Origin: an uncultured Lachnospiraceae bacterium
Lineage (GTDB): Bacteria > Bacillota > Clostridia > Lachnospirales > Lachnospiraceae
DNA: 64,000 nt
Reading direction: 5' to 3'
Assembly (NCBI GenBank): GCA_947567595.1
Contig: CANOMQ010000006.1
Coordinates: forward strand, 1 to 64,000
Every line of letters starts with the position of its first letter. The first letter of the stretch is position 1. The notes beneath the pieces are model-generated. The model had not been told where the DNA came from, did no database searches, and saw only the letters and a program-made list of their open reading frames with translations. Of this stretch, positions 1-64,000 are shown one piece after another. Both the position numbers and the translations under genes were made by a program.

Positions 1-160
1 TGAGGAAGTCCACCGTGTACACTTTCTGCAGGAGCGCGTCGCCTTTGTACTTTTCGTTCGTGAGGATGCTCTTTACCGTGCTGGAAGACCAGACCTCCTT
101 ACCGCCGGGCGAGGGGATGCCCTCCGCCGTCAGTAGCTTTGCGATTGCGTGGGGCGTGAC
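1..160 (-). pseudogene. Large serine recombinase remnant (internal fragment)
   Basis: Read on the minus strand from about position 160 to the window edge, one frame is open and encodes a segment typical of large serine recombinases of the Tn4451 TnpX type: VTPHAIAKLLTAEGIPSP followed by WSSSTVKSILTNEKYKG. In that family this is the stretch after the resolvase domain that predicts where the next half-site is bound. An in-frame TGA lies directly before it and there is no start codon or N-terminal catalytic serine domain, so the 5' part is missing. It joins the small gene at 99-455, which suggests a deletion. The 3' part continues outside the window, so how much survives is unknown. Confidence 0.75.
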
Positions 161-455
161 TCACTTCCTCCGTGTGCCCGGAGCGGGACTTCTCCGCCAG
201 CACCGCACGGACTTCCTCCAGCGTCAGCGGTTTTTCATCCGGCTCCTGCTTTGCAGCCTTTGCTTCCTTCTTCGCCGTGTTCTTTGCGTTCTTCCCGGCC
301 CTGCCCGCTTTCCCGGTTTCCTCCGGCTCCTTCGTGGTCGTCAGATCTGCCTCCGCTGCGCCATTGTCTGCCACCGCATCTGCAACGGCCTGCAGGCTGT
401 CGGCAAGGGAGCGCAGGTCCCCGATAACATCAAGCAGTAACTTCACTTTTCCCAT
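99..455 (-). CDS. Small element-borne protein, C-terminus replaced by recombinase DNA
   Basis: The 118-residue product starts MGKVKLLLDVIGDLRSLADS and has an alanine/lysine/glutamate-rich middle and the segment LTLEEVRAVLAEKSRSGHTE. This type of small protein is common in clostridial mobile elements and is often auto-annotated as 'rRNA biogenesis protein Rrp5', a name without functional support. In relatives I recall, the sequence after HTEEV continues into a short helical tail. Here it becomes SHAPRNRKATDGGGHPLARR, which is the out-of-frame reading of the recombinase fragment, so the gene has lost its native 3' end. The ATG at 455 is chosen because GGAGGA lies about 6 nt upstream. It overlaps the end of the next gene upstream (430-648). 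Confidence 0.6.
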   Translation of the reverse strand: MGKVKLLLDVIGDLRSLADSLQAVADAVADNGAAEADLTTTKEPEETGKAGRAGKNAKNTAKKEAKAAKQEPDEKPLTLEEVRAVLAEKSRSGHTEEVSHAPRNRKATDGGGHPLARR

Positions 456-648
456 GTACATTTCCTCCTTCCATGACTTCACTCACTGCCAGCTCCCGGA
501 CGGAATCGCCCGGAACGATGATGGTCACCCTCCGCTTCTCCCCAAGGAGGAAGCGCAGGAAACGCTCCCTCACGGAGATATGGCGGCAGCTCACGATCCC
601 GCCGGATGCCGGCTCCTTTGAAACACTGATCCTCAATGTGTGTTCCAT
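430..648 (-). CDS. Small conserved element protein of unknown function
   Basis: The predicted 72-aa protein starts MEHTLRISVSKEPASGGIVS and contains a basic stretch (REKxLRFLLGEKRR-like) and the segment VTIIVPGDSVRELAVSEV. I recognise the type only as a small protein found between a sigma-like factor and the 'Rrp5-like' gene in clostridial elements, and no function can be given. The ATG at 648 is preferred because GGAGG ends 8 nt before it, although in-frame ATGs exist at 654 and 663. It ends inside the start region of the gene at 99-455, so the two are probably co-transcribed with the sigma-like gene upstream. Confidence 0.6.
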   Translation of the reverse strand: MEHTLRISVSKEPASGGIVSCRHISVRERFLRFLLGEKRRVTIIVPGDSVRELAVSEVMEGGNVHGKSEVTA

Positions 649-725
649 GCCCATGACCTCCATTTCCGAAGGGCTGTATTTTCGCCCCTCACATATAAGC
701 CACGGGAAACGGAAAACTGAACCCC

Positions 726-1118
726 CTAATCCATAAATTTTTTTAAGGCCGCATAGATTTTCTTCATCCTGCCGGTTATGGCGCGCTCCGACACCCCATC
801 CTCGGCGGCAATGTCCTTCTGTTTCTCACCATTCCAGTAGATGCGGCGCAGAAGCTCCCTCTGCTGCGGCTGCAGCCTGCCTATGGCCGCTGTAAGCCTC
901 TCAAGCTCGTCCTTCCTGACAATCTCCTCCGGCGTGTCCCGCCCCGAATCAAAGTAACGGTCTTCCGGGTCAACTGCTGACAGCAGGACATGGCGGCGTG
1001 TTTCCTTCCGTTCCACCCTGTCCCCTTCATTTTTCATCTCCAGCATGAATTCAGCGAGGCTCCCGTCCACTTCAATCTCCGTCACAGTCCCGTCCACAAA
1101 CTTGTATTCAATTTTCAT
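726..1118 (-). CDS. Sigma-70 region 4-like regulator
   Basis: The 130-aa product has a C-terminal helix-turn-helix resembling sigma region 4 (about residues 70-125: ELERLTAAIGRLQPQQREL, then QKDIAAEDGVSERAITGRM). The first half is acidic and has no region 2, so it is not a complete sigma factor. Proteins of this shape are standard in clostridial integrative elements and prophages, where they are thought to control element genes. The start is supported by GGAGGG 7 nt upstream. A perfect 14-bp inverted repeat (1128-1141 and 1156-1169) sits directly upstream and includes part of the ribosome binding site. It is the first gene of a three-gene minus-strand group. Confidence 0.8.
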   Translation of the reverse strand: MKIEYKFVDGTVTEIEVDGSLAEFMLEMKNEGDRVERKETRRHVLLSAVDPEDRYFDSGRDTPEEIVRKDELERLTAAIGRLQPQQRELLRRIYWNGEKQKDIAAEDGVSERAITGRMKKIYAALKKFMD

Positions 1119-1127
1119 TCAGATTCC

Positions 1128-1169
1128 CTCCAGTCTTGAAATTTGGTTAATCAGTTTTCAAGACTGGAG
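1128..1169 (-). promoter_or_regulatory. Perfect 14-bp inverted repeat covering the sigma-like gene's RBS
   Basis: CTCCAGTCTTGAAA at 1128-1141 is repeated as its exact reverse complement at 1156-1169 with a 14-nt spacer. In the minus-strand transcript the upstream arm begins CUCC and pairs with the GGAG of the ribosome binding site of the gene at 726-1118. It could be a translational hairpin or a DNA operator, and the sequence does not decide between these. Confidence 0.5.
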
Positions 1170-1613
1170 CGGCGGCGCGCGCGTCCTATAAGGCGCACAC
1201 ACTAAGGCGCAAAAAAAGCGCACCCGCACAATGGCAGGCACGCCCGTAATGAAAATCATGTATTCTTTTGTAATATGTCCGGGGATAAGATAGAAATGTG
1301 TCGAATAAAAAAAGCCCGCAGCCCCCTTGGAAGGAACTGCGGTATGTACAGAAAGAATATGATGTTTGTCTGCAGGTGGCGGAAATCCGTTTCCAGCCCG
1401 TGCAATGGCCATAATGTCCCCTTTCGTGGGGACAGCATTTTGTTCCGGCTTCCCCGGCAGCCTGCCGGCGTCATCCGGCAGGGAAGCCCTGCATGGCCGC
1501 CCCGCCGGATGGCCTGTCCTTTCTCTGAACAATAGAAAACACCCAGCATAACGCAGCCGTCCTGGCTGCCTTTATCGGGTGTGTGTCGTAGTTTATCTTT
1601 TTACTAGCCGTAA
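1170..1613. other. Gene-free, structured DNA with a minus-strand terminator
   Basis: No convincing gene is seen. The region contains several strong hairpins, including GTCCCC/GGGGAC around 1416-1434 and GCCGG-type stems at 1460-1480. A classic intrinsic terminator for the minus strand lies at 1307-1342 (CCGCAG...CTGCGG followed by seven T on that strand). Because the next gene upstream already has its own terminator at 1617-1669, this terminator may end a short non-coding RNA of roughly 250 nt, but no clear promoter was found. Confidence 0.35.
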
Positions 1614-1616
1614 CTA

Positions 1617-1669
1617 GAAAAAGCGGGCGCACTGCAATCCACATTCATCGTGAAAAGCAGTACGCCCGC
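1617..1669 (-). terminator. Intrinsic terminator
   Basis: Arms GCGGGCGCACTGC (1623-1635) and GCAGTACGCCCGC (1657-1669) pair with one mismatch and are followed on the minus strand by a T-run (1617-1622). It lies just past the small Cys-containing gene at 1720-1875. Confidence 0.65.
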
Positions 1670-1719
1670 CAAAATGTATGTATCGCTTTTGTTTACCGTT
1701 TTTTAATGTATTGCGGGGA

Positions 1720-1875
1720 TTACAGCACCGTCCTGCCCGGCGGTATTTCCTCAATGTCAAGGATGTGCCGCTCGCACTTCGGGTTCGGACATCTAACCCT
1801 TTCCACCGAAACCGACTCCCCACACTGATATGTAACAAGGGAACCAACCTGTCCCTGCCGGTTCCCTTTTATCAT
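1720..1875 (-). CDS. Small Cys-containing (zinc-ribbon-like) protein, 51 aa
   Basis: A short minus-strand frame from ATG at 1875 to TAA at 1720 encodes a 51-residue protein with VTYQCGESVSVERVRCPNPK followed by CERHILDIEE. It has three cysteines (C18, C29, C34), the last two in CPNPKC. It resembles small Com/zinc-ribbon proteins of phages and elements but lacks one cysteine of a four-cysteine site. The ribosome binding site is weak. A terminator directly downstream (1617-1669) supports expression. It probably marks the end of the element-derived segment. Confidence 0.45.
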   Translation of the reverse strand: MIKGNRQGQVGSLVTYQCGESVSVERVRCPNPKCERHILDIEEIPPGRTVL

Positions 1876-1907
1876 TTGTTCTTTATTGGTTTTAGCTCAT
1901 TAAAGAT

Positions 1908-3341
1908 TCACTTCTCGTGATATGTCACTGTACTTTCCATAAACACCCTTTTGCTGTTATCGTTCCCATCAAGATATGTAACATTTGGTTTCCAGCCGCA
2001 TACAACAGTGGCACCGGAAAAATCAAAAGTATATTCCTCACGGTAGGATGTATTGATCATGCAGTCTGCAATCGTCAACACTCCCCCAGAGAATGCATAG
2101 GACAGGCAATGCAGCCGTTTTGTATAATCCGTAAACAGGTCGTTTTTCACCCAGCATTGATACCCGGCCCAGGCAGTTTTCACCGTGGAATCTGACAACT
2201 CAAATTTGATTCTGATCAAATGCCCATCCTCACGGTCAAAACGGACTTTACGAATTTCACGGGGATTTTGATTCAATAAAAGCCATCTGCCAAACAGACT
2301 GTCCTCCTTCTCGTCTGATGCAGATTCACCGCCTGCAAATGGAAGATGCAGCGATTCTATCTTTTGCGCCAATGCTGCTCCATTGAAATTGCCATCCTGT
2401 TTTTCCAACGCCTGGTAAATATACTTCTGGCAAATATCGGGAACAAATTCGCAATTTGTACCAGAAGTAATTCCAATCACCACCGGAAGCTCCCGAAAGC
2501 AGATCAGAAGCTGCCCAAACGCGCCTTCTGCGGCGTACAGCTTTTCACCAGTGTGGAAGTGATAACCATATCCGCTCAGTACCTTGTGCCCACATCCGGG
2601 TTTTGATATGCGCATAAGGCTCATTTCATGCACCCAGTCTGCAGGGATAATCTGCTCCTCATTCCATCTGCCCCCATGCAAAAAGAGCTGTCCCAGCCTT
2701 GCAATCTGCCGGGCTGTCAGGTACATCCCCCAGCCACCGGTATTAAAGCCTTCCGGACTGTGGAGCCAGTCCACATGATCAATACCAATTTTAGAAAATA
2801 CCCTCTCCTGCAGCAGATTGATACAAGTGGTTCCCATCACTTTGCTGACAATTTTGGAAAGCGTATAACTGCAGCCTGAGTCATAGTGGAATGCCTTTCC
2901 CACATCCTCCGCAATCCTCTTCTCTCCGAGCCATGTCCTTTCCCAATCCGATTTCAAAGCCGTAAAGTACACATTATTGGCGCAGGCAGCTGAACCAGCC
3001 TGCATCGTGAGCAGATCATAAATTGTTACCTGGTCAAGAACCCTGTCATAATTCTCAGGAAGATCCTCTCTGACATATTCAATGAACTTATCGTCCAAAG
3101 ACAGCTTTCCCTCGCTGGCTGCGATGCCCACACAAAGCGATGTGCCGGTCTTGGACAGTGAATGCATCATCTGCGGGACATCCTTCTCATAAGGCATCCA
3201 GCTGCCGTCTACGATCACCTTATCGTCCTTCATGATTACAATGCTGTGCAATTCCGCTTTTTCTTCCAGTTCACAGAGCATTTGGGTCAATACGTCCGCA
3301 TTCAGACCGACCTCTTTGGGGTTTGCGTATTCAAACTTCAT
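1908..3341 (-). CDS. Class C beta-lactamase-like serine hydrolase
   Basis: The 477-aa protein is a member of the beta-lactamase/penicillin-binding-like serine hydrolase family (PF00144 type). The catalytic SxxK motif is HSLSKTGTS (S61-x-x-K64), and HYDSGCSYTLS is a candidate second motif with the catalytic tyrosine. After about residue 340 there is an extra domain of beta-strand character. No signal peptide is seen, so the enzyme is probably cytoplasmic, which argues against cell-wall work. Its ATG overlaps the stop codon of the APC permease (TGATG), so the two are translationally coupled. It is the last gene of the tartrate-type operon. The substrate is unknown; an imported ester or amide is possible. 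Confidence 0.8.
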   Translation of the reverse strand: MKFEYANPKEVGLNADVLTQMLCELEEKAELHSIVIMKDDKVIVDGSWMPYEKDVPQMMHSLSKTGTSLCVGIAASEGKLSLDDKFIEYVREDLPENYDRVLDQVTIYDLLTMQAGSAACANNVYFTALKSDWERTWLGEKRIAEDVGKAFHYDSGCSYTLSKIVSKVMGTTCINLLQERVFSKIGIDHVDWLHSPEGFNTGGWGMYLTARQIARLGQLFLHGGRWNEEQIIPADWVHEMSLMRISKPGCGHKVLSGYGYHFHTGEKLYAAEGAFGQLLICFRELPVVIGITSGTNCEFVPDICQKYIYQALEKQDGNFNGAALAQKIESLHLPFAGGESASDEKEDSLFGRWLLLNQNPREIRKVRFDREDGHLIRIKFELSDSTVKTAWAGYQCWVKNDLFTDYTKRLHCLSYAFSGGVLTIADCMINTSYREEYTFDFSGATVVCGWKPNVTYLDGNDNSKRVFMESTVTYHEK

Positions 3342-4726
3342 CACTGATCCTCTCCTTCCACTTCTTCATTTTCACTGCTTGCCCACACCGAAGTTTCCAC
3401 ATGAATCCCTCCACGTTTCGACAGATACACACCCAGCAGGATAAAGAATATCATAACTGCCACTGCTGCCACAGCATATACTGGTTTAATACTGATGATC
3501 CCCTTAATGAAGATAATCGTATAAATGATAATGCTGGTTGTGCAGAAAGCATAAAGTGCACCATTGGAAAGATGGAACTTATTTTTGCCCCATGCTTCCG
3601 GATATTTTTTCGGCATTTGCGCAATCGAGTATACGATGGTCACATTCATAAAGAAAGTAATGACCTGAAAAATATTTGTAATCGTTACAATGCTCATATC
3701 TAACAGGATAGGCATAAGCACAATGATCAGGGTATAAATATAAATTGGCGTCGGAATGCCAAAACGGTTTTCTTTTGCAATGGACTTTGGCAGCCATCCG
3801 TCCACAGTCGCCTGCGTAATTGGATAACGGACATCATTAAACACACCGTTCAGCGTTGTGGTAATTGCCATAAGAGGCCCGCCGAGCAGGAATAATTTAT
3901 AAATCCCACCCGGAAGGATCGCCTGTGCAGCCGGAAGAATTGTTTCAATTCCCGCAACTTCGTCATGAGGCAGCACACCGCCGGTTACCATTGCAAGGCT
4001 CACATACACAAAGAGCAGACAGGGAACACAGGCAAGGCTGGCAAAGGGGATATCCTTTGTTGCACGTTTCGCATCTTTTCCATACCACAGGACATTGTAA
4101 TATCCGTTTGCAGAGTTGATCAGGAGCAGCGCGGCCATCATAAAGCCAAAAATCCCACCGGTAAACATCTTATCACCGGAAAAATCGAAGATGGGCTGTT
4201 TAATCTGGGTAAGCCCATAAACGACATAAAACACCATAGTGACCAGCAGAATTCCAGACATGATCTTGCTTGCCTTTGCAAAAATATCCATCCCCATAAG
4301 ATTTAATACAAAAAGTATCAGGACACTGGCGATGGATAATGTTTTAGCCGAAAACATGGGAAGCAGCTCATGCGCGTACATACCAAAAGCCAGTGCAAAG
4401 GAGCTGTTCAGAATCGGCATTACCAGTTTGGAATAACAGATCAATCCCCCGGCACTGATACCACCCAGATTTGTAACTATGGAATATGGCCCTCCGGCAA
4501 GGCGGAGCGTACCGGAAAGGATAATATAGGGAAAAACCATAAAAAATCCCATTATGATCGCCGCAAGATAAGCCAGCCATACAGAGTAGCCTGTATAAGC
4601 CATAGCCGGCCCAATCAAAGTGACCATGCCAGAACCAACCACCATGCCGATTGCAATAGCAAATAAGTCAACCCGTTTCAGTATGCCCGGGGCGGGTTCG
4701 GGCTTGTTGATAATTACATTTTTCAA
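3341..4726 (-). CDS. APC-family permease
   Basis: The 461-aa polytopic membrane protein has about 12 hydrophobic segments and an APC (amino acid-polyamine-organocation) signature near the N-terminus (LFAIAIGMVVGSGMVTLIGP, the unwound TM1 region). The start is a TTG at 4726 with GGAGG 9 nt upstream. It lies 19 nt downstream of ttdB and overlaps the hydrolase by one base, so it belongs to the same transcript. E. coli TtdAB works with the unrelated DASS carrier TtdT, so an APC permease here is unusual. It may import tartrate, or an amino-acid-like substrate whose hydrolysis yields the hydroxy acid. Confidence 0.85.
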   Translation of the reverse strand: MKNVIINKPEPAPGILKRVDLFAIAIGMVVGSGMVTLIGPAMAYTGYSVWLAYLAAIIMGFFMVFPYIILSGTLRLAGGPYSIVTNLGGISAGGLICYSKLVMPILNSSFALAFGMYAHELLPMFSAKTLSIASVLILFVLNLMGMDIFAKASKIMSGILLVTMVFYVVYGLTQIKQPIFDFSGDKMFTGGIFGFMMAALLLINSANGYYNVLWYGKDAKRATKDIPFASLACVPCLLFVYVSLAMVTGGVLPHDEVAGIETILPAAQAILPGGIYKLFLLGGPLMAITTTLNGVFNDVRYPITQATVDGWLPKSIAKENRFGIPTPIYIYTLIIVLMPILLDMSIVTITNIFQVITFFMNVTIVYSIAQMPKKYPEAWGKNKFHLSNGALYAFCTTSIIIYTIIFIKGIISIKPVYAVAAVAVMIFFILLGVYLSKRGGIHVETSVWASSENEEVEGEDQ

Positions 4727-4745
4727 AATACGACACCTCCTCGTT

Positions 4746-5372
4746 TTATTTGATAAAGCCGACCTGTCTGGAAATCAGCTCCACCTGTTCATCCTTCTTC
4801 CTGTTGTATTCCACTTTCTTTTCCTCGAAATAGTTCCGGCCCTCACTGTCGATGGAAACAATCAATGGCCCGAATTCTTTCACACGACAGTTCCAGAGCG
4901 TTTCGGGCATTCCCAGATCCTGCCACTGGGCCTGCACAATCTCTTCTACTGAAACAGCCGCAACTACAGCATTACCGGCAGGGAACACACAGTGGATAGC
5001 CCCCAGTTCCTTACAAGCCCTTTGTGTATTTTCACGCATGCCCCCTTTGCCAATGATGACCCTGACACCAGTGGCTTTTACAAAATCATACTCGAACTTT
5101 TCCATTCGCATTGAAGTAGTCGGCCCCACGGAAACCATCTCGAACTTATCGTCTCCCAGGGGACGAATGATGGGACCAGCATGGAGGATGGCGTTATTCC
5201 GCACATCCACAGGAATCGATTTCCCTTCCTCCACTACACGGCGGTGGGCTACATCCCGGCAGGTAGTCAGGCTGCCTGTCAGGTAAACGATGTCGCCAAT
5301 GTGTATGTCTCTAATATCCTCCGCTGAAATCGGAGTGGTCAGAATTGTTTTACCGTCTTTATGTTCTATCAT
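4746..5372 (-). CDS. ttdB: L(+)-tartrate dehydratase beta subunit (class I hydro-lyase)
   Basis: The 208-aa product matches the beta subunit of class I fumarase/tartrate dehydratases over its full length. Family segments include ILTTPISAEDIRDIHIGDIV, GPTTSMRMEKFE, VIIGKGGM and CRVKEFGPLIVSIDSEG. Resemblance to E. coli TtdB is closer than to fumarase C-terminal domains, and its length and split-subunit form also fit TtdB. It forms a heterotetramer with TtdA and dehydrates L-tartrate to oxaloacetate in the cytoplasm. The start ATG overlaps the ttdA stop codon (TAATG), so the subunits are translationally coupled. The exact substrate (tartrate versus fumarate/malate) is inferred from similarity and context. 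Confidence 0.9.
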   Translation of the reverse strand: MIEHKDGKTILTTPISAEDIRDIHIGDIVYLTGSLTTCRDVAHRRVVEEGKSIPVDVRNNAILHAGPIIRPLGDDKFEMVSVGPTTSMRMEKFEYDFVKATGVRVIIGKGGMRENTQRACKELGAIHCVFPAGNAVVAAVSVEEIVQAQWQDLGMPETLWNCRVKEFGPLIVSIDSEGRNYFEEKKVEYNRKKDEQVELISRQVGFIK

Positions 5373-6271
5373 TACAGCGTCACCTCCGAGTGGGAAAGAA
5401 TTTTATAGTTCAGGTCTTTGTCAAAAATGATATGCCCCCTGCGGTGGCTCCAGCATCCCACATTTACTGCCACACCGATAGCGGAGGGATGCCGGGCAGT
5501 ATTCTCGATATGAACTCCCAGCACGGAATATCTGCCGCCCATGCCCTGGGGCCCCAGGCCGATAGCATTGATGCCATCCTCCAGCAGCTTTTCCATTTTT
5601 GCCGCCCGCTCATTATCATTATGGGAGCCAACAGGACGCATAAGGGCTTTTTTCGATAACAGCGCGGCAGTTTCCACAGAGGTGGCCACACCCACACCAA
5701 CCAATAAAGGCGGACAGGCATTAAGTCCGTAAGATGTCATACGGTCCAGCACAAATCTGGTCACCCCCTCATAACCTTCACCAGGCATGAGAACCATAGC
5801 GTTACCGGGAAGTGTACAGCCCCCGCCTGCCATATAGGTGTAGATTTCGCATTGGTCAGAATAAGGAATGATATCCCACCACACTGTGGGGGTTCCCTTT
5901 CCCACATTCTTTCCGGTGTTATACTCATCGAAAGTTTCCACCGAATTATGGCGCAGCGGAGCATCAAAAGTAGCCTGTACCACAGCCTCTTTCAGCAGGG
6001 CTTCCAGCTCATTGATAAGGGGAAATCCAGTGCCGCATTTCACCCAAAACTGGAGTACACCGGTATCCTGGCAGGAGGGACGGTCCAGTTTTACCGCCAG
6101 TTCCTGATTACGGAACATGGTATCGTAGATGGTTTTGGCCAGGGGACTGTCTTCCTTGTCACGCAGTTCCCGGAGCTTGGCGGTAATGTCATCGGGTAAC
6201 TTTTTGCCAGTGCAGGCAATGAATTTTGCCATCATTTCCCGCATTCTCTGGGCTTGTACTTCAACAGACAT
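5372..6271 (-). CDS. ttdA: L(+)-tartrate dehydratase alpha subunit
   Basis: The 299-aa protein is the catalytic iron-sulfur subunit. Cys67 (RPSCQDTG), Cys186 (NACPPLLVG) and Cys273 (VGCWSHRRG) have the same spacing as the [4Fe-4S] ligands of E. coli TtdA. AGGGCTLPG and GVGVATSVETAALLS are further family blocks. The cluster's free iron acts as the Lewis acid that removes water from tartrate, which makes the enzyme oxygen-sensitive and suits an anaerobe. The start has GGAGG 10 nt upstream. It is the first gene of the operon ttdA-ttdB-permease-hydrolase and is transcribed away from the LysR gene. A minus-strand promoter TTTACA-17-TAAAGT reads into it (6340 to 6312). Confidence 0.92.
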   Translation of the reverse strand: MSVEVQAQRMREMMAKFIACTGKKLPDDITAKLRELRDKEDSPLAKTIYDTMFRNQELAVKLDRPSCQDTGVLQFWVKCGTGFPLINELEALLKEAVVQATFDAPLRHNSVETFDEYNTGKNVGKGTPTVWWDIIPYSDQCEIYTYMAGGGCTLPGNAMVLMPGEGYEGVTRFVLDRMTSYGLNACPPLLVGVGVATSVETAALLSKKALMRPVGSHNDNERAAKMEKLLEDGINAIGLGPQGMGGRYSVLGVHIENTARHPSAIGVAVNVGCWSHRRGHIIFDKDLNYKILSHSEVTL

Positions 6272-6311
6272 GATTTTATCAACCTCCTTGTTAAATTTTA
6301 TCTGTAAATAT

Positions 6312-6383
6312 ACTTTAGCATAAGAAATTTAATGTGTAAAATACACAAATTCTATTGTGCATAATATAAACTTATGCTAGAAT
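6312..6383. promoter_or_regulatory. Divergent ttd/lysR promoter with dyad operator
   Basis: Plus strand: TTGTGC (6355-6360), 17 nt, TAGAAT (6378-6383) reads toward the LysR gene. Minus strand: TTTACA (6340-6335), 17 nt, TAAAGT (6317-6312) reads toward ttdA. Two dyads are superimposed: TAGCATAAG (6316-6324) with CTTATGCTA (6371-6379), and TGTGTA-AAA-TACACA (6333-6347). The second sits between the promoters, has the T-N11-A form used by LysR regulators, and is the likely binding site. Confidence 0.65.
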
Positions 6384-6411
6384 TTGTACAAAAAATAAGG
6401 AGGCCCACTTC

Positions 6412-7314
6412 ATGACACTCCAACAATTACAATATTTCGTTACTGTATGCAAATATCAGAATCTGACAAAAGCAGCAAAGGAGCTGTCCATTTCCCAGCC
6501 GGGGATATCCACATCTATTCGGGACCTGGAATCCGAATGTGGCTTTGCATTGTTTGAACGCCGCCCAAACAGCATTACACTGACCGATCAGGGAGCCAAA
6601 TTTCTAAGAGAAGCAGAGCATATGCTTCACGCTTATAGCAAACTGCAAAAAAACGCAAAGCTCATTGCGGAAGAGAAAATGATTCTTCGTATTGGCGTGG
6701 CTCCAATGGGGGCGGGAACTGCATTTCCCAGATTAAGGAAAGGCTTTCATGCCGCTCACCCCGATATCACTTTTGAAATAACAGAAGATTCGACGGAATC
6801 ACTCTATCAGAAGATCGATACAGGAGAACTGGACTTTGCCCTGTGCGTGTCCATCTCTCTGCCTGATGAGAATTACCGATATGTTACGATAGGACACAGC
6901 CGCCTGCTGTTTTGCGTAAACAAGGACAATCCCCTGGCGCGCGAGCAGATCAATTCACTCCAACAGATTGGACAAACACCTCTTGTCATGCTGTCGGACC
7001 ATTACAGCCAGACAAAATATTTAAAGCGTTTGTTCCACAAAGAAAACTGTAAACCCAATGTGATTCAATACACTTCGCAGGTTTTCACGATTTTCCAGCA
7101 TATTCGTGAAAATGCTGCCGCAGGTTTTTTATCCGAAGATATTGCCAGACAGGATAAAGAGCTTGTCAGCTTTGTACTCCAAGAAGTGGATGCTGCTTCC
7201 ATCACAATGATCCGAAGAAAGGATGCTAAAACTTTTCCGGCTGTAGATACATTTATTCATTACATTCGAAATATAAAGAAAAATTTGAATAGCGCCATGC
7301 CGCCTTTACCATAA
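6412..7314 (+). CDS. LysR-family regulator, likely of the ttd operon
   Basis: The 300-aa protein has the canonical LysR layout. An N-terminal winged helix-turn-helix spans residues 1-60 (MTLQQLQYFVTVCKYQNLTK, then LSISQPGISTSIRDLE), and a two-lobed effector-binding domain follows (about 90-295). It is divergent from ttdA across 140 bp that carry face-to-face promoters and dyads. In E. coli a LysR protein, TtdR, controls ttdAB, so the same role is likely here with tartrate or a related acid as effector. GGAGG lies 9 nt before the ATG. A weak hairpin GGATGCGG/CCGCATCC (about 7318-7350) follows the gene. Confidence 0.88.
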   Translation: MTLQQLQYFVTVCKYQNLTKAAKELSISQPGISTSIRDLESECGFALFERRPNSITLTDQGAKFLREAEHMLHAYSKLQKNAKLIAEEKMILRIGVAPMGAGTAFPRLRKGFHAAHPDITFEITEDSTESLYQKIDTGELDFALCVSISLPDENYRYVTIGHSRLLFCVNKDNPLAREQINSLQQIGQTPLVMLSDHYSQTKYLKRLFHKENCKPNVIQYTSQVFTIFQHIRENAAAGFLSEDIARQDKELVSFVLQEVDAASITMIRRKDAKTFPAVDTFIHYIRNIKKNLNSAMPPLP

Positions 7315-7377
7315 ATGGGATGCGGTCAAAACTTTAACGGTCCGCATCCGCTATTTCTGTACAAACCTTGCATAGTT

Positions 7378-7437
7378 CCAAAAGCAAACAAGGAATTCCA
7401 GCCACATCCAATGTGTCGGAATCCCTTGTTTTCAGCG
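7378..7437 (+). repeat. 60-bp palindromic direct repeat, copy A
   Basis: It is identical to 7820-7879 except for three bases. Each copy folds into a hairpin, with ACAAGG.ATTCC near the left end and GGAATCCCTTGT near the right. The two copies start 442 bp apart in the same orientation and bracket the AGGGGTCA array. They could be duplicated terminators or the ends of a small non-autonomous element. Confidence 0.7.
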
Positions 7438-7644
7438 TTTTCCATACTAGGCAAAAGAACCACAGAACAAAAGTTCGTACCCTCTCTAATGTAAAAATGC
7501 CCTTAAAAGCACACGGAAATAATGTAACTTTGGAATCTATGTAGTGCCGAAAGTGCCGTGTTTACGGGCTTTGTCGGCTTTCCGTGTCCGTATCTGCCGG
7601 GGAAGGAGACACCGTTGGATGCCAGAGTTATCGCTCCCGGCAAG

Positions 7645-7761
7645 AGGGGTCACATTGGACAAGGGGGGGAGGGGTCAAAAATCGTGACCACAGGGGTCAC
7701 ATTCACAGCCATAGGGGTCAGACCTTTAGCCGCAGGGGTCAAAACAGCCACAGAGGGGTCA
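7645..7761 (+). repeat. Iteron-like array: six AGGGGTCA copies
   Basis: AGGGGTCA occurs at 7645, 7670, 7692, 7713, 7734 and 7754, with start-to-start distances of 25, 22, 21, 21 and 20 bp. That is about two helical turns, so the copies face the same side of DNA. The changing spacing argues against a simple coding repeat. Replication-initiator iterons or an operator array are the obvious readings, but no initiator gene is adjacent. Confidence 0.55.
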
Positions 7762-7819
7762 GACTTGCGACCACTGTGGCCGTCCGTAACCGCCGCTCCC
7801 ATGCTGCCCCGGCACAGCC

Positions 7820-7879
7820 CCAAAAGCAAACAAGGGATTCCAGCAACATCCAATGTGCCGGAATCCCTTGTTTTCAGCG
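7820..7879 (+). repeat. 60-bp palindromic direct repeat, copy B
   Basis: Second copy of the repeat at 7378-7437 with 57 of 60 bases identical. It lies about 60 bp after the last AGGGGTCA copy. Confidence 0.7.
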
Positions 7880-8034
7880 GTTTCCTCGATATTCTGTTCA
7901 TTCCCTTTGTATCAATTAAGCGGTCTACATTTCAGTGAAATGCCGGATATTGGAAAAGCCCTGTCTTTTGTGCATTCCTCCTGCTTTTTCGGCTGGTTTT
8001 ATATTTTTCCATAAAACAATACGCAGACAAAACC

Positions 8035-8070
8035 ATGACATGACATGTCAGGATTTATGTGCTATCCTAT
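8035..8070 (+). promoter_or_regulatory. Promoter/operator of the WYL regulator
   Basis: ATGACA (8035-8040) and an extended -10 TGCTATCCT (8060-8068) flank TGACATGTCAGGATTTATG. The block aligns base for base, with the same 22-bp distance, to the promoter of the ClbS-like gene at 8996-9030. It contains a perfect palindrome TGACATGTCA (8041-8050) and a dyad AGGAT-N9-ATCCT. It is probably bound by the WYL protein. Confidence 0.6.
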
Positions 8071-8090
8071 GATAAAAGGAGGAACCGCCA

Positions 8091-8999
8091 ATGCAGGAAA
8101 GCAGATTGTTTAAAATTGTGTACTACCTTCTCGACAAAGGGCAGGCGACCGCCCCTGAGCTGGCGCAGCGGTTTGAGGTCTCGGTGCGGACGATTTACCG
8201 GGACATTGACGCCCTAAGCGGCGCGGGCGTTCCGGTCTATGCGGAGGCGGGCAGGAACGGCGGCATTTATCTGATGGACGATTTTGTCTTGGACAAAGCC
8301 GTGCTGTCCGAGGCGGAAAAGCAGGAAATCCTCATGGCACTGCAAAGCATCAACACCGCGCAGAACAAAAACGCCAGTCAGACCTTGCAAAAGCTTTCCG
8401 CGCTGTTTCAGCTCAATTCCGAAAACTGGCTGGAGGTCGATTTTTCTAATTGGGGAAACAACGCGTTTGACAAGGAAAAGTTCGAGCTGCTCAAAACGGC
8501 AGTCATTCAGCGCAGAACCGTCAAAATCCAATATGCAAATTCTTATGAAGAAATTGGCGAGCGAGTGGTGCAGCCGTTGAAGCTTGTCTACAAATCAAGG
8601 GCATGGTATCTGAAGGCGTTCTGCACAAAGAAACAGGACTGGCGGATTTTCAAGCTGAACCGGATTTTGGATTTGACGCTTTTAAATGACCGCTTCGTGT
8701 ACCGCGAATTTCCAAGCCCGGTGGAGCTGTGCGAAAATGACTTCCCCGAAATGACGCTGCGCTTTCCGAAAGATATGGCTTACCGCGTGTACGACGAGTT
8801 TGACAAAACGCAGGTGCAACGGCAGGCGGACGGCAGCTTTCTCGTTTTTGCAAAAATGCCCGTGGACGCGTGGCTTATCGGATTTCTGCTGTCATTTGGC
8901 ACGCAGGTGGATATTCTTGCCCCACTCGATTTGAGGGAAGCCGTCGCCAAGCAGGCAGAACAGATTTTTCAAAAGATGAAAGAAAAGCCGAAACCTTGA
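8091..8999 (+). CDS. HTH-WYL transcriptional regulator (YafY type)
   Basis: The 302-aa protein has an N-terminal HTH_11 winged helix (residues about 5-60: LLDKGQATAPELAQRFEVSV then RTIYRDIDALS). A central WYL-type domain follows (about 140-215, with KLVYKSRAWYLKAFC) and a C-terminal extension. WYL domains sense small ligands or nucleic acids. GGAGG lies 8 nt before the ATG. Its promoter is nearly the same as that of the next gene, so autoregulation and control of the ClbS-like gene are the natural inference. The downstream promoter overlaps its own stop codon. Confidence 0.88.
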   Translation: MQESRLFKIVYYLLDKGQATAPELAQRFEVSVRTIYRDIDALSGAGVPVYAEAGRNGGIYLMDDFVLDKAVLSEAEKQEILMALQSINTAQNKNASQTLQKLSALFQLNSENWLEVDFSNWGNNAFDKEKFELLKTAVIQRRTVKIQYANSYEEIGERVVQPLKLVYKSRAWYLKAFCTKKQDWRIFKLNRILDLTLLNDRFVYREFPSPVELCENDFPEMTLRFPKDMAYRVYDEFDKTQVQRQADGSFLVFAKMPVDAWLIGFLLSFGTQVDILAPLDLREAVAKQAEQIFQKMKEKPKP

Positions 9000-9030
9000 C
9001 AAAAGATGTCAGGTTATATGTGTTATCCTA
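8996..9030 (+). promoter_or_regulatory. Promoter/operator of the ClbS-like gene
   Basis: TTGACA (8996-9001) overlaps the stop codon of the WYL gene, and an extended -10 TGTTATCCT (9021-9029) follows. Between them, GATGTCAGGTTATATGTG matches the same block upstream of the WYL gene. The 22-bp distance between the hexamers is longer than normal, so the extended -10 or an activator may be needed. Confidence 0.6.
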
Positions 9031-9096
9031 AATACAGAACACGACAACAAAACGTAATATTAACCAAAATATGCCAAACAAAAAAGGAGAACAACC

Positions 9097-9654
9097 ATGA
9101 GCAGACCAACAACAAAGGCAGGGCTTCTCACCGCCGCATCTAAGAATTTTGAAGCATTAAACGCACTCGTTTCCGGTTTGACCGAAACGGAATTGTCTAC
9201 GGAATTTGACTTTTCAGGGGACGAAAAAAAGAAAGAGGCGCATTGGCAACGCGATAAAAATCTGCGGGACATTTTAATCCATTTGTATGAATGGCACCAG
9301 CTTTTGCTCAACTGGGTGCATTCCAACCAAAGCGGCGAGAACAAACCATTCATTCCCCAACCCTATAACTGGAAAACCTACGGCAAAATGAATGTGGCAT
9401 TTTGGGAAAAACATCAGACAACATCGCTTGAGGACGCGAAGGCAATGCTGCTGCAATCGCACGAGGAGGTGCTGCGCTTAGCAGAAACCTTCACCAATGA
9501 AGAACTATTTACAAAGGGCGCCTACGCATGGGTTGGCGGGAGCACGCTCGGCTCATACTTCGTCAGCACGACGGCAAGCCACTATGACTGGGCAATGAAA
9601 AAATTAAAGGCACACCGGAAAAACTGCGCCAACGCTCAACAGACCGGTTCGTGA
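9097..9654 (+). CDS. ClbS/DfsB-family four-helix-bundle protein
   Basis: The 185-aa protein belongs to the ClbS/DfsB family (DUF1706, DinB-like four-helix bundle). Typical features are an N-terminal KAGLLTAASKNFEALNALVS helix, RDILIHLYEWHQLLLNWV, PYNWKTYGKMN and a C-terminal ASHYDWAMKKLKAH. The best-known member, ClbS, is the colibactin self-resistance protein of E. coli, but most family members have no proven role. AAGGAG precedes the ATG. The gene is paired with the WYL regulator through a shared promoter motif and is followed 11 nt later by a radical SAM gene. Confidence 0.85.
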   Translation: MSRPTTKAGLLTAASKNFEALNALVSGLTETELSTEFDFSGDEKKKEAHWQRDKNLRDILIHLYEWHQLLLNWVHSNQSGENKPFIPQPYNWKTYGKMNVAFWEKHQTTSLEDAKAMLLQSHEEVLRLAETFTNEELFTKGAYAWVGGSTLGSYFVSTTASHYDWAMKKLKAHRKNCANAQQTGS

Positions 9655-9665
9655 GGGCAGGATAA

Positions 9666-10547
9666 ATGCATTATGTAACGGTAAAAGGAATTTTATCTGC
9701 CAAAAACGGCATGAACCTCTACCGCGGCTGCTCGCATGGCTGCATTTACTGCGACTCGAGAAGTAAATGCTACCATATGGAGCACGCCTTTGAGGACATC
9801 GAGGTCAAGGAAAACGCGATAGTGCTCTTGGAGAACGCACTAAAGCATAAACGCCAAAAATGCATGATTGGCACAGGCGCGATGACGGACCCGTATATTC
9901 CCTTGGAGCTGGAACTCGGGAATGTACGCAAGGCGTTACAGTTAATTTCCGACTATGGGTTCGGGGCAACCATTCTCACAAAATCCGACCGCATTCTGCG
10001 CGATTTGGATTTACTGCAACAGATTAACGAAACGACAAAATGCGTTGTGCAGATGACACTGACGACGTATGACGAAGGGCTTTGCCGGAAAATCGAGCCG
10101 AATGTATGTGTGACGCAGGAACGTTTTGCCGTACTGAAACGGTTGCGGGATTTGGGTATCCCGACCGTCGTATGGCTGACGCCGATTTTGCCGTTTATCA
10201 ATGACACGCCGGAGAATATTTTGGGGATTTTGGAGCTGTGTCGTGAGGCGAAGGTTTATGGGATTATCTGTTATGGAATGGGACTGACGCTGCGGGAAGG
10301 GAACAGGGAATACTTTTACCGGCAGCTAGACCGCCTGTTTCCGAAAATGAAGGAACGGTATGTGCGCACTTATGGGAACCGATATGAAATTGAAAGCCCT
10401 GATAATAAGCGGCTGATGGGGATTTTTCATCGGAAATGCGAGGAGTATGGTATTGTGCATGATAATGAGCAGATTTTCCGGTATTTGTATACGTTTGAGG
10501 AGAAAAACGCGGGGACGCAGTTAAGGCTTTGGGATTTTGGGGTGTAG
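9666..10547 (+). CDS. Radical SAM protein (SPL-like family)
   Basis: The 293-aa protein has the radical SAM cluster motif CSHGCIYC (C22, C26, C29). The surrounding layout (NLYRGCSHGCIYCDSRSKCY, GTGAMTDPYIPLE, TILTKSDRILRDLDLL) is that of the spore-photoproduct-lyase-like branch of radical SAM proteins. These bind [4Fe-4S] and SAM and make a deoxyadenosyl radical. The substrate of this subgroup is generally unknown. It starts 11 nt after the ClbS-like gene and probably shares its transcript, which might link it to DNA or small-molecule damage responses. That link is inference only. Confidence 0.85.
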   Translation: MHYVTVKGILSAKNGMNLYRGCSHGCIYCDSRSKCYHMEHAFEDIEVKENAIVLLENALKHKRQKCMIGTGAMTDPYIPLELELGNVRKALQLISDYGFGATILTKSDRILRDLDLLQQINETTKCVVQMTLTTYDEGLCRKIEPNVCVTQERFAVLKRLRDLGIPTVVWLTPILPFINDTPENILGILELCREAKVYGIICYGMGLTLREGNREYFYRQLDRLFPKMKERYVRTYGNRYEIESPDNKRLMGIFHRKCEEYGIVHDNEQIFRYLYTFEEKNAGTQLRLWDFGV

Positions 10548-10920
10548 GACGGCTTTTTGTAGTTCAGGAAAGCTGTTCCTTTCTTTTTATAGTAGTGAAT
10601 CACCTGCCTTTTTAAAATAAATGGCACTCCATTTTAGCCCTAATATTTCAGAACACTTAAACAGGTCTGTATGCTTTATGGGCAGTATGTCCACGTTCAG
10701 GTTCATAAAAGCTGGAATAAATCTGAGGATAAGTTCCTTTTTTACTAATTGTCTTTTTAAGAAAATAAGCCATAAAAATCACCCTCTTATATTATAGCCC
10801 CATATAAGCAATAGATAAAAATAAATTTTGTCAAGTTTTTTTGAACAACAAAAAAGCCAGCAATAATGCTGACTGCTGAAAAATGATATATGATTAACTC
10901 TCAATGAGGTGTGCAGGACG
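10548..10920. other. 373-bp gap without an intact gene
   Basis: No gene is supported. The left half may contain decayed coding DNA on the minus strand, with a short open stretch ending near 10670. The right part is AT-rich and holds a small hairpin (CAGCAATAATGCTG near 10858). The gap immediately precedes a truncated gene, so it may be deletion debris. Confidence 0.3.
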
Positions 10921-11310
10921 ATGAAGGAGGAGCAGTGGTACGATGTGGACGTGATTACATGCGCGGCGCCGAACCTTCGCAAAAGACCGTCCAACGCGAT
11001 GAACCCGAACAGCGGCACGACGGGGCTTGCGCTTTCCAAGGAACGGCTGCAGGAATTGCACGAGAAGCGCCTGCGCAGGATTTTGTCGCTTGCGAAAAAG
11101 GAGCGGGAAGATGTCGTGATACTGGGGGCGTTTGGCTGCGGCGCGTTCCAAAATCCGCCGGAGGTGGTTGTCAGGGCGTATCAGAGGGTGCTGCCGGAAT
11201 TTTTGCAGGATTTTCAGGTAATTGAGTTTGCCGTTTACTGCGCGCCGCACGCGATGAAAAATTACGAGGTATTTTATGAGGCATTTGGGAGGAAAAACGA
11301 AAATGTTTGA
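10921..11310 (+). pseudogene. TIGR02452-family protein, N-terminal half missing
   Basis: The frame encodes about 129 residues that match only the C-terminal half of TIGR02452 (PARG-like macro-domain) proteins: DVDVITCAAPNLRKRPSNAM, KRLRRILSLAKKERE, DVVILGAFGCGAFQNPPEVV and IEFAVYCAPHAMKNYEVF. Full-length members are about 260-280 aa. The lost half carries the Gly-rich catalytic segment, so ADP-ribose-directed activity is unlikely. Its stop overlaps the start of the NUDIX gene, preserving the original operon arrangement. Confidence 0.75.
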
Positions 11311-12137
11311 AAATGAAGAGCAGTTTCTTTCTACCTATCGTATGGAGGATTATGACAGACCATCCGTCACGACGGATATTGTGGCGTTTACGGTCAGAAG
11401 CGAGGAAGATGAGAGCTGGCGCAAGGACAGCAAGGAGAGCAGGCTTTCCGTGCTTCTTATTCAAAGGGGCGAGCACCCCTTTTTAAACCATTGGGCAATT
11501 CCCGGTGGTTTTTTGCGCATGGACGAGACGCTTGAGGAGTGCGCGTTGCGCGAAATCAGGGAGGAGGCGGGTGTCGAGCCGGTGTCGATTATGCCGATAG
11601 GGGCGTTCAGTGCGTGCGACCGGGACCCGAGGGGGAGAATTATTTCGAACGCGTTTACGACGATTATCAGCGAGCAGTCGGCGCGTCTTATGGCAAGCGA
11701 CGACGCGGTTGACGCGAAGTGGTTTGATGTTTTTTATGAAAAAACGAAGAGGAAACGTATGTTCTAAAACTTGTCGGAGACGGCGTGACGCTTAAGCGAA
11801 GCTTGCGCCAAAAGGCAAGCAGTTTGGGAGAACAACGTTTGCGCTTGTTGACAGCGGGGGACTTGCGTTTGACCATGCCCTCATTCTTGCTTCGGCGCTC
11901 GAGAGCCTGCGGGATAAGGCGGAGAGCTTTGAGGTCATTTTTGATTTCCTGCCGGAAAAGTTTACGCTGACGGCGTTGCAGAAGGTGCAGGAGACGATAC
12001 TGAATGTGTCGCTTCTGCCAGCGAACTTCCGCAGGAAAATTGCGGATTATGTGGTGGAGACGGACGAGTTTACGACGGGGGCGGGGCACAGACCGGCAAA
12101 ATTATATCGGCGCAAGGGGGCGAACCATCAGGCGTGA
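11303..12137 (+). pseudogene. NUDIX hydrolase with C-terminal winged-helix (NrtR-like), two frameshifts
   Basis: From ATG at 11303 (GGGAGG 10 nt upstream) the frame encodes an intact NUDIX box, GGFLRMDETLEECALREIRE then EAG, but stops at 11767. The sequence resumes in the next frame (EETYVLKLVGDGVTLKRSL) and then in a third (FGRTTFALVDSGGLAFDHAL to AKLYRRKGANHQA), ending at TGA 12135-12137. The reconstructed protein of about 275 aa would be a NUDIX domain plus winged helix as in NrtR-type regulators of NAD metabolism. Two independent frameshifts make a sequencing error less likely, so it is probably inactive. Confidence 0.75.
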
Positions 12138-12282
12138 CGGCTCCGCTTGAAAATCGCAGGTTGAAAAATCGTAAAAATATAGGTGAATATTGGATTAGTA
12201 TGTGTTATACTGTACGCAAAAGCAAGTTTCATTACGGCTAGAAATAAAAGTGCGTCAAGACACGCGCGGAAAGAGGAATGGT

Positions 12283-14490
12283 ATGATTTCAGCAAAGAAA
12301 AAAGAAAATGGAATATTGTTTACGCTATCTACAAATAACAGCAGTTATCAAATGAAGGCAGACAAGCATAACGTCCTGCTACATTTATTTTATGGTCAGA
12401 GATTAAACGACGCGGACGACCTGTCTGATTTGATTTTCCTGACGGACACAGGCTTTAGCGGCAATCCTACATATGCCGAAAAAGACCGCACCTATTCGCT
12501 CGACACCCTTCCGCAGGAGGTCTCAGGCTTTGGCGTCGGCGACTACCGTGACAGCATGGTAACCCTGCTGCATGACGACGGAAGCCGTGCCGCGGAGTTT
12601 CGGTATGACAGCTATGAAATCATCGACGGCTCTTACAAAATCGACGGAATGCCGGCACTTTATGACACAAGTGTCACGAAAGGAGAAACGCTGGTCATCA
12701 CAATGCGCGAGGCAGCTTCTGACATAATATTGAAGCTATATTATGGTGTATATGAAAAAGAAAACGTCATTACAAGGGCGGCAAAGCTTATCAATCAGGG
12801 CACAAAGAGTGTCCATGTGGAAAAGCTGCTGTCCATGAATATGGATATGATGTTCTTTGATCCCGATATGATTTATTTTACAGGCAGACATGCCTTCGAG
12901 CGTGCCTATGAGCGCATTCCCGTAAAGCATGCAAAGATTGAAATCGGCAGTGTGCGCGGCACGTCAAGCCACCAGTACAACCCGTCATTTATTCTCTGCG
13001 ACCATGACGCGAATGAGGAACAGGGCGACTGCTATGGCTTCTGCCTTGTCTACAGCGGCAACTTTGTCGCGGCGGCGCAGAAAGACCAGAAAAATCAGGT
13101 GCGCGTACAGATGGGCATTCACCCGGAAGCGTTCTGTTACCTGCTTGAACAGGGCGGGGAGCTGATGACGCCGCAGGTTATCATGAGCTATTCGCACGAC
13201 GGACTGACCACGCTTTCCCACCAATACCATGATATTTTAAGGGAAAACATGTGCCGCGGAAAATACAAATACGAGAGACGTCCTGTGCTGATTAACAACT
13301 GGGAGGCGACGTATTTTGACTTTAACGAGGAAAAGCTTTTCAACATCGCAAAGCAGGCGTCAGAGCTTGGCATTGAAATGCTTGTGCTGGACGACGGCTG
13401 GTTTGGCAAGCGCGACGACGATTATAGCGGGCTTGGCGACTGGTTTGTCAATGAAGAGAAGCTGGGGGGGAGCCTGAAGGAAATCGGGGAGCGCGTCAAT
13501 GAGATGGGCATGAAGTTCGGACTTTGGTTCGAGCCGGAGATGATTTCACAGGACAGCGACCTTTACAGGAAGCACCCCGAATGGGCAATTGCCATTCCAA
13601 ACCGTGAGCCAAACAGGGGAAGGTACCAGTTGGCGCTTGACATGAGCCGGGACGATGTGCGGGATTATCTGTTTGAGCAGATGAGCGACATTTTATCAAA
13701 CGCGCCGATTATTTACGTTAAATGGGATTTGAACAGAAGCATTTGCGATATGTACAGTTACGCGTCAGGTAAGGAGCACAGCGGCGAATTATACCACAAA
13801 TACGTGCTTGGCGTCTATGATTTGATGGAGCGGCTGCTTGTGCGCTTCCCGGATTTGCTGCTTGAGGGCTGCAGCGGCGGCGGCGGACGCTTTGACGCGG
13901 GTATGCTTTACTATTCGCCGCAGATATGGTGCAGTGACAACACCGATGCGATTAACCGCCTGACCATTCAGTATGGTACAAGCTTTTTCTACCCGATAGG
14001 AACTTTTGGCGCGCATGTTTCCGCGTGCCCCAACCATCAGACCGGAAGGACGACGCCATTTGCGACAAGAAGCGACGTTGCAATGTCCGGCAGCTTTGGC
14101 TATGAGCTGGATTTGTCGAAGATTTCCGACGAGGAAAAGGCGCAGGTAAAGCATCAGATTGCGCAGTTCCACGACCTGTATGAGCTGACACACGAGGGCG
14201 ACTATTACAGGCTGACCACGCTTGACTATGACGACTGTATCGCATGGGCGTTTGTGGCAAAGGACAAATCGAGGGCGGCGCTGACGCTTGTGAAAACGCA
14301 GAGCGAAGGAAACCCGCGTCCGACACACGTTGGCATGAGAGGCTTGGACAAAAATAAGAAGTATAAATGTACCATAAAAAATGACACGAGTGTCATAAAC
14401 AGCGGCGCTGCGTTTGTCAATGCGGGAGTTACCATTCCGTATATTATGGAACAGTATGAGAGCGCAATCATCATGTTTGATGAGGTATAA
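12283..14490 (+). CDS. GH36 alpha-galactosidase
   Basis: The 735-aa enzyme belongs to glycoside hydrolase family 36. The catalytic nucleophile is Asp482 in YVKWDLNRS and the acid/base is Asp552 in WCSDNTDA. EGCSGGGGRFD and LDDGWFGKRDDD are further family blocks. It has the normal N-terminal beta-sandwich, TIM barrel and C-terminal sheet, and no signal peptide. It should release terminal alpha-1,6-galactose from raffinose-type sugars or melibiose in the cytoplasm. The ATG at 12283 is chosen because GGAAAGAGGA precedes it and the family length (about 730 aa) fits. No sugar transporter is adjacent, so it stands alone. Confidence 0.92.
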   Translation: MISAKKKENGILFTLSTNNSSYQMKADKHNVLLHLFYGQRLNDADDLSDLIFLTDTGFSGNPTYAEKDRTYSLDTLPQEVSGFGVGDYRDSMVTLLHDDGSRAAEFRYDSYEIIDGSYKIDGMPALYDTSVTKGETLVITMREAASDIILKLYYGVYEKENVITRAAKLINQGTKSVHVEKLLSMNMDMMFFDPDMIYFTGRHAFERAYERIPVKHAKIEIGSVRGTSSHQYNPSFILCDHDANEEQGDCYGFCLVYSGNFVAAAQKDQKNQVRVQMGIHPEAFCYLLEQGGELMTPQVIMSYSHDGLTTLSHQYHDILRENMCRGKYKYERRPVLINNWEATYFDFNEEKLFNIAKQASELGIEMLVLDDGWFGKRDDDYSGLGDWFVNEEKLGGSLKEIGERVNEMGMKFGLWFEPEMISQDSDLYRKHPEWAIAIPNREPNRGRYQLALDMSRDDVRDYLFEQMSDILSNAPIIYVKWDLNRSICDMYSYASGKEHSGELYHKYVLGVYDLMERLLVRFPDLLLEGCSGGGGRFDAGMLYYSPQIWCSDNTDAINRLTIQYGTSFFYPIGTFGAHVSACPNHQTGRTTPFATRSDVAMSGSFGYELDLSKISDEEKAQVKHQIAQFHDLYELTHEGDYYRLTTLDYDDCIAWAFVAKDKSRAALTLVKTQSEGNPRPTHVGMRGLDKNKKYKCTIKNDTSVINSGAAFVNAGVTIPYIMEQYESAIIMFDEV

Positions 14491-14529
14491 ATAGTCACAA
14501 AAGTTGTATGGGTAATACGGAGGCGAAAT

Positions 14530-16446
14530 ATGCATATACAGATACAATGCTGCGGTATTGTCTTAATGCTGGTGCTGTTTTATTTCTACATGCACCAAAA
14601 ACGAATATCACTGGATACGCAAAAGGCGTTTTTGGGCGTTTTTTGGGCGACCTTTTTCTGCATCGTAATGGACATTGTTTCCATCGGGGCAATTCAATAC
14701 CGCCATGTGCTGACGGAGCCGTTTGCAAAATTTGTGGCAAAGACGTATCTTGTGACGCTGCTTGGCGTGGCGCTGAGCGCGCTGCTGTATATGTGTGTGG
14801 ATATTTATACCAATAAGGAAGACTATCAAAAGCAGACGTACGTGTACTTGCTTATGACGCTTGCGGGCGCTGTCGGAGTATATGCCGCACCGCTCCATTA
14901 CCAATACATGAACAACGGCGTGGACGTGAAGTACACCTATGGCCCGAGCGTTTACGTGACGTACGGCATGGCGCTTGTCTTTTTCGTGCGGATTGTGTAT
15001 CTGCTGAGAAAGGAAAGGACAAAAATCAATTCCCGACGCAGGGAAGCGGTCTATTTGTGGTTATTTATATGGATTGTCGCGTCGCAAATCCAGTTTATGT
15101 ATACCAATCTTTTGATTGTGGCATATGGCGGCGCGATTGGTATCATGGTGCTTTATCTCAAGCTCGAAAATCCGGAGACCAATCTCGACCGGAGCACGGG
15201 ACTGTTTAACAGCGGTGCGTTTCACCAGTATACCAAGCAGCTTTTTGCAAAAAAGAAGGACTTTTCGGTGCTCGTAATTGTTTTTGAAAATACGGCGTAC
15301 CAGCATGTTTCTTTAAATAAACGCGATGTAATCCGAATGCAGATTGTGGAGTATCTGCTGAAGGTGCCGGACGCCTATCCCTTTAAAAATGCCGAAGATG
15401 AGTATCTGATTGTATTTCCCGATACAGGGCTTGCGGAAAAACGAGTGGAGGAAATCCGCACGCGGTTTGCGTCGGGGTGGGGGGAATATAACGGCGACAC
15501 CGTGAAGCCCTGCTGGCTGTTTCTGCCCCATGCAAACATCGTAAATCAGGCGGAAATCCTGTCGTATTTAATCCGCTATATCCGGCGCGACGAATCGACC
15601 TTTACCGAAAAGGATTTTCTGCGCATTGAAAAGGACAGCGTGGACAAAATACACCACGAGCGGGAAGTCGTACAGCTTCTTTTGGACGCGATGGAAAAAG
15701 ACCGCGTTGAGGTGTTTTACCAGCCGATTTTCTCCACAAGCGAGCACTGCATTACATCAGCGGAGGCATTGGTTCGTATTCGCGACAAGGACGGAAAAAT
15801 CGTTCCGCCGGGCGTGTTTATTGATATTGCGGAAAAAAGCGGCATGATTTTGAAGCTTGGCGCTGCCGTTTTTGAGAAGGTGTGCATGTTTATCACAAAA
15901 TACCCGCTGGAAACCTACGGAATGCAGTACATAGAGATTAACCTGTCCGTGATACAGTGCGGCTATGAAAAGCTGGCACGGGATTATATTGATATTATGG
16001 AGAACTATAAAATCAATCCAAAGTATATCAATTTGGAAATCACGGAGTCTGCTTCCACGAATGCGAAAAAAACGCTGCTTGGCAATATGGAAGAGCTGAT
16101 GAATTATGGCGTGCGGTTTTCTTTGGACGATTTTGGAACGGGGCAGTCCAATCTGAATTACATTGTAGACATGCCGGTGGACATCATCAAGTTTGACAGA
16201 AGCATGACAAACTCGTATTTTGAAAACGGAAAGGCGAAGCACGTGATGGAAGCCGCCATTCATATGATACATGGCATGAATTTGGAAATCGTGTCGGAGG
16301 GCATTGAGACGAAGGAGCAGTATCAGACGATGGAGGATTTGGGAATCAGTCATATACAGGGATATTATTTCTCAAAGCCGCTGCCGGAGGAGGAGTTTAT
16401 CCGCTTTTTGGAGGACAGCCTGCGGCGGAATGTGGACGCGGGATAA
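14530..16446 (+). CDS. Membrane c-di-GMP phosphodiesterase (degenerate GGDEF + EAL)
   Basis: The 638-aa protein has about seven N-terminal membrane segments (residues 5-210). Next is a degenerate GGDEF-like domain (about 220-340) in which the GGDEF signature reads NAEDE, then an EAL domain (about 385-630). EAL catalytic residues look complete: SAEALVR, EINLSV, LEITESA, LDDFGTG, IKFDRS, SEGIET. It should therefore hydrolyse c-di-GMP at the membrane but not make it, and the GGDEF remnant may bind GTP as a regulator. Signal input is presumably through the membrane part. GGAGG precedes the ATG. It probably sets the switch between motility and adhesion, in keeping with the chemoreceptors nearby. 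Confidence 0.92.
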   Translation: MHIQIQCCGIVLMLVLFYFYMHQKRISLDTQKAFLGVFWATFFCIVMDIVSIGAIQYRHVLTEPFAKFVAKTYLVTLLGVALSALLYMCVDIYTNKEDYQKQTYVYLLMTLAGAVGVYAAPLHYQYMNNGVDVKYTYGPSVYVTYGMALVFFVRIVYLLRKERTKINSRRREAVYLWLFIWIVASQIQFMYTNLLIVAYGGAIGIMVLYLKLENPETNLDRSTGLFNSGAFHQYTKQLFAKKKDFSVLVIVFENTAYQHVSLNKRDVIRMQIVEYLLKVPDAYPFKNAEDEYLIVFPDTGLAEKRVEEIRTRFASGWGEYNGDTVKPCWLFLPHANIVNQAEILSYLIRYIRRDESTFTEKDFLRIEKDSVDKIHHEREVVQLLLDAMEKDRVEVFYQPIFSTSEHCITSAEALVRIRDKDGKIVPPGVFIDIAEKSGMILKLGAAVFEKVCMFITKYPLETYGMQYIEINLSVIQCGYEKLARDYIDIMENYKINPKYINLEITESASTNAKKTLLGNMEELMNYGVRFSLDDFGTGQSNLNYIVDMPVDIIKFDRSMTNSYFENGKAKHVMEAAIHMIHGMNLEIVSEGIETKEQYQTMEDLGISHIQGYYFSKPLPEEEFIRFLEDSLRRNVDAG

Positions 16447-16459
16447 GAAGAAAAAAAGA

Positions 16460-16482
16460 GCCTGCCGTGATTTACGGCAGGC
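16460..16482. terminator. Bidirectional terminator between convergent genes
   Basis: GCCTGCCGT (16460-16468) pairs with ACGGCAGGC (16474-16482) around a 5-nt loop. A-rich sequence flanks the plus-strand left side and T-rich sequence follows on the minus strand. The stop codon of the minus-strand gene lies at 16472-16474, inside the loop and stem base, so coding and terminator overlap. Confidence 0.7.
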
Positions 16483-16918
16483 TTGAATAAATTCCTGCAA
16501 TTTGTTCCGCTTTTTGGGGGAAATTGTTTTTCAAATGCATTAAGTATTGCAATGAAATGCCTTCATACGGCTGAATGTCGCCAAACAGACCAACCTCATA
16601 GCAGCTTCGGATTACATTGATAATGCAGTTTTCCGTGTGGTCTTCCTTACAGTCCTTGCACTCCTTTAAAATATGTGCAATCGCATTCTCCAGCTCTATT
16701 TCATCGAAAACCTTGACGTCCATTGTCGGGATATTGTACATGCCGCTGACCACATTTTTCTTCGGCGCTATCTTGAAATTCTCAATGCACCGCTTTGCGT
16801 AGCCGATGACGCAATGTGTCGCCTGACATTCCCCGCATACGTCCTCACCCCTGCAGCAGTTTTCCAAATCCTTGTCAATTAAATCCGTGTTTAGTCCTTT
16901 CTTGTGTGCGTCTGCCAT
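16472..16918 (-). CDS. Conserved Cys-rich protein of unknown function
   Basis: The 148-aa protein has two cysteine clusters, LENCCRGEDVCGECQATHC near residues 20-38 and ILKECKDCKEDHTENC in the middle, which suggests metal binding or disulfides. I do not recognise a named family; it appears to be a lineage-specific protein. The ATG at 16918 is chosen over 16924 because AAAGGAG ends 6 nt upstream. It converges on the EAL gene and shares its terminator, and lies 37 nt downstream of the SprA-like gene, with which it may form an operon. Confidence 0.7.
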   Translation of the reverse strand: MADAHKKGLNTDLIDKDLENCCRGEDVCGECQATHCVIGYAKRCIENFKIAPKKNVVSGMYNIPTMDVKVFDEIELENAIAHILKECKDCKEDHTENCIINVIRSCYEVGLFGDIQPYEGISLQYLMHLKNNFPQKAEQIAGIYSSLP

Positions 16919-16955
16919 AGTCATCTCCTTTGTTTTTTGTTATAATCGTTATCTT

Positions 16956-17480
16956 TTATGCAGCATAATCCACGTTTGCACCGCGCATGTTGATTGCGTC
17001 AAGTGCCTTTTGGTTCTTTGTATATGGATTATCTTCATTCGAGTATTTAATGGAAGTCTTTGTGAGACCACCCGAAACGTATGTACGCCCGCATTCGGGG
17101 CAGATGGCAGTCTGAATGGTAACGGACGCATTTACAACCTTGCCGTTATCTTTGGCTGCTTTCTTATATGCATTGGAAACATGCTCATTCTCATGGGCGC
17201 GCACTTTTGAAGCGGCAGAGTCCGGCGATATATGGGTTGGTGATTGAAACGATACGTTGCTTTCGTCAGAGCCGTCCTGATATTTGCGCTCTTTACAGGT
17301 TTCGCATTCCTCGGGTGAGGATTTGCGCCCCGGTTTTTTTACCTCGTCGGGATTTGCGCTTTTTTTCTCGCCCTCAAGCCCCGAAACCGCGTTGACCTCC
17401 TGCGCCTGAGAAGCTTTTGTAAGTGGTCTTGTGTATAATGAATTGTAGGGTTGATATCCTGAAACACTTCCTATTGTCAT
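16956..17480 (-). CDS. SprA-related protein with HExxH-like motif
   Basis: The 174-aa protein matches the SprA-related family. Its core is ASKVRAHENEHVSNAYKKAA, which contains HENEH, a form of the zinc-metalloprotease HExxH motif. Two cysteine pairs flank it (CETCKER and CPECGRTY). The N-terminal 60 residues are low-complexity and probably disordered. The family's activity is not established, and a role as a small metallopeptidase is plausible from the motif only. GGGAGG precedes the ATG by 8 nt. No signal peptide is evident. Confidence 0.75.
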   Translation of the reverse strand: MTIGSVSGYQPYNSLYTRPLTKASQAQEVNAVSGLEGEKKSANPDEVKKPGRKSSPEECETCKERKYQDGSDESNVSFQSPTHISPDSAASKVRAHENEHVSNAYKKAAKDNGKVVNASVTIQTAICPECGRTYVSGGLTKTSIKYSNEDNPYTKNQKALDAINMRGANVDYAA

Positions 17481-17637
17481 ATGAAAACCTCCCTGTTTAA
17501 AAATTTTTTATCGTCCATGATACTGTGATAAAGTGCCGTAACTGCTTTTGAAAAGCTATGATATAAATTGAGTATAGCATAGCAAATATGGGGAAAGCAA
17601 TAGTTTTTGATTTATTAAGAATAATTGTGAAATCCTA

Positions 17638-17666
17638 TTTCAATTTTGTGGAAAAAGCGTTATAAT
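17638..17666 (+). promoter_or_regulatory. Promoter of the giant secreted protein
   Basis: TTTCAA (17638-17643), 17 nt, TATAAT (17661-17666), about 65 nt before the start codon of the 2202-aa gene. The -10 matches consensus fully and the -35 is weaker. Confidence 0.55.
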
Positions 17667-17730
17667 AGTTACCAAAATGTGGAAAAGTGGGAATCCATGC
17701 CTTTTTGGCAAGTAAGAAAGGGGAAATCAG

Positions 17731-20700
17731 ATGTTTTACAGGGGATTGGCAATTTTATTATGCAGTTGTCTAATCGCGGGAAGCCTGCCGCAGAGCGCAG
17801 TCGCAAAGGAACCTGTGCAAACAGAAACAGCAGGCGCAGAATTTGTTTCGCTTAACGAAGAAGGGGAAGAGGAGAAGAAGGACGACGAGAAAAAGGACGA
17901 GGAGCCGAAGCCGGAACCCGAACCGGAGCCAAAGCCTGAGCCGGAACCGGAACCAAAGCCGGAACCCGAGCCCGAGCCAAAACCGGAGCCGGAACCGGAG
18001 CCAAAGCCGACGGAAACCAAGACGGAGGAGAAGCCGGAGGGCGGAAATACGCCGACGCAGACCGAGGCGCCGCCGGAGACACCGACCGAGACGCAGGAAA
18101 GCCCGGAGGGACCGACACAGACACAGACGCAGGCACCGACTGAGACCGAGACGCAGACGCAAGCGCCAACACAGACCGAAACACAGACACCGACGCAGAC
18201 CGAGACGGAGGAGCGTCCCGAGACACCGTCCCAGACACAGACCGAGACACAGACGGAGGGAAAATCGGAACCGAAATCAGAGGAAAAATCAGAGCCGAAG
18301 TCGGAAGAGTCAAGTAAACGGGAAGAGTCGAGCAAGGTTGAGGAGTCTAGGAAAGAAAAAGAAAGCAAAACGGAGAAACCAAGCATTGTGGAGTCTTCTT
18401 CAATAGAAGAGTCCTCTTCGGAGGAGAAAAGCTCAGAGTCAGAGGAGGAGCGCCTTAGTAAAACAATTAAAAACGGACAAAGCACAGAGGTGACATTAAA
18501 GTCGTCCAGTGCAAAGGAGCAGATTTTTAAGTTTACCGCTCCCAGCGCAGGCTACTACAACTTTTTTGTTGATGGCGCGGACGTAAGCAATGTCAGAACT
18601 ACAATTTACGACAGCGTAAAGGACAAAAATCAGATAAAACAAAGAACCTATCAGGATAAAGTCAGATACCTTCTGCTCTATATGGAAAAAGGTCAGAGCG
18701 TTTATCCTGCCATCAGTTTAAGCGGCGATGCGCAGACCGGAAAAAGCGTTCAGTTCGGCGTAAAAAAGGCGGTTGTGGCGTCCGTTCAGGAGACGGAAGG
18801 GGGCTATACGGCGACAGCGTCTTCCATCAAGGCAAATATTGGCTGGAGACCGGCAAGCCGTACCCTTACAACAGACCTCACAATCAGCGCGGAGTCAGGT
18901 GAAAGCTACCTGTGGCAGATTGTTTATGGCAACGGTGATGTAGGATATACCTATGCGGAGGAGACCGTAAGCCCGAACACAAAAAAGGAAAAGAGCATCA
19001 GCGGACTGACTTCCTCACAGGAGTACAGCTTCACGATGTATCTGCTCAATAGCAATACAAAGGCACTCGAGGCAGTGCTTATTTCGGATTCCAATGCAAT
19101 CAAACTAAAGACAGGCGCGTCAAAGGAAAACGTTGTTTTCCGAAGCACACGCTCTACTTACGACAGCATCACGATTGACATTGAAGCGGTTGACCCCGTG
19201 ACAAAAATCAATTACGGGCCGCTCGCGGAGTACGAAAAAGAAGTCAGCATACAGAAATACATCAGCGGCTTGGGACAGGTCAGTGTTTCAGGCTTGGAAC
19301 CTGCGACTACCTACTACTTTGAGTTTTACAATGCGAGCGGGATTGTCACGGCGTATACCACCGTTGACACAAAGGAATATCCCGCAAAAGTGAACTATAC
19401 CGTAAAAGCAACAGGTCCCGACAGCATTTCCATGCAGGCGGACATTACCGCATATGAAGGCGAAGTGCCGGAGTCCTTTAACCTGTGCTATGAGATTTTA
19501 GATGAATTTGGCAAACCATTCGCGTCCGGCATGGAAAAAACCGACACAAAAGGGCGGGAGCAGTGGCGCATTGAAGCAAAAGCCGATGATTTGGAAGCCG
19601 CTACAAGATATACCGTCCGGTTATGGATAAATGAGCCGGGATACACAGGGCATTTTAAAGAGACGGCAAGAACGGTGACGACCGACAAACCGCCATTTCC
19701 GGCAGAGGCACTAAAGGTCAATATTGTTAAAAATAATACAAAGTCATACACGGCGGACTACACCGTAACCATAGAGGATTATCTGAAAACAGTCAGCGGG
19801 AAGCTCAAGTACAGAATGAAGGACTCGCTTGGCAAATACGAGGTCGTGGAGCTTCATGTCCGCAGGGGAAAGGCAAAGGGTGTGCTCACCGGACTTCAGG
19901 AGGGCGCAGAGTACGAATATGAAATTCGCCTTTCCGGTGTCGTTAAGCGTGGAACCTTTAAGATGGGAGCCGCGGCGATTAAACCGGAGCTTTCGGCAGA
20001 CACCGGGGCTTATGACGCCATTATTTCCTACAAAGTAAAAAGCAAGGAGCTGCAAAAGGGAACAGCCTACAGTGTAAAGCTGTATTACTATAATCCTGAA
20101 ACGAAGCTTTACGCGGAAGCAGCAGGCGCGGGGAAAATGAGCCTCACACCGTCGGAAAATTACACGGCATCTGTGCAGGCGGCGGACTTGATGGCGCTTT
20201 CACCGGATACACAGTACGGCTTTAAGTGGGAGCTTTATGCAGGCTCCACACTTGTGCAGACCATCTATCAGCTTGTTACGACGGAAAAATCCGAGGTCAG
20301 TGTTGAAATCACGGCAAATACGGTAGACACAGTAAATTATAATATTAAAATCAACGGCAGAACCGAAAATATTTCCAATGACATTACGCTTTTTACATAT
20401 ATCCGTGAGGAAGACGGTGAGTACAGAAGGTACGGCGACAGCTTTAACCTTTATAAATCAAAGGGATATCAGACGGAGAACCGTGTCCTTGCAGGTCTTA
20501 CCGATGAAAGAACCTACACGATTTCCTTCCGCGATATCAAGGGCGGCGAGTATGGCACATTCACGTTTACCTTTGAAGCAAAGATTGACGGTGTAATGAT
20601 GGGTGTTACATCACTTGTCGCAGGTGCGCATAACTTTGTCGTGCAGGCGTCCATTGAGGGTGAGACCGATTTTGAAAACCAGTACGCGGTGCTGTTCTTT

Positions 20701-23700
20701 AAGGAAAAAAATCAAGAGGACTGGGATATCCGAAGCAGCCTTCTTGAAAAAGGGCAGACGGCGTGCGGCTTTGAGCTTACAAGCTACCTGAGTGATGACC
20801 TGAATGCCGACACGATTTACGAGTTTGTGATGGGCGTCAGCGACACGGCGTTTCCAAAAACGTCAGCCGGATTAAAGGGCGTTTATTCCAGCGAGGTACT
20901 TACGCAGGCGGACGCAAGAAGCCTTACCAACGTCAGCGCAAACAGCGGATATTCCTATATTTCGTTAAAAGCGGCGCTGACAAACAATCCGATTAACACG
21001 ACTTCCTATATTTATGTTTTTTATAAAGAGGCGGACGAATGGGAATGGATTAAAAGTGACGAGTCCTTTATCATAAGCGATACGACTGGCGGCATTCTGA
21101 CATTTATCAAGGGCTTAAAAGCCGGAACGGAGTACGACTACATTGTGGCGGTGAGCGACAGCGGCTTTAATACCTCACTGTCTGAAATTGAGGAGGATAT
21201 GCGCCAGTCGGGAAGCGTTACGACAAAGAACGCGGACATCACGCTTGCGGTCGCGGCGGACGAGGAGCGCAGCACCGCGGGAAGCGAACTGCTCACGGTG
21301 AAAGCATCGGGTGCAGAGGGCATGAAAAAGCTGAAAGCAGTGCTTACGCTTGACAGTGAGAATGGCAAGCAGCATTTTGTGCAGGAAGCAGAGCTTTTGG
21401 AAGAAAACGGATTTGAGGCGGAGGTCAGCTTTGACGGGCTTTCCCCGGAAATGGTATATTCGGTGACAAGTGCACAGCTTCAGGTGATGGAGACGATTAT
21501 CGGGGAGTGCTATGCGGGAACGGTGGCGTATCTTGAGCCACAGTATTCCTTTACGACAAAGAGTGTGCAGCTTCCCGAAACAATCAGCCTTTCACAGGAG
21601 CAGATTGCTTTATTATATGACACAAGTGTCAGTTTGTCGGCACAGGTGTTGCCTTCCGGCGCGTCTTCCGAGGTCATTTGGAGCAGCAGCGATGAGACGG
21701 TGGCAACGGTTGACAAGGACGGAACCGTATATGCGGCGGCGCAGGGAGAGGCGGTGATTACGGCTGCTTCGGCGTATTCGGCGGAAATTTTTGCACAGTG
21801 CAGCGTGTGTGTGAAGTCGTATGCGGTCGTGGAGAAGGACGCAGATGGTAGTCTTGGGAAACGTGCCAGCAGTTGGAAGCTTTATAAGGGCAGCGGGCTG
21901 GACATTGCGCTTTGCGAGATATTGGCAGACGGGACACTGACGGAGGTTGATGCGTATGAGGCAGTGTCTGATAAGCCTGCTGTGGCGCAGATAACAAACG
22001 GCGTGCTCACGGGAACCGGCGTGGGAAAAACGGGCGTTACGCTGAAAAAAGATGGTATAGAGGTTCGCATTGACGTGTGCGTTGATGCACCACCCGAGCG
22101 TTTTGAGATTTTGGGACTTTCCGCAAAGGATATCCGGTATCCTGCGATTAAGACGGACGATGCTTATGAGATTGCGTTGAAGGACGGCGTGCGGTATGAG
22201 GTGAACGGAACATTAATCCCGTCGGGAAGCTTTGACGCGCAGATGCTTGAATGGCGTTCATCGGACACGGGCGTACTGGAAATAAATGACAGAGGTGTCA
22301 TAAATCCGGTCAGTGCAGGAACGGCGACGATTACGGCTGTGTCAAAATCTGGCACCTTGGAGGCGTCGCAGGAGCGTTCCTTTTCGGTTCATGTAAAGCC
22401 TGCCCCCGAGAAAAAGGCGTCGCGGATTGTTGTCGGGGATACGGCAAAAGAGATGAAGCTTGGTGACATTGCGCTTGGTGATGAGCTTGGCGCAGGGTGG
22501 GAATGGAAAAATCCGCAAACGACTGTTTATATGCTTTCGGAAGAGGCAGAACCATACACGTTTGAGGTGGTTTATACCAATGCGGCATATTATGCGCGTG
22601 AGAGCAGTGTAAAGGTTTATTATGGAAACGCATTGACAGGTGCGGCGAAAACCGAAGCCGCAGAGGGGACACAGGGCACGGACGAAGCGCAGACAGCAGA
22701 ACCCGCGCATGTGGCAAGCGGAGAGGCTCCCGAGGTATCGGTCGATGAGATAACAGTCAACACGGCATATAATTACAGGGACAGCCGGGGGAAGGAGCTT
22801 TCGGCGTCGCAGTATGGAAGCATTGAGATTGATACGGCACAGGGGCAGTATGTCACGAGCGTGGAGCTGACTGGCAGCGATGAACAGGTATCGAATGAAC
22901 TTGAGCTTTGTGATTATGGTGTTTATGGATATCTTGTCAGACCTGTTTCACAAGAGCTTTCACAGGGGACATATAAGTGCAAGCTTAAGGTTATGACAAA
23001 TGCGTCCACGGAGCCCTATTTTTACCCAATTAAGGTGAATGTTGTTAATAAGAAGCCAAAGCTTTTTGCAGAGGTTACAAAGAAGATTAATCTCTTTTAT
23101 ACGAAGGACGAGGGGCAGCTTTTGCTGACGCCTGAAATTGCCGGAATGGAGGTTGCTTCTTTCGAGTGGGCGGATATGCGCGAGCGTGCGGAAAATGGCT
23201 TTGAAATCGTGGAAACCGCCCAAAAAACGGAAAATGGGGCGATATGCTATAAGCTTGTGCAGAATGATATTTCGGTGGTGGATGGTGCGCTTGCTGATGA
23301 AAGCGTTGCCGACGGTACGCTTACCGTGACGCTTAAGGGTGTCCGGGAGCCTTATTATCAGCGTTTAAAGATAAAGACTTGTTATAAAGAACCGAAATTA
23401 AGCCTTACGGATTACAATACGGGCGCGGGCAGCAGCACGGTTTCCGCTGCGAACGGATATGAGGCGTCAATCAAGGTTTATGATGCGACTCAAAAGCGAA
23501 TGCTGCGCTACGGCGGCGGTTCGCAGGACAGCTATGATGAGGTGCGCTGTGAAAATGACACGGCTGTCATAAATAAGGATAAGGGCTATTATACACTGCG
23601 GGTTTCCTATGGCGGAACCGGAACGCTTGCGTTTGTGTTTGGCGCGGAGGGCTGGCGTGATACGGTGCGGGCGGAGTACACGATAAAGAGCAAAGCTCCG

Positions 23701-24339
23701 TCAGCACAGGCAGATAAGAGCAGGATTGTGTTTAATACGGCATACAGTGACAGGGCGAAGGTCAATATTTCACTCAAGGACTGTGCGGGTGAGGTGGCGC
23801 TTTTCGATGTTGAGATGAAGGGCGCAGATGAGAAGTCGCAGCAGCTTATGGAGAACAATTCCATTCAGCTTGTGCATGACGGCAGCAGCGTGCTTGTCAG
23901 CACTGCAAAGACAGATATCACAGGCAGCTACATGTATAAGCTGACGCCGTATTATGTGGATTGTCATTCCGGTGAGAAAAAGGCGTTGAACACGCTTACG
24001 CTGCGAGTCAAGCTGATAAACGGTGCGGTAAAGCCGCGTACAACGGCAAAGCCGTCAGCCGATAAACAGGTCTGCGTAAAGACGGATTTCAGCAAGCTTG
24101 GCGATATGCATCGGGTAAAGGGCGCGCGGCTTGTGGGAGAATACAGCAGGTATTTCACATTGCAGAGAAATGGCTACGATATGTCTGTTACAAATCCGGA
24201 GCTGTTAATAAAAGAGATAAATCCGGAGATGCTTAAGAAATCCGGGACTTATAAAATGTCGGTGGTTTACACCATTGAGACGGGCTCGGGCGCGACTTAT
24301 GAGGTGCAGAGCAAGGAATTTAAGGTTCGGTGTCGATAA
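17731..24339 (+). CDS. Giant secreted Ig/fibronectin-like surface protein
   Basis: The 2202-aa protein starts with a signal peptide (MFYRGLAILLCSCLIAGSLP, cleavage near AVA-KE). Residues about 45-95 are PEPEPKP repeats, 100-180 are Thr/Gln/Glu-rich and 180-245 Ser/Lys/Glu-rich, a stalk-like cell-wall-spanning region. Then come a prepeptidase-C-like sandwich (STEVTLKSSSAKEQIFKFTA), many FN3-like units ending in motifs such as ISGLTSSQEYSFTMYL, and two bacterial Ig-like (BIG2) domains (VIWSSSDETVATVDKDGTVY; LEWRSSDTGVLEINDRGVI). The rest has no recognised fold. There is no LPXTG or SLH anchor at the C-terminus (ends SKEFKVRCR), so attachment is unclear. GGGGAAATCAG precedes the ATG. Adhesion or surface-layer function is inferred from domain type. 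Confidence 0.85.
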   Translation: MFYRGLAILLCSCLIAGSLPQSAVAKEPVQTETAGAEFVSLNEEGEEEKKDDEKKDEEPKPEPEPEPKPEPEPEPKPEPEPEPKPEPEPEPKPTETKTEEKPEGGNTPTQTEAPPETPTETQESPEGPTQTQTQAPTETETQTQAPTQTETQTPTQTETEERPETPSQTQTETQTEGKSEPKSEEKSEPKSEESSKREESSKVEESRKEKESKTEKPSIVESSSIEESSSEEKSSESEEERLSKTIKNGQSTEVTLKSSSAKEQIFKFTAPSAGYYNFFVDGADVSNVRTTIYDSVKDKNQIKQRTYQDKVRYLLLYMEKGQSVYPAISLSGDAQTGKSVQFGVKKAVVASVQETEGGYTATASSIKANIGWRPASRTLTTDLTISAESGESYLWQIVYGNGDVGYTYAEETVSPNTKKEKSISGLTSSQEYSFTMYLLNSNTKALEAVLISDSNAIKLKTGASKENVVFRSTRSTYDSITIDIEAVDPVTKINYGPLAEYEKEVSIQKYISGLGQVSVSGLEPATTYYFEFYNASGIVTAYTTVDTKEYPAKVNYTVKATGPDSISMQADITAYEGEVPESFNLCYEILDEFGKPFASGMEKTDTKGREQWRIEAKADDLEAATRYTVRLWINEPGYTGHFKETARTVTTDKPPFPAEALKVNIVKNNTKSYTADYTVTIEDYLKTVSGKLKYRMKDSLGKYEVVELHVRRGKAKGVLTGLQEGAEYEYEIRLSGVVKRGTFKMGAAAIKPELSADTGAYDAIISYKVKSKELQKGTAYSVKLYYYNPETKLYAEAAGAGKMSLTPSENYTASVQAADLMALSPDTQYGFKWELYAGSTLVQTIYQLVTTEKSEVSVEITANTVDTVNYNIKINGRTENISNDITLFTYIREEDGEYRRYGDSFNLYKSKGYQTENRVLAGLTDERTYTISFRDIKGGEYGTFTFTFEAKIDGVMMGVTSLVAGAHNFVVQASIEGETDFENQYAVLFFKEKNQEDWDIRSSLLEKGQTACGFELTSYLSDDLNADTIYEFVMGVSDTAFPKTSAGLKGVYSSEVLTQADARSLTNVSANSGYSYISLKAALTNNPINTTSYIYVFYKEADEWEWIKSDESFIISDTTGGILTFIKGLKAGTEYDYIVAVSDSGFNTSLSEIEEDMRQSGSVTTKNADITLAVAADEERSTAGSELLTVKASGAEGMKKLKAVLTLDSENGKQHFVQEAELLEENGFEAEVSFDGLSPEMVYSVTSAQLQVMETIIGECYAGTVAYLEPQYSFTTKSVQLPETISLSQEQIALLYDTSVSLSAQVLPSGASSEVIWSSSDETVATVDKDGTVYAAAQGEAVITAASAYSAEIFAQCSVCVKSYAVVEKDADGSLGKRASSWKLYKGSGLDIALCEILADGTLTEVDAYEAVSDKPAVAQITNGVLTGTGVGKTGVTLKKDGIEVRIDVCVDAPPERFEILGLSAKDIRYPAIKTDDAYEIALKDGVRYEVNGTLIPSGSFDAQMLEWRSSDTGVLEINDRGVINPVSAGTATITAVSKSGTLEASQERSFSVHVKPAPEKKASRIVVGDTAKEMKLGDIALGDELGAGWEWKNPQTTVYMLSEEAEPYTFEVVYTNAAYYARESSVKVYYGNALTGAAKTEAAEGTQGTDEAQTAEPAHVASGEAPEVSVDEITVNTAYNYRDSRGKELSASQYGSIEIDTAQGQYVTSVELTGSDEQVSNELELCDYGVYGYLVRPVSQELSQGTYKCKLKVMTNASTEPYFYPIKVNVVNKKPKLFAEVTKKINLFYTKDEGQLLLTPEIAGMEVASFEWADMRERAENGFEIVETAQKTENGAICYKLVQNDISVVDGALADESVADGTLTVTLKGVREPYYQRLKIKTCYKEPKLSLTDYNTGAGSSTVSAANGYEASIKVYDATQKRMLRYGGGSQDSYDEVRCENDTAVINKDKGYYTLRVSYGGTGTLAFVFGAEGWRDTVRAEYTIKSKAPSAQADKSRIVFNTAYSDRAKVNISLKDCAGEVALFDVEMKGADEKSQQLMENNSIQLVHDGSSVLVSTAKTDITGSYMYKLTPYYVDCHSGEKKALNTLTLRVKLINGAVKPRTTAKPSADKQVCVKTDFSKLGDMHRVKGARLVGEYSRYFTLQRNGYDMSVTNPELLIKEINPEMLKKSGTYKMSVVYTIETGSGATYEVQSKEFKVRCR

Positions 24340-24350
24340 AAGCGGAATTT

Positions 24351-24389
24351 AAAATGTCAACCTATTTTAAGAAAATGGGTTGACATTTT
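24351..24389. terminator. 39-bp near-perfect palindrome (terminator) overlapping the bioY -35
   Basis: 18-nt arms (24351-24368 and 24372-24389) flank a 3-nt loop, with one difference that is a G-U pair in RNA. The right arm runs into TTTTCTTGCTCTT. It terminates the 2202-aa gene and also contains the TTGACA of the bioY promoter, so termination and initiation signals share bases. Confidence 0.65.
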
Positions 24390-24432
24390 CTTGCTCTTAA
24401 TGTAAACTATACTGGACAGAGAGATTAACATT
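24380..24432 (+). promoter_or_regulatory. bioY promoter with BirA-type operator
   Basis: TTGACA (24380-24385), 17 nt, TAAACT (24403-24408). AATGTAAAC (24399-24407) and ATTAACATT (24424-24432) form an imperfect dyad with a 16-bp spacer over the -10. Biotin repressor (BirA) sites of Gram-positive bacteria have this form (TGTNAAC...GTTNACA), so biotin control of bioY is likely. Confidence 0.5.
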
Positions 24433-24450
24433 TAAAACATACAAAGGAGC

Positions 24451-25026
24451 ATGGTATTGACAATGGACACATTAGCAACAGGAACAAAAAAAGTTCACAC
24501 AAAAACAATGGCATTAATCGGCGCAATGACCGCCGTGATATGCATTATGGGGCCACTTTCCCTCCAACTGCCGGTAAGCCCGGTACCGATTTCCCTCGGA
24601 ACGCTTGGCATTTATTTTGTAATTTATGTGCTTGGCATGAAAAAGGGGACAATAAGCTGTGGCGTGTATTTACTAATCGGGTTTATCGGGATACCGGTGT
24701 TTACGGCGTTTACAAGCGGGCCCGCCAAGCTTTTGGGCCCTACGGGAGGATATCTGATTGGGTATATTTTCATGGCGCTGATTTGCGGCTTTGTGATTGA
24801 TCGGACGGAGAATGTCGTTCTCTGCTTTTTGGGAATGCTGGCAGGAACGGCGGTACTGTATCTGTTTGGCTCGGCTTGGCTGGCGTATCAGGCGGGTATG
24901 ACATTTATGGAAGCACTGGCTGCGGGAGCGCTGCCGTTTATTCCGGGTGATGTTGTGAAGATTGTGATTGCACTGGCTGTGGGCGGGCAGGTAAGGAAAC
25001 GGCTTAGAAGAGCGGGACTGGTTTGA
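24451..25026 (+). CDS. bioY: Biotin ECF transporter S component BioY
   Basis: The 191-aa membrane protein has about six hydrophobic segments and BioY signatures: LQLPVSPVPISLGTLGIYF, GFIGIPVFTAFTSGPAKLLG, PTGGYLIGY and GALPFIPGDVVKI. BioY binds biotin and works with an ECF energizing module (EcfA, EcfA', EcfT), which is not in this window and is probably shared. The start is uncertain: ATG 24451 is very close to GGAG, while TTG 24457 and ATG 24463 are better spaced. A BirA-like operator covers its promoter. Confidence 0.92.
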   Translation: MVLTMDTLATGTKKVHTKTMALIGAMTAVICIMGPLSLQLPVSPVPISLGTLGIYFVIYVLGMKKGTISCGVYLLIGFIGIPVFTAFTSGPAKLLGPTGGYLIGYIFMALICGFVIDRTENVVLCFLGMLAGTAVLYLFGSAWLAYQAGMTFMEALAAGALPFIPGDVVKIVIALAVGGQVRKRLRRAGLV

Positions 25027-25145
25027 TGGCTCTCATTAGCCCCCCGTTCTATACAATATAGATATTGTGTTTTTACATATTCTATCTATGCCAAATACTT
25101 ATTTTAAACAAAGCAAAAAGAAATTATTTAAAAATGATTCCCAAC

Positions 25146-25184
25146 TAAAAACCCCGCTCTTGGAATCACTTCCAAGAACGGGGT
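25146..25184 (-). terminator. Intrinsic terminator (minus strand)
   Basis: A 15-bp stem (25151-25165 with 25170-25184, one mismatch) is followed by five T on the minus strand. It lies directly after the fragment at 25190-25513. Confidence 0.7.
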
Positions 25185-25189
25185 CTTCG

Positions 25190-25513
25190 TCATGCTTTGC
25201 TTTTCTCCACAATCTTAATAAATTTGAGTACCTTCTGTCCGTAGAAGCCGCCGTCTACTCCAGTGATGCCCCGTACGGTCACTTGCGCGGTTCCCTTTGC
25301 AAGATTTTTTGCCACTCTGTATCGAACGGTTAATGCATATACCTTATATGGAATAGGTTCCGTTCTGGAGTCTTTATCAATGATAAAAATCCACTGTTTT
25401 TTCAAGATGCTAAAATAAAATTTAAACAGAACACCGAATATTCCGATTTTATCTTGTTTACATAAGCCGCATGTGTTATACCATATTTCGTTCTTTGACA
25501 GGAGCTTATTCAT
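25190..25513 (-). pseudogene. Probable C-terminal remnant of a secreted Ig-like repeat protein
   Basis: The 107-aa frame ends in YRVAKNLAKGTAQVTVRGIT then GVDGGFYGQKVLKFIKIVEK. This resembles the last strands of the Ig-like repeats in clostridial surface proteins (the KGTATVTVKG...FKI pattern). The first 50 residues do not fit such a protein, there is no signal peptide and the ribosome binding site is poor. A strong terminator follows. The likeliest reading is the 3' end of a deleted surface-protein gene, but a short expressed protein cannot be ruled out. Confidence 0.4.
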
Positions 25514-25767
25514 GGCAATTCTTCATAAATTCACACATTTTTAAAATGAATTTTAACTATTCCATATTTTCGCAGCTATAAGCACCAAGCCTTGCAAATC
25601 CACTTTGTGTATGCTCGGTGCATAGCACAATTTAGGCTTTTTTACGCGGCTTATAATGCCATAATCCGCAACAGGTGCGCAGTGCTGTACTGAACGGTTA
25701 CAAAAATTTCAAATTTTAATTTTATTCCAGAAAGAAAGAATTGAAGCACACAAAAGGAGAGGCTATA

Positions 25768-26025
25768 ATGAAAGTAGTACCACTAAAATATGATTTCTGC
25801 ATCAAGGAAATTACGGAGAACGAAATTGTCAGGAGGCACTTTACCAGCGATGTCCTGAGCATTCTGCTCGACACCATCAAAAGTGTACGGATGATGAACA
25901 CATTTTTATGGCGGCGTTTTCGGAAACAGAAGCAGGGCATTCCGGACATTCAGCTTGAGCTAAATGATGATACAAAAATCAACATTGAAATGCAGATTCC
26001 AACAACACAAAATAAATACGAATAA
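25768..26025 (+). pseudogene. Rpn/PD-(D/E)XK transposase-like protein, truncated
   Basis: From ATG 25768 (AGGAGAGG upstream) 85 residues match the N-terminus of the Rpn-type PD-(D/E)XK nuclease family: PLKYDFCIKEITENEIVRRH and GIPDIQLELNDDTKINIEMQ, which carries the D...E-x-Q nuclease core. Complete members are about 280-300 aa. Here the frame stops after QIPTTQNKYE and the rest of the gene is absent, so this is a remnant. Confidence 0.7.
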
Positions 26026-26061
26026 AGTAAACACGGATAAAAAAGAAAACGGAGGATTCAA

Positions 26062-26883
26062 ATGAAAGAAGGCTTTTACACGTACAAAAACAACATATAC
26101 TACGGCTCATACGACGAAACGCAGGTCTCAGGGCAATGGAAAGCTTCAACCTGCAAACCCGAATATATCCAAACTGACCACCCAATCAAGGAAGATGACT
26201 GGGCAGCCCAGCTATGGGATAACCACAGGCTGCTTGAGCCGGAGTACACAGACTTGCAGGCAATGCTTCTGAAAATGGCATCATTCCAAAACATCACCAC
26301 AGAACAGACCATCGACTTTTCCATGACAGAAGAACGACTGAAAACCACCATACCCAAGGAGCTAAAGCAAATTTATAATGCAATCCACAATCAGGAGGAA
26401 TACTTCACAAGCACAGAACACTTCCTCCCACTAGACGAACTCTACATAACCGAAGGAATCCTCGTCTTTTTCAAGAAAAAACGAAACCCGATTGCCGGAT
26501 ATGACATAGAAAGCGGCTGCCTTGCCGGATATGACAAAAAAGAATGGTTCATAGAGCCGGGAGATGTGTGCTGCTACCAGTTTTGCGTAGGCAGAATGAT
26601 TACAATTGCACTGGAAAACAAGCCTGTTACAAAAAAAGGAAGATGCAAAGGCAAGCTCGTGACAACGCTCAATATCGAAAAAGAATTAGAAGCTTTCTGC
26701 AATGAAAAATACCACCTGTTGACGGAGCTTAATACATACGGAATTGCCGTAATGTATACAGACGAAAACCTGATTGCATGGATAAGAAGCAATGGATTTT
26801 ATGCAGATATTCATGCAGGAGCCGACGGCGAAGCACATTTGTATGCTCTTGGGGAACATTTGGGACAGATTACATGGAAATAG
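26062..26883 (+). CDS. SMI1/KNR4 (SUKH)-like protein
   Basis: The 273-aa protein has a central block, LKTTIPKELKQIYNAIHNQE then LDELYITEGILVFFKKKRNP and GDVCCYQFCVGRM, that fits the SUKH superfamily. Members act as immunity proteins against toxins in polymorphic toxin systems or as regulators. No matching toxin gene is next to it; the upstream neighbour is a nuclease-like remnant. The N-terminal 60 and C-terminal 80 residues are not recognised. GGAGG lies 6 nt before the ATG. It could be an orphan immunity gene. Confidence 0.6.
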   Translation: MKEGFYTYKNNIYYGSYDETQVSGQWKASTCKPEYIQTDHPIKEDDWAAQLWDNHRLLEPEYTDLQAMLLKMASFQNITTEQTIDFSMTEERLKTTIPKELKQIYNAIHNQEEYFTSTEHFLPLDELYITEGILVFFKKKRNPIAGYDIESGCLAGYDKKEWFIEPGDVCCYQFCVGRMITIALENKPVTKKGRCKGKLVTTLNIEKELEAFCNEKYHLLTELNTYGIAVMYTDENLIAWIRSNGFYADIHAGADGEAHLYALGEHLGQITWK

Positions 26884-27073
26884 AGCGCGGCAGCAGTTTA
26901 CAAAAAATGCACACACTGACAATTTTGTGCAATAACGTTATGACTAAAAGATTGACAGTAATTTAACAAAAAACATTGCTTAAATTCCCCAAAATCGCTA
27001 TAATAAAAGAAAATCCACATCTTTTAATGGACGCAATACCGTTTTGAAAAAATGACAAAGAGAGGTGCTCCGA

Positions 27074-29140
27074 GTGAAAAGAAAAAGTATTTTTAAACAA
27101 ATGTTGGTTTCTATGTTGACAATCATGTGCGTGCTTGCAGTCGCGTTGGTAGGCGTGATTTTGGTCATTTTTACATCATCTTACGAAAAAGATGTCTATT
27201 CCAAAAACGAGGATATATCGAAGCTGCTGTCCGGCGAAATTGCGACGTTCATGGACGGGGCATACAATATCAATGAAACGCTTGCGAAAAATCCAAGCAT
27301 TTTGACAATGGAAACGCAGACGCAGACCTCAATCTTGGCAGACTGCGTTACGGATAACTCCTATTTGGAGCTGCTTTACATACAGGGCATGGACGGTATG
27401 CAGACAGGACGTTCGTCGGGAGAGCTTGCCGACCGCTCGACAAGGTGGTGGTTCACGCAGATAATGGCGGATAAAAAGCCGTTTGTCTCCCAGTCCTACT
27501 ATTCCGTTGCGACCGGAATGCCCTGCGCCTCCATCTTTTTCCCGATGTACAGAAATGATGAGATGGTCGGCGTCTATGCGGCAGACCTAAAGCTGGATTT
27601 TCTTCAGACCTTAATTAATGAAAACTCGCACGAGGAGGACGGCAGGATTTCGTTTGTCATTGACGGCGCCGGTGTCGTGGTGGCGCACCCTGATGCAGAG
27701 CAGATAGAGGAGCAGTATAACTATAAGGACCTGATAAAAACCGTATCCGCAAAGGACGCCGCAGGAAATCAACTGACCGATGAAAGCGGCAATATCATTA
27801 CGGAACAGCAGCCGATAGAAGTTTCGAACGATTTTAAACAAATGATTATGCAAGTAATGGCAGGAAACAGCGGCAGCGGCAAGGTAATGTATGACGGCGC
27901 GCAGTATTACGTCAGCTACACGGACATTCCGCTCAAGGGGGAGTCCGCCGCATGGTCACTCATCACGCTGCACAAAAAGAGCGCTGCAATGTCGATGGTA
28001 AACAGGCTGCTTGTCATTGCGGCAATCATTTCAATTGTTGTCATTGCGGCAGCAGTCGGGATTATTATTTACCTTGCCCGAAAACTGACCATGCCAGTCA
28101 TTTCCATTACTGGCTTTATGACGGAAGCGTCCACGGGCGATTTCTCAATAACGGCGGACGAGGATAGCGACAATGAGGTCGGGCTGCTCGCAAAAAGCTT
28201 CAATATCATGGCAGTTAAAATTTCCGGCGCGCTTGGACGCATTTTGGATTCTACAAAAAATCTGCTGGTATGCTCGGGTGATTTGCAGAAGACACAGCAG
28301 AACCTTGAAACAATCAGCAACTCCATGAGGGAAATCTCGGAGGGTACCGTTTCGCAGACTGCCGATGTCAATAAGGTGGTAGGGCGCATGGCGGAAATGG
28401 AGGATAAATTCAGGGAGCTTAAGGGAAAGAGTGAAACGCTGCTTGATAAGGCAACACATACGATTGACTCAAGCAAGGAAGGCGTTGTAAGCGTTCGGGA
28501 ACTGGAGCAGCAGAATGATTTTGTGGAGAAAAATGTCAATATTTCCTATGAAAAAATCAAGGATTTGGAAACACATTCCGCAAGGATTTCCGACATTGTA
28601 AACACGATAAATGACATTGCGTCGGAAACGGAATTGTTGTCATTGAATGCTAGCATTGAGGCGGCAAGAGCGGGTGAATTTGGTAAGGGCTTTGCGGTCG
28701 TGGCGGAGTCCATCGGAAAGCTGGCGGCAGATTCGACGGTGGCGACGGAGGACATCGAAAAGATTATCGTGGAATTGTGCAAAAATATCAACGAAATTGT
28801 AGACAATATCGAAGATGTCAAGAAGGCAGTGACGACACAAATGCAGGCGACCCAAAAAGTGGAGAATATTTTCAGTGACTTTAAGGAGCTTGCCGATGAC
28901 ACAAGCGCGTCGGTAAACGATATTGACGGGCTGATTGACGAAATGTACAAAATTGACCGTTCGATTGTCCACGCGGCACAGCGCATTCGTGATATTTGTG
29001 AAAAAGCGGAAGGCTTGTCGTTAGACGTGACGGATTCGCTCGCAGAGGAGCTGGCAAGCATACAGAGCGGCGTCCAAAGCCTTACCACGGTTTCCGGCGA
29101 GATGGAGCAGGAAATGGCGAAGTTTAAGCTGAGAAATTAA
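27074..29140 (+). CDS. Methyl-accepting chemotaxis protein (dCache type)
   Basis: The protein of about 688 aa has a TM segment at residues 12-35, a large extracellular sensor (about 40-310, dCache-like, with [20 protein letters not shown] then [13 protein letters not shown]-type segments), a second TM (about 315-340), HAMP, and a signalling domain with the conserved hairpin [23 protein letters not shown] at 27074 is preferred because the in-frame GTG at 27065 is part of the AGAGAGG ribosome binding site. It couples ligand binding outside the cell to CheA and so to flagellar rotation. The ligand is unknown, though dCache domains often bind amino acids. Confidence 0.92.
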
Positions 29141-29255
29141 TGGCGTTGGAACGTGCGGCGTATGCTTTTGAAAAGTCAGCTTTTGAAAAGTTATCTTTTG
29201 TTGGTTTTAAGCGGCTATTTGGCTCGTTGCTTACAGGAATAAAAGGAGACATAAG

Positions 29256-29513
29256 GTGTCAGAATTAATGTCAATGACAAATATCGGAAAAGAAATGGCA
29301 AGAAAACTGACAAGCGTTGGAATTGACTCGCCTGAAAAACTGGCGCAGTTAGGGAGTAAGCAGGCGTTTCTGAAATTAAAGGAAGCCTATCCCCAGGTCT
29401 GCTTAGTGCATTTATATACACTGGAGGGCGCGATTTGCAATACGGAATTTAACTGTCTGTCAGAGGAAAAGAAGGCGGAATTAAAAGAATTTAGTGATTT
29501 TTTAAGGAAGTAG
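29256..29513 (+). CDS. TfoX C-terminal domain protein
   Basis: The 85-aa protein consists only of the TfoX/Sxy C-terminal domain: MTNIGKEMARKLTSVGIDSP, EKLAQLGSKQAFLKL and CLVHLYTLEGAICN. This domain is a helix-hairpin-helix-like fold found in competence regulator TfoX and as a stand-alone protein in Firmicutes, with no defined role. The start is GTG at 29256 with AAAGGAG 8 nt upstream. A perfect 10-bp hairpin (29530-29556) follows. Confidence 0.85.
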   Translation: MSELMSMTNIGKEMARKLTSVGIDSPEKLAQLGSKQAFLKLKEAYPQVCLVHLYTLEGAICNTEFNCLSEEKKAELKEFSDFLRK

Positions 29514-29529
29514 GACAATGTAGGGAAAA

Positions 29530-29556
29530 TAGGTTGAAAAATCATAAATTTTTCAA
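29530..29556 (+). terminator. Hairpin after the TfoX-like gene
   Basis: GTTGAAAAAT pairs with ATTTTTCAAC around a short loop. It lies about 15 nt after the stop codon. The T-run is inside the stem, so termination strength is uncertain. Confidence 0.45.
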
Positions 29557-29635
29557 CTGGCAAATTTGTGCTGACGCCCAAATTCGCAAGTTGTTGGCAT
29601 CAAGGAAGATTAGTGTGAATTTGTGAGGAACGAGT

Positions 29636-30235
29636 ATGAACGACAGTTCGATATATAATAGAAGAAGTATCCGAAAATTTCAGGACAAGCCTGTTGCGCG
29701 GGAGGTCATTGAGGAAATTATCCGCGCAGGAAGCGCCGCACCCTCTGCGAAAAACAGGCAGCCGTGGAAGTGCGTTGTCTTGGGAAACCAAAGCAAGGCG
29801 GAACTTCTTGACGCGATGGAACAGGGCATTGACAGGGAAGAAAACGCGTGCGCAAGACTGCCAAAATCGAGGAGCGGTCTGCCGGACGCCAAAAACACTT
29901 TGCGCATTATGCGGGAGGCGCCTGTTTTGATTGTAGTCATCAATACAAACGGCAAAAGCCCGTTTACTGCGCTTGACACGGACGAACGGTTTACGGAGAT
30001 TTGCGATACGCTTTCAATCGGCGCGTTTATAGAAAATATGCTCTTACAGGCGCAGGAGCTTGGGCTTGGAACGCTTTGGATTGCAAACACATGTTTTGCA
30101 TATGAAGAACTGACCGCTTATCTTGCTATACAAGGTCAGTTGATTGGCGCGGTCGCACTGGGATATGCGGACGAATGCCCGGACAGGCGCCCACGGAAGA
30201 AATTAGGGGATATCGTTGAATTTCGATTGTCGTGA
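29636..30235 (+). CDS. Nitroreductase-family flavoprotein
   Basis: The 199-aa protein has the nitroreductase FMN-binding start IYNRRSIRKFQDKPV (FMN phosphate contact R-R-S-R), SAAPSAKNRQPWKCVVL, and a C-terminal ALGYADECP. Such enzymes reduce nitro groups, quinones or flavins with NAD(P)H, often as dimers; the natural substrate is unknown. GAGGAACGAGT precedes the ATG. It is flanked by short unrelated genes on the same strand and appears to be singly transcribed. Confidence 0.88.
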   Translation: MNDSSIYNRRSIRKFQDKPVAREVIEEIIRAGSAAPSAKNRQPWKCVVLGNQSKAELLDAMEQGIDREENACARLPKSRSGLPDAKNTLRIMREAPVLIVVINTNGKSPFTALDTDERFTEICDTLSIGAFIENMLLQAQELGLGTLWIANTCFAYEELTAYLAIQGQLIGAVALGYADECPDRRPRKKLGDIVEFRLS

Positions 30236-30343
30236 TAAAAGTACCAAAGGCGCAGATATGCCATTGTAATTTGGTCAGTTGTATGGTATTCATCTAAGGA
30301 TACTGATAGCAATAAATTCGGGAATTTGGAGGAACCTAAAAAT

Positions 30344-30889
30344 ATGATATTTGCACAGGAACAATATACATTAGATGGAAAAAAGATTGCCTTGCGCAGT
30401 GCAAGGTTAGAAGAAGCGCAAATGCTTCTTGATTATCTCAAAACCGTTACAGGGGAAACAAGGTTTTTGATGTCTGAGCCTGACGAAATACATCTTACTT
30501 TAAAAGACGAGGAGCAATTCATTAACGACCATAATCAATCGGAACACCAACTTTTGCTTTTGGCGTTTGTGGAAGGGGAATATGCAGGAACTTGTTCTTT
30601 TGAAGGAAAAGCAGGGAGCAGACGGACGAGACACCGTGCGGGGATAGGGATTGCTTTGTATCAGAAGTTTACAGGGTTTGGATTGGGAAGGCTTATGTTA
30701 AAAAGACTGTTGGCAGAAGCAAAAAATCATGGCTTTGAACAGGCTGAATTAAGTGTGGCAGATAATAATGAAAGAGCCCGCCATTTGTATGAAAGCTTGG
30801 GATTTAAGGTGTGCGGCACGTTTCCGAATGCGAATAAATATGATGACGGAACCTATGCGGACGATATTTTTATGGTGTTGAAGCTTTAA
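30344..30889 (+). CDS. GNAT-family N-acetyltransferase
   Basis: The 181-aa protein has the GNAT fold: ALRSARLEEAQMLLDYLKTV at the N-terminus, the acetyl-CoA loop region RHRAGIGIALYQKFTGFGLG (R/Q-x-x-G-x-G/A variant), and ELSVADNNERARHLYESLGF near the C-terminus. The substrate could be an amine on a metabolite or protein. GGAGG at 30328-30332 supports the ATG at 30344, whereas an upstream TTG at 30326 overlaps that site and is rejected. Confidence 0.88.
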   Translation: MIFAQEQYTLDGKKIALRSARLEEAQMLLDYLKTVTGETRFLMSEPDEIHLTLKDEEQFINDHNQSEHQLLLLAFVEGEYAGTCSFEGKAGSRRTRHRAGIGIALYQKFTGFGLGRLMLKRLLAEAKNHGFEQAELSVADNNERARHLYESLGFKVCGTFPNANKYDDGTYADDIFMVLKL

Positions 30890-30966
30890 TCCCTATTACA
30901 GAAGCCGCTTTGCGAACCCAAGCGCGCCTTATTCAATAATATATCAATTAATATGGAGTGACTTTG

Positions 30967-31227
30967 ATGGAAGAACGGCATAAGTGCAAATGCTGCGGCT
31001 ATTATACATTAGTGGGAACAGAGGAAGACATTGCTTGGGACATCTGTCCGGTTTGTTTTTGGGAAAATGATGTATTTGAAGAGAACCCAAAAGCATATAG
31101 CGGGGCAAATCACGAAACCTTGGAGCAAGGGCGTGAAAATTACAGAAAATATACGGCATGTGATTTGCGGAGTGTAAAATCCGTGCGTTTACCGCTCCCG
31201 CAGGAGCTGCCTGAAAATAATGAATGA
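30967..31227 (+). CDS. CPCC-family cysteine-rich protein
   Basis: The 86-aa protein has the CPCC-domain pattern CKCCGYYTL...WDICPVCFWENDVFE, that is two CxxC/CC pairs expected to bind zinc, followed by YSGANHETLEQGRENYRKY. The family is widespread in Firmicutes as small stand-alone proteins without a known role. The ATG at 30967 has GGAG 8 nt upstream. Confidence 0.82.
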   Translation: MEERHKCKCCGYYTLVGTEEDIAWDICPVCFWENDVFEENPKAYSGANHETLEQGRENYRKYTACDLRSVKSVRLPLPQELPENNE

Positions 31228-31258
31228 AAATATTAGTTCGGCAACCCCCCCTGTTCCC

Positions 31259-31918
31259 CTATTTCGTCTTAACCACATTAAGCGGCATCATAAGATGGCT
31301 AATCAATATGTGGTAAGCCGCGTCACCGTCTCCGGCTTTTAAGCGGTCAAAATATCTTTTGTGTTCCTCCAATGTATCTGCCATACGTCCTTCAACTTCC
31401 AGTGCAGACTGCGTAGTGAGTTTTATCAAGTACATCAGCCTCTGGTAAATATGATTAACCTCTTCGTTGTTGATATATTTTACAAGAAGAAGATGAAACT
31501 GATGGTCATAATTTATAAAATCCTCGTAATTGCCGTCGCTGCAATTATTTTGTGCCGACTTCACCTGTAAATCCAGTGTGTTTTCAAGCTCCCGCAGAAT
31601 TTTCTGGGCTTTCGGAGTGTTGACACTAGAAGCAAGGCAGTGCGTACAAAAGCCCTCGATAGCACATCTGATCTGAATGGTCTCTTTCATATCTTTTTGA
31701 TTTAGCTGACGAATCCGAAATCCCCTGCTCGGGATAATATCAATATAACCGTCCTGACTGAGACATTGAAGCGCTTCCCTCATGGGAGTCCTCGATATTC
31801 CAAGCTCTTTGGAGAGCTTTGTCTCCGAATATAATACATCTAGCATGTTCGTGAGAATAAGCCTCTTAATATAATTATACGCTTCCTGTTGAAGCGAAGA
31901 CATCACCTTCTTTCGCAT
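31259..31918 (-). CDS. GntR-family (FCD) regulator
   Basis: The 219-aa protein has an N-terminal winged helix of the GntR family (SETKLSKELGISRTPMREAL) and an all-helical FCD domain (about 85-215) with histidines typical of its metal/ligand site (YDHQFH and HLM near the end). FCD-type GntR proteins usually sense sugar acids or organic acids and control neighbouring catabolic or transport genes. It is divergent from the TRAP transporter gene, 120 bp away, and probably regulates it. The ligand is unknown. Confidence 0.88.
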   Translation of the reverse strand: MRKKVMSSLQQEAYNYIKRLILTNMLDVLYSETKLSKELGISRTPMREALQCLSQDGYIDIIPSRGFRIRQLNQKDMKETIQIRCAIEGFCTHCLASSVNTPKAQKILRELENTLDLQVKSAQNNCSDGNYEDFINYDHQFHLLLVKYINNEEVNHIYQRLMYLIKLTTQSALEVEGRMADTLEEHKRYFDRLKAGDGDAAYHILISHLMMPLNVVKTK

Positions 31919-32038
31919 ATCCTGATGTCAGCCTGTTCCGGGAGAAATGCCAGCCGCTCCTTGACAGCATTTCAAGCCAGTCGGACGTTACTAAGAATAT
32001 ATATGATAAAGTTGAGGCTTTAAGAGAGGAGAATTGAT

Positions 32039-33472
32039 ATGACGAAAGCCAAGAAAATAATAGATAAAATAACATCCTATTCGAGTGTTGTAATATTTAT
32101 AGCAATGGTTCTTATGGTAACATATCAGGTTATATCAAGATACTTTTTTAAGAGCCCAAGCAGCGTAACAAAAGTTCTTACAAGATATTGCTTTGTATGG
32201 CTGATTATTATATCGGCGACCTATATGTTTGGACAAAGAGAGCATATTTATATCTCTGTGATTAAGGATAAAATGCCGGCAACTGTTAAAATGGCAGTTA
32301 GTATCATAATTGAGTGCGTGACAATTTGTTTTGCCGGCTTAAATTCATTTTCCCTGATAGCCATTCCATTCTTTATCCTTGCGGGAAATATCATGAACAA
32401 TGGCGGTATTGCGACAAGACTTGTGAATTGTGCCAAGGTTATTGCCGGAAGAATGCCGGGCGCCCTTGCGCAGTCCAATGTAGTGGCAAACATGCTATTC
32501 GGCGCTATCAGCGGTTCAGGCGCTGCCGCAGCGGCAGCTATGGGTAGTACAATCGGACCATTAGAGGAAAAAGAGGGCTATGACAAAAACTACAGCGTTG
32601 CCGTAAATGTAGCCTCTGCTCCAGTCGGAATGCTTATTCCGCCAAGCAACACGATGATTGTATATTCCAGTATCGCAGGCAGTGTATCAATTGCAGGTCT
32701 TTTCATGGCAGGCTATATTCCGGGGCTTCTTTGGGGCGGCGCTGTCATGCTTCTTGCAGGAATTATGGCAAAAAGACGCGGTTATCAGGCAGAAGAACGG
32801 GTTACCTTAAAAGTCGCTTTAAAGACATTTTGGCAGGCAATTCCAAGCCTTTTGCTGATTATCATTGTAATCGGAGGAATTCTTGGGGGCGTATTTACAG
32901 CCACGGAGGGTTCGGCAGTCGCAGTAGTATATGCGGTCATTTTGTCCCTTATCTATAAATCATTTAAGATAACGGACATTCCCAAAATTGTCCTTGAATC
33001 TGTAAAGACAACGGGTATCATTACATTTATGATTGGTCTTTCGTCAATCATGTCGTGGGCGATGGCATTCACGGAAATTCCTGATATGGTTGCAGCAGCA
33101 ATTCTTGGACTTACGACGAACAAATATTTAATCCTTCTTCTGATTAATATTTTATTGCTTGTAGTTGGTACATTCATGGACGTAACACCGGCAATCCTTA
33201 TATTTACACCGATTTTACTTCCGATTTGCACAGCGTTTGGCATGAGCCCGATACATTTTGGTATTCTTCTGTGCTTCAACCTGTCAATCGGTACGATTAC
33301 ACCTCCTGTCGGAACAATTCTTTTTACGGGATGCCGGGTCGGCGGTGTGACGATTGAGAGTGTTATCAAATATATGCTGCCATACTTTGCTGTTATTTTC
33401 ATCGCGCTATTACTGGTTACATATTTCCCCGCAGTATCCTTGTTTTTGCCGAAGCTATTGGGGTTACTGTAA
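32039..33472 (+). CDS. TRAP transporter: DctQ start joined in frame to DctM
   Basis: The 477-aa protein begins as a TRAP small permease subunit (DctQ: TYQVISRYFFKSPSSVTKVL, RYCFVWLIIISATYMFGQRE) and switches near residue 98-100 to the large subunit DctM (LNSFSLIAIPFFILAGNIMN, GAISGSGAAAAAAMGSTIGP, SAPVGMLIPPSN). DctQ is normally about 160 aa and DctM about 425 aa, so roughly 60 residues of the DctQ C-terminus and 50 of the DctM N-terminus are absent. Natural QM fusions keep both parts whole, so an in-frame deletion is likelier. No periplasmic binding protein gene (DctP) is adjacent. Transport activity is doubtful. GAGAGGAGA precedes the ATG. Confidence 0.8.
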   Translation: MTKAKKIIDKITSYSSVVIFIAMVLMVTYQVISRYFFKSPSSVTKVLTRYCFVWLIIISATYMFGQREHIYISVIKDKMPATVKMAVSIIIECVTICFAGLNSFSLIAIPFFILAGNIMNNGGIATRLVNCAKVIAGRMPGALAQSNVVANMLFGAISGSGAAAAAAMGSTIGPLEEKEGYDKNYSVAVNVASAPVGMLIPPSNTMIVYSSIAGSVSIAGLFMAGYIPGLLWGGAVMLLAGIMAKRRGYQAEERVTLKVALKTFWQAIPSLLLIIIVIGGILGGVFTATEGSAVAVVYAVILSLIYKSFKITDIPKIVLESVKTTGIITFMIGLSSIMSWAMAFTEIPDMVAAAILGLTTNKYLILLLINILLLVVGTFMDVTPAILIFTPILLPICTAFGMSPIHFGILLCFNLSIGTITPPVGTILFTGCRVGGVTIESVIKYMLPYFAVIFIALLLVTYFPAVSLFLPKLLGLL

Positions 33473-33540
33473 ATCGAGTAGGGGCACAGGAACCGGTTGG
33501 CTTTGCTGACATCATTTCTTCGGGTTCTCGTGTGCATTAA

Positions 33541-33571
33541 AATGCGGGCTGCTTTTGCAGTCCGTATTTTG
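33541..33571 (+). terminator. Hairpin after the TRAP gene
   Basis: GCGGGCTGC pairs with GCAGTCCGT (with G-U pairs) around a short T loop and is followed by ATTTTGCG. It lies about 70 nt after the stop codon. Confidence 0.45.
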
Positions 33572-33699
33572 CGTGTGTGCAAAGTATCTTGAATTTCCCG
33601 TGGCGCAGGACTATAATGATATTATGTTACTGGAACAGAATAAACAGTAACAAAATTAAAGCATATTGAAAACGAATTGGGAAAGGAATGAATACATTT

Positions 33700-34122
33700 A
33701 TGAAAATTGCAGTTACTTATGAAAATGGAATGATTTTTCAGCACTTTGGACATACGGAGCAGTTTAAGGTTTACGAAACTGCGGACGGGAAGATTACAAA
33801 CATGGAGGTTGTAAGCACACAAGGCAGTGGGCATGGCGCTTTGGCAGGTCTGCTGTCATCGTTAAAATGCGACGCGCTGATTTGCGGCGGAATTGGTGCA
33901 GGTGCGCAGATGGCACTGTCAGAGGCAGGCATTACGCTGTATGGCGGCGTGTCGGGAAGTGCGGACGAGGCAGTCAACGCGTTGCTTGCAGGAACGCTCA
34001 CGTTCAATCCTGATGTGCACTGCGACCACCATGACCATCACGAAGGAGAACACCAGTTCGGTGAAGGGCACTCGTGCGGAGCGGATAAGCACGGCTGCGC
34101 AGGAAATGGGGCGCATAGTTAA
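33700..34122 (+). CDS. NifX/NifB-type FeMo-cofactor-binding domain protein
   Basis: The 140-aa protein has the dinitrogenase iron-molybdenum cofactor domain: MKIAVTYENGMIFQHFGHTE at the N-terminus and the Gly-rich LICGGIGAGAQMALSEAGI. The C-terminal tail is rich in His, Asp and Cys (CDHHDHHEGEHQ, GHSCGADKHGCAGN) and should bind metal. Stand-alone members are common in anaerobes without nitrogenase, where they may carry iron-sulfur or metal cofactors. An in-frame ATG at 33688 is also possible, but it sits too close to AAAGGA and the family starts MKIAV. Confidence 0.82.
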   Translation: MKIAVTYENGMIFQHFGHTEQFKVYETADGKITNMEVVSTQGSGHGALAGLLSSLKCDALICGGIGAGAQMALSEAGITLYGGVSGSADEAVNALLAGTLTFNPDVHCDHHDHHEGEHQFGEGHSCGADKHGCAGNGAHS

Positions 34123-34254
34123 ATCTTGCAAAAACAAAAACTGTTCCACATCTGCAATGCCGCGGGTGGGGAGCAGTTTTGTTGCTTTATATTCCTTTTT
34201 CGTTTACTTTAACAGCAGGCAAAACTGAAAATTTTGCAGAAATGGAGAGTTGGC

Positions 34255-34617
34255 ATGAAACTGAAAAATGTTCTGATTGTCGTAAATGACATGCAGCGCG
34301 CGATTGCGTTTTACAGGGAGCTTTTCGGGCTGGAGGTTCTTTTGGACAATGACGGAAATGTCATTATGACAGAAGGGCTTGTCTTGCAGGACGCAAAAAT
34401 ATGGAAATCGTTTCTAAATCAAGATATTATTCCCCGAAATAATACGTGTGAATTGTATTTTGAAGAAAGCGATATTGAGGGATTTGTGAAGAAACTGGAA
34501 AGCTATGGCGAGCCGATAGAATATGTAAACAAATTGATGACGCATAGTTGGGGGCAGAAGGTTGTGCGTTTTTATGACCCTGACGGGAATTTAATCGAGG
34601 TCGGGACTCCAATATAG
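34255..34617 (+). CDS. VOC/glyoxalase-family protein
   Basis: The 120-aa protein has one vicinal-oxygen-chelate domain: LKNVLIVVNDMQRAIAFYRE and WGQKVVRFYDPDGNLIEVGT. Metal-ligand positions in this family are usually His/Glu; a Glu is present in the final strand (NLIEV). Members include glyoxalase I, dioxygenases and antibiotic-binding proteins, and no specific role can be assigned. The ATG at 34255 has GGAGAG 6 nt upstream. Confidence 0.85.
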   Translation: MKLKNVLIVVNDMQRAIAFYRELFGLEVLLDNDGNVIMTEGLVLQDAKIWKSFLNQDIIPRNNTCELYFEESDIEGFVKKLESYGEPIEYVNKLMTHSWGQKVVRFYDPDGNLIEVGTPI

Positions 34618-34686
34618 GAGTAGTTTATTACATTCCCATTAAAACGGAGCTGTAGACAAAAAGCAAGAATTGTGAGATGGAACGCT

Positions 34687-35217
34687 ATGAAAAGAAGTCG
34701 ATTATCATATGATGAGTGGACATGTATTGTTTCTAAAAATATTTTTGGGAAGACGGTAAACTCAGAATTACTAAATGGATATATTGGGCTTATGGAAATC
34801 AAAGAGGTAAACAAAGCGCAGGTTTGGAAATTCAATGGTGAAGACATTGTAGTTTGTGACAAAGGAAGAAAATGGCTGTCGATTCTGCCCTATGATGACT
34901 GGTATTGTATAACAGCTATGATGGATGAAGATGAAAAAATTCTGTTATGGTACATTGATATGATAGCGGCACAAGGAATTGATGCAGATGGGATGCCATA
35001 TTTTGATGACTTATATTTGGATTTAGTAGTCTATCCGAATGGAAAAATTATAATTGATGATATGGATGAACTAAAGGGTGCATTAACAAAAGGGGATATT
35101 ACGCAGGAGCAATTTAATCTTGCTCTCAAAACAAGTCATGAGCTACAGCGGGGAATATTAAGGAATATTGCTTCGTTTGCAGAATATACAAGAAAGTGTT
35201 ATGAAATGATTAAATGA
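34687..35217 (+). CDS. DUF402-domain protein
   Basis: The 176-aa protein fits DUF402 (FomD-like): SYDEWTCIVSKNIFGKTVN, KWLSILPYDDWYCITAMMDE, LLWYIDMIAAQGIDADGMPY and FDDLYLDLVVYPNGKI. Aspartates of the last block are metal ligands in characterised nucleoside-diphosphate-hydrolysing relatives. Its cellular substrate is not known. ATG 34687 is chosen over GTG 34672 because the family begins at MKRSR. It is followed by a remnant gene. Confidence 0.78.
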   Translation: MKRSRLSYDEWTCIVSKNIFGKTVNSELLNGYIGLMEIKEVNKAQVWKFNGEDIVVCDKGRKWLSILPYDDWYCITAMMDEDEKILLWYIDMIAAQGIDADGMPYFDDLYLDLVVYPNGKIIIDDMDELKGALTKGDITQEQFNLALKTSHELQRGILRNIASFAEYTRKCYEMIK

Positions 35218-35261
35218 GATAAATGGCGATTATTGAAATAAGTAAAAGTGTATACACATGA

Positions 35262-35519
35262 GGAAAGCTAAATGAACGAAAAATTGCCTGTCGTGGCTGT
35301 ACGCCAGATAACCAATGTACCTATCATTTGGTGGAATGCACAAAAGAACACCATATAGAAAAATGTAGTCAGTGCGGTGAATTTCCCTGCTCAAAAATTT
35401 CAGATATGCTCAAACGCTCCAAACAATATCAAAAGAAATGCAGGGAGGTCTGTTCCCAAAAAGAGTATGTTATTTTAGAAAAAGCATTCTTTGAGAAAAA
35501 AAGCAATTTAATGAAATAA
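35262..35519 (+). pseudogene. DUF3795-like Cys-rich protein, 5' end missing
   Basis: The frame is open from 35262 to TAA at 35519 and reads ERKIACRGCTPDNQCTYHLV, ECTKEHHIEKCSQCGEFPCS and a helical tail ending KKSNLMK. The cysteine pattern fits the second half of DUF3795 proteins. There is no start codon in this frame and the first cysteine pair of the family is absent. A second, more decayed copy of the tail lies at 36482-36569. Confidence 0.6.
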
Positions 35520-35552
35520 AAAAATATTGTATGAAAAAGGTGGGGGATTTTT

Positions 35553-36479
35553 ATGAAAAAAAGAAACGCAATTGTATTGTATATTATGGTCCTGTTATTC
35601 AGCAGCGGCTGCGGTGCAAAAGTAGAGGAAGTGCCATTTTCCACACCCGATGAGCAGCCTCAATCAGCGGAGACTCGGCAGACGGAAGATAGGAATAATA
35701 TAGATGTAAATGATGTAAATAGGAATGACGTAACAGAAAAAAGCGAAACCGAGAGCATTCAAGAAGAAATTGCAAAAGTAGAGATAAAATCGAGTGAATA
35801 TGAAAACGCTGATTGGAGCAGCATGGGGCAGCAGGAGATGAATCAGCTTACTGCGCAGTGGTATCAGCTTTGGGACGATGAACTCAATTCTTTATGGAGC
35901 AGATTAAGCGATGAACTTGATGCGGAAGCGAAAGAAAAAGTGCTCGAGGAACAACGGGAATGGATTCAAAGAAAAGAGAAAAATGTAAAAGGCGCAGGTG
36001 CGGCGGCTTTTGGCGGAAGCCTGCAGCCGCAACTGGAAAATACAACTGCCGAAGAAATGACGCGGGCAAGGGCATACACACTTGCCGCATATTTAGCAGA
36101 TGTCAGAAACGAACTATTCACGATTTCGCCAGAAATCCAAGAAAGCATCGATACGGCGGATCCAAGCTTGGATGATGTTTTTCAAAAATTTGAAGGACAG
36201 TGGATATTTGATGTGGAGCGCGGCGCATGTGTCGGCATTGAAAGGACGGAAACATGTACATATGGTGTTGAAGAGAGCAATTGGACGGTTTGGGTAACTG
36301 GCGGTGATATTATCTCTGACCTTGACGTATATGGTTATACAAGTAATTGCATTCTGTTCAAGGTTGTGCATGACGGTTTCGATGCTTTTTACGAACTTTC
36401 ATTTAACATGACTAATTCGGTCAATTTTGCGTATGGAACTTCTTTGGACGCGATGGATGAGGTTATTGTTTGTGAGTGA
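35553..36479 (+). CDS. Lipoprotein with LprI-like (DUF1311) domain
   Basis: The 308-aa protein has a lipoprotein signal peptide (LLFSSGC, lipid on Cys21) and an acidic, Asn/Thr-rich linker (about 25-85). The LprI-like domain (about 90-195) includes NADWSSMGQQEMNQLTAQW, WSRLSDELDAEAKEKVLEEQ and REWIQRKEKNV. Residues 205-308 have no recognised family. LprI-like domains are linked to lysozyme inhibition in some bacteria. The protein should be anchored on the outer face of the membrane. GGGGGATTTTT precedes the ATG. It is bracketed by two copies of a DUF3795 gene tail. Confidence 0.8.
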   Translation: MKKRNAIVLYIMVLLFSSGCGAKVEEVPFSTPDEQPQSAETRQTEDRNNIDVNDVNRNDVTEKSETESIQEEIAKVEIKSSEYENADWSSMGQQEMNQLTAQWYQLWDDELNSLWSRLSDELDAEAKEKVLEEQREWIQRKEKNVKGAGAAAFGGSLQPQLENTTAEEMTRARAYTLAAYLADVRNELFTISPEIQESIDTADPSLDDVFQKFEGQWIFDVERGACVGIERTETCTYGVEESNWTVWVTGGDIISDLDVYGYTSNCILFKVVHDGFDAFYELSFNMTNSVNFAYGTSLDAMDEVIVCE

Positions 36480-36481
36480 AA

Positions 36482-36569
36482 AAATGTAGAGAAGTCTGCT
36501 CCCAAAAAATATGCTGTTTTAGAAAAACCGTTTTTTGAGAAAGAGAACAATTTAAAGAAATAAAAAATA
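36482..36569 (+). repeat. Second copy of the DUF3795 gene tail
   Basis: This stretch matches about 35440-35526, the 3' end of the DUF3795 remnant and its stop codon, with scattered substitutions. One frameshift apart, it still reads CREVCSQ then YAVLEKPFFEKENNLKK. It directly follows the lipoprotein stop codon, so a duplication placed the lipoprotein gene between two copies. Confidence 0.6.
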
Positions 36570-36591
36570 GAGAAAAACAGAGGAAACAAAA

Positions 36592-37245
36592 ATGAGAAGA
36601 CGAATTTTACCAATTGACGCTGTCATCTGTATCGCGCTGTCCTTACTAATTGCGCAGGGAACGGGCTATGTGGCAAGCCGTATTGCGGAAACTGCTTATG
36701 AAAAGGAATTGGAAGAGCATCAGGCAGTAGACGGTGAGATTGGCGGACGGGCGGATGAAACGATATTTCGGGCGCAAAGCATAGATGACCTGTTAAGTCA
36801 TGATACGTTTACAATTGTTTCGCACGGAATTCACTACAGAAATGAAGGCGCAGGCTTTTATAATAACTATTATCTGTACAATGTCGAACTCCCCAACGGC
36901 GAACGGGTGGCGGCGCGCGTCAACGACGAAAGCGTCCTGTCAATGGGCGATTCCATGTTTAGCGGCGACAGCATTCTGCCGCTTGGTCAGGTGGTGTGGG
37001 AGGATTTGACAAAAAATGAAACGTTCTTAAATCAGATTGAAACAGTAAATCCGCTCACACGCAAGGACTTTTACGTGGACATGGTAGGAGATACGGGCGT
37101 GTTAGCCGCAGACTTGGCGCTGGAAACGCCCAAGCTTGTAACGCAGGTCTTGACGGTGTTTATTTTCTTCCCGATTTTCCATGTGATTGGCTCAAAATTA
37201 GGGATATTTCCGCCGTATTTTGCGCCGAAGAAGAAAAGACATTGA
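36592..37245 (+). CDS. Membrane protein of unknown function
   Basis: The 217-aa protein has two hydrophobic segments, near residues 7-30 (LPIDAVICIALSLLIAQG) and 188-208 (VLTVFIFFPIFHVIG), with an extracytoplasmic domain between them. That domain contains FTIVSHGIHYRNEGAGFYNN and NVELPNGERVAARVN. I do not recognise a family. GAGGAAACAAAA precedes the ATG. It follows the lipoprotein gene on the same strand with 110 bp between them. Confidence 0.65.
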   Translation: MRRRILPIDAVICIALSLLIAQGTGYVASRIAETAYEKELEEHQAVDGEIGGRADETIFRAQSIDDLLSHDTFTIVSHGIHYRNEGAGFYNNYYLYNVELPNGERVAARVNDESVLSMGDSMFSGDSILPLGQVVWEDLTKNETFLNQIETVNPLTRKDFYVDMVGDTGVLAADLALETPKLVTQVLTVFIFFPIFHVIGSKLGIFPPYFAPKKKRH

Positions 37246-37311
37246 CATTATTCTAAAACACACACATAATAAAATTACCTAACAGGTAATCTTAAAACAA
37301 GGCGAACGGAT

Positions 37312-37512
37312 TTGGAACTTGTTTATGCAACGGATAAAGTTGAAACGCAATGTACGAGCGTAAAAGCTGCTAAAAAGCTGTTCAGCCGACATTTCATTTT
37401 CATAAGCTGGAACATAAAAATGGAAGAGACTTAGAAGGATTTTTTGATTGACCAAATTGCCAATACAGTTAAAATAGTGGAGATTTCGGAGGTGAGCAAA
37501 CATTATGAGTAA
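37312..37512 (+). pseudogene. HigB-type toxin, eroded by internal deletions
   Basis: Three frames in order give LELVYATDKVETQCTSVKAA then KKLFS; FHFHKLEHKNGRDLEGFF; and IDQIANTVKIVEISEVSKHY then E-stop. Together these are the beginning, middle and end of a RelE-fold HigB toxin of the long-antitoxin type, with at least two internal deletions and no continuous frame. The stop at 37510-37512 still overlaps the start of the antitoxin gene, as in intact operons. Confidence 0.7.
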
Positions 37513-37878
37513 TTATATAGAATATCATGATACAATTGCATTTCATTCCGGATATTATATTAAAGAAATTGTTGAGGAAAGCGGGCTTACACAGGAGGAC
37601 TTCGCCAAGAGATTGGATACAACACCTAAAAATTGCAGCCTTTTGATCAGGGGCGAACAAAGCCTTTCCATTGACATTGCCCTCAAGCTTTCTCGGATGC
37701 TTGGAACAAGTGTAAATTATTGGCTCAATCTTCAAAATGCCTATGACGCTTTGATTGCCCAATTTAAATCAGAACAAGAACTAGCGCAGAGCTTACACAG
37801 GCAAATACAATTAAGGCAAACGTAATGGTGCAGATTGCAACAAAATTGGACGATGAAGCCGTTACGGCACAAGTATAA
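37505..37878 (+). pseudogene. HigA-type antitoxin, truncated after the DNA-binding domain
   Basis: The open part (37505-37825, 106 aa) is an XRE helix-turn-helix antitoxin: GYYIKEIVEESGLTQEDFAK, NCSLLIRGEQSLSIDIALKL. In the long HigA family the protein continues for about 260 more residues with an ImmA/IrrE-like peptidase domain. Here a frame change leaves only NTIKANVMVQIATKLDDEAV before a stop at 37876. The N-terminal 106 aa could still bind DNA. The promoter-proximal toxin is also broken, so the locus no longer works as an addiction module. Confidence 0.65.
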
Positions 37879-37920
37879 GGTTACGACAAAAAAATGACAT
37901 TATCACAAGGAGGCATACAT

Positions 37921-38757
37921 ATGTCACTATTTGACCGCTTTAAGAAAAAAACAAATCAAAACACCCCAACCATTTCCCCGACAGCAGATACAATATGCCT
38001 GCTGCTTATGGACAGGGTATTGGACAATATAGACGCTATAGCAGATAGCCTAAAATCTGCGTTCGGCGACCAAGCAGTCAGCGAGATTGATTATGACCAC
38101 CCCCGCGTTCCCGCATTTATGGTCACGATTAACGGCTATGAATTTTGGTGTTCCTATCTGCCCATGCCTGTCCCAGCCGACACGGCGGACATTTCTACGT
38201 CTGCGCAATACAGCTTTCTCCTCACCGACGAGGAGAAGCAGGCTTTTGTCAATCATCAATCCTTTTTCATGCTGGCACAAAAGGGCGGGGGAATTTCTTT
38301 GGATAAAAAACGCGAGGTGAGCTGGACATTTAGCCTGTTCTGTGCCGCCCTTCTTGAGCAGGAAGGCGCAGTCGGTGTCCATATCATCAACCGGGGAGGT
38401 CTTTTGGTCAGCAAACGCCACTATCTCCAGCAGCGGGAGCTGATGGAAGACAAAACGCCGGACAATGACGAAAGCTATTTTCCAACGCCGCTGTGGGTGT
38501 GGGTATATGGCACCTACCAGGACGAAACACCTGTTATCCAAACGATGGGATTAAAGGATTTCGGACTTCCGGAGTTAGGCTTCTATAACCCCACACAGTA
38601 CAGCACGGCAGAGCTTTTGGACTTTCTTTATTCAATGTCGAGCCTTCAGATTACAGGTCGTCAATTGTACCGCAATGCTACCCTAATTCCTTTAGACGAG
38701 AAAACAGAAGTCATCTGCAAGCAAAGCGGCGATATTCTATTCTTTTTTGGAGCATAA
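37921..38757 (+). CDS. DUF4261-like protein
   Basis: The 278-aa protein begins MSLFDRFKKKTNQ and contains a region resembling DUF4261 (about 40-150, with FMVTINGYEFWCSYLPMPVP then a helical segment). A C-terminal part follows (WVWVYGTYQDETPVIQTMGL, FGLPELGFYNPTQYST). The family is of unknown function and is often found beside other small accessory genes. ATG 37921 has AAGGAGG 8 nt upstream. Confidence 0.6.
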   Translation: MSLFDRFKKKTNQNTPTISPTADTICLLLMDRVLDNIDAIADSLKSAFGDQAVSEIDYDHPRVPAFMVTINGYEFWCSYLPMPVPADTADISTSAQYSFLLTDEEKQAFVNHQSFFMLAQKGGGISLDKKREVSWTFSLFCAALLEQEGAVGVHIINRGGLLVSKRHYLQQRELMEDKTPDNDESYFPTPLWVWVYGTYQDETPVIQTMGLKDFGLPELGFYNPTQYSTAELLDFLYSMSSLQITGRQLYRNATLIPLDEKTEVICKQSGDILFFFGA

Positions 38758-38765
38758 GTTAAGCG

Positions 38766-39050
38766 TCATGGCAGGCGCAGGCAGCAAAAGAAGCTGCGCT
38801 TTTCAAGCGCCAAAGGCTGTATCGTAAATAGCATGATAATAGCCACGAATAAAGCCACTAGAAAACAAACAAGAAATACATGCCGTATTTTCATGGATTT
38901 CCATTCGGATATGGGATAGCGCAGGGAAGAAGTCCGCCCCAATAATGCAGCGGCTTTTTCCGCAGCCTAGCCCAAATTTCCACGATACCCAAAAGGATAG
39001 AAAGCAAAAACAAGCCAATATAAAAACTCCCTTTTCGGAAAAGTGTTCCC
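38766..39050 (-). pseudogene. Possible remnant of a small two-TM membrane protein
   Basis: On the minus strand one frame reads GSFYIGLFLLSILLGIVEIW then RKKPLHYWGGLLP. After a frame change the sequence continues as YPISEWKSMKIRHVFLVCFL then VALFVAIIMLFTIQPLA, ending at 38766. The two hydrophobic stretches joined by one frameshift suggest a decayed membrane protein, but no family is recognised and no start codon is seen. Low certainty. Confidence 0.3.
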
Positions 39051-39124
39051 TTTCAGTATTCTGCAAATTTGAAGCTGTATATTGTTATAGCCCACAACGA
39101 GCAACTGCCCACTTACTCACATGG

Positions 39125-39823
39125 TTAGGGACAAACAATGCCGCCTCCATTGGCGCAAGCCAACAATTTTTCCTTAAGTTTATCATAAAGGGCCAAAGGA
39201 AAACGTGAAGCATTTTTAGTCCAGAACTCATCCAGAACTTTCATCCCCGTCTGAGCATCACCATTGGCGGCTAAAAGAAAGGCCGTCACATAGTCGGGAC
39301 TAGGCCAGTTACATTGAGAGGCGGGGGCGGTGCACTGGCGTCTGGCCTCAGTCAGAGCACTGTGCAGATCACTGCAGTTCAGGAACCAAGGGACAAAAAG
39401 TCCCTGCGCCTCATAAAAAGCCCGAAGAAGGCAGGATTTCACATCTCCAGGGTTCCGGCCAAAGCGGCTGAAACGGCAGGAGACACTCTGCCCTGAGGCA
39501 GAATCCCAATGACCTGGGGGCCAGCAGAACAAGTGCAGTCCCACGGACTTATCCGTCCGCTGGTAGCGATAGCCCCCAGCTTCACCAAAGACGGGTAAAA
39601 AGTCAAAGCATAACCCCCACAAGAAGATATAAGAAGCTCCTTTAAGAGGGTATACCTGGATTACTTTCCGGCAGTGGTCTTTCCATGGGGAATACCAGAA
39701 ATATGCGTCGTTGTAGGTGAATCCAGAAAGTTCAGGAGCAATTACGGTAGCAAGGAGGTTTTTAAGTTGTGGGACAGGAAGTTCAAAGTCAAAGGATGAT
39801 GGACAGGATAAAAAGTTTTTCAT
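39125..39823 (-). CDS. Unrecognised protein
   Basis: The 232-aa protein is aromatic-rich (FTYNDAYFWYSPWKDHCRKV, GASYIFLWGLCFDFLPVFGE) and has a helical C-terminus (TGMKVLDEFWTKNASRFPLA). There is no signal peptide or membrane segment. I do not recognise a family. AGGAAACAGCAT precedes the ATG. Its neighbours on the same strand are another unknown gene (39969-40595) and a remnant, so this looks like an accessory cluster. Possible type: a polymorphic-toxin immunity protein, on context only. Confidence 0.55.
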   Translation of the reverse strand: MKNFLSCPSSFDFELPVPQLKNLLATVIAPELSGFTYNDAYFWYSPWKDHCRKVIQVYPLKGASYIFLWGLCFDFLPVFGEAGGYRYQRTDKSVGLHLFCWPPGHWDSASGQSVSCRFSRFGRNPGDVKSCLLRAFYEAQGLFVPWFLNCSDLHSALTEARRQCTAPASQCNWPSPDYVTAFLLAANGDAQTGMKVLDEFWTKNASRFPLALYDKLKEKLLACANGGGIVCP

Positions 39824-39968
39824 ATGCTGTTTCCTCGCAAATTCAAGTTGTTAGTACGATTTTAACCTATTTCTAACTGATACACAATTCCGAAAAGGGA
39901 GTATAAAAATATATGATAGTGGTTGTGTAAGCTTCAATATGCATATAAGATTATCCTGATTTTAAATC

Positions 39969-40595
39969 TTAATAATTAAATTCCGTCGAGTCAATTACTT
40001 CCCACGTTTTGTCAGAAATCTTATATGCCAGCTCGCCCAGCTTTTCAACAGGCACATAGAGTATTCCCGTTATCAGCTCTTCATAAAACTTGGCAACCAA
40101 AGGCATGGCGTCCCCGTTTTCAAATTTCAGAAGAGCCTTGCCAAGTGCAGCAATAATAAACGGCGGATAACCGATTGCCTTGCAAATATCTTTCATATTT
40201 TTGGTCTTAGTTGCGCTTGTCACGGCATCATGTGCAACAATTCTTGCAGAATCCCAGCCATTACCAATATTCTCCTCCATAGCCTTCATAAAAATGCTAT
40301 GCTTTAATCCAGCCAGATACGCCGCCCGAAAGGCAACTGCATCAGGGTAACAAATGCAGGGTATCCGCTTACAAATGCCATTTTCCGGCGACTTGGCAAA
40401 CTGCTTGCGCCAGTCGTCAAACAACTTATGTAAATCCGTGTGCTGCCAAGACTGAATCGGACAGCAGGCGTAGTCAGGCGCACTATCATATTCGGCTGCC
40501 TTCTCCGGTAGCATTGCGACCTGCTTCACAATAAAATTTTGTTTCTGATAAACTATTTTACCATATGGTCTCCAATCGTTTGGTTCAAGTTCCAT
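39969..40595 (-). CDS. Unrecognised protein
   Basis: The 208-aa protein begins MELEPNDWRPYGKIVYQKQN and has a mixed, soluble composition. Segments include CCPIQSWQHTDLHKLFDDWR, ARIVAHDAVTSATKTKN and LVAKFYEELITGILYVPVEK. No motif is recognised. The ribosome binding site (GGAGG, 5 nt before the ATG on the minus strand) is good, which supports a real gene. It is followed by another unrecognised minus-strand gene. Confidence 0.55.
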   Translation of the reverse strand: MELEPNDWRPYGKIVYQKQNFIVKQVAMLPEKAAEYDSAPDYACCPIQSWQHTDLHKLFDDWRKQFAKSPENGICKRIPCICYPDAVAFRAAYLAGLKHSIFMKAMEENIGNGWDSARIVAHDAVTSATKTKNMKDICKAIGYPPFIIAALGKALLKFENGDAMPLVAKFYEELITGILYVPVEKLGELAYKISDKTWEVIDSTEFNY

Positions 40596-40972
40596 TACAT
40601 ATCCTCCATTAACATAAAAAATAAAGAAAGCCGATTGCTATCAGCAGAAATTAAAAAATGCAGCTTGCACTTACATATGAATAGAATAGCATATTTAGAT
40701 TTCTTTTTCCACCATATTTTCTACAATTTTACAATCAGAATTTTACAATCGAAATTCAGGATACAAAGAAGGTACGCGAATGCAAATTTAGGAATAAGAA
40801 AGACGTAAATGTTACAAGATTAGAAAATCAGGGCGAAAGCTGTTGTTATTAAACCAAAATAATAGTATAATATTACATAAGTTTTTCGGAGTATTAAATG
40901 ATGTAATATAGCAATTGGCGCAGCAATGAACAAGGTTCTTAAAAAACCACGTCTCAGAAAGAAGGAGTATCA
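40596..40972. other. AT-rich 377-bp intergenic region
   Basis: No gene is supported. It separates two divergently transcribed genes and presumably contains their promoters, but no pair of hexamers stands out. The AT content is high, with runs of A and T. Confidence 0.35.
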
Positions 40973-42694
40973 ATGAAACAGAAAACACGAAAGTTAAGTA
41001 TCCGTTACAAAATCATTCTCCCGTCAACCCTGCTGATTATCTTAGTATGTCTGATTATCGGCGGAAATTCCTATGTAAGAATACAAAACAGCATGATTGA
41101 AATGGCAGTGGAGGAAGCTTCGCTGGCAGCCAGATTTGCCGCAAAATCAGTCAATCCTGCATGGATACCGGATATTGTCCCGGGTGCGGAAGGCTCAAGT
41201 GTTTATAATTTATTGTTAAAACGTTTGGGCGGATTAAAGGAAGAGTGCGGAATGCTGTATATGTATACCGTATATCTTGAGAACGGACAAAGCTACTATG
41301 GACTTGACGCTGATGAGAGTGAGAATCACTGTATGATAGGTGAGGAATTTGACACCAGCTATGAAGTGCTTTTGCCTGTGTTAAGCGGGGAAACCGTCTG
41401 TACGAATCAGATTGAAGCAGTCAATGGAGAGTATTTACTTTCTGTTTATGCCCCCGTATTGGACGACAGCGGGGAGGCAGTCGGGATACTTGGATGCGAT
41501 TATAATGCAGAAGGCGCCATGAAAAAGATAAACGGTACGATTAAAAGCGTAGTGGCAATTTCCCTGATATGCATGGTCATGGCGGTTATCGTCATGAACA
41601 TTATCATTCAGGCGATTACGAAAAACCTTACGCTGATTAATCAGAAGATTTATGATTTGGTAAATAATGAGGGCGACCTGACACAGACGCTTGAAGTAAA
41701 AAGCGGCGATGAGACAGAGCTGATTGCGGAAAATATTAACAATCTTTTAAGATATATGCATGAAATCATGCGCAATATTTCACGTCATTCCGTGAGCATC
41801 AATGCCTCTTCGGATAATATGGTTGACAGCATTTCAACCGCGGAGCTGAACATCACAGACGTATCTGCCACAATGGAGCAGATGAGCGCTGCGATGCAGG
41901 AGACTTCCGCGTCCATGAATCAGATTGCGGAGTCAGTGAACCAGATTTATCAGCAGGTACAGGGAATTAACGCAAAATCAAAGGACGGAATGGATTACAC
42001 AAACCAAATCCGCACGAACGCATCACAAATTCGGGAAAATGCCGTTGGCAGTCAGAACAGCGCAAAGGTTCAGGTAGAACAAATGACTGCCGTTATGAGC
42101 GAAAAAATCGAGCGCTCCAAGGCAGTACAGGAAATCAGTGAGCTGACAGAAAACATCATTAATATTACAGAGCAGACACACCTTCTTTCGCTGAATGCAT
42201 CAATTGAGGCAGCACGCGCAGGTGAGGCGGGAAAAGGCTTTGCCGTTGTGGCTGATGAAATCGGAAAGCTTGCCGCAAGCTCCGCAGAAGCAGCCGAAAA
42301 AATCCAGCAGGTGAGCACCGAAGTCATCGTGGCGGTAGGCGAGCTGTCAAAGCAGGCAGAAGCAATGGTTGCATTCGTCAACGACACGACCATGAGCGGT
42401 TATGAAAACCTTGTAAACACCAGCGGAAATTACAAGGACGATGCGGGCAGCCTTTATGACATGATGAACGAATTTCTACAGACCGCCAATGACCTGCAGC
42501 AAAACATGGACAGCATCAAGGAAGCCGTAGGGGCAGTTAATATCGCCGTGGAAGAGAGTGCAAAGGGCGTTACCAACGTATCAGAAATGTCCGTAAGCTT
42601 AACGGAAATCGTAAATTCCATCAGCGAGGAGGCGCAGGGCAATCAGGAAATTGCCGGGCATCTCAACAATGAGGTCGGGAAGTTTAAAATCTGA
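40973..42694 (+). CDS. Methyl-accepting chemotaxis protein
   Basis: The 573-aa protein has a TM helix at residues 14-33, an extracellular Cache-like sensor (about 35-190, with [20 protein letters not shown] and [20 protein letters not shown]), a second TM (about 195-215) and a HAMP-like linker ([15 protein letters not shown]). The signalling domain carries [27 protein letters not shown] precedes the ATG. Like the receptor at 27074 it shows a chemotactic host. The ligand is unknown. Confidence 0.92.
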
Positions 42695-42924
42695 CACAGA
42701 ACCCCTTGGGGAGCTTGCTCTCTGAGGGATTAAATACTATTCAGGCGCTTTAAGCCAAATGTCAAGAACGATATAATGTAAGCATATAATATAAGCACGG
42801 ATTGAATTGTGACAGTTTTCTCTTGGAAAAGGTAAAAATCAGACAAATTTTATCTGTTTTTAATATTTTATTTATATTATTTAAATTTTTTGAAAATTTT
42901 GATAAACATTTTTAAAAAAAAGTA

Positions 42925-42953
42925 TTGACACTGATTTATTTCAATGGTATAGT
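42925..42953 (+). promoter_or_regulatory. tRNA-Lys promoter
   Basis: TTGACA (42925-42930), 17 nt, TATAGT (42948-42953) preceded by TG, 22 nt before the tRNA. It belongs to the host chromosome, outside the prophage. Confidence 0.75.
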
Positions 42954-42975
42954 ATTTATTGTTCAGTAAATGAAT

Positions 42976-43048
42976 GCACCGCTAGCTCAGTTGGTAGAGC
43001 ACCTGACTCTTAATCAGGGTGTCCAGGGTTCGAGCCCCTGGCGGTGCA
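42976..43048 (+). tRNA. tRNA-Lys (anticodon CTT)
   Basis: The 73-nt cloverleaf has acceptor arms GCACCGC (42976-42982) and GCGGTGC (43041-43047), D arm GCTCAGTTGGTAGAGC, anticodon loop CTCTTAA with CTT at 43009-43011, and T arm CAGGGTTCGAGCCCCTG. CCA is not encoded. Its 3' part, from within the anticodon loop to past the terminator, is repeated at 55619, so it is the integration target of the prophage and is reconstituted by prophage sequence. Confidence 0.95.
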
Positions 43049-43066
43049 CGAAAGCACTATTTTTGA
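43006..43066 (+). repeat. attL, left copy of the 61-bp core repeat
   Basis: The repeat runs from the anticodon loop of tRNA-Lys through its 3' end into the first arm of the downstream terminator. It is identical to 55619-55679. Beyond it the next 33 bp stay similar: a diverged hairpin tip, then an identical TTGGGGATGGTGTTTTTATT block. Confidence 0.9.
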
Positions 43067-43095
43067 GGCTTTAGCCTTGGGGATGGTGTTTTTAT
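43052..43095 (+). terminator. tRNA-Lys terminator (left copy)
   Basis: CACTATTTTTGAGGCT pairs with AGCCTTGGGGATGGTG, largely through G-U pairs in RNA, followed by TTTTTATTTTT. The same hairpin with different tip bases occurs after the right core repeat (55665-55708). Confidence 0.65.
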
Positions 43096-43112
43096 TTTTG
43101 CAAATTTCTTTT

Positions 43113-43145
43113 TTAGGCACCTTGACCAAAAATCAGGGTGCCTAA
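43113..43145. promoter_or_regulatory. TTAGGCACC inverted repeat beside attL
   Basis: TTAGGCACC (43113-43121) and GGTGCCTAA (43137-43145) are exact reverse complements. A third TTAGGCACC lies at 55607-55615, just inside attR. The position beside both ends suggests integrase arm-binding sites, although the inverted repeat could also be a weak terminator for the integrase gene. Confidence 0.45.
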
Positions 43146-43158
43146 AATCAGGATTTTT

Positions 43159-44067
43159 TTAATATCCTTTTTGGAAAAAGATCGGATCCAAATGGTACAC
43201 GTCAACACCCAGCATTTTGCTTTCCGCTGCAAGCCGGCTGTAAATCTTTGTTACATTGTAGTCGCTGTGTCCCATGAACACGCGTAAAAATTCCAAGTTG
43301 CCGCCGCCGATGAGGTAGCTTGTCGCAAATGTATGGCGGAGCAGGTGCGCATGGAGCCTTTTTATTCCGGATTCTTTTTTTAGTTTTGTAAAAAGATGTT
43401 TGACTGCATCCGCCGTTAAAGGCTCCTTGGAACGCAGTGACAGAAAAAGCATTTCGGAGGAATGGGCGCGTTGCAAAACGTAGCTGGTAATTTCATCTAT
43501 CAGGAAATCAGGGATTAGTGCAATCCTGCTTTTGCAGCCCTTGCTTTCCAGTATATGTATGATGTTCCGTTCCTGATCAATATCCTCGTAACGCAGGTGC
43601 CGGATTTCCTGCGAGCGCAGTCCGCAGTCAAGCATTAAGTGAAAAATGCAGTAATTGCGCCGCCCTTTTTCCGTCAGCATGTCAAAACAGGCGTCAATCT
43701 TTTTGACCTCGTCGGCATAAAGCACGACCTTTGGCATGGAATCATCAGGGGGCATGCGGACGCCTTTCAAATAATCCACACACAGGTCATTCTGATAGCA
43801 GTATCTTAAATATGCCTTTGCAATGCGGCAGTAGCTGCGGATTGTGACATTTTTTACGTTTTTTCCGCGCAGATGGATGATGAAATCGCCAAACAATGCG
43901 GTATTTTTGAAATCATCAAAGGAAAGCTGCCCGATGTCTTTTCCGCCCGTCATTTCTAAGAAATCAAAGAAAACTTTCAGGTGTCCTTTATAGGAACGCA
44001 GCGTTTCCGGGGAGCAGTAAACCGACCTGCTCCGGATGAAAAGGTCGTATGTTTCCTTAATCGTCAT
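43159..44067 (-). CDS. Tyrosine recombinase (prophage integrase)
   Basis: The 302-aa protein has an N-terminal SAM-like core-binding domain (about 1-95, TIKETYDLFIRSRSVYCSPE) and a catalytic domain. Its active residues are visible: Arg in DCGLRSQEIRHL, His-x-x-Arg in HAHLLRHTFATSYL, His in VFMGHSDYNVTK, and the nucleophile Tyr in KIYSRL. It lies next to the tRNA and attL, as expected for the integrase of this element, and would insert and excise it by recombining the tRNA-Lys core. The start overlaps the rep stop codon by 11 nt, so it shares the rep transcript. Confidence 0.93.
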   Translation of the reverse strand: MTIKETYDLFIRSRSVYCSPETLRSYKGHLKVFFDFLEMTGGKDIGQLSFDDFKNTALFGDFIIHLRGKNVKNVTIRSYCRIAKAYLRYCYQNDLCVDYLKGVRMPPDDSMPKVVLYADEVKKIDACFDMLTEKGRRNYCIFHLMLDCGLRSQEIRHLRYEDIDQERNIIHILESKGCKSRIALIPDFLIDEITSYVLQRAHSSEMLFLSLRSKEPLTADAVKHLFTKLKKESGIKRLHAHLLRHTFATSYLIGGGNLEFLRVFMGHSDYNVTKIYSRLAAESKMLGVDVYHLDPIFFQKGY

Positions 44068-45664
44068 TGTTAAAATCTCCGTTCCTTAAGTCTTCATAGT
44101 CAAACAGTTCTCCCGTGTCTTCATCCAGCAGACGGAAGCGGTGCAGATCCCCGCCCTCAAAGACGCCGGAAAGTTCCTCCGGATTGAACTGCCGCAGTCG
44201 TTTTGATTTGTAAAGCCTTGCGTTGTAAATGTCGTTGTCATTCATTTTCAAAAGTGCTTCGTAGGCATCCTGAAGCGGACTGTCTTCATTCAGTCCCCTT
44301 GTATAAATGCCAAGCGTGACCGCGGAGCAGAGCACGCGCTTTTTCATGGCGTCAATGTTCAGCTTCCTGTTGTAGTTTCGGACAAGGCGCGCTTCTTCCG
44401 GCGTCATCCGCATGTCGATGCAGCGTGTCCTCCGCAGGGCATCCCAAAAACGGCATAACGGGCGGCGTGACTTCTTTTCGTTTCCTGTCTTTTCCACCAT
44501 CCGGAATACCTTGTCGGTAAGATAGTCTATGATAATTTTGCGGTTGTCAAAATACTGGTAAACGCGTGCGCACTCGCCGAACTGCGAGTAATCCTTGAAT
44601 GGGATAAGCTCATAGCTTTTGCTGTGCCTGCGCATTGTCTGGTATTCGACATTCACAATCAGGTTGATTTTGGGCGTCAGTTCGTCCGCAAGCTTTATCA
44701 GGTCATCCTCATTGATATGCTCCGTGCCGTCAAGTACCCTGCTGACTTTTACAAGCTTTTCAGGGTTCCTTCCATGTTCCCTGTAAAATTCCAGCCTTGC
44801 ATAAAAGCGGTAGAACCAGTTTTTCTTCTCGTAACATTTTTCATATACATATTTGTCGTATTTGTTGATTAGACCGTTCATTTCCCATATCTGGAAAAAC
44901 CACGGCTTGTAATTCTGCTCTATGACTTCGCGCGATTTCAGGTAAATCCTGATGAATACCTTGTCGGAACGCTTGCCGAGTGCGACATAATCAATCTCGT
45001 AATCTTCGGAGCCGACTTTGTTTGTTACGTACGTAGCATTCTTGAAACGGTCAACGCGCATTTTGTAGAAGCTTTCCGGCGCGAAGAACTTTTCGGGATT
45101 GTTTAAATAGTTTGTATGCCAGCAGTAGTCAATCCTGTTTTCCTTAACCTCCGAAATCTCAAGACCGAAAAATTCCGCGAAGCTCTGCACGTACCTGTAG
45201 GAATTTTCGAAACTATCACGCACGCCGTACTGCCACAGCATGTAGCTGCGGAGCTGCACGATGCATTCCGCCGTCACGGACTCGCCGCCATCTCCTGCCT
45301 TCGGCACGGAAGGCGCGATGAAGATGTCGAAATATTCGGGGTACGAAAGGCATATGTTGTAAAAGCGCGAAAATGTCACGGGCTTTAACACGAGGTTCTT
45401 GTCAATGTCCTTCAGGTAGAAGTCACCTGAAGCGGGATCGTCGCTGTCGTATACGTAGCGGTATTTCACGTCAAAGTAACGGCGGAGCCGGAGGACTTTT
45501 TTATCCTTTGTCCTTGCGCGGAAATCGTTTTTGAATTTCACGCTGTAGTAGAATGTATCTATGTTGTGCAGGAATGAATCCCTATGAAAAGAAAAATATT
45601 CTTCCTGCTCCTCCAAATCCATTTCACTGAACAGTTTATTGTCTATATTGTTTCTATCAATCAC
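44057..45664 (-). CDS. Replication initiator, Rep_trans-like (rolling circle)
   Basis: The 535-aa protein has a middle region (about 150-260) resembling the replication initiation factor family (Rep_trans, which includes RstA of CTXphi): ENRIDYCWHTNYLN, VTNKVGSEDYEIDYVALGKR, SDKVFIRIYLKSREVIEQN. In such proteins a tyrosine nicks the origin and starts rolling-circle replication. The exact nucleophile cannot be named here. It starts with GTG, with GAGG 8 nt upstream. A perfect TTGTAATACAA site lies 30 bp upstream. The following integrase gene overlaps it. The assignment rests on motif resemblance and on its place between integrase and Zot. Confidence 0.65.
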   Translation of the reverse strand: MIDRNNIDNKLFSEMDLEEQEEYFSFHRDSFLHNIDTFYYSVKFKNDFRARTKDKKVLRLRRYFDVKYRYVYDSDDPASGDFYLKDIDKNLVLKPVTFSRFYNICLSYPEYFDIFIAPSVPKAGDGGESVTAECIVQLRSYMLWQYGVRDSFENSYRYVQSFAEFFGLEISEVKENRIDYCWHTNYLNNPEKFFAPESFYKMRVDRFKNATYVTNKVGSEDYEIDYVALGKRSDKVFIRIYLKSREVIEQNYKPWFFQIWEMNGLINKYDKYVYEKCYEKKNWFYRFYARLEFYREHGRNPEKLVKVSRVLDGTEHINEDDLIKLADELTPKINLIVNVEYQTMRRHSKSYELIPFKDYSQFGECARVYQYFDNRKIIIDYLTDKVFRMVEKTGNEKKSRRPLCRFWDALRRTRCIDMRMTPEEARLVRNYNRKLNIDAMKKRVLCSAVTLGIYTRGLNEDSPLQDAYEALLKMNDNDIYNARLYKSKRLRQFNPEELSGVFEGGDLHRFRLLDEDTGELFDYEDLRNGDFNNDD

Positions 45665-45694
45665 ATTTAATACCTCATCAATCTCTTTTTTTGG

Positions 45695-45705
45695 TTGTAA
45701 TACAA
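45695..45705. promoter_or_regulatory. TTGTAATACAA operator-like site upstream of rep
   Basis: Perfect palindrome, 30 bp before the rep start codon. It is one of about ten related sites between genes of the prophage (see also 47003-47231, 53625-53688, 55380-55433). Confidence 0.5.
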
Positions 45706-45860
45706 TTGGTTTACATAATATTCATTTGCTGAAATGGCAATTCTAGCAAATGAGTTAGTTTAAACTTACATCTAATGTTTAAAGGCATTTGAGGCTGTTT
45801 TCAGCATGTAATGCAATGGAATTTGAGACCACGTATTACAGGCTGTGGAGCCGGGAAAAA

Positions 45861-45924
45861 AGCCCCCGCTCCGTGCATGTCCGCGCCGCGGGGCGGCGCG
45901 GACATGCTTTCCGGAGCGGGGGCT
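45861..45924 (-). terminator. Long terminator after the Zot gene
   Basis: A 13-bp outer stem (45861-45873 with 45912-45924) and a 14-bp inner stem (45875-45888 with 45894-45907), both very G+C-rich, are followed by TTTTTTCCC on the minus strand. They lie right at the 3' end of the structural operon and separate it from rep. Confidence 0.8.
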
Positions 45925-45929
45925 TCTTC

Positions 45930-46802
45930 CTACCTTTTTGTATCATGGATTTTGATTTTGACCACCCGGTCTTCCGAAATGGGATTATTCTCCTGAAAGC
46001 CTGCTTCCGATAACGCGTCAACAACACTCCATGTGTCATACGAATCCCGGAGCCTGTCCGAATGCACGAAGCAGTACATGCCGCGGTACTTTAAGTCTTT
46101 CACGTCACCGTCATTGTCAATGATGGGCTCCCGCCTCACGACGACGGTAAGCACCCCGGCAAGCGTGACGCACTGCCGTATCTCCGTGCACTGGGAGCGT
46201 ATCGCCTTGGCAAGCAGGTAAAAATTCTGTGCGGTTCCCAGAATGACGCGGCGGTTCTTCCTGTTCTGCGTGATGACGCCGAGCATTTCGGCGGGAAAGT
46301 TCCGGCTCTGGTTGGAACCGAACCAGTTCTGGAGCTCGTCCATGATGACGACGATGCCCTTGTGCCCGTTCTTATAATTGACGAGCTGTTTCCAGTGCAG
46401 AAGCTTCTCATCCTGATACGCAAACTTTGTGTTGCTTAAGCATTTCGCCTCCGGATATGCATCAAGGACATCGATTGCGTACTGCATCAGCGCGGAGGTC
46501 TTCCCGTTCCCCTGCCTTCCGGTGAAGATGATGAGCCCCTGCGGGCGGAAGAAGTCAGGCTCCCTTTTGTAGATGTCATCGACATAGCGGCGCGGGGCGT
46601 CCCAGAAGAGCCGCAGGAACAGCGAACGCGGCTTCACCCTCCTCGTGCTGCCACGCTTCACGCGGTCACCCTTCAGCCAGCGCACCGCATACCAGAAGAA
46701 CACGGCAGCGAAATAATAGCCGATGAAGCCGAACACGGCTATGAATGGTATCTTGAATATGGACAGGAATATGCCCATGATCTGTGTAAACATGTCAAAC
46801 AT
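45930..46802 (-). CDS. Zot-like filamentous phage assembly ATPase
   Basis: The 290-aa protein has the Zot/pI ATPase domain: Walker A GRQGNGKT (about 95-102), Walker B GIVVIMDE (about 149-156), and QSRNFPAEMLGVITQNRKNR downstream. In filamentous phages this inner-membrane ATPase drives extrusion of the virion. Here the hydrophobic segments are at the N-terminus (about 10-42) and nothing hydrophobic follows the ATPase domain, unlike the mid-protein TM and periplasmic tail of classic pI/Zot. That fits a host without an outer membrane. ATG 46802 is supported by AAGGAGAC. It is the last gene of the structural operon. Confidence 0.88.
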   Translation of the reverse strand: MFDMFTQIMGIFLSIFKIPFIAVFGFIGYYFAAVFFWYAVRWLKGDRVKRGSTRRVKPRSLFLRLFWDAPRRYVDDIYKREPDFFRPQGLIIFTGRQGNGKTSALMQYAIDVLDAYPEAKCLSNTKFAYQDEKLLHWKQLVNYKNGHKGIVVIMDELQNWFGSNQSRNFPAEMLGVITQNRKNRRVILGTAQNFYLLAKAIRSQCTEIRQCVTLAGVLTVVVRREPIIDNDGDVKDLKYRGMYCFVHSDRLRDSYDTWSVVDALSEAGFQENNPISEDRVVKIKIHDTKR

Positions 46803-46813
46803 AATCAGTCTCC

Positions 46814-46987
46814 TTACAGTGTTTCTAATATTTCGTTGCAGAGGAAAAGCGGCAGCAATAAACAACGGGAAGCTGTTTTTAAAGATTCATCATGCCGCTT
46901 CCACTTCTCCGGTCTGAACCCCCTGTCTATCCATTCGAGCAGAGAGCGGTAATTGGTTCTTTTATGAAAAAGTTTGTAGAATTCCAT
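46814..46987 (-). CDS. Small prophage protein, 57 aa
   Basis: The product MEFYKLFHKRTNYRSLLEWI...SRCLLLPLFLCNEILETL is basic in the middle. It is supported by GGAGG 5 nt before the ATG and by tight spacing (11 nt) to the Zot gene. No family is recognised. Operator-like repeats begin directly upstream (47003), so it may be the first gene of a short transcript with zot. Confidence 0.5.
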   Translation of the reverse strand: MEFYKLFHKRTNYRSLLEWIDRGFRPEKWKRHDESLKTASRCLLLPLFLCNEILETL

Positions 46988-47002
46988 ACATCCTCCAACA
47001 AA

Positions 47003-47231
47003 TGTAATACAAATGCCAGTCTCCAGTGTCGCGATCCGCGTCATTCTGCGTTGGATTTGTAGGACAAATTTTTAAAATAACATCCATTCCGGGAACAAAT
47101 TTGTCTTACAAAAACAGCAGGAAAATTCACGTCTGTAATACAAATCCTTGCTACTGCTATTTCTCCTGAAGTAAATTTGTATTACAATTTACCTGAAGAT
47201 TTTGCGTTCCGGGAACAAATTTGTCCTACAA
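47003..47231. promoter_or_regulatory. Array of TTGTANNACAA-type sites
   Basis: In about 230 bp there are six related sites: TGTAATACA (47003), TTTGTAGGACAAA (47056-47068), TTGTCTTACAA (47101-47111), TGTAATACA (47134), TTGTATTACAA (47177-47187) and TTGTCCTACAA (47221-47231). Two lie inside a direct repeat beginning TTCCGGGAACAAATTTGTC (47086 and 47206). The spacing is 30-53 bp. The array separates the 82-aa gene from the 57-aa/Zot genes and is the densest cluster of a motif found elsewhere in the prophage, so it is likely a multi-site operator. Confidence 0.6.
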
Positions 47232-47474
47232 AATAGGCAATAGATCCCATATGGTTTTTACTACGCTGATTATTATCCTGAATAGCATGATGGAGATAAT
47301 AATCGTGACAATGGGCAAAAGCCCCTTTATCGGCAGTATATAGAACAAAAATGCGAAAAAATCTGAAAAGGTTCGAAATATCGTCGTATCCAAATTAAAG
47401 TGTAACGGCTCATATCCGCCTAGAAAAAACATAAAAGCGTTATAAATCAAATTTATCAGTGTATCTGTTATCAT
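47226..47474 (-). CDS. Small two-TM membrane protein (minor-coat-like)
   Basis: The 82-aa protein is very hydrophobic, with segments at about residues 33-50 (FRTFSDFFAFLFYILPIKG) and 52-78 (LLPIVTIIISIMLFRIIISV). A small membrane protein between the adsorption protein and the Zot ATPase is the position of pVI-like minor coat proteins in filamentous phages. Sequence alone does not prove this. AAAGGACT precedes the ATG, and it starts 5 nt after the stop of the 752-aa gene. Confidence 0.6.
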   Translation of the reverse strand: MITDTLINLIYNAFMFFLGGYEPLHFNLDTTIFRTFSDFFAFLFYILPIKGLLPIVTIIISIMLFRIIISVVKTIWDLLPIL

Positions 47475-47479
47475 ATTGA

Positions 47480-49738
47480 TTAGTCCTTTTCAGATGAATA
47501 TTTTTGATAGGATCTGTCAGCAGCCATAATGGAACCTTCCGTTCCAGAAATTATGCCGGGAAGCTTCAGAAATAAGCGCCAAAGGAACAACGCCCATGCA
47601 ATGGCAAGTATGACTTTGTCCCCAAATTGCTTATAGGGAGCATACCAGCTTACATCAATGATGATAAAACTTCCGGTTCCATAGTTATATTTTTTTGAAG
47701 TTGTCTTTCCAATAGGTATCTTTAGTATAGGGCTGGGCGTTATCCCAAAGAGCATGGTTTTCAGATCATTTATTGCATTTATTACATCATTTTTGAATTG
47801 AAAGTACTCCTGCATTTCCCCGACTTTCTCAAGGGTTGCTGCTTCATTTGGGACAAATACATCCGTCATGACACCTTGCACAGCGTTGGAAATTACACCT
47901 TCAAGCCCTGCATAATCATTTGCAACTGTAATGTCAAAAGTTGGGTTAAGCGTGACGGCAGGAGCTTCAACGGACACATCAGGAACCGCTATGTCGGGAA
48001 TGATTATATCAGGTATTGCAATGTCGGGAATGGTTATGTCCGGTATTACTATATCCGGTACCTTCACCTGAATACCGCTGACTGCGGAAATGATGACGGC
48101 AGGCAAATCAGCAAGCGCGTTAATTGCGGATGCTGCATCGGGAAAGACGTTGGAAAGGACATCTGAAAGGATATCCGGCAAGACTGAAATCTGCGTATCC
48201 GCATAAGCATCTGACAGAACCCCAGCAAGGACGATGGGGATTCCGTTTATAAGAGTCTCAAGATGCTCCGCCGTCATGAACTGCCCGAGCGTGTCCGAAA
48301 AGGAATTAAAAATAGCTGCGGGAAGGTCAAGAATGCGGTCTGCTATGGAGGAGAGAAAGGAAACCGCCTTTCCAATTCCCGTATTTATCTTTGCGGATGT
48401 GCTGTTGATTCCGCCCACTGCGGTCAGAAGGTTCTTATTCTGCTCAATGATTTCCTTATTCTGTCCGATGATGGTTTCCTGGTTTTGTGTTTGCTGTTCC
48501 CGCCATTCCGCCATTTCCTCCGAAAGGGTTGACAAATATCCCATAAGCGTATCAAGATCATAACCGTCCAATCCGTCCATGACATCCGAATCACTGAAGG
48601 AAAAGGACACGCCGTCAGTGTAATCCATTGCACGCGAAGGGTCATAGGAAATGGCATTTCCTGTTGTTTTATAGGTGTACAGCTTCCGTTTAATCTCACC
48701 GCCAAAAAAGGTAGCGCCGACCGTACAGCCGTTGGAATACGCACTTTCCGCATTGCAGAAATACCAGTTAGACATACTTAGAGATGTTGCGCCATAATTA
48801 AAATCAACGCTGGGAAGATAATTCGCATCCGTCTTGGATTCCCATGCGCCGGAAGATACATTATGCACGTAATACTGTCCAGTATAGACGGGCAGGGATT
48901 TAAAATAAGAGCTGAAGGATGACGAATCACGTACGCCGCACTGGGACAACGCACTCTTATAATTCACATTTGACATGATGCACATCCCCTTGTATCCCCC
49001 CCATGGCAACTTATACCCGACAACCGAATAATTAATTGGAATAGGCATAATATACGTTAAAGAACCACCGGCATAAATCAGAAAATAATATTTACTGTCC
49101 GAATATCCCTCCGATTTAAGGTAAGCGGCAGCACCTTCAATGGAAAAATAATCATCAATGCCATCCATTGATTTAAGGGATGTAACCGCATTGACGGTTG
49201 TCGTAATGGATGACACGTAATCACTGTCAACGTCAACGGTTCCTTCCTCTTCCTTCCCGTATGCCTTGTCCACAACGTTCTTGTCACTTTTAAGATATTG
49301 CGTCACCGCATCGGCAAGCACGCTGGTAACATTATTGCTCAGTCCGATGCTTAATCCATTAGCCCGCGATCCCGACAGTGTAATACCGCCGTCAGCCGCG
49401 TTTATAACTTCTCCGGCTTTATATTTCAGGCATAACCCAAGATAATCTTCACCGTTCTGATCCAAGAAAGACGAAAGGAAAGGATTCCGTTTACCCGTAA
49501 GGGAATAATCAAGACCTTTAATATATTCCTTGATAATTTTCTCATCGGATATTGAAAGTTCGCTCCGGACATACCCAGCTGCGGAAAGACCGACAGAAAC
49601 CATTACATTTTCTAACAGCGACTTGAGAGCCCATAACGCTGTTTCTGCCGCCTGTGCCTGAATGTACGAAGTCAATGGCGCGCTTACTATCATGAATGCC
49701 GACATGATGATGCATGTCAGCCGTTTTATTTTTTTCAT
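47480..49738 (-). CDS. Secreted adsorption-type (pIII-like) protein
   Basis: The 752-aa protein starts MKKIKRLTCIIMSAFMIVSA with cleavage near AQA-AE. It has a large N-terminal region without a recognised fold (about 30-390) and a coiled coil (about 415-480, with QNQETIIGQNKEIIEQNKNL). Pentapeptide repeats VPDIVIPDITIPDIAIPDII span about 560-595. A C-terminal TM (KVILAIAWALFLWRLFLKLP) and short basic tail follow. Signal peptide, modular stalk and single C-terminal membrane anchor match the architecture of pIII-type receptor-binding proteins, which cap the virion. ATG 49738 is chosen from the signal peptide and CAGGAA upstream. Confidence 0.7.
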   Translation of the reverse strand: MKKIKRLTCIIMSAFMIVSAPLTSYIQAQAAETALWALKSLLENVMVSVGLSAAGYVRSELSISDEKIIKEYIKGLDYSLTGKRNPFLSSFLDQNGEDYLGLCLKYKAGEVINAADGGITLSGSRANGLSIGLSNNVTSVLADAVTQYLKSDKNVVDKAYGKEEEGTVDVDSDYVSSITTTVNAVTSLKSMDGIDDYFSIEGAAAYLKSEGYSDSKYYFLIYAGGSLTYIMPIPINYSVVGYKLPWGGYKGMCIMSNVNYKSALSQCGVRDSSSFSSYFKSLPVYTGQYYVHNVSSGAWESKTDANYLPSVDFNYGATSLSMSNWYFCNAESAYSNGCTVGATFFGGEIKRKLYTYKTTGNAISYDPSRAMDYTDGVSFSFSDSDVMDGLDGYDLDTLMGYLSTLSEEMAEWREQQTQNQETIIGQNKEIIEQNKNLLTAVGGINSTSAKINTGIGKAVSFLSSIADRILDLPAAIFNSFSDTLGQFMTAEHLETLINGIPIVLAGVLSDAYADTQISVLPDILSDVLSNVFPDAASAINALADLPAVIISAVSGIQVKVPDIVIPDITIPDIAIPDIIIPDIAVPDVSVEAPAVTLNPTFDITVANDYAGLEGVISNAVQGVMTDVFVPNEAATLEKVGEMQEYFQFKNDVINAINDLKTMLFGITPSPILKIPIGKTTSKKYNYGTGSFIIIDVSWYAPYKQFGDKVILAIAWALFLWRLFLKLPGIISGTEGSIMAADRSYQKYSSEKD

Positions 49739-49803
49739 TTCCTGTTCACCCCCGTTTTTCTGTAAAAGAAAAGGGCACTGCCGAAGCAATTCCCTCCCTG
49801 ACA

Positions 49804-50016
49804 CTAGGCAGCATGAAGAACACTCTGTATGAAGCTGATGCCCTTGCGCAGCCCGATGAATGAAATCATCACCGGGATGCACACTGGCAGGAGTGCGATT
49901 ACTTCATCAAGCACGCCGTTCATCATGTCCGCGGTCACGACGCCTGCTATTTTTCCCGTTGAGGATGCTGCCGCCTGCGACGCCCTGACAACAAGTGCCA
50001 TTACTAAACCCGTCAT
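49804..50016 (-). CDS. Major coat-like protein (pVIII-like), 70 aa
   Basis: The protein begins MTGLVMALVVRASQAAASST and has one long hydrophobic stretch (GVLDEVIALLPVCIPVMISF) followed by a short basic end (GLRKGISFIQSVLHAA). Size, a single TM and position just before the pIII-like gene are those of a filamentous phage major coat protein. The N-terminus is hydrophobic up to ASQAAA and may act as a signal peptide, giving a mature coat of about 54 aa. AAGGAGG lies 7 nt before the ATG, a strong site suited to a highly expressed gene. Confidence 0.7.
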   Translation of the reverse strand: MTGLVMALVVRASQAAASSTGKIAGVVTADMMNGVLDEVIALLPVCIPVMISFIGLRKGISFIQSVLHAA

Positions 50017-50078
50017 ATTAAAACCTCCTTCTGAACCATTGAACTGTTACTGTATATCATAAATTGCGCAAATATGAC

Positions 50079-50867
50079 CTAAAAGAATATCCTGAAAAAC
50101 TTATATATGTAATCACACAGGAGGATGACAAGGAACACCACGATGAAACAGCATATGACCTGCAGGTCGGTATGCACCTGCTGGAGGTCTTCATGGATGA
50201 CGGAGGTTTCGGTTTCCGCCTCCGTTGTCCCGGTTTCCGTTCCCGTTTCCGTTTCCGTCTCTGTCCCGAAGCCGATTTCGGTCAGCCTGTCCACTAGGGA
50301 CTTCAGGTAATGGTCGGCATCCTGTCTGTTTACGGAGTCTGTGCTGCCTTCGGTTCCTGTTTCTGGTTCTGGCTCCGTTTCTGATTCCTGTTCTGACCCT
50401 GACCGCGGTTCTGCTTCTGATCCTGTTTTTCCTTCTCCCTCTGTCTCCGCCACTCCTGAACTTCCTCGTCGGTCGTTTCCGGATTCGGGTTCTGTGCCTC
50501 CTCTTCCTGCTCCATCAGTACTTTCGGCTGTCTCTGCTCCGGAGGCTTCCTCACTTTCGTTTTCCTCTGTGCTGCTTCCTTCTCCATCTCCGCTGCCTGT
50601 ATGCCCACTGTCCTTATCAATGGTATCTGCATCAGCAGCGCTTTCAGGAAGTACAGTATCCTTGACAGCATCCGTTTCAGGAAGTTCATCGCCGCCGTTA
50701 TCATGCACAGCATCAGCAGCAGCATCAGCAGGCTTATCAGGTTCACTGTCATTTTCCTTTTCCTCCGCCCTTTCCTCACCGTCGTTTTCTTCTGCGGCTG
50801 CCGCTTCAGGTTCCTCATCGGCGGCAGCCGTAAGAATAAGTGAATCCAAAATGATTGTTATATCCAT
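50079..50867 (-). CDS. Acidic tail-anchored protein, prophage
   Basis: The 262-aa protein starts MDITIILDSLILTAAADEEP, is dominated by Glu, Asp, Ser, Gly and Thr (TETETETGTETGTTEAETE near residue 210), and ends with a TM helix (VICCFIVVFLVILLCDYIYK) and FFRIFF. The charged body is probably disordered. In a filamentous phage it could be a minor coat or surface-exposed decoration protein. It lies directly upstream of the coat-like gene and 3 nt after the next gene. The opposite strand is also open over most of it; low complexity explains that. Confidence 0.55.
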   Translation of the reverse strand: MDITIILDSLILTAAADEEPEAAAAEENDGEERAEEKENDSEPDKPADAAADAVHDNGGDELPETDAVKDTVLPESAADADTIDKDSGHTGSGDGEGSSTEENESEEASGAETAESTDGAGRGGTEPESGNDRRGSSGVAETEGEGKTGSEAEPRSGSEQESETEPEPETGTEGSTDSVNRQDADHYLKSLVDRLTEIGFGTETETETGTETGTTEAETETSVIHEDLQQVHTDLQVICCFIVVFLVILLCDYIYKFFRIFF

Positions 50868-50870
50868 TGG

Positions 50871-51386
50871 TTACACAGCTTTCTTGTCGTTCTTTGAGTC
50901 ATTCTTTGAATCGTTTTTATGGGGTTCTGTCTTTTCGGCTGCGGTTTCATCCTTTGGCGGCTGTACAGGTGCCTTGAGCGAATCGAGTGCTGCCTTTACG
51001 CTTGCCGAATCCGGGGCGTCACAGGGTATCATGCCGGGAAGCTCAAGCCCCGGGAGCACGTAGGGAACGAACTGCACGTGTGACTTGTAGGCGATGTTGG
51101 TAAGCTTCAGGGTCGGCTTGCCGTCCGAACCGACCGCCATCTCAAAGGTGCCCTCGTAGATTGCAGGGGCAATGCGTACCTTGTCGCGCATGTTGTAATC
51201 CACCCAGCTTTTACCGCGCTGCATTCCGACGGCTTTTGTGATGTCATACTCGCTCTGTGCGGAAATCATCGTGTTCAGGAACACGTAATGTATCGTGCAG
51301 CCGTATATCCTTGAGCCGTCCTCCCCCGTCGTGTCGATTGCATTTGCAAAAAAGACCAAGATGTCTGCTTTTGATGTAAGGTTCAT
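50871..51386 (-). CDS. Prophage protein, possible ssDNA-binding protein
   Basis: The 171-aa protein has a beta-rich N-terminal domain (GCTIHYVFLNTMISAQSEYD, YEGTFEMAVGSDGKPTLKLT) and a lysine/asparagine-rich tail (HKNDSKNDSKNDKKAV). Filamentous phages need a single-stranded DNA-binding protein early in the same operon, and a small beta-barrel with a charged tail would fit. No family is recognised, so this is inference from position and composition. A GAGGAGG-like site precedes the ATG. Confidence 0.45.
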   Translation of the reverse strand: MNLTSKADILVFFANAIDTTGEDGSRIYGCTIHYVFLNTMISAQSEYDITKAVGMQRGKSWVDYNMRDKVRIAPAIYEGTFEMAVGSDGKPTLKLTNIAYKSHVQFVPYVLPGLELPGMIPCDAPDSASVKAALDSLKAPVQPPKDETAAEKTEPHKNDSKNDSKNDKKAV

Positions 51387-51403
51387 TCTGTTTTCCTCCT
51401 CGT

Positions 51404-51790
51404 TTAAAATGGTATGATGTTGTTTTCATGTTCTTCCCATGCCTTCCTTATGGACTCGAACCATGCCGTCTCATCTATACGGCTTACCCCGGTCCCGGCA
51501 CACATTTCATGGAACTGGTCAGGGGTCATGCCTTCATAGGCCTCGAAGTATTCCCGGAAGGTCAGGGGCATATGGTCAAGATGGATGCGGTCAACATACT
51601 GGCGGTACCTGTTGCGGTAGAATTCGATTACTTTTTCCGTAGGATCCCACTTGGTTTCAAAAACCGGTTTCTTCCGCTTCTCCAGTTTTTCACGGAATGC
51701 ATCCTCCGTCATGTGTATCCTGTCCCACAGCCACTCCTCATAGCTTCTGATTGTGACGGTTGTCCCGTCTGAAAGTGTATATTCCTTCAT
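51404..51790 (-). CDS. Unrecognised prophage protein, 128 aa
   Basis: The 128-aa protein (KEYTLSDGTTVTIRSYEEWL at the start, FYRNRYRQYVDRIHLDHMPL in the middle) is rich in aromatic and charged residues and is soluble. It overlaps the upstream membrane protein gene by 4 nt, so the two are coupled. No function can be assigned. Confidence 0.55.
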   Translation of the reverse strand: MKEYTLSDGTTVTIRSYEEWLWDRIHMTEDAFREKLEKRKKPVFETKWDPTEKVIEFYRNRYRQYVDRIHLDHMPLTFREYFEAYEGMTPDQFHEMCAGTGVSRIDETAWFESIRKAWEEHENNIIPF

Positions 51791-52050
51791 CTGTTTTCCG
51801 ATCCGCTGCCGTCATCATGTTTCTTCCTGCGCAGCATGCGGGCTGCAAGTTCAAGCACTGTTATGATGGCGATTGTTACTGCCATGACGGCAAGGTCGGA
51901 ATAAAACAGGTGCGTATTCGGCGGTATGACGCTGGTATCCCTGCCATGCCTGAAATAACATACAAACCAGTAAAGGTTGTATAATCCGAGTGCCACCAGT
52001 CCGAAACTGAAGCCGACACCGAGTATTTTCTTAAATTCCTTCTTATCCAT
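51787..52050 (-). CDS. Small two-TM prophage protein, 87 aa
   Basis: The predicted product MDKKEFKKILGVGFSFGLVA... has hydrophobic segments at about residues 9-32 and 47-70, ends in a basic and polar tail (RMLRRKKHDDGSGSENR), and could be a minor virion or assembly protein. ATG 52050 has AGAGG 8 nt upstream. It is the first coding gene after the hairpin-rich region. Confidence 0.55.
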   Translation of the reverse strand: MDKKEFKKILGVGFSFGLVALGLYNLYWFVCYFRHGRDTSVIPPNTHLFYSDLAVMAVTIAIITVLELAARMLRRKKHDDGSGSENR

Positions 52051-52074
52051 GATTACCTCTTTTCTTTCCAACAT

Positions 52075-52650
52075 TTATATGGTTCCCGTTTCCTGACATG
52101 TTCCGGCAGTCCCGGCCAGCCTGCGGCGGCCGGAAGGGCGCAGGGCTTTTGGCGGCGCCTCCACGCTGTGAGCCGGCAAGCCGCACTAAATTCAGGCTTC
52201 GCGCAAGGGCGGCGCTCGCCTTCATTAAGTGCTTTGTTGCCGGCGGGAAGGCGCCGCCAAGTCTTGCCGCCGCAGGCTGCTGCCGGGAATTTTCCGGTTT
52301 TCTGCCGGGTTCTTTTTCCTTTCCGGTTCCGTGTGCTTTGGTTTGGGGGGATACCCCCCAAGCCCGTACTAAATTCGAGACGGCGCACGTTGTGCTTGCT
52401 CTCATTAAGTACTCCCGGCATAGCCCCCCTTTTAGATGGAAAACGGTTATCCTTCTGCGCGGGCAGGGTAAACACGAAATCGGTGCCTTTTCCGCGCGCC
52501 GGACTTTTCACAGGCAGCACGGGATATGTTTTCACACCCCATACCCCTATCTTAGGGGCTGTATTAATGGTTTCCTGATTTGGGGGCGCTGTGCCCCCCA
52601 AGCCCCCGACAGTGCAGGCAGTCCGCCTCTGATGGCTGGATTTACTTAAG
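52075..52650. other. G+C-rich hairpin region, candidate origin or packaging signal
   Basis: No gene is credible. Two structurally matching stem-loops occur: 52183-52232 (arms GCACTAAATTC and CATTAAGTGC) and 52366-52412 (GTACTAAATTC and CATTAAGTAC). The closing pairs differ in both arms together, C-G in one and T-A in the other. G-run hairpins TTGGGGGG...CCCCCCAAGCCC sit at 52344-52364 and 52581-52606. In filamentous phages one large intergenic region carries the replication origins and the packaging hairpin, and this region is the best candidate here. Confidence 0.6.
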
Positions 52651-52781
52651 GGCGTCAGATTGTCTTATATTTTTTATATCCGCATGGCTTAAGCGGCACG
52701 CCTTGTCAAGGGACTTTCGCGGCATAAAGTACGGCTGAAGGGCAAGCCGTAATTTATTCCACGGTTCCCCTGACAAGTCTG

Positions 52782-52877
52782 GTGTATGGCGGCGCAACGG
52801 CTTCGCCGATAACGGGGAACCAATCAAAGGACAGATTGGAGCCCCGTTACCGCCAAATCCATTGTACCGCCATACAC
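52782..52877. repeat. Nested three-tier stem-loop
   Basis: GTGTATGGCGG (52782-52792) pairs with CCGCCATACAC (52867-52877). Inside it TAACGGGG (52810-52817) pairs with CCCCGTTA (52842-52849), and inside that CCAATC (52820-52825) pairs with GATTGG (52834-52839). A separate hairpin TACGGCT/AGCCGTA lies at 52729-52751. The region contains no gene and belongs with the candidate origin. Confidence 0.65.
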
Positions 52878-52973
52878 AGGATATTGAAGCCGTCAGGATA
52901 AAAGACCGTAGGGCGCTGCCCTACAACCCGGCCTCCTCCAAAGAACCAATCGGGTGCTGCCGGAAGTTTTCTG

Positions 52974-53264
52974 TCATTGGAGATAAGGATTCGCTGCATC
53001 AAGTTCATCGAAAAAGGCGTCTAACCTGCGGGCTATCCTTGATGCACTGTTGACTTTCTGCATCAGGGTGTCCAGTCTCTTTCTGCGTTCCTCTATCTGT
53101 TCATCGTAACGCTGGAGAATGAGTTTACGTTCAATTTCTCCGTTCTTGTACTCCGTAAGTATCCCTACCAGCTTCTTGGAAAAGTCAGCGCCGGGCTGGC
53201 TGTCGACATACTCCACAAGGGAGCCGGGGATACGGACGGATTTCTGTATCATCTTTTCCATCAA
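52974..53264 (-). CDS. Ribbon-helix-helix protein with coiled-coil tail
   Basis: The 96-aa protein starts with an RHH-like domain (IQKSVRIPGSLVEYVDSQPG, about 4-45) and continues as a charged coiled coil (LILQRYDEQIEERRKRLDTL). RHH proteins bind palindromic DNA as dimers and act as repressors or relaxasome accessory proteins. Its position beside the nested stem-loop suggests an origin- or operator-binding role. Confidence 0.65.
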   Translation of the reverse strand: MMEKMIQKSVRIPGSLVEYVDSQPGADFSKKLVGILTEYKNGEIERKLILQRYDEQIEERRKRLDTLMQKVNSASRIARRLDAFFDELDAANPYLQ

Positions 53265-53284
53265 TCAATCTCTCCTTTTTTGTG

Positions 53285-53569
53285 TCATGGGAATGGCAGC
53301 TCCGCTGGCTCATCCGCATCGTCATCGGGGAAGTTCTCCAGTTCGTAACGGTATTGTGCAAGCTTTCTGGCACATTCATCAAAATCCTCCGACCTGTACA
53401 GAAAGTGACCATTACAGAACGGGGAGGATGCTTTTTCGAAGCCTATAATTGAATATCCTATAAATGAATATTTCTGAGGCTCCCTGTCTTTCCCATAAAA
53501 GAAAGCTGCCTGCATGATTACATAGCCTATGGAGCGGATTTTTCCGTCCTCACATTTAAAACATTTCAT
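53285..53569 (-). CDS. Unrecognised prophage protein, 94 aa
   Basis: The protein begins MKCFKCEDGKIRSIGYVIMQ and ends in an acidic tail (NFPDDDADEPAELPFP). The first CxxC (CFKC) may be half of a metal site. No family is recognised. AGAGG lies 8 nt before the ATG. It is the leftward gene nearest the XRE regulator, so its promoter lies in the shared operator region and it is likely an early gene. Confidence 0.5.
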   Translation of the reverse strand: MKCFKCEDGKIRSIGYVIMQAAFFYGKDREPQKYSFIGYSIIGFEKASSPFCNGHFLYRSEDFDECARKLAQYRYELENFPDDDADEPAELPFP

Positions 53570-53640
53570 CAATCAACCTCTCTTTCCGGCAATCGCGATT
53601 AGCTTGTTTCCTTCTCATTACATATGTGTTACAATAAAGT

Positions 53641-53703
53641 ATTAGATTAATCTAATAAGACATTGGTTGTCTTACAATTGTATTATAATAGCGAAAACGC
53701 TAT
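53641..53703. promoter_or_regulatory. Lysogeny-type operator region
   Basis: Three kinds of palindrome stand side by side: ATTAGATTAATCTAAT (53641-53656, perfect), tandem TTGTCTTACAA and TTGTATTATAA (53667-53688), and ATAGCG-AAAA-CGCTAT (53688-53703, perfect). A -10 TATAAT (53684-53689) for the XRE gene is embedded. The layout between divergent genes is that of a repressor-controlled switch. Confidence 0.65.
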
Positions 53704-53746
53704 ATGTCAATGATATTTTAGCTTTTTTGCTAATGAGAGGTATAAT

Positions 53747-54106
53747 ATGAGTACATTAGTAGAACGAATTAAACAAAAATGCAAGGAAAATGACCTAACA
53801 TTTAAGGCACTTGAAATGGAATTAGGTTTTGGAAATGGAAATATTAGACGATGGGACACCCAAAAACCAAGTTATGATAAAATAATTGCAGTAGCGGAAA
53901 AGCTAAATGTATCTTTTAATTGGCTAATATTTGGAAAAGAAGCTGATGATTTAACACAAAATGAACAAAAATTAATAGAACTATATCGAAACACAAATGA
54001 TATTGGTCAACCTTTGACAATGAAACATGCGGAAGATATTCAACAGGCATTACCAAGATCTGACCAAACACAGGAGCAAAAATTATTAAATTCACAGATT
54101 GGATAA
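53747..54106 (+). CDS. XRE-family regulator (prophage repressor candidate)
   Basis: The 119-aa protein has an N-terminal helix-turn-helix (LVERIKQKCKENDLTFKALE, LGFGNGNIRRWDTQKPSYDK) and a helical tail. It is divergent from the leftward prophage genes across an operator-rich stretch, like RstR opposite RstA in CTXphi. It probably maintains lysogeny, and the TTGTANNACAA sites throughout the element are candidate targets. The gene is AT-rich compared with the structural genes. It is followed 11 nt later by the NERD gene, likely on the same transcript. Confidence 0.78.
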   Translation: MSTLVERIKQKCKENDLTFKALEMELGFGNGNIRRWDTQKPSYDKIIAVAEKLNVSFNWLIFGKEADDLTQNEQKLIELYRNTNDIGQPLTMKHAEDIQQALPRSDQTQEQKLLNSQIG

Positions 54107-54117
54107 GGAGGCACTAA

Positions 54118-54942
54118 ATGATTAGACAAATTATAGTACTTTTATTTTATATTAGCATGAAAATACTCTATGTACTTTTCATAATAGGAATTTTTTATGT
54201 ACTGGTAAAATTCATAGATCTATTAACATATACAAGAACAAAAAGACGTTATAATTTAGGATACTTTACATCAAGACAATCAAGAACGGATAATATGTAT
54301 GAAGAATACTATCGTTCAACATACTATTTATCTACGCACTTATCTTTTGATGCTGTAATTCATGACAAAGGAAGATATGGAGAATACATGATTTTTAAAG
54401 ATCTCCAAACATATGAAAATTATGGTGCAAGATTTTTGTTTAACTGTTATATTCCTACACAATATAATCAAACAACAGAAATTGATGTAATTATGCTAAC
54501 ACTAAATGGGATTTTTGTTTTTGAAAGCAAAAATTATAGAGGTTGGGTGTATGGACATGAAAAACAAAAACAATGGACATTAACAATACCTGCTGGAAAT
54601 AGAATACAAAAAGAACATTTTTACAATCCAATAATGCAAAATAAATCACATATTAATGCTTTAAAATTTATAATTGGAAATAATATTCCGATATACTCCA
54701 TTATAGTTTTTTCAAATAATTGCAGGTTGAAAAATATACGTGCATCTGATCCAATGACAGAAATCCTATCATTTGGATACTTAAAACCAATAATTCATTA
54801 TTTTTCAAAGCAAAAACCAAATTCATTAACACAAGAAACATTAATATCCATTTATAATAAACTTTATCCCTATACGCAGGTATCGGAAGAAGTCAAGCGG
54901 AGACATGTTGAAGACATACAAACTAAAAAAATGAGGACATGA
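54118..54942 (+). CDS. Membrane-anchored NERD-domain protein
   Basis: The 274-aa protein has an N-terminal TM (about 5-32, LFYISMKILYVLFIIGIFYV) and a NERD (nuclease-related) domain at about 85-215. The domain includes YGEYMIFKDLQTYENYGARF, TTEIDVIMLTLNGIFVFESK (the D...E-x-K core) and YRGWVYGHEKQKQWTL. NERD domains are predicted nucleases. As a membrane-bound protein expressed with the lysogeny repressor it could act in superinfection exclusion or phage defence; this is inference. Its codons are very AT-rich (around 30 percent G+C), unlike the structural genes, suggesting separate acquisition. GGAGG precedes the ATG. Confidence 0.75.
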   Translation: MIRQIIVLLFYISMKILYVLFIIGIFYVLVKFIDLLTYTRTKRRYNLGYFTSRQSRTDNMYEEYYRSTYYLSTHLSFDAVIHDKGRYGEYMIFKDLQTYENYGARFLFNCYIPTQYNQTTEIDVIMLTLNGIFVFESKNYRGWVYGHEKQKQWTLTIPAGNRIQKEHFYNPIMQNKSHINALKFIIGNNIPIYSIIVFSNNCRLKNIRASDPMTEILSFGYLKPIIHYFSKQKPNSLTQETLISIYNKLYPYTQVSEEVKRRHVEDIQTKKMRT

Positions 54943-55058
54943 AACAGCTTCATCACCTGTATACGCGGCTCCGCTATTTCATATCCTCATAGAGATTGAT
55001 GATTAGATTTATCTTATCACAAACCATATCTAAATGCAAACATATTTTTGCATCTTTA

Positions 55059-55087
55059 TTGACATCATGTGACAAAAACTGTAAACT
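55059..55087 (+). promoter_or_regulatory. Promoter of the small toxin-like gene
   Basis: TTGACA (55059-55064), 17 nt, TAAACT (55082-55087). The transcript would start near 55094 and run about 200 nt to the terminator at 55271-55298. Confidence 0.65.
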
Positions 55088-55134
55088 AATATTGTTGTCT
55101 ACCCTATATCTGACATCAGAGAGGGGGTGCATCT

Positions 55135-55242
55135 ATGTTTGACATCATTTCCTTTATAACATCTGTTACGGCAAAAGTAGTAGCCTACTACGTATGCAAA
55201 TGGCTTGACAGATTGTTTAAAGCAGGCAACAAGCCTAGGTAA
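55135..55242 (+). CDS. 35-aa hydrophobic peptide, probable type I toxin
   Basis: The predicted peptide MFDIISFITSVTAKVVAYYV-CKWLDRLFKAGNKPR has one TM helix (about 4-22) and a basic tail. GAGAGGGGGTG precedes the ATG. Peptides of this pattern (xxFLISVxAGVxAYYxCKWLD) are common in Firmicutes. Size, one TM, charged C-terminus and an opposing antisense RNA gene whose terminator overlaps the mRNA's terminator match type I toxins such as TxpA/BsrG or Fst. It would damage the membrane if the antisense RNA were lost, and so stabilise the prophage. Toxicity is inferred. Confidence 0.65.
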   Translation: MFDIISFITSVTAKVVAYYVCKWLDRLFKAGNKPR

Positions 55243-55263
55243 TAAGCCAGCCTAAAAATGGAA

Positions 55264-55339
55264 TAGAAAACCCCAAGAGCTGCAACTCTTGGGGTTTTCG
55301 TTTATGCTGCATCAATGCTAGCATCATTTCCTTTAGCCT
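55264..55339 (-). ncRNA. Candidate antisense antitoxin RNA 1
   Basis: A strong minus-strand promoter, TTGCAT (55374-55369), 17 nt, extended -10 TGCTATAAT (to 55346), would start transcription near 55339. It ends at the hairpin 55271-55294, which is a good terminator in both directions. The RNA of about 75 nt overlaps and is complementary to the 3' end of the toxin mRNA, the usual geometry of type I antitoxins. Confidence 0.6.
55271..55294. terminator. Shared bidirectional terminator
   Basis: CCCCAAGAG (55271-55279) pairs with CTCTTGGGG (55286-55294), flanked by AAAA on the left and TTTT on the right. It ends both the toxin mRNA and antisense RNA 1. Confidence 0.8.
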
Positions 55340-55440
55340 ACGGCTATTATAGCATATGCATTTTTACAATGCAAGATACTTGTAATACAAATTTTATCCG
55401 GGAATCTGATTTGACGCCTTAATTGTATTGCAAATTAAAA

Positions 55441-55517
55441 AGTTAAAAACCCCAAGAGTTACCGCCTCTTGGGATTTTCGTTTAGCTGACTACATGGATA
55501 GCTCCTGTCTTTCGCCT
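55441..55517 (-). ncRNA. Candidate antisense antitoxin RNA 2 (tandem copy)
   Basis: A second minus-strand unit repeats the design 178 bp downstream. It has TTGTAA (55552-55547), 17 nt, extended -10 TGTTATAAT (to 55524), the shared leader GCCGCAGGCGAAAG-like block, and terminator CCCAAGAG/CTCTTGGG (55450-55473) followed by TTTTT. No second peptide gene lies opposite it, so it is a spare or diverged antitoxin copy. Confidence 0.55.
55450..55473 (-). terminator. Terminator of antisense RNA 2
   Basis: CCCAAGAG and CTCTTGGG form a stem with a 7-nt loop, followed on the minus strand by GTTTTTAAC. Confidence 0.75.
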
Positions 55518-55618
55518 GCGGCTATTATAACATATGCACTTTCCCATTACAAGCCAAATATTTGACATTCCGCCCCCAAACCGCTACAATGTTAATAAAC
55601 CCCGTCTTAGGCACCAAA

Positions 55619-55679
55619 ACTCTTAATCAGGGTGTCCAGGGTTCGAGCCCCTGGCGGTGCACGAAAGCACTATTTTTGA
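55619..55679 (+). repeat. attR, right copy of the 61-bp core repeat
   Basis: Exact copy of 43006-43066 containing the 3' part of tRNA-Lys. The tRNA 5' half is absent here, so the copy is not a gene. The terminator hairpin after it (55665-55708) keeps its pairing although its tip bases differ from the left copy. Confidence 0.9.
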
Positions 55680-55761
55680 AGCTTCGGCTTTGGGGATGGT
55701 GTTTTTATTTTTATATAGAAGTTTTACAATAAAAGATAGACAAGTTTTACGGAGGCTTGAT

Positions 55762-56526
55762 ATGATTTTTGAAACACACGCCCATTATGATGATGAGGCT
55801 TTTGACGAGGACAGGGATACGCTTTTGTCCTCAATGCAGGAAAATGGAATTGGATATATCGTAAATGTCGGAGCAAGCCTGAAAAGTACGGCGGAGAGTA
55901 TCCGACTTGCAGAAAAATACCCGTTTGTCTATGCGGCGGTAGGGGTGCACCCGAGCGAGACAGGGGAGCTTGACGAGGCAGGCTTTTTGTGGCTGAAGGA
56001 GCAGTGTCTTTTGGAAAAAGTGGTTGCCGTAGGGGAAATCGGACTGGATTACTATTGGGAGGAGCCTGCGCATGACATACAGAAAGCTTGGTTTGCGCGT
56101 CAGCTTGATTTGGCGCGGGAAGTGAAAAAGCCAGTGATTATCCATTCCCGAGATGCTGCCAAGGATACGTTTGATATGCTAAAGGAAAAACATGCAGGTG
56201 AGCTCGGAGGCGTCATTCACTGCTATTCCTATAGCGCGGAAATGGCGCTGGATTATGTGAAAATGGGCTTTTATATCGGAATAGGCGGCGTTGTTACCTT
56301 TAAAAACGGAAAGAAGATGAAGGAAGTGGTGGAAGCTTTGCCGATGGAGCGCATTCTTCTTGAGACAGACAGCCCGTATCTTTCACCGGAACCAAACAGG
56401 GGAAAACGAAATTCGTCGCTGAACCTGCCATACGTCGCACAAAGGGTTGCAGAAATAAAAGGAATTTCGTATGATGCGGTTGTGGAAATCACATCACAGA
56501 ATGCAAAACAAATGTATTATTTATAA
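55762..56526 (+). CDS. TatD-family metal-dependent hydrolase
   Basis: The 254-aa protein has the TatD TIM-barrel metal site: ETHAHYDDEAFDEDRD (HxH), VAVGEIGLDYYWEE (Glu), VIIHSRDAAKDT, GVIHCYSYSAEM and LLETDSPYLSPEPN (Asp). Family members are 3'-5' DNA exonucleases or related hydrolases, often linked to DNA repair. ATG 55762 is used because GGAGG lies 9 nt upstream and the family starts there; the longer frame would begin in the tRNA repeat. It is the first host gene right of the prophage and is followed by ksgA. Confidence 0.9.
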   Translation: MIFETHAHYDDEAFDEDRDTLLSSMQENGIGYIVNVGASLKSTAESIRLAEKYPFVYAAVGVHPSETGELDEAGFLWLKEQCLLEKVVAVGEIGLDYYWEEPAHDIQKAWFARQLDLAREVKKPVIIHSRDAAKDTFDMLKEKHAGELGGVIHCYSYSAEMALDYVKMGFYIGIGGVVTFKNGKKMKEVVEALPMERILLETDSPYLSPEPNRGKRNSSLNLPYVAQRVAEIKGISYDAVVEITSQNAKQMYYL

Positions 56527-56590
56527 AAAATATGACACAAGTGTCATTTTTGAAACAGCTTCTTGAAACAACACCTTGAAAGGAAACGAC

Positions 56591-57454
56591 ATGGCTACAC
56601 TTGGAAATCCCACAAATACCATAGCTATTTTGCAGAAATACAATTTTAATTTTCAAAAAAAGTTCGGGCAGAATTTTTTGATTGATGCAAATATTCTTGA
56701 AAATATAATTTCGGCAGCAGATATAAAAAAAGAGGACTGCGTCCTTGAGATTGGTCCGGGTATCGGCACCATGACGCAGTATCTATGTGAAAACGCGCGG
56801 GAGGTCGTGGCGGTAGAAATTGACAAAAAGCTGATACCGATTTTGCAGGAAGACACACTTTCTTCCTATAATAATGTCACCATTATCAACGAAGATATTT
56901 TAAAGGTGGATATCAACGCGATTGTGCAGGAAAAAAATGCCGGGAAACCGATAAAGGTTGTTGCAAATCTTCCTTATTATATTACAACGCCGATTATCAT
57001 GGGACTTTTTGAGAGCCATGTGCCGCTAGAGAGCATTACAATCATGGTGCAGAAGGAGGTCGCGCAGCGTATGCAGGTCGGTCCCGGAACAAAGGATTAC
57101 GGGGCGCTTTCCCTCGCAGTCCAGTATTACGCAGAGCCGAAAATGATGATGAGTGTTCCGGCAGGCTGCTTTATGCCGCGTCCAAATGTGGACAGCGCCG
57201 TCATAAAACTGACGCGCCACGGGCAACCGCCTGTGCTGGTAAAGGACGAAAAATTAATGTTTGATATCATACGCGCAGCGTTTAACCAGCGCAGGAAAAC
57301 GCTTGTAAACAGCCTCAACAATGCAGCCGGATTAAATATCAATAAGGACAGTGTACTCGCCGCATTGGATGCAATGGGGCTGCCCGCGACAATCCGGGGC
57401 GAGGCGCTCACGCTTGCGCAATTCGCGCAGTTAGCGGATTTTGTGGAACAGTAG
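56591..57454 (+). CDS. ksgA: 16S rRNA dimethyladenosine transferase KsgA/RsmA
   Basis: The 287-aa enzyme has FNFQKKFGQNFLIDANILEN at the N-terminus, the SAM-binding VLEIGPGIGTMTQYL, the catalytic motif NLPYYITTPIIM, and the C-terminal helical domain with FNQRRKTLVNSLNN. It dimethylates two adjacent adenosines near the 3' end of 16S rRNA during 30S maturation. ATG 56591 has AAAGGA upstream. It follows a tatD-type gene, a common order in Firmicutes. A palindrome ATGACACAAGTGTCAT lies between the two genes (56532-56547). Confidence 0.95.
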   Translation: MATLGNPTNTIAILQKYNFNFQKKFGQNFLIDANILENIISAADIKKEDCVLEIGPGIGTMTQYLCENAREVVAVEIDKKLIPILQEDTLSSYNNVTIINEDILKVDINAIVQEKNAGKPIKVVANLPYYITTPIIMGLFESHVPLESITIMVQKEVAQRMQVGPGTKDYGALSLAVQYYAEPKMMMSVPAGCFMPRPNVDSAVIKLTRHGQPPVLVKDEKLMFDIIRAAFNQRRKTLVNSLNNAAGLNINKDSVLAALDAMGLPATIRGEALTLAQFAQLADFVEQ

Positions 57455-57511
57455 CTTATGGATAGAATTGGCGGAACTGTAACAATTTGTTAAAAATTGA
57501 CACATAATTCG

Positions 57512-57540
57512 TTGACATAACGAACCTGTTATGCTAAACT
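57512..57540 (+). promoter_or_regulatory. Promoter of the 1195-aa gene with embedded dyad
   Basis: TTGACA (57512-57517), 17 nt, extended -10 TGCTAAACT (57532-57540). The spacer contains CATAAC-N6-GTTATG (57516-57533), a perfect dyad. About 65 bp downstream, in the leader, is TGACACTTGTGTCA (57605-57618). Confidence 0.6.
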
Positions 57541-57666
57541 GACAATGTGAAAAACTATGCATATTTTAACATTGAAACAATGCTTGGAATTTGCGTAGTA
57601 AAAATGACACTTGTGTCATTTTGGGGGATAAAAATATTAAGGGTAAATTGTCAGAGGTGATAGGAC

Positions 57667-60600
57667 GTGGACAAGTACGAATACAAGGTTCGTTCGGAAG
57701 AAATTGTAAAGCTGATTGATAAGGAGAAATACGTTGAAGCTGCAAATGTAGCGGATACTGTTGACTGGAGACGGGTTAAAAGTATCTCGATGCTTTTAAA
57801 AATTGCAGCTTTATATAGTATAAACAGGAGAAACGAAGATAGTCGGGCAATTCTCCTGCTTGCTTATGAAAAGTACCCGACGAATCGTTCCGTAGTGTAT
57901 TCTCTCTGTGAGATTTCCATTGAATTGGAAGATGTGGTGGCAGCCATTGAATATTATAAACAGTATGCGAAAATCGCGCCGAAGGATATTGGCGTGATTA
58001 TTCTGCACTATCGCATTTTGGAAGCGCAGGGGGCGAGCCTTGAGGAGCGTATCGCGCTGCTTGAGGAGTTAAAAAAGAAGGACTATCAGGAAGAATGGGC
58101 GCTTGAGCTTGCCGACCTTTATCATAGGATTGGATATGCGACAAAGTGTGTCGAGGAATGTGATGATATTATTCTGTGGTTCGGCGACGGACCGAATGTG
58201 ATGAAGGCTATGGAGTTAAAGCAGCAGCATGTTCCCCTGACGGAGGTTCAGCAGGCGAAATATGAGAATATGCTGGGCTATGCGCAGAATAATTATAGCG
58301 AGCAGACATATGGGGAAGCTGACGATTATACGCAGGACGCATATGCGGAAAACGGTTATGATGAAAGTGGCTATGCGGAAAATGGGGAATATATCGGCGA
58401 AGAAGCGTATGCGCAAGACGGCTATTCCAATGACGGATATAGTGAAGATAATTATGCCAATGATAATTATAACGAGGATAATTATAGCGAAAATAACTAT
58501 ATTAATGATAACTATAGTGGAGAAAATAATGCCAATGACGGCTATAGCGAAAACGGTTATGTAAACAACGGCTATAGCGAAAATGGCTATGCAAACAGCG
58601 GTTATAGCGAGGATAACTATGCCAATGGCGGTTATGCGGATAATGGAAATTATAGTGAGAACGGCTACGCAAACGATTACTATGAATACGCAAATGATGA
58701 TTTTTACACAGAGCAGACATATGACGAAAACAACAGACCTATCATATATGAAGACGGTGTCAACAGCAGCTATACCAATGTAATACGCGAATTTCCGCAG
58801 CCGTCTTCTACACCTGTGGACATGAGTCAGTACAATACCATTAACCTCCAAAAGGTAGTGGCGGAAGGCATGAAGGAAATTCTTTCCGATGGGGAGGATA
58901 TTTTTACGCCGGAGTGGAGTGCCCTTTCCTCTGAGGAAGTGCAGGAAAATGATATTTCCAAGACCAATAGCGGAAAAGTGATAGAGGGTGTATTCCAAAA
59001 GGAAGCTTTCAATGAAACGCCTTTGCAGGAAGAGACCTTCAATGAAGAGGCTTTACAGGAAGATGCTTTGCAAGAGGAGAGCACTGAGCCGGAGGGTGCC
59101 TATACAGGCAGGGTTGCAATGATTACAAACGGCATTTCGGAAGCATCACCGGAGCCAAACACCGGAGCCATTAAAAAAGTAATTGTCCCTGACGAAAATT
59201 CCCGTTCAATCAAGGCGGAGTCAGATATGGAAGCGCTGCGCGATACCACGGAACGCAGCGTGAAAGAAGAGCATATGCGTATGGAGAGAAATTCAGAAAA
59301 CGTTTATCGCAGTACAGATGTCATGAATATGGAAGCGGCGAGTGAGACAGCCTTCCAGCCGATGACAGGTCAGATGAACATCAATGATGTGCTGACCGAG
59401 TGGGAGAATATAAAAATTAACAATGCAAAGAAGCATGAGGAGGAAATCAAGCAGCGTGTAACGACGCAGACGGGTAAGATTTTTGCAAACTTTAACGACT
59501 CCTTAAAGAGCGGGGCGCTTGGCGAGCTTGAGCGGGAGGAGGCAAAGGCGAAGGACAGCTTCCTTGCGGCAGATGTGACAGGCGATATTCCTAAGACGCA
59601 GGCAGTTCAGGACAGTGATGATGAATATGATGTTTCCTACGTTGCTCCCGGCTCAAACAAGCAGATTATTACGGAAATCGGGGCGGTTGTTGCAAAGGAG
59701 CTTAGTGCGACGCGCGTTATCCCGCAGGGCGAGCTTCAAAGAGAGATGGCAAAGGTACAGCGCACAGGTGCTACTGCCGGGGAAGTGCCTGAGACGGAAA
59801 ATTTTGCACAGACAACTGGGGAAAGTTATGAGTCGGCAGATGAATATTATGATGAGACCAGTGAACTTTATCAAGGAGTAAATGAGGCTTATCAAGAAAA
59901 CGATGAGATTTATGATGAAAGCGAAGAGGCTTATCAGGAGACCGATTTGAACTATGATGAAGCCGCAGAAGCATATCAGGAGACTGACGAAATTTATGAT
60001 GAAGCTGTAGAAGCATATCAAGAGACTGGCGAGATTTATGATGAAAGTGCAGAGGCTTATCAGGAAGCCAGTTTGAGCTACGACGAAGCGGCTGAAAGCT
60101 ATACTGATGCAGAAGAATATTATGATGAAACCAGTGAGCTTTATCAAGAAGTAAATGAGACATATCAAGAGGCTGATGAGATTTATGATGAAACTGCGGA
60201 AGGCTACGATGCATCAGGTGAGATTTATGATGAAGCCGCAGAAGGTTATGATGCAACGGGTGAGATTTACAATGATGCACGGGTAAATGAAGACATCAAT
60301 TACGACGAGGCAGAACCAATTGTAGAAGATGCATCAGAAAAGGTCAGGGAGCTTGACCCTGAGGACGCCGAAAGCATTGCCGAAACCGCAAAAGAGGACG
60401 CCTTAAAAACGCAGGAAATCAAAATGAATACCGCCGACTTAAGCTCTTTATCCGAGCGCATTGTGGAAACCGCAAAGCGGGAGGCGACCGGTGCAAGGCG
60501 CGAGGAAATCCGTGAATTTACAATCGAGGAGCAGAAGCTGTTTGAGAACTTCGCAGTTACCAAAAAAATCAAAAAGCAGATATTGTTTGCACTCGAAAAC

Positions 60601-61254
60601 ATGACGCTTGCGGCTTTTACGGGCAACGTGATTATCACGGGCGATACGGGAATTGACACGGTTCGCATGGCGAAAAACTTAATCCGTGAGTTTCAGACAA
60701 TGGACGTGAATTTCTCGGGAAAAGTGGCGAAGGTTACGGGTGAAAAATTAAATCAAAAAAATTTAAAAGATGTCTTTGAGAAATTAAATAATGGTGGTAT
60801 TATAATAGAGAAGGCAAATGGCATGACTGAGGAAAAGCTTTATGAGCTTGCAACATTTCTCAATCAGGAAAATCTCGGAATCGTTGTCATTATGGAGGAC
60901 ACGAAGAAAGAGATTACAAGACTTTTGGAAAAGCAGGCGATGATTGCCGATTACTTCAACATCAGAATTGACTTGATGGAGATGGACAATAACGCGCTTG
61001 TGGCGTATGCCAGAAATTATGCGCTGGCTTTGGAATACTCCATTGATGAGCTGGGAATCCTTGCCCTTTATACCAGAATTGCAAACATACAGAGCGGAAA
61101 CCATGTGGTAACAAAGGATGAAGTAAGGGAAATTATAGACGAAGCGATTTGGAAATCCAAGAAATCCAAGATTAAAAATTTCGTTGATGTGCTTTTTGCC
61201 AGAAGATATGACAGCGAGGATATGATTGTTTTGAAAGAACGGGATTTTATGTAA
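57667..61254 (+). CDS. Large repeat protein: TPR-like N-terminus, Tyr-rich repeats, AAA-like C-terminus
   Basis: The 1195-aa protein starts with GTG (AGAGGTGATAGG upstream). Residues 1-200 are helical TPR-like repeats (AILLLAYEKYPTNRSVVYSL, LADLYHRIGYATKCVEECDD). About 205-345 are Tyr/Asn/Gly/Ser repeats of the form YSENGYAN, and about 715-870 are acidic repeats of the form EAYQETDEIYDEA. The C-terminal 250 residues resemble an AAA+ domain with a degenerate P-loop (VIITGDTGIDTVRMAKNLI) and KDEVREIIDEAIWKSKK near the end. No signal peptide is present. I do not recognise the full protein. It lies directly upstream of glgB, so a cytoplasmic scaffold or regulator is conceivable. Confidence 0.7.
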   Translation: MDKYEYKVRSEEIVKLIDKEKYVEAANVADTVDWRRVKSISMLLKIAALYSINRRNEDSRAILLLAYEKYPTNRSVVYSLCEISIELEDVVAAIEYYKQYAKIAPKDIGVIILHYRILEAQGASLEERIALLEELKKKDYQEEWALELADLYHRIGYATKCVEECDDIILWFGDGPNVMKAMELKQQHVPLTEVQQAKYENMLGYAQNNYSEQTYGEADDYTQDAYAENGYDESGYAENGEYIGEEAYAQDGYSNDGYSEDNYANDNYNEDNYSENNYINDNYSGENNANDGYSENGYVNNGYSENGYANSGYSEDNYANGGYADNGNYSENGYANDYYEYANDDFYTEQTYDENNRPIIYEDGVNSSYTNVIREFPQPSSTPVDMSQYNTINLQKVVAEGMKEILSDGEDIFTPEWSALSSEEVQENDISKTNSGKVIEGVFQKEAFNETPLQEETFNEEALQEDALQEESTEPEGAYTGRVAMITNGISEASPEPNTGAIKKVIVPDENSRSIKAESDMEALRDTTERSVKEEHMRMERNSENVYRSTDVMNMEAASETAFQPMTGQMNINDVLTEWENIKINNAKKHEEEIKQRVTTQTGKIFANFNDSLKSGALGELEREEAKAKDSFLAADVTGDIPKTQAVQDSDDEYDVSYVAPGSNKQIITEIGAVVAKELSATRVIPQGELQREMAKVQRTGATAGEVPETENFAQTTGESYESADEYYDETSELYQGVNEAYQENDEIYDESEEAYQETDLNYDEAAEAYQETDEIYDEAVEAYQETGEIYDESAEAYQEASLSYDEAAESYTDAEEYYDETSELYQEVNETYQEADEIYDETAEGYDASGEIYDEAAEGYDATGEIYNDARVNEDINYDEAEPIVEDASEKVRELDPEDAESIAETAKEDALKTQEIKMNTADLSSLSERIVETAKREATGARREEIREFTIEEQKLFENFAVTKKIKKQILFALENMTLAAFTGNVIITGDTGIDTVRMAKNLIREFQTMDVNFSGKVAKVTGEKLNQKNLKDVFEKLNNGGIIIEKANGMTEEKLYELATFLNQENLGIVVIMEDTKKEITRLLEKQAMIADYFNIRIDLMEMDNNALVAYARNYALALEYSIDELGILALYTRIANIQSGNHVVTKDEVREIIDEAIWKSKKSKIKNFVDVLFARRYDSEDMIVLKERDFM

Positions 61255-61316
61255 ACGCTGTTGTAGCTGCAAATAATATTTCAAAATAATATTTTGTAAA
61301 TTGGGGGTAAATGTTT

Positions 61317-63224
61317 ATGGCTAACACCGAGACGACAGTATTTATTTCAGAAGCAGACCAGTATGTATTTGGACAAGGCACGCATTACGAAATTTATAAG
61401 AAGCTGGGTGCGCATTTTTGCAAAAAAGGGACGAAAAAAGGCGTATTTTTTGCGGTTTGGGCACCGAATGCAAAGGAAGTATACGTTATAGGCGAGTTCA
61501 ACGGTTGGGATGAAAGTGCTGCGCCTATGGAGAAGATTGGCGAGATGGGTATTTTTACCACATTTATAGAAGGCGTTGTGGAAGGGCAGATGTATAAATA
61601 CATGCTTGTGCTCCCGAACGGCAATAAGCTTTACAAGGCAGACCCGTATGCGAATTATGCGGAAATGCGTCCGGGCAACGCGTCAAGGGTTTATGATTTA
61701 AATCATTTCAAATGGGGCGACAAGAAGTGGATGTCCGCACGCGACAAGAAGGACATGAACCACCAGCCTATGTCGATTTATGAGTGTCATATCGGCTCGT
61801 GGATGAAGCATCCTGACGGGACGGAGGACGGTTTTTACAGCTACCGCCAGTTTGCGGACAGAATTATTGAGTATTTAAAGGATATGCCGTATACGCATGT
61901 TGAGCTTATGGGTATCGCGGAATTTCCGTTTGACGGTTCGTGGGGTTATCAGGTAACGGGCTACTATGCACCGACTTCAAGGTATGGCAATCCTGACGAT
62001 TTCCGGTATTTAATCGACCTTTTGCACCAGAATAACATTGGTGTCATTTTGGACTGGGTACCTGCGCATTTCCCGAGGGACGCGCACGGCTTAAGCGAGT
62101 TTGACGGCACCTGCCTTTATGAGCATCCGGACAAACGGCTTGGCGAACACCCGGACTGGGGTACAAAGATTTTTAATTACAGCAAAAATGAGGTCAGGAA
62201 TTTCCTGATTGCAAATGCGCTGTTTTGGATTAATGAGTTCCACATTGACGGACTCCGTGTGGACGCGGTGGCGTCTATGCTTTATCTTGACTACGGCAAG
62301 CGGGACGGCGAATGGGTAGCGAACAAGTACGGCGGAAACGAGAATCTTGACGCGATTGAGTTCTTCAAACATTTAAATTCCGTTATTCATGGTCAGCACC
62401 CCGGCGTCATGACGATTGCGGAGGAGTCAACGGCTTGGCCAAATGTAACGAAAAAACCAGAGGACGGCGGATTAGGCTTTTCGTTTAAGTGGAACATGGG
62501 CTGGATGCATGACTACTGCGAGTACATGAAGCTTGATCCTTATTTCAGAAAGGATAATCACTACAAACTGACGTTTGCCATGAGTTATAATCATGCGGAG
62601 AATTATATCCTTCCTCTGTCACATGATGAAGTTGTGCATTTGAAGTGCTCTATGGTGAATAAAATGCCCGGCTTTGAGATTGACAAGTATGCAAATCTCC
62701 GTAATCTCTACACCTTTATGTTTGGACATGAGGGCAAGAAGCTTTTGTTTATGGGACAGGATTTTGCGCAGGAGCGCGAGTGGAGCGAGGCAAGGGAGCT
62801 TGACTGGAATCTGCTTGCAAAGCCTTTGAATAAGGGTATGCATGATTTTATGGGCGAGCTGCTTAAGCTTTACAAGGAAAGTCCTTGTCTGTACGAGATT
62901 GACAACGACTGGAGCGGCTTTGAGTGGATGAACGCGGACGATACGGAGAGAAGCATTTACAGCTTTGTGAGAAGGTCAAAGAACGGCAAGCAGCATATGC
63001 TTTTCATCATCAACATGACGCCTGTTGAATATCCGAAATACCGGGTGGGCGTGCCGATGAATACGCAGTATAAGCTGGTGATTAATTCCGATGAGGTGAA
63101 GTTTGGCGGAAACGGACATAAAATTCCGAAGTCGCTTAAGGCGCGTAAAGGGCTTTGCGACAACAGGGAGCAGTATATCACCTTTAAGCTTCCGCCGCTG
63201 ACGGCTGTGGTATATACATTCTAA
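61317..63224 (+). CDS. glgB: 1,4-alpha-glucan branching enzyme
   Basis: The 635-aa enzyme has an N-terminal CBM48 domain (VFFAVWAPNAKEVYVIGEFN then GWDES) and a GH13 catalytic barrel. The barrel shows GVILDWVPAHFPRDAHGL, the nucleophile Asp in GLRVDAVASMLYLDY, the acid Glu in IAEESTAWP, and Asp in LPLSHDEVVH, followed by a C-terminal beta domain. It forms alpha-1,6 branches in glycogen. ATG 61317 is preferred to 61311 because of its distance from GGGGGT. No other glycogen gene is in the window. A terminator follows (63252-63290). Confidence 0.95.
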   Translation: MANTETTVFISEADQYVFGQGTHYEIYKKLGAHFCKKGTKKGVFFAVWAPNAKEVYVIGEFNGWDESAAPMEKIGEMGIFTTFIEGVVEGQMYKYMLVLPNGNKLYKADPYANYAEMRPGNASRVYDLNHFKWGDKKWMSARDKKDMNHQPMSIYECHIGSWMKHPDGTEDGFYSYRQFADRIIEYLKDMPYTHVELMGIAEFPFDGSWGYQVTGYYAPTSRYGNPDDFRYLIDLLHQNNIGVILDWVPAHFPRDAHGLSEFDGTCLYEHPDKRLGEHPDWGTKIFNYSKNEVRNFLIANALFWINEFHIDGLRVDAVASMLYLDYGKRDGEWVANKYGGNENLDAIEFFKHLNSVIHGQHPGVMTIAEESTAWPNVTKKPEDGGLGFSFKWNMGWMHDYCEYMKLDPYFRKDNHYKLTFAMSYNHAENYILPLSHDEVVHLKCSMVNKMPGFEIDKYANLRNLYTFMFGHEGKKLLFMGQDFAQEREWSEARELDWNLLAKPLNKGMHDFMGELLKLYKESPCLYEIDNDWSGFEWMNADDTERSIYSFVRRSKNGKQHMLFIINMTPVEYPKYRVGVPMNTQYKLVINSDEVKFGGNGHKIPKSLKARKGLCDNREQYITFKLPPLTAVVYTF

Positions 63225-63251
63225 ATTCAAATATTATTTAGTTGATAAAAT

Positions 63252-63290
63252 GGAAATTCGGTCATATATTTAAAATGTATGACCGAATTT
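63252..63290 (+). terminator. glgB terminator
   Basis: AATTCGGTCATA pairs with TATGACCGAATT around an AT loop and is followed by TTTGC. Confidence 0.7.
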
Positions 63291-63321
63291 TGCTGTTATC
63301 GTATTCTTTTCTTCCCGTCTC

Positions 63322-63349
63322 TAAAGTTTTTCCAAAAACGTTCCGACAT
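63322..63349 (+). promoter_or_regulatory. Sigma-28 (flagellar)-like promoter
   Basis: TAAA (63322-63325), 16 nt, TCCGACAT (63342-63349) resembles the flagellar sigma consensus TAAA-N15-GCCGATAA and lies 64 bp before the last gene. No sigma-A hexamer pair is as good here. Confidence 0.4.
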
Positions 63350-63412
63350 ACTTATTAAGAAATACTACAGTGACATAAAACATCATAAATAAGGAAAGTA
63401 TGGGGAATTTGT

Positions 63413-64000
63413 ATGAATATTACGTTGGATTCACAGATTTCCGCTACTGCACCGGCAGGTACCGAGGGTACTGCGACAACTACATATAAGCCACAGGCTG
63501 CCACAAAGGAAGTGCGCAGCAGCAGTGGAATTCAATTAGGCATCTCTGATAAAGTTATGGATAACGAAGCATATGGTCACGGATTGACCGCAGAAGATAT
63601 TATGCAGCAGGCGGCTAATACAGACGTCAGCGTCCAAAAAGACTTTATGGTAGTGATGTCTAATTGCGTTTCAGGGGAAGACCTTCAGAAAATGCAGGAG
63701 GAAGGCTTCAATCCTGCGAACGTGGATGTGGAAACATATGTAAATATCGTAGATAAAATCAAGGTAACGCTTGCGCAGGCAGGAGTGGAGGTTGCAGGCT
63801 ATAATGATAATGTAAGCATTGATAAAATGGCGGAAATTACGGGCAGCAGGGTAAGTGCGCAGACACTTGCAAACGACCTTTCAAAAATGCTGACAGAAAG
63901 TGACATTCCTGTCACAAATGAAAACGTGGAAGACCTTGTGAGAGCCATTATGGAAGCGTCGGGAATTACGGAAATTTCAGACGACATGATGAAGTATATG
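63413..64000 (+). CDS. Conserved protein, leaves the window (DUF6240-like)
   Basis: The frame starts at ATG 63413 (GGGGAATTTGT upstream) and is open to the end, giving 196 residues so far. It begins MNITLDSQISATAPAGTEGT, a non-cleaved, Thr/Ala-rich start, then has VRSSSGIQLGISDKVMDNEA, VQKDFMVVMSNCVSGEDLQK and repeated helical units. I associate this pattern with DUF6240-type proteins of Lachnospiraceae, with moderate certainty. The start resembles flagellar hook-length or axial proteins, and a sigma-28-like promoter precedes it, so a motility link is possible. The C-terminus is not seen. Confidence 0.55.
   Translation, partial: MNITLDSQISATAPAGTEGTATTTYKPQAATKEVRSSSGIQLGISDKVMDNEAYGHGLTAEDIMQQAANTDVSVQKDFMVVMSNCVSGEDLQKMQEEGFNPANVDVETYVNIVDKIKVTLAQAGVEVAGYNDNVSIDKMAEITGSRVSAQTLANDLSKMLTESDIPVTNENVEDLVRAIMEASGITEISDDMMKYM

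Follow-up and report, generated by a model that had tools for sequence, protein, structure and literature searches.

A filamentous phage genome, to all appearance complete, integrated at tRNA-Lys in a gut Lachnospiraceae bacterium, and a likely replication-start signal that accompanies its unusual replication protein

In this work we report that an element of 12.7 kb, at positions 43006-55712 of the window (the whole stretch of 64,000 nucleotides that was analysed), is very probably a filamentous phage of inovirus type integrated in a Lachnospiraceae genome, and probably functional. Judged from its sequence, this phage genome looks complete and sits at tRNA-Lys in a gut bacterium. The resemblance is beyond chance because four relatives (L018-L021) keep the gene order and because L018, L019, L020 and L034 have tRNA-Lys(CTT) with long repeats. 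The kind of virus is already known, with one relative in IMG/VR and Gram-positive gut inoviruses in print; the fresh part is a likely replication-start signal accompanying an unusual replication protein.

RESULTS

Integration site and boundaries

The following features define the ends of the element.

42976-43049, plus strand: tRNA-Lys(CTT), the integration site, left intact (ARAGORN)
43006-43099, plus strand: attL direct repeat, the 3' part of the tRNA and sequence downstream (repeat comparison)
55619-55712, plus strand: attR direct repeat (repeat comparison)
43159-44067, minus strand: tyrosine integrase, 302 aa (PF00589, E 1.8e-32)

The flanking repeats are 94 nt long at 96% identity, and GC content is 0.45 within the element versus 0.458 outside. 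The same tRNA-Lys(CTT) is the site used in L018, L019, L020 and L034, where the direct repeats include exact stretches of 46-102 nt and are separated by 8-12 kb; in L021 the repeat is 95 nt long and the contig stops inside the tRNA. An empty site is found in the same genus (L069), with tatD 173 bp on from the tRNA-Lys, no element between them and the orientation seen in the window; in L037, L038 and L053 the tRNA faces away from tatD. At the same tRNA-Lys, L068 (genome G003, positions 1233-3103) holds an element remnant, a partial integrase (78%) between full and partial tRNA-Lys copies. Exact terminal overlap was not found in the IMG/VR contigs of relatives. The comparison of occupied, empty and remnant sites supports integrase-driven mobility, and falls short of proof of excision.

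Since remnants such as that of L068 are known at this very site, the window element might itself be a decayed or immobile inovirus prophage. We regard this as unlikely: its core genes are open, with 45-91% identity to the closest relative, L018, and its att repeats are intact.

Gene content and structural proteins

From left to right the element carries the integrase, the replication protein (Rep), Zot, the pVI-like, 752-aa, 70-aa, 262-aa and 171-aa proteins, small genes, and then a repressor and a NERD gene. All called genes from the integrase to 53572 lie on the minus strand, and the last two on the plus strand.

45930-46802, minus strand: Zot/pI-type morphogenesis ATPase, 290 aa, with an N-terminal membrane segment (PF05707 above cut-off; TM at residues 8-26)
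47226-47474, minus strand: pVI-like small membrane protein, 82 aa (alignment A6, 10 sequences, 21-68% identity)
47480-49738, minus strand: pIII-like secreted adsorption protein, 752 aa (N-terminal hydrophobic segment, C-terminal TM, uneven conservation)
49804-50016, minus strand: major coat protein candidate, 70 aa (family alignment A5, 11 sequences from 10 loci)
50079-50867, minus strand: acidic low-complexity protein with a conserved C-terminal TM, 262 aa (relatives and hydropathy)
50871-51386, minus strand: candidate ssDNA-binding protein, 171 aa (alignment A2; hhalign)
51404-51790, minus strand: small protein, 128 aa (62% identity, in L018/L006 only)
51787-52074, minus strand: small membrane protein, 95 aa (55%, in L018/L006 only; TM)
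52104-52965, no strand: conserved GC-rich stretch, no gene callable (versus L006, 87% over 320 nt and 72% over 601 nt)
52974-53264, minus strand: small protein of the early region, 96 aa (present in L018, L019, L020 and L021)
53285-53572, minus strand: small protein of the early region, 95 aa (67%, in L018/L006 only)

An earlier note on this DNA had described 61-bp direct repeats with the tRNA-Lys 3' end, a tyrosine integrase at one end, structural genes in one orientation, a Zot-type ATPase, a secreted 752-aa protein with a C-terminal TM, a hydrophobic coat-like protein of 70 aa, several small membrane proteins, and no capsid, tail or terminase genes. This description holds throughout. The first 61 nt of the 94-nt repeat are exact, and the integrase and the strand of the genes are as listed above. 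TM segments, called with a hydropathy script at a threshold of 1.6, occur in the 70-aa and 82-aa proteins, one each, and in the 95-aa protein at 51787-52074; the first two have the form of the short (30-90 aa) single-TM structural proteins expected of an inovirus. Pfam, run on 17 element proteins, and PHROGs, run on 10, gave no convincing capsid, tail or terminase gene, only weak cross-matches, and the 12.7 kb of the element falls within the 5-20 kb expected of inoviruses, which lack such genes. An ORF at 46814-47044 (76 aa) was dropped as it is kept by no relative. The GC-rich stretch is perhaps a second-strand origin or packaging signal. Near the right end, a hydrophobic ORF of 35 aa (within 55135-55300; a similar ORF is present in L006) is followed by an inverted-repeat pair (55267-55298 and 55446-55477), and together these are possibly a type I toxin-antitoxin pair.

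The ATPase, with its N-terminal TM, has the form of an inovirus pI/Zot protein with one or two TM domains. PF05707 is its best Pfam match (25.6 bits, cut-off 20.3), and it also passes the general AAA family (24.7 bits, cut-off 21.2). PHROG ranking places terminase (E 7e-4) and head-morphogenesis (9e-4) families above Zot (0.019), and the 752-aa protein weakly matches the Pfam DNA-packaging gp3 (E 0.084); we read these matches as cross-hits. The hydrophobic peak of Zot is also N-terminal in L018-L021 and L034. A tblastn search of phage records with Zot gave 19 matches, of which eight carry the name Inovirus sp. and the other 11 the name bajarodino virus, which bears out the filamentous identity proposed in the earlier note; the two records examined are both filed under Inoviridae. 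Among solved structures, the Zot profile matched best to 2r2a, a Neisseria Zot domain, at a weak E of 0.013.

It is very improbable that the element is instead a mobilizable plasmid-like or conjugative one whose ATPase merely resembles Zot. Such a reading could draw on the cross-matches of the ATPase to AAA and terminase families, on Rep relatives in records filed as plasmids, on the coat-like proteins of L066 and L096, which give sub-threshold matches to the TrbC/VirB2 pilin family as well, and on the match of the 96-aa protein to a T4SS family at E 0.08. However, no relaxase or conjugation family reached its Pfam cut-off among the 17 proteins, Zot outranks every other Pfam family for the ATPase, the coat, pVI-like and tip genes adjoin the ATPase gene, and the Rep-bearing 'plasmids' themselves carry Zot-family and coat-like genes.

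The coat candidate has one hydrophobic segment (residues 38-56) and no obvious signal peptide, and its family is conserved at the matching place in 10 loci. At a cut-off of E 0.1 it is the only match in the genome, and its sole PHROG match is to a major coat family at E 0.14; three of the 11 family members match a tape-measure PHROG instead (best E 0.054). By hhalign, the coat profile is weakly similar over 32 columns to coat-like proteins of L096 (E 7.8e-5) and L066 (E 1.8e-4), the latter reaching 20.5 bits against Phage_Coat_B, just under the cut-off of 23.5, and the former having no phage-coat family match. In the 752-aa protein, hydropathy marks residues 8-26 and 709-727, which fit a secreted protein with a C-terminal TM, and two overlapping segments within 535-565. 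Compared with L018 in 60-residue windows, this tip protein gives 68% in the first window, 20-63% through residue 600, 62 and 78% over residues 601-720, and 44% at the end. The 262-aa acidic protein is a probable minor structural protein, and the 171-aa protein aligns over 50 columns with a 104-aa protein of L034 (hhalign, prob 80.5). Solved-structure searches with the profiles of the coat, the ssDNA-binding candidate and Rep returned nothing credible.

Relatives and modules

The Zot scan found two loci in viral contigs and 12 in genome contigs, with a Zot relative in 5 of 38 genus genomes (own included) and in 5 of 397 genomes of the family sample (own and G016 included). Out of 15 window genes (tblastn, E<=1e-3), gene order is kept for 13 in L018, 11 in L019, 9 in L020 and 10 in L021; in L020 a change of frame interrupts both the tip gene and the gene of the 171-aa protein. 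L007 and L024-L027 keep the block of coat, tip, pVI-like and Zot genes wholly or partly, and at E<=1e-3 none of them has this Rep; L026 has REP_ORF2-G2P over cut-off, and L007 and L024 have RepD-like proteins below it. As the structural block is kept with differing Reps in distant loci, structure and replication look like separate modules. The same host also has a second, distinct, inovirus-like element of 4724 bp (G000 contig C92, L029), with a Zot of 22.8 bits (cut-off 20.3) and repressor-like, acidic TM and small coat-like ORFs.

Candidate replication protein and origin

44057-45664, minus strand: 535-aa candidate replication initiator of an unnamed family (in 15 of 18 loci its stretch also has a Zot-profile match)
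45827-45848, minus strand: candidate double-strand origin, nick-site hairpin CCAC-N2-CCTGTAATACGTGGTC (shared motif between zot and rep)

Taken alone, Rep has no credible family match in Pfam or PHROGs, and in NCBIfam only far below cut-off. The commonest Pfam match of its family is Rep_trans (PF02486), always under cut-off: it was found in four of nine aligned members (best E 0.0075), the window protein not among them, and in 3 of 18 members of a second alignment (best E 0.0033). The window Rep itself gives no match to Rep_trans, let alone one at the gathering cut-off. Invariant in 30 aligned Reps are R177, D179, H183, Y241, K243, E246, E340 and R345.

In the order sample, the Rep profile matched in 21 of 392 genomes. 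Eighteen loci were examined: L034, L096 and 16 new stretches. The copies in the own genome and in G016 had been found earlier, and G489, G496 and G591:C5, whose matches are fragmentary, were set aside. The 15 with a Zot-profile match include L126, where Zot is 2.7 kb away, L121, at only E 3e-4, and L034 and L096, which helped to build the profiles; the match is lacking in L119 (the contig ends there), L124 and L127. In L096 and in C. difficile L074 the same Rep stands beside a Zot that starts with its ATPase and has its hydrophobic peak further on (1.27 in L096; 1.46 in L074, residues 151-169; both below the 1.6 threshold). Zot layouts of both kinds, 'atypical' with an N-terminal TM and ATPase-first, are therefore found with this replication module. 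The fresh point is that this Rep forms an unnamed family found on one stretch with a Zot-profile match at this frequency, and also on two C. difficile 'plasmids'.

These two records, pCd1_4 (L066, NZ_CP037847.1, 6830 bp) and pJMR5-1 (L074, NZ_ON887052.1, 6499 bp), share with the window a Rep (31% over 88%) and Zot-family, coat-like, tip-like and pVI-like ORFs; they differ in being circular, in being filed as plasmids and in having no origin motif at up to three mismatches. L066 encodes a coat-like protein with a signal peptide and a secreted protein with a C-terminal TM; L074 encodes a Zot-family ATPase of 62.5 bits, and its coat-position ORF has no coat family match. To judge by their genes, both look like episomal inoviruses. 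A further plasmid, pCD6, was set aside as a Rep relative: it is in the plasmid collection yet unmatched, Zot is among none of its four listed genes, and its sharing the size of pCd1_4 is a coincidence. Among the titles listed by a literature search there was none on C. difficile inoviruses, which is no proof of their being unpublished, and the words filamentous, zot, zonula and inovir are absent from the main text of PMC12291638.

The hairpin motif between zot and rep is common to six elements; in L034 its core sits downstream of the integrase instead. Among 299 family genomes the 16-nt core occurs in three, all with Rep, and Rep in four; two of the three were among the seeds, and the third was known before the search. 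Viral contigs contain 13 stretches with the core: the five with the CCAC flank all encode Rep (four newly seen; L078 and L081 close copies), and the eight without that flank have no Rep. Of the 18 order-wide Rep loci, L114 and L034 have the motif without a mismatch, L115 with one and L116 with three, and in 14 it is absent at three mismatches; nine of these 14 have Reps of 25-31% identity, L096 has one of 47% with the contig ending right after rep, and the remaining four (L110, L119, L127 and L128) were not aligned. The hairpin, beside rep, is a candidate rolling-circle origin.

The stretch between genes IV and II of f1, presumably the f1 origin, contains CCACGTTCTTTAATAGTGG, and its alignment to the L019 motif scores 13, a score reached by 8 of 300 shuffles. 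The loose pattern CCACN{6,7}TAATAN{0,1}GTGGWC, built to include f1, showed no genome-wide enrichment, with 12 matches in 385 genomes, five of them adjoining this Rep (one in G131), against 26 matches for the reversed control. Because shuffles reach the score and the loose pattern is not enriched, the likeness of the motif to the f1 origin region is suggestive only. It is a tentative proposal, which we think somewhat more apt to fail than to hold, that the 535-aa Rep is an unnamed inovirus family across Clostridia whose nicking hairpin (CCAC...TAATA.GTGG.C) is homologous to the coliphage f1 plus-strand origin, so that Gram-positive and Gram-negative filamentous phages would share an origin signature, and that the same family drives the C. 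difficile 'plasmid' phages.

Dyads, repressor and cargo gene

47057-47231, no strand: four TTGTNNNACAA dyads between the pVI-like gene and zot (motif search)
53667-53677, no strand: dyad in the divergent promoter region of the repressor (motif search)
55380-55390, no strand: dyad near the right end (motif search)
53747-54106, plus strand: helix-turn-helix repressor, 119 aa (HTH_19 and Phage_CI below cut-off; conserved in L018-L021)
54118-54942, plus strand: cargo, membrane-anchored NERD-domain protein, 274 aa (PF08378, 2e-27; TM at residues 5-23)

There are seven copies of TTGTNNNACAA in the element and eight in the whole window, versus 1.40 expected, and none of 100 shuffles reached eight. 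Five elements together hold 28 (1.16 expected) at matching places: the repressor promoter region, the zot-rep gap and the att side of the repressor in 5/5 each, and before zot in 3/5. L018 has two further dyads beyond the integrase; among looser relatives there are none in L024, L026 and L007 and one each in L025 and L034. Integrase arm sites were rejected as the main reading, as the distances to att vary. It is possible, if less than probable, that the dyads are Rep-binding sites of the origin and not repressor operators: the candidate origin holds TGTAATAC, close to the dyad, and in L020 and L021 a dyad directly adjoins the candidate origin. However, their recurrence in the repressor promoter region and on its att side in all five elements fits a repressor.

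The slot between repressor and att holds a variable gene: NERD in the window and L019, unlike genes without an assigned family in L018 and L020, none obvious in L021, and in L034 a DUF2726 gene beside a 63-aa ORF that we read as ribbon-helix-helix. In each of the five cargo proteins tested there is a single TM segment, at the N-terminus. The matches from PADLOC were weak and partial throughout: PglW, MkoA and PDC-M16A for the cargo, capH and RmrA for the repressor. The cargo may have an anti-phage or superinfection role.

DISCUSSION

The tRNA-Lys insertion, the gene set and the conserved layout agree with the complete or nearly complete inovirus of a gut-type anaerobe that had been proposed, and the divergence of its coat, adsorption and origin parts was called rightly, an origin now being proposable. 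We envisage that the integrase recombines the repeats and releases a circle, that Rep nicks the hairpin at 45827-45848 and starts rolling-circle replication, and that the 171-aa protein coats the ssDNA. The Zot ATPase would feed this DNA through the membrane, where the 70-aa coat, the pVI-like protein and the pIII-like tip would assemble on it with the host not being killed. The repressor would silence the replication module, possibly via the TTGTNNNACAA dyads, and competing phages are probably the target of the membrane-anchored cargo protein.

The closest known system is IMGVR_UViG_2588253902_000001 (L006), which is the same element as L018 (Lachnospiraceae bacterium COE1, KE159628.1). It resembles the window element in zot (89%), rep (88%), coat (91%), gene order and the tRNA-Lys used, and differs in its cargo gene, in a tip protein of only 45% and in a tRNA that faces away from tatD. 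Bajarodino virus 76 (PQ006119.1; Inoviridae, 8774-nt circular) has a Zot of 40% over 96% to the window, whereas its Rep family is REP_ORF2-G2P. The 'atypical' inoviruses likewise have an N-terminal TM Zot, small TM proteins, tRNA att sites and monoderm hosts; a TM domain at the N-terminus of pI is found in about 30% of inovirus species, and monoderm families exist (Roux et al., 2019, PMC6813254). The Enterocloster and Hungatella inoviruses (PMC10061712) share gut Clostridia hosts and flanking direct repeats with the window element and are 6.5-8.5 kb, with one of 16 kb, versus 12.7 kb here; they are secreted, with filaments seen for two strains. Pig viromes have yielded 272 circular inovirus genomes, with Firmicute hosts predicted for some (PMC9723715).

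The finding of one Rep family with both Zot layouts bears on the remark in PMC6813254 that some of the atypical inoviruses might prove to be separate groups. With this study there is a further inovirus whose ends are well defined and whose relatives at a single tRNA site can be compared with it, and the Rep, origin and switch of an inovirus of commensal Lachnospiraceae, until now vague parts, become testable.
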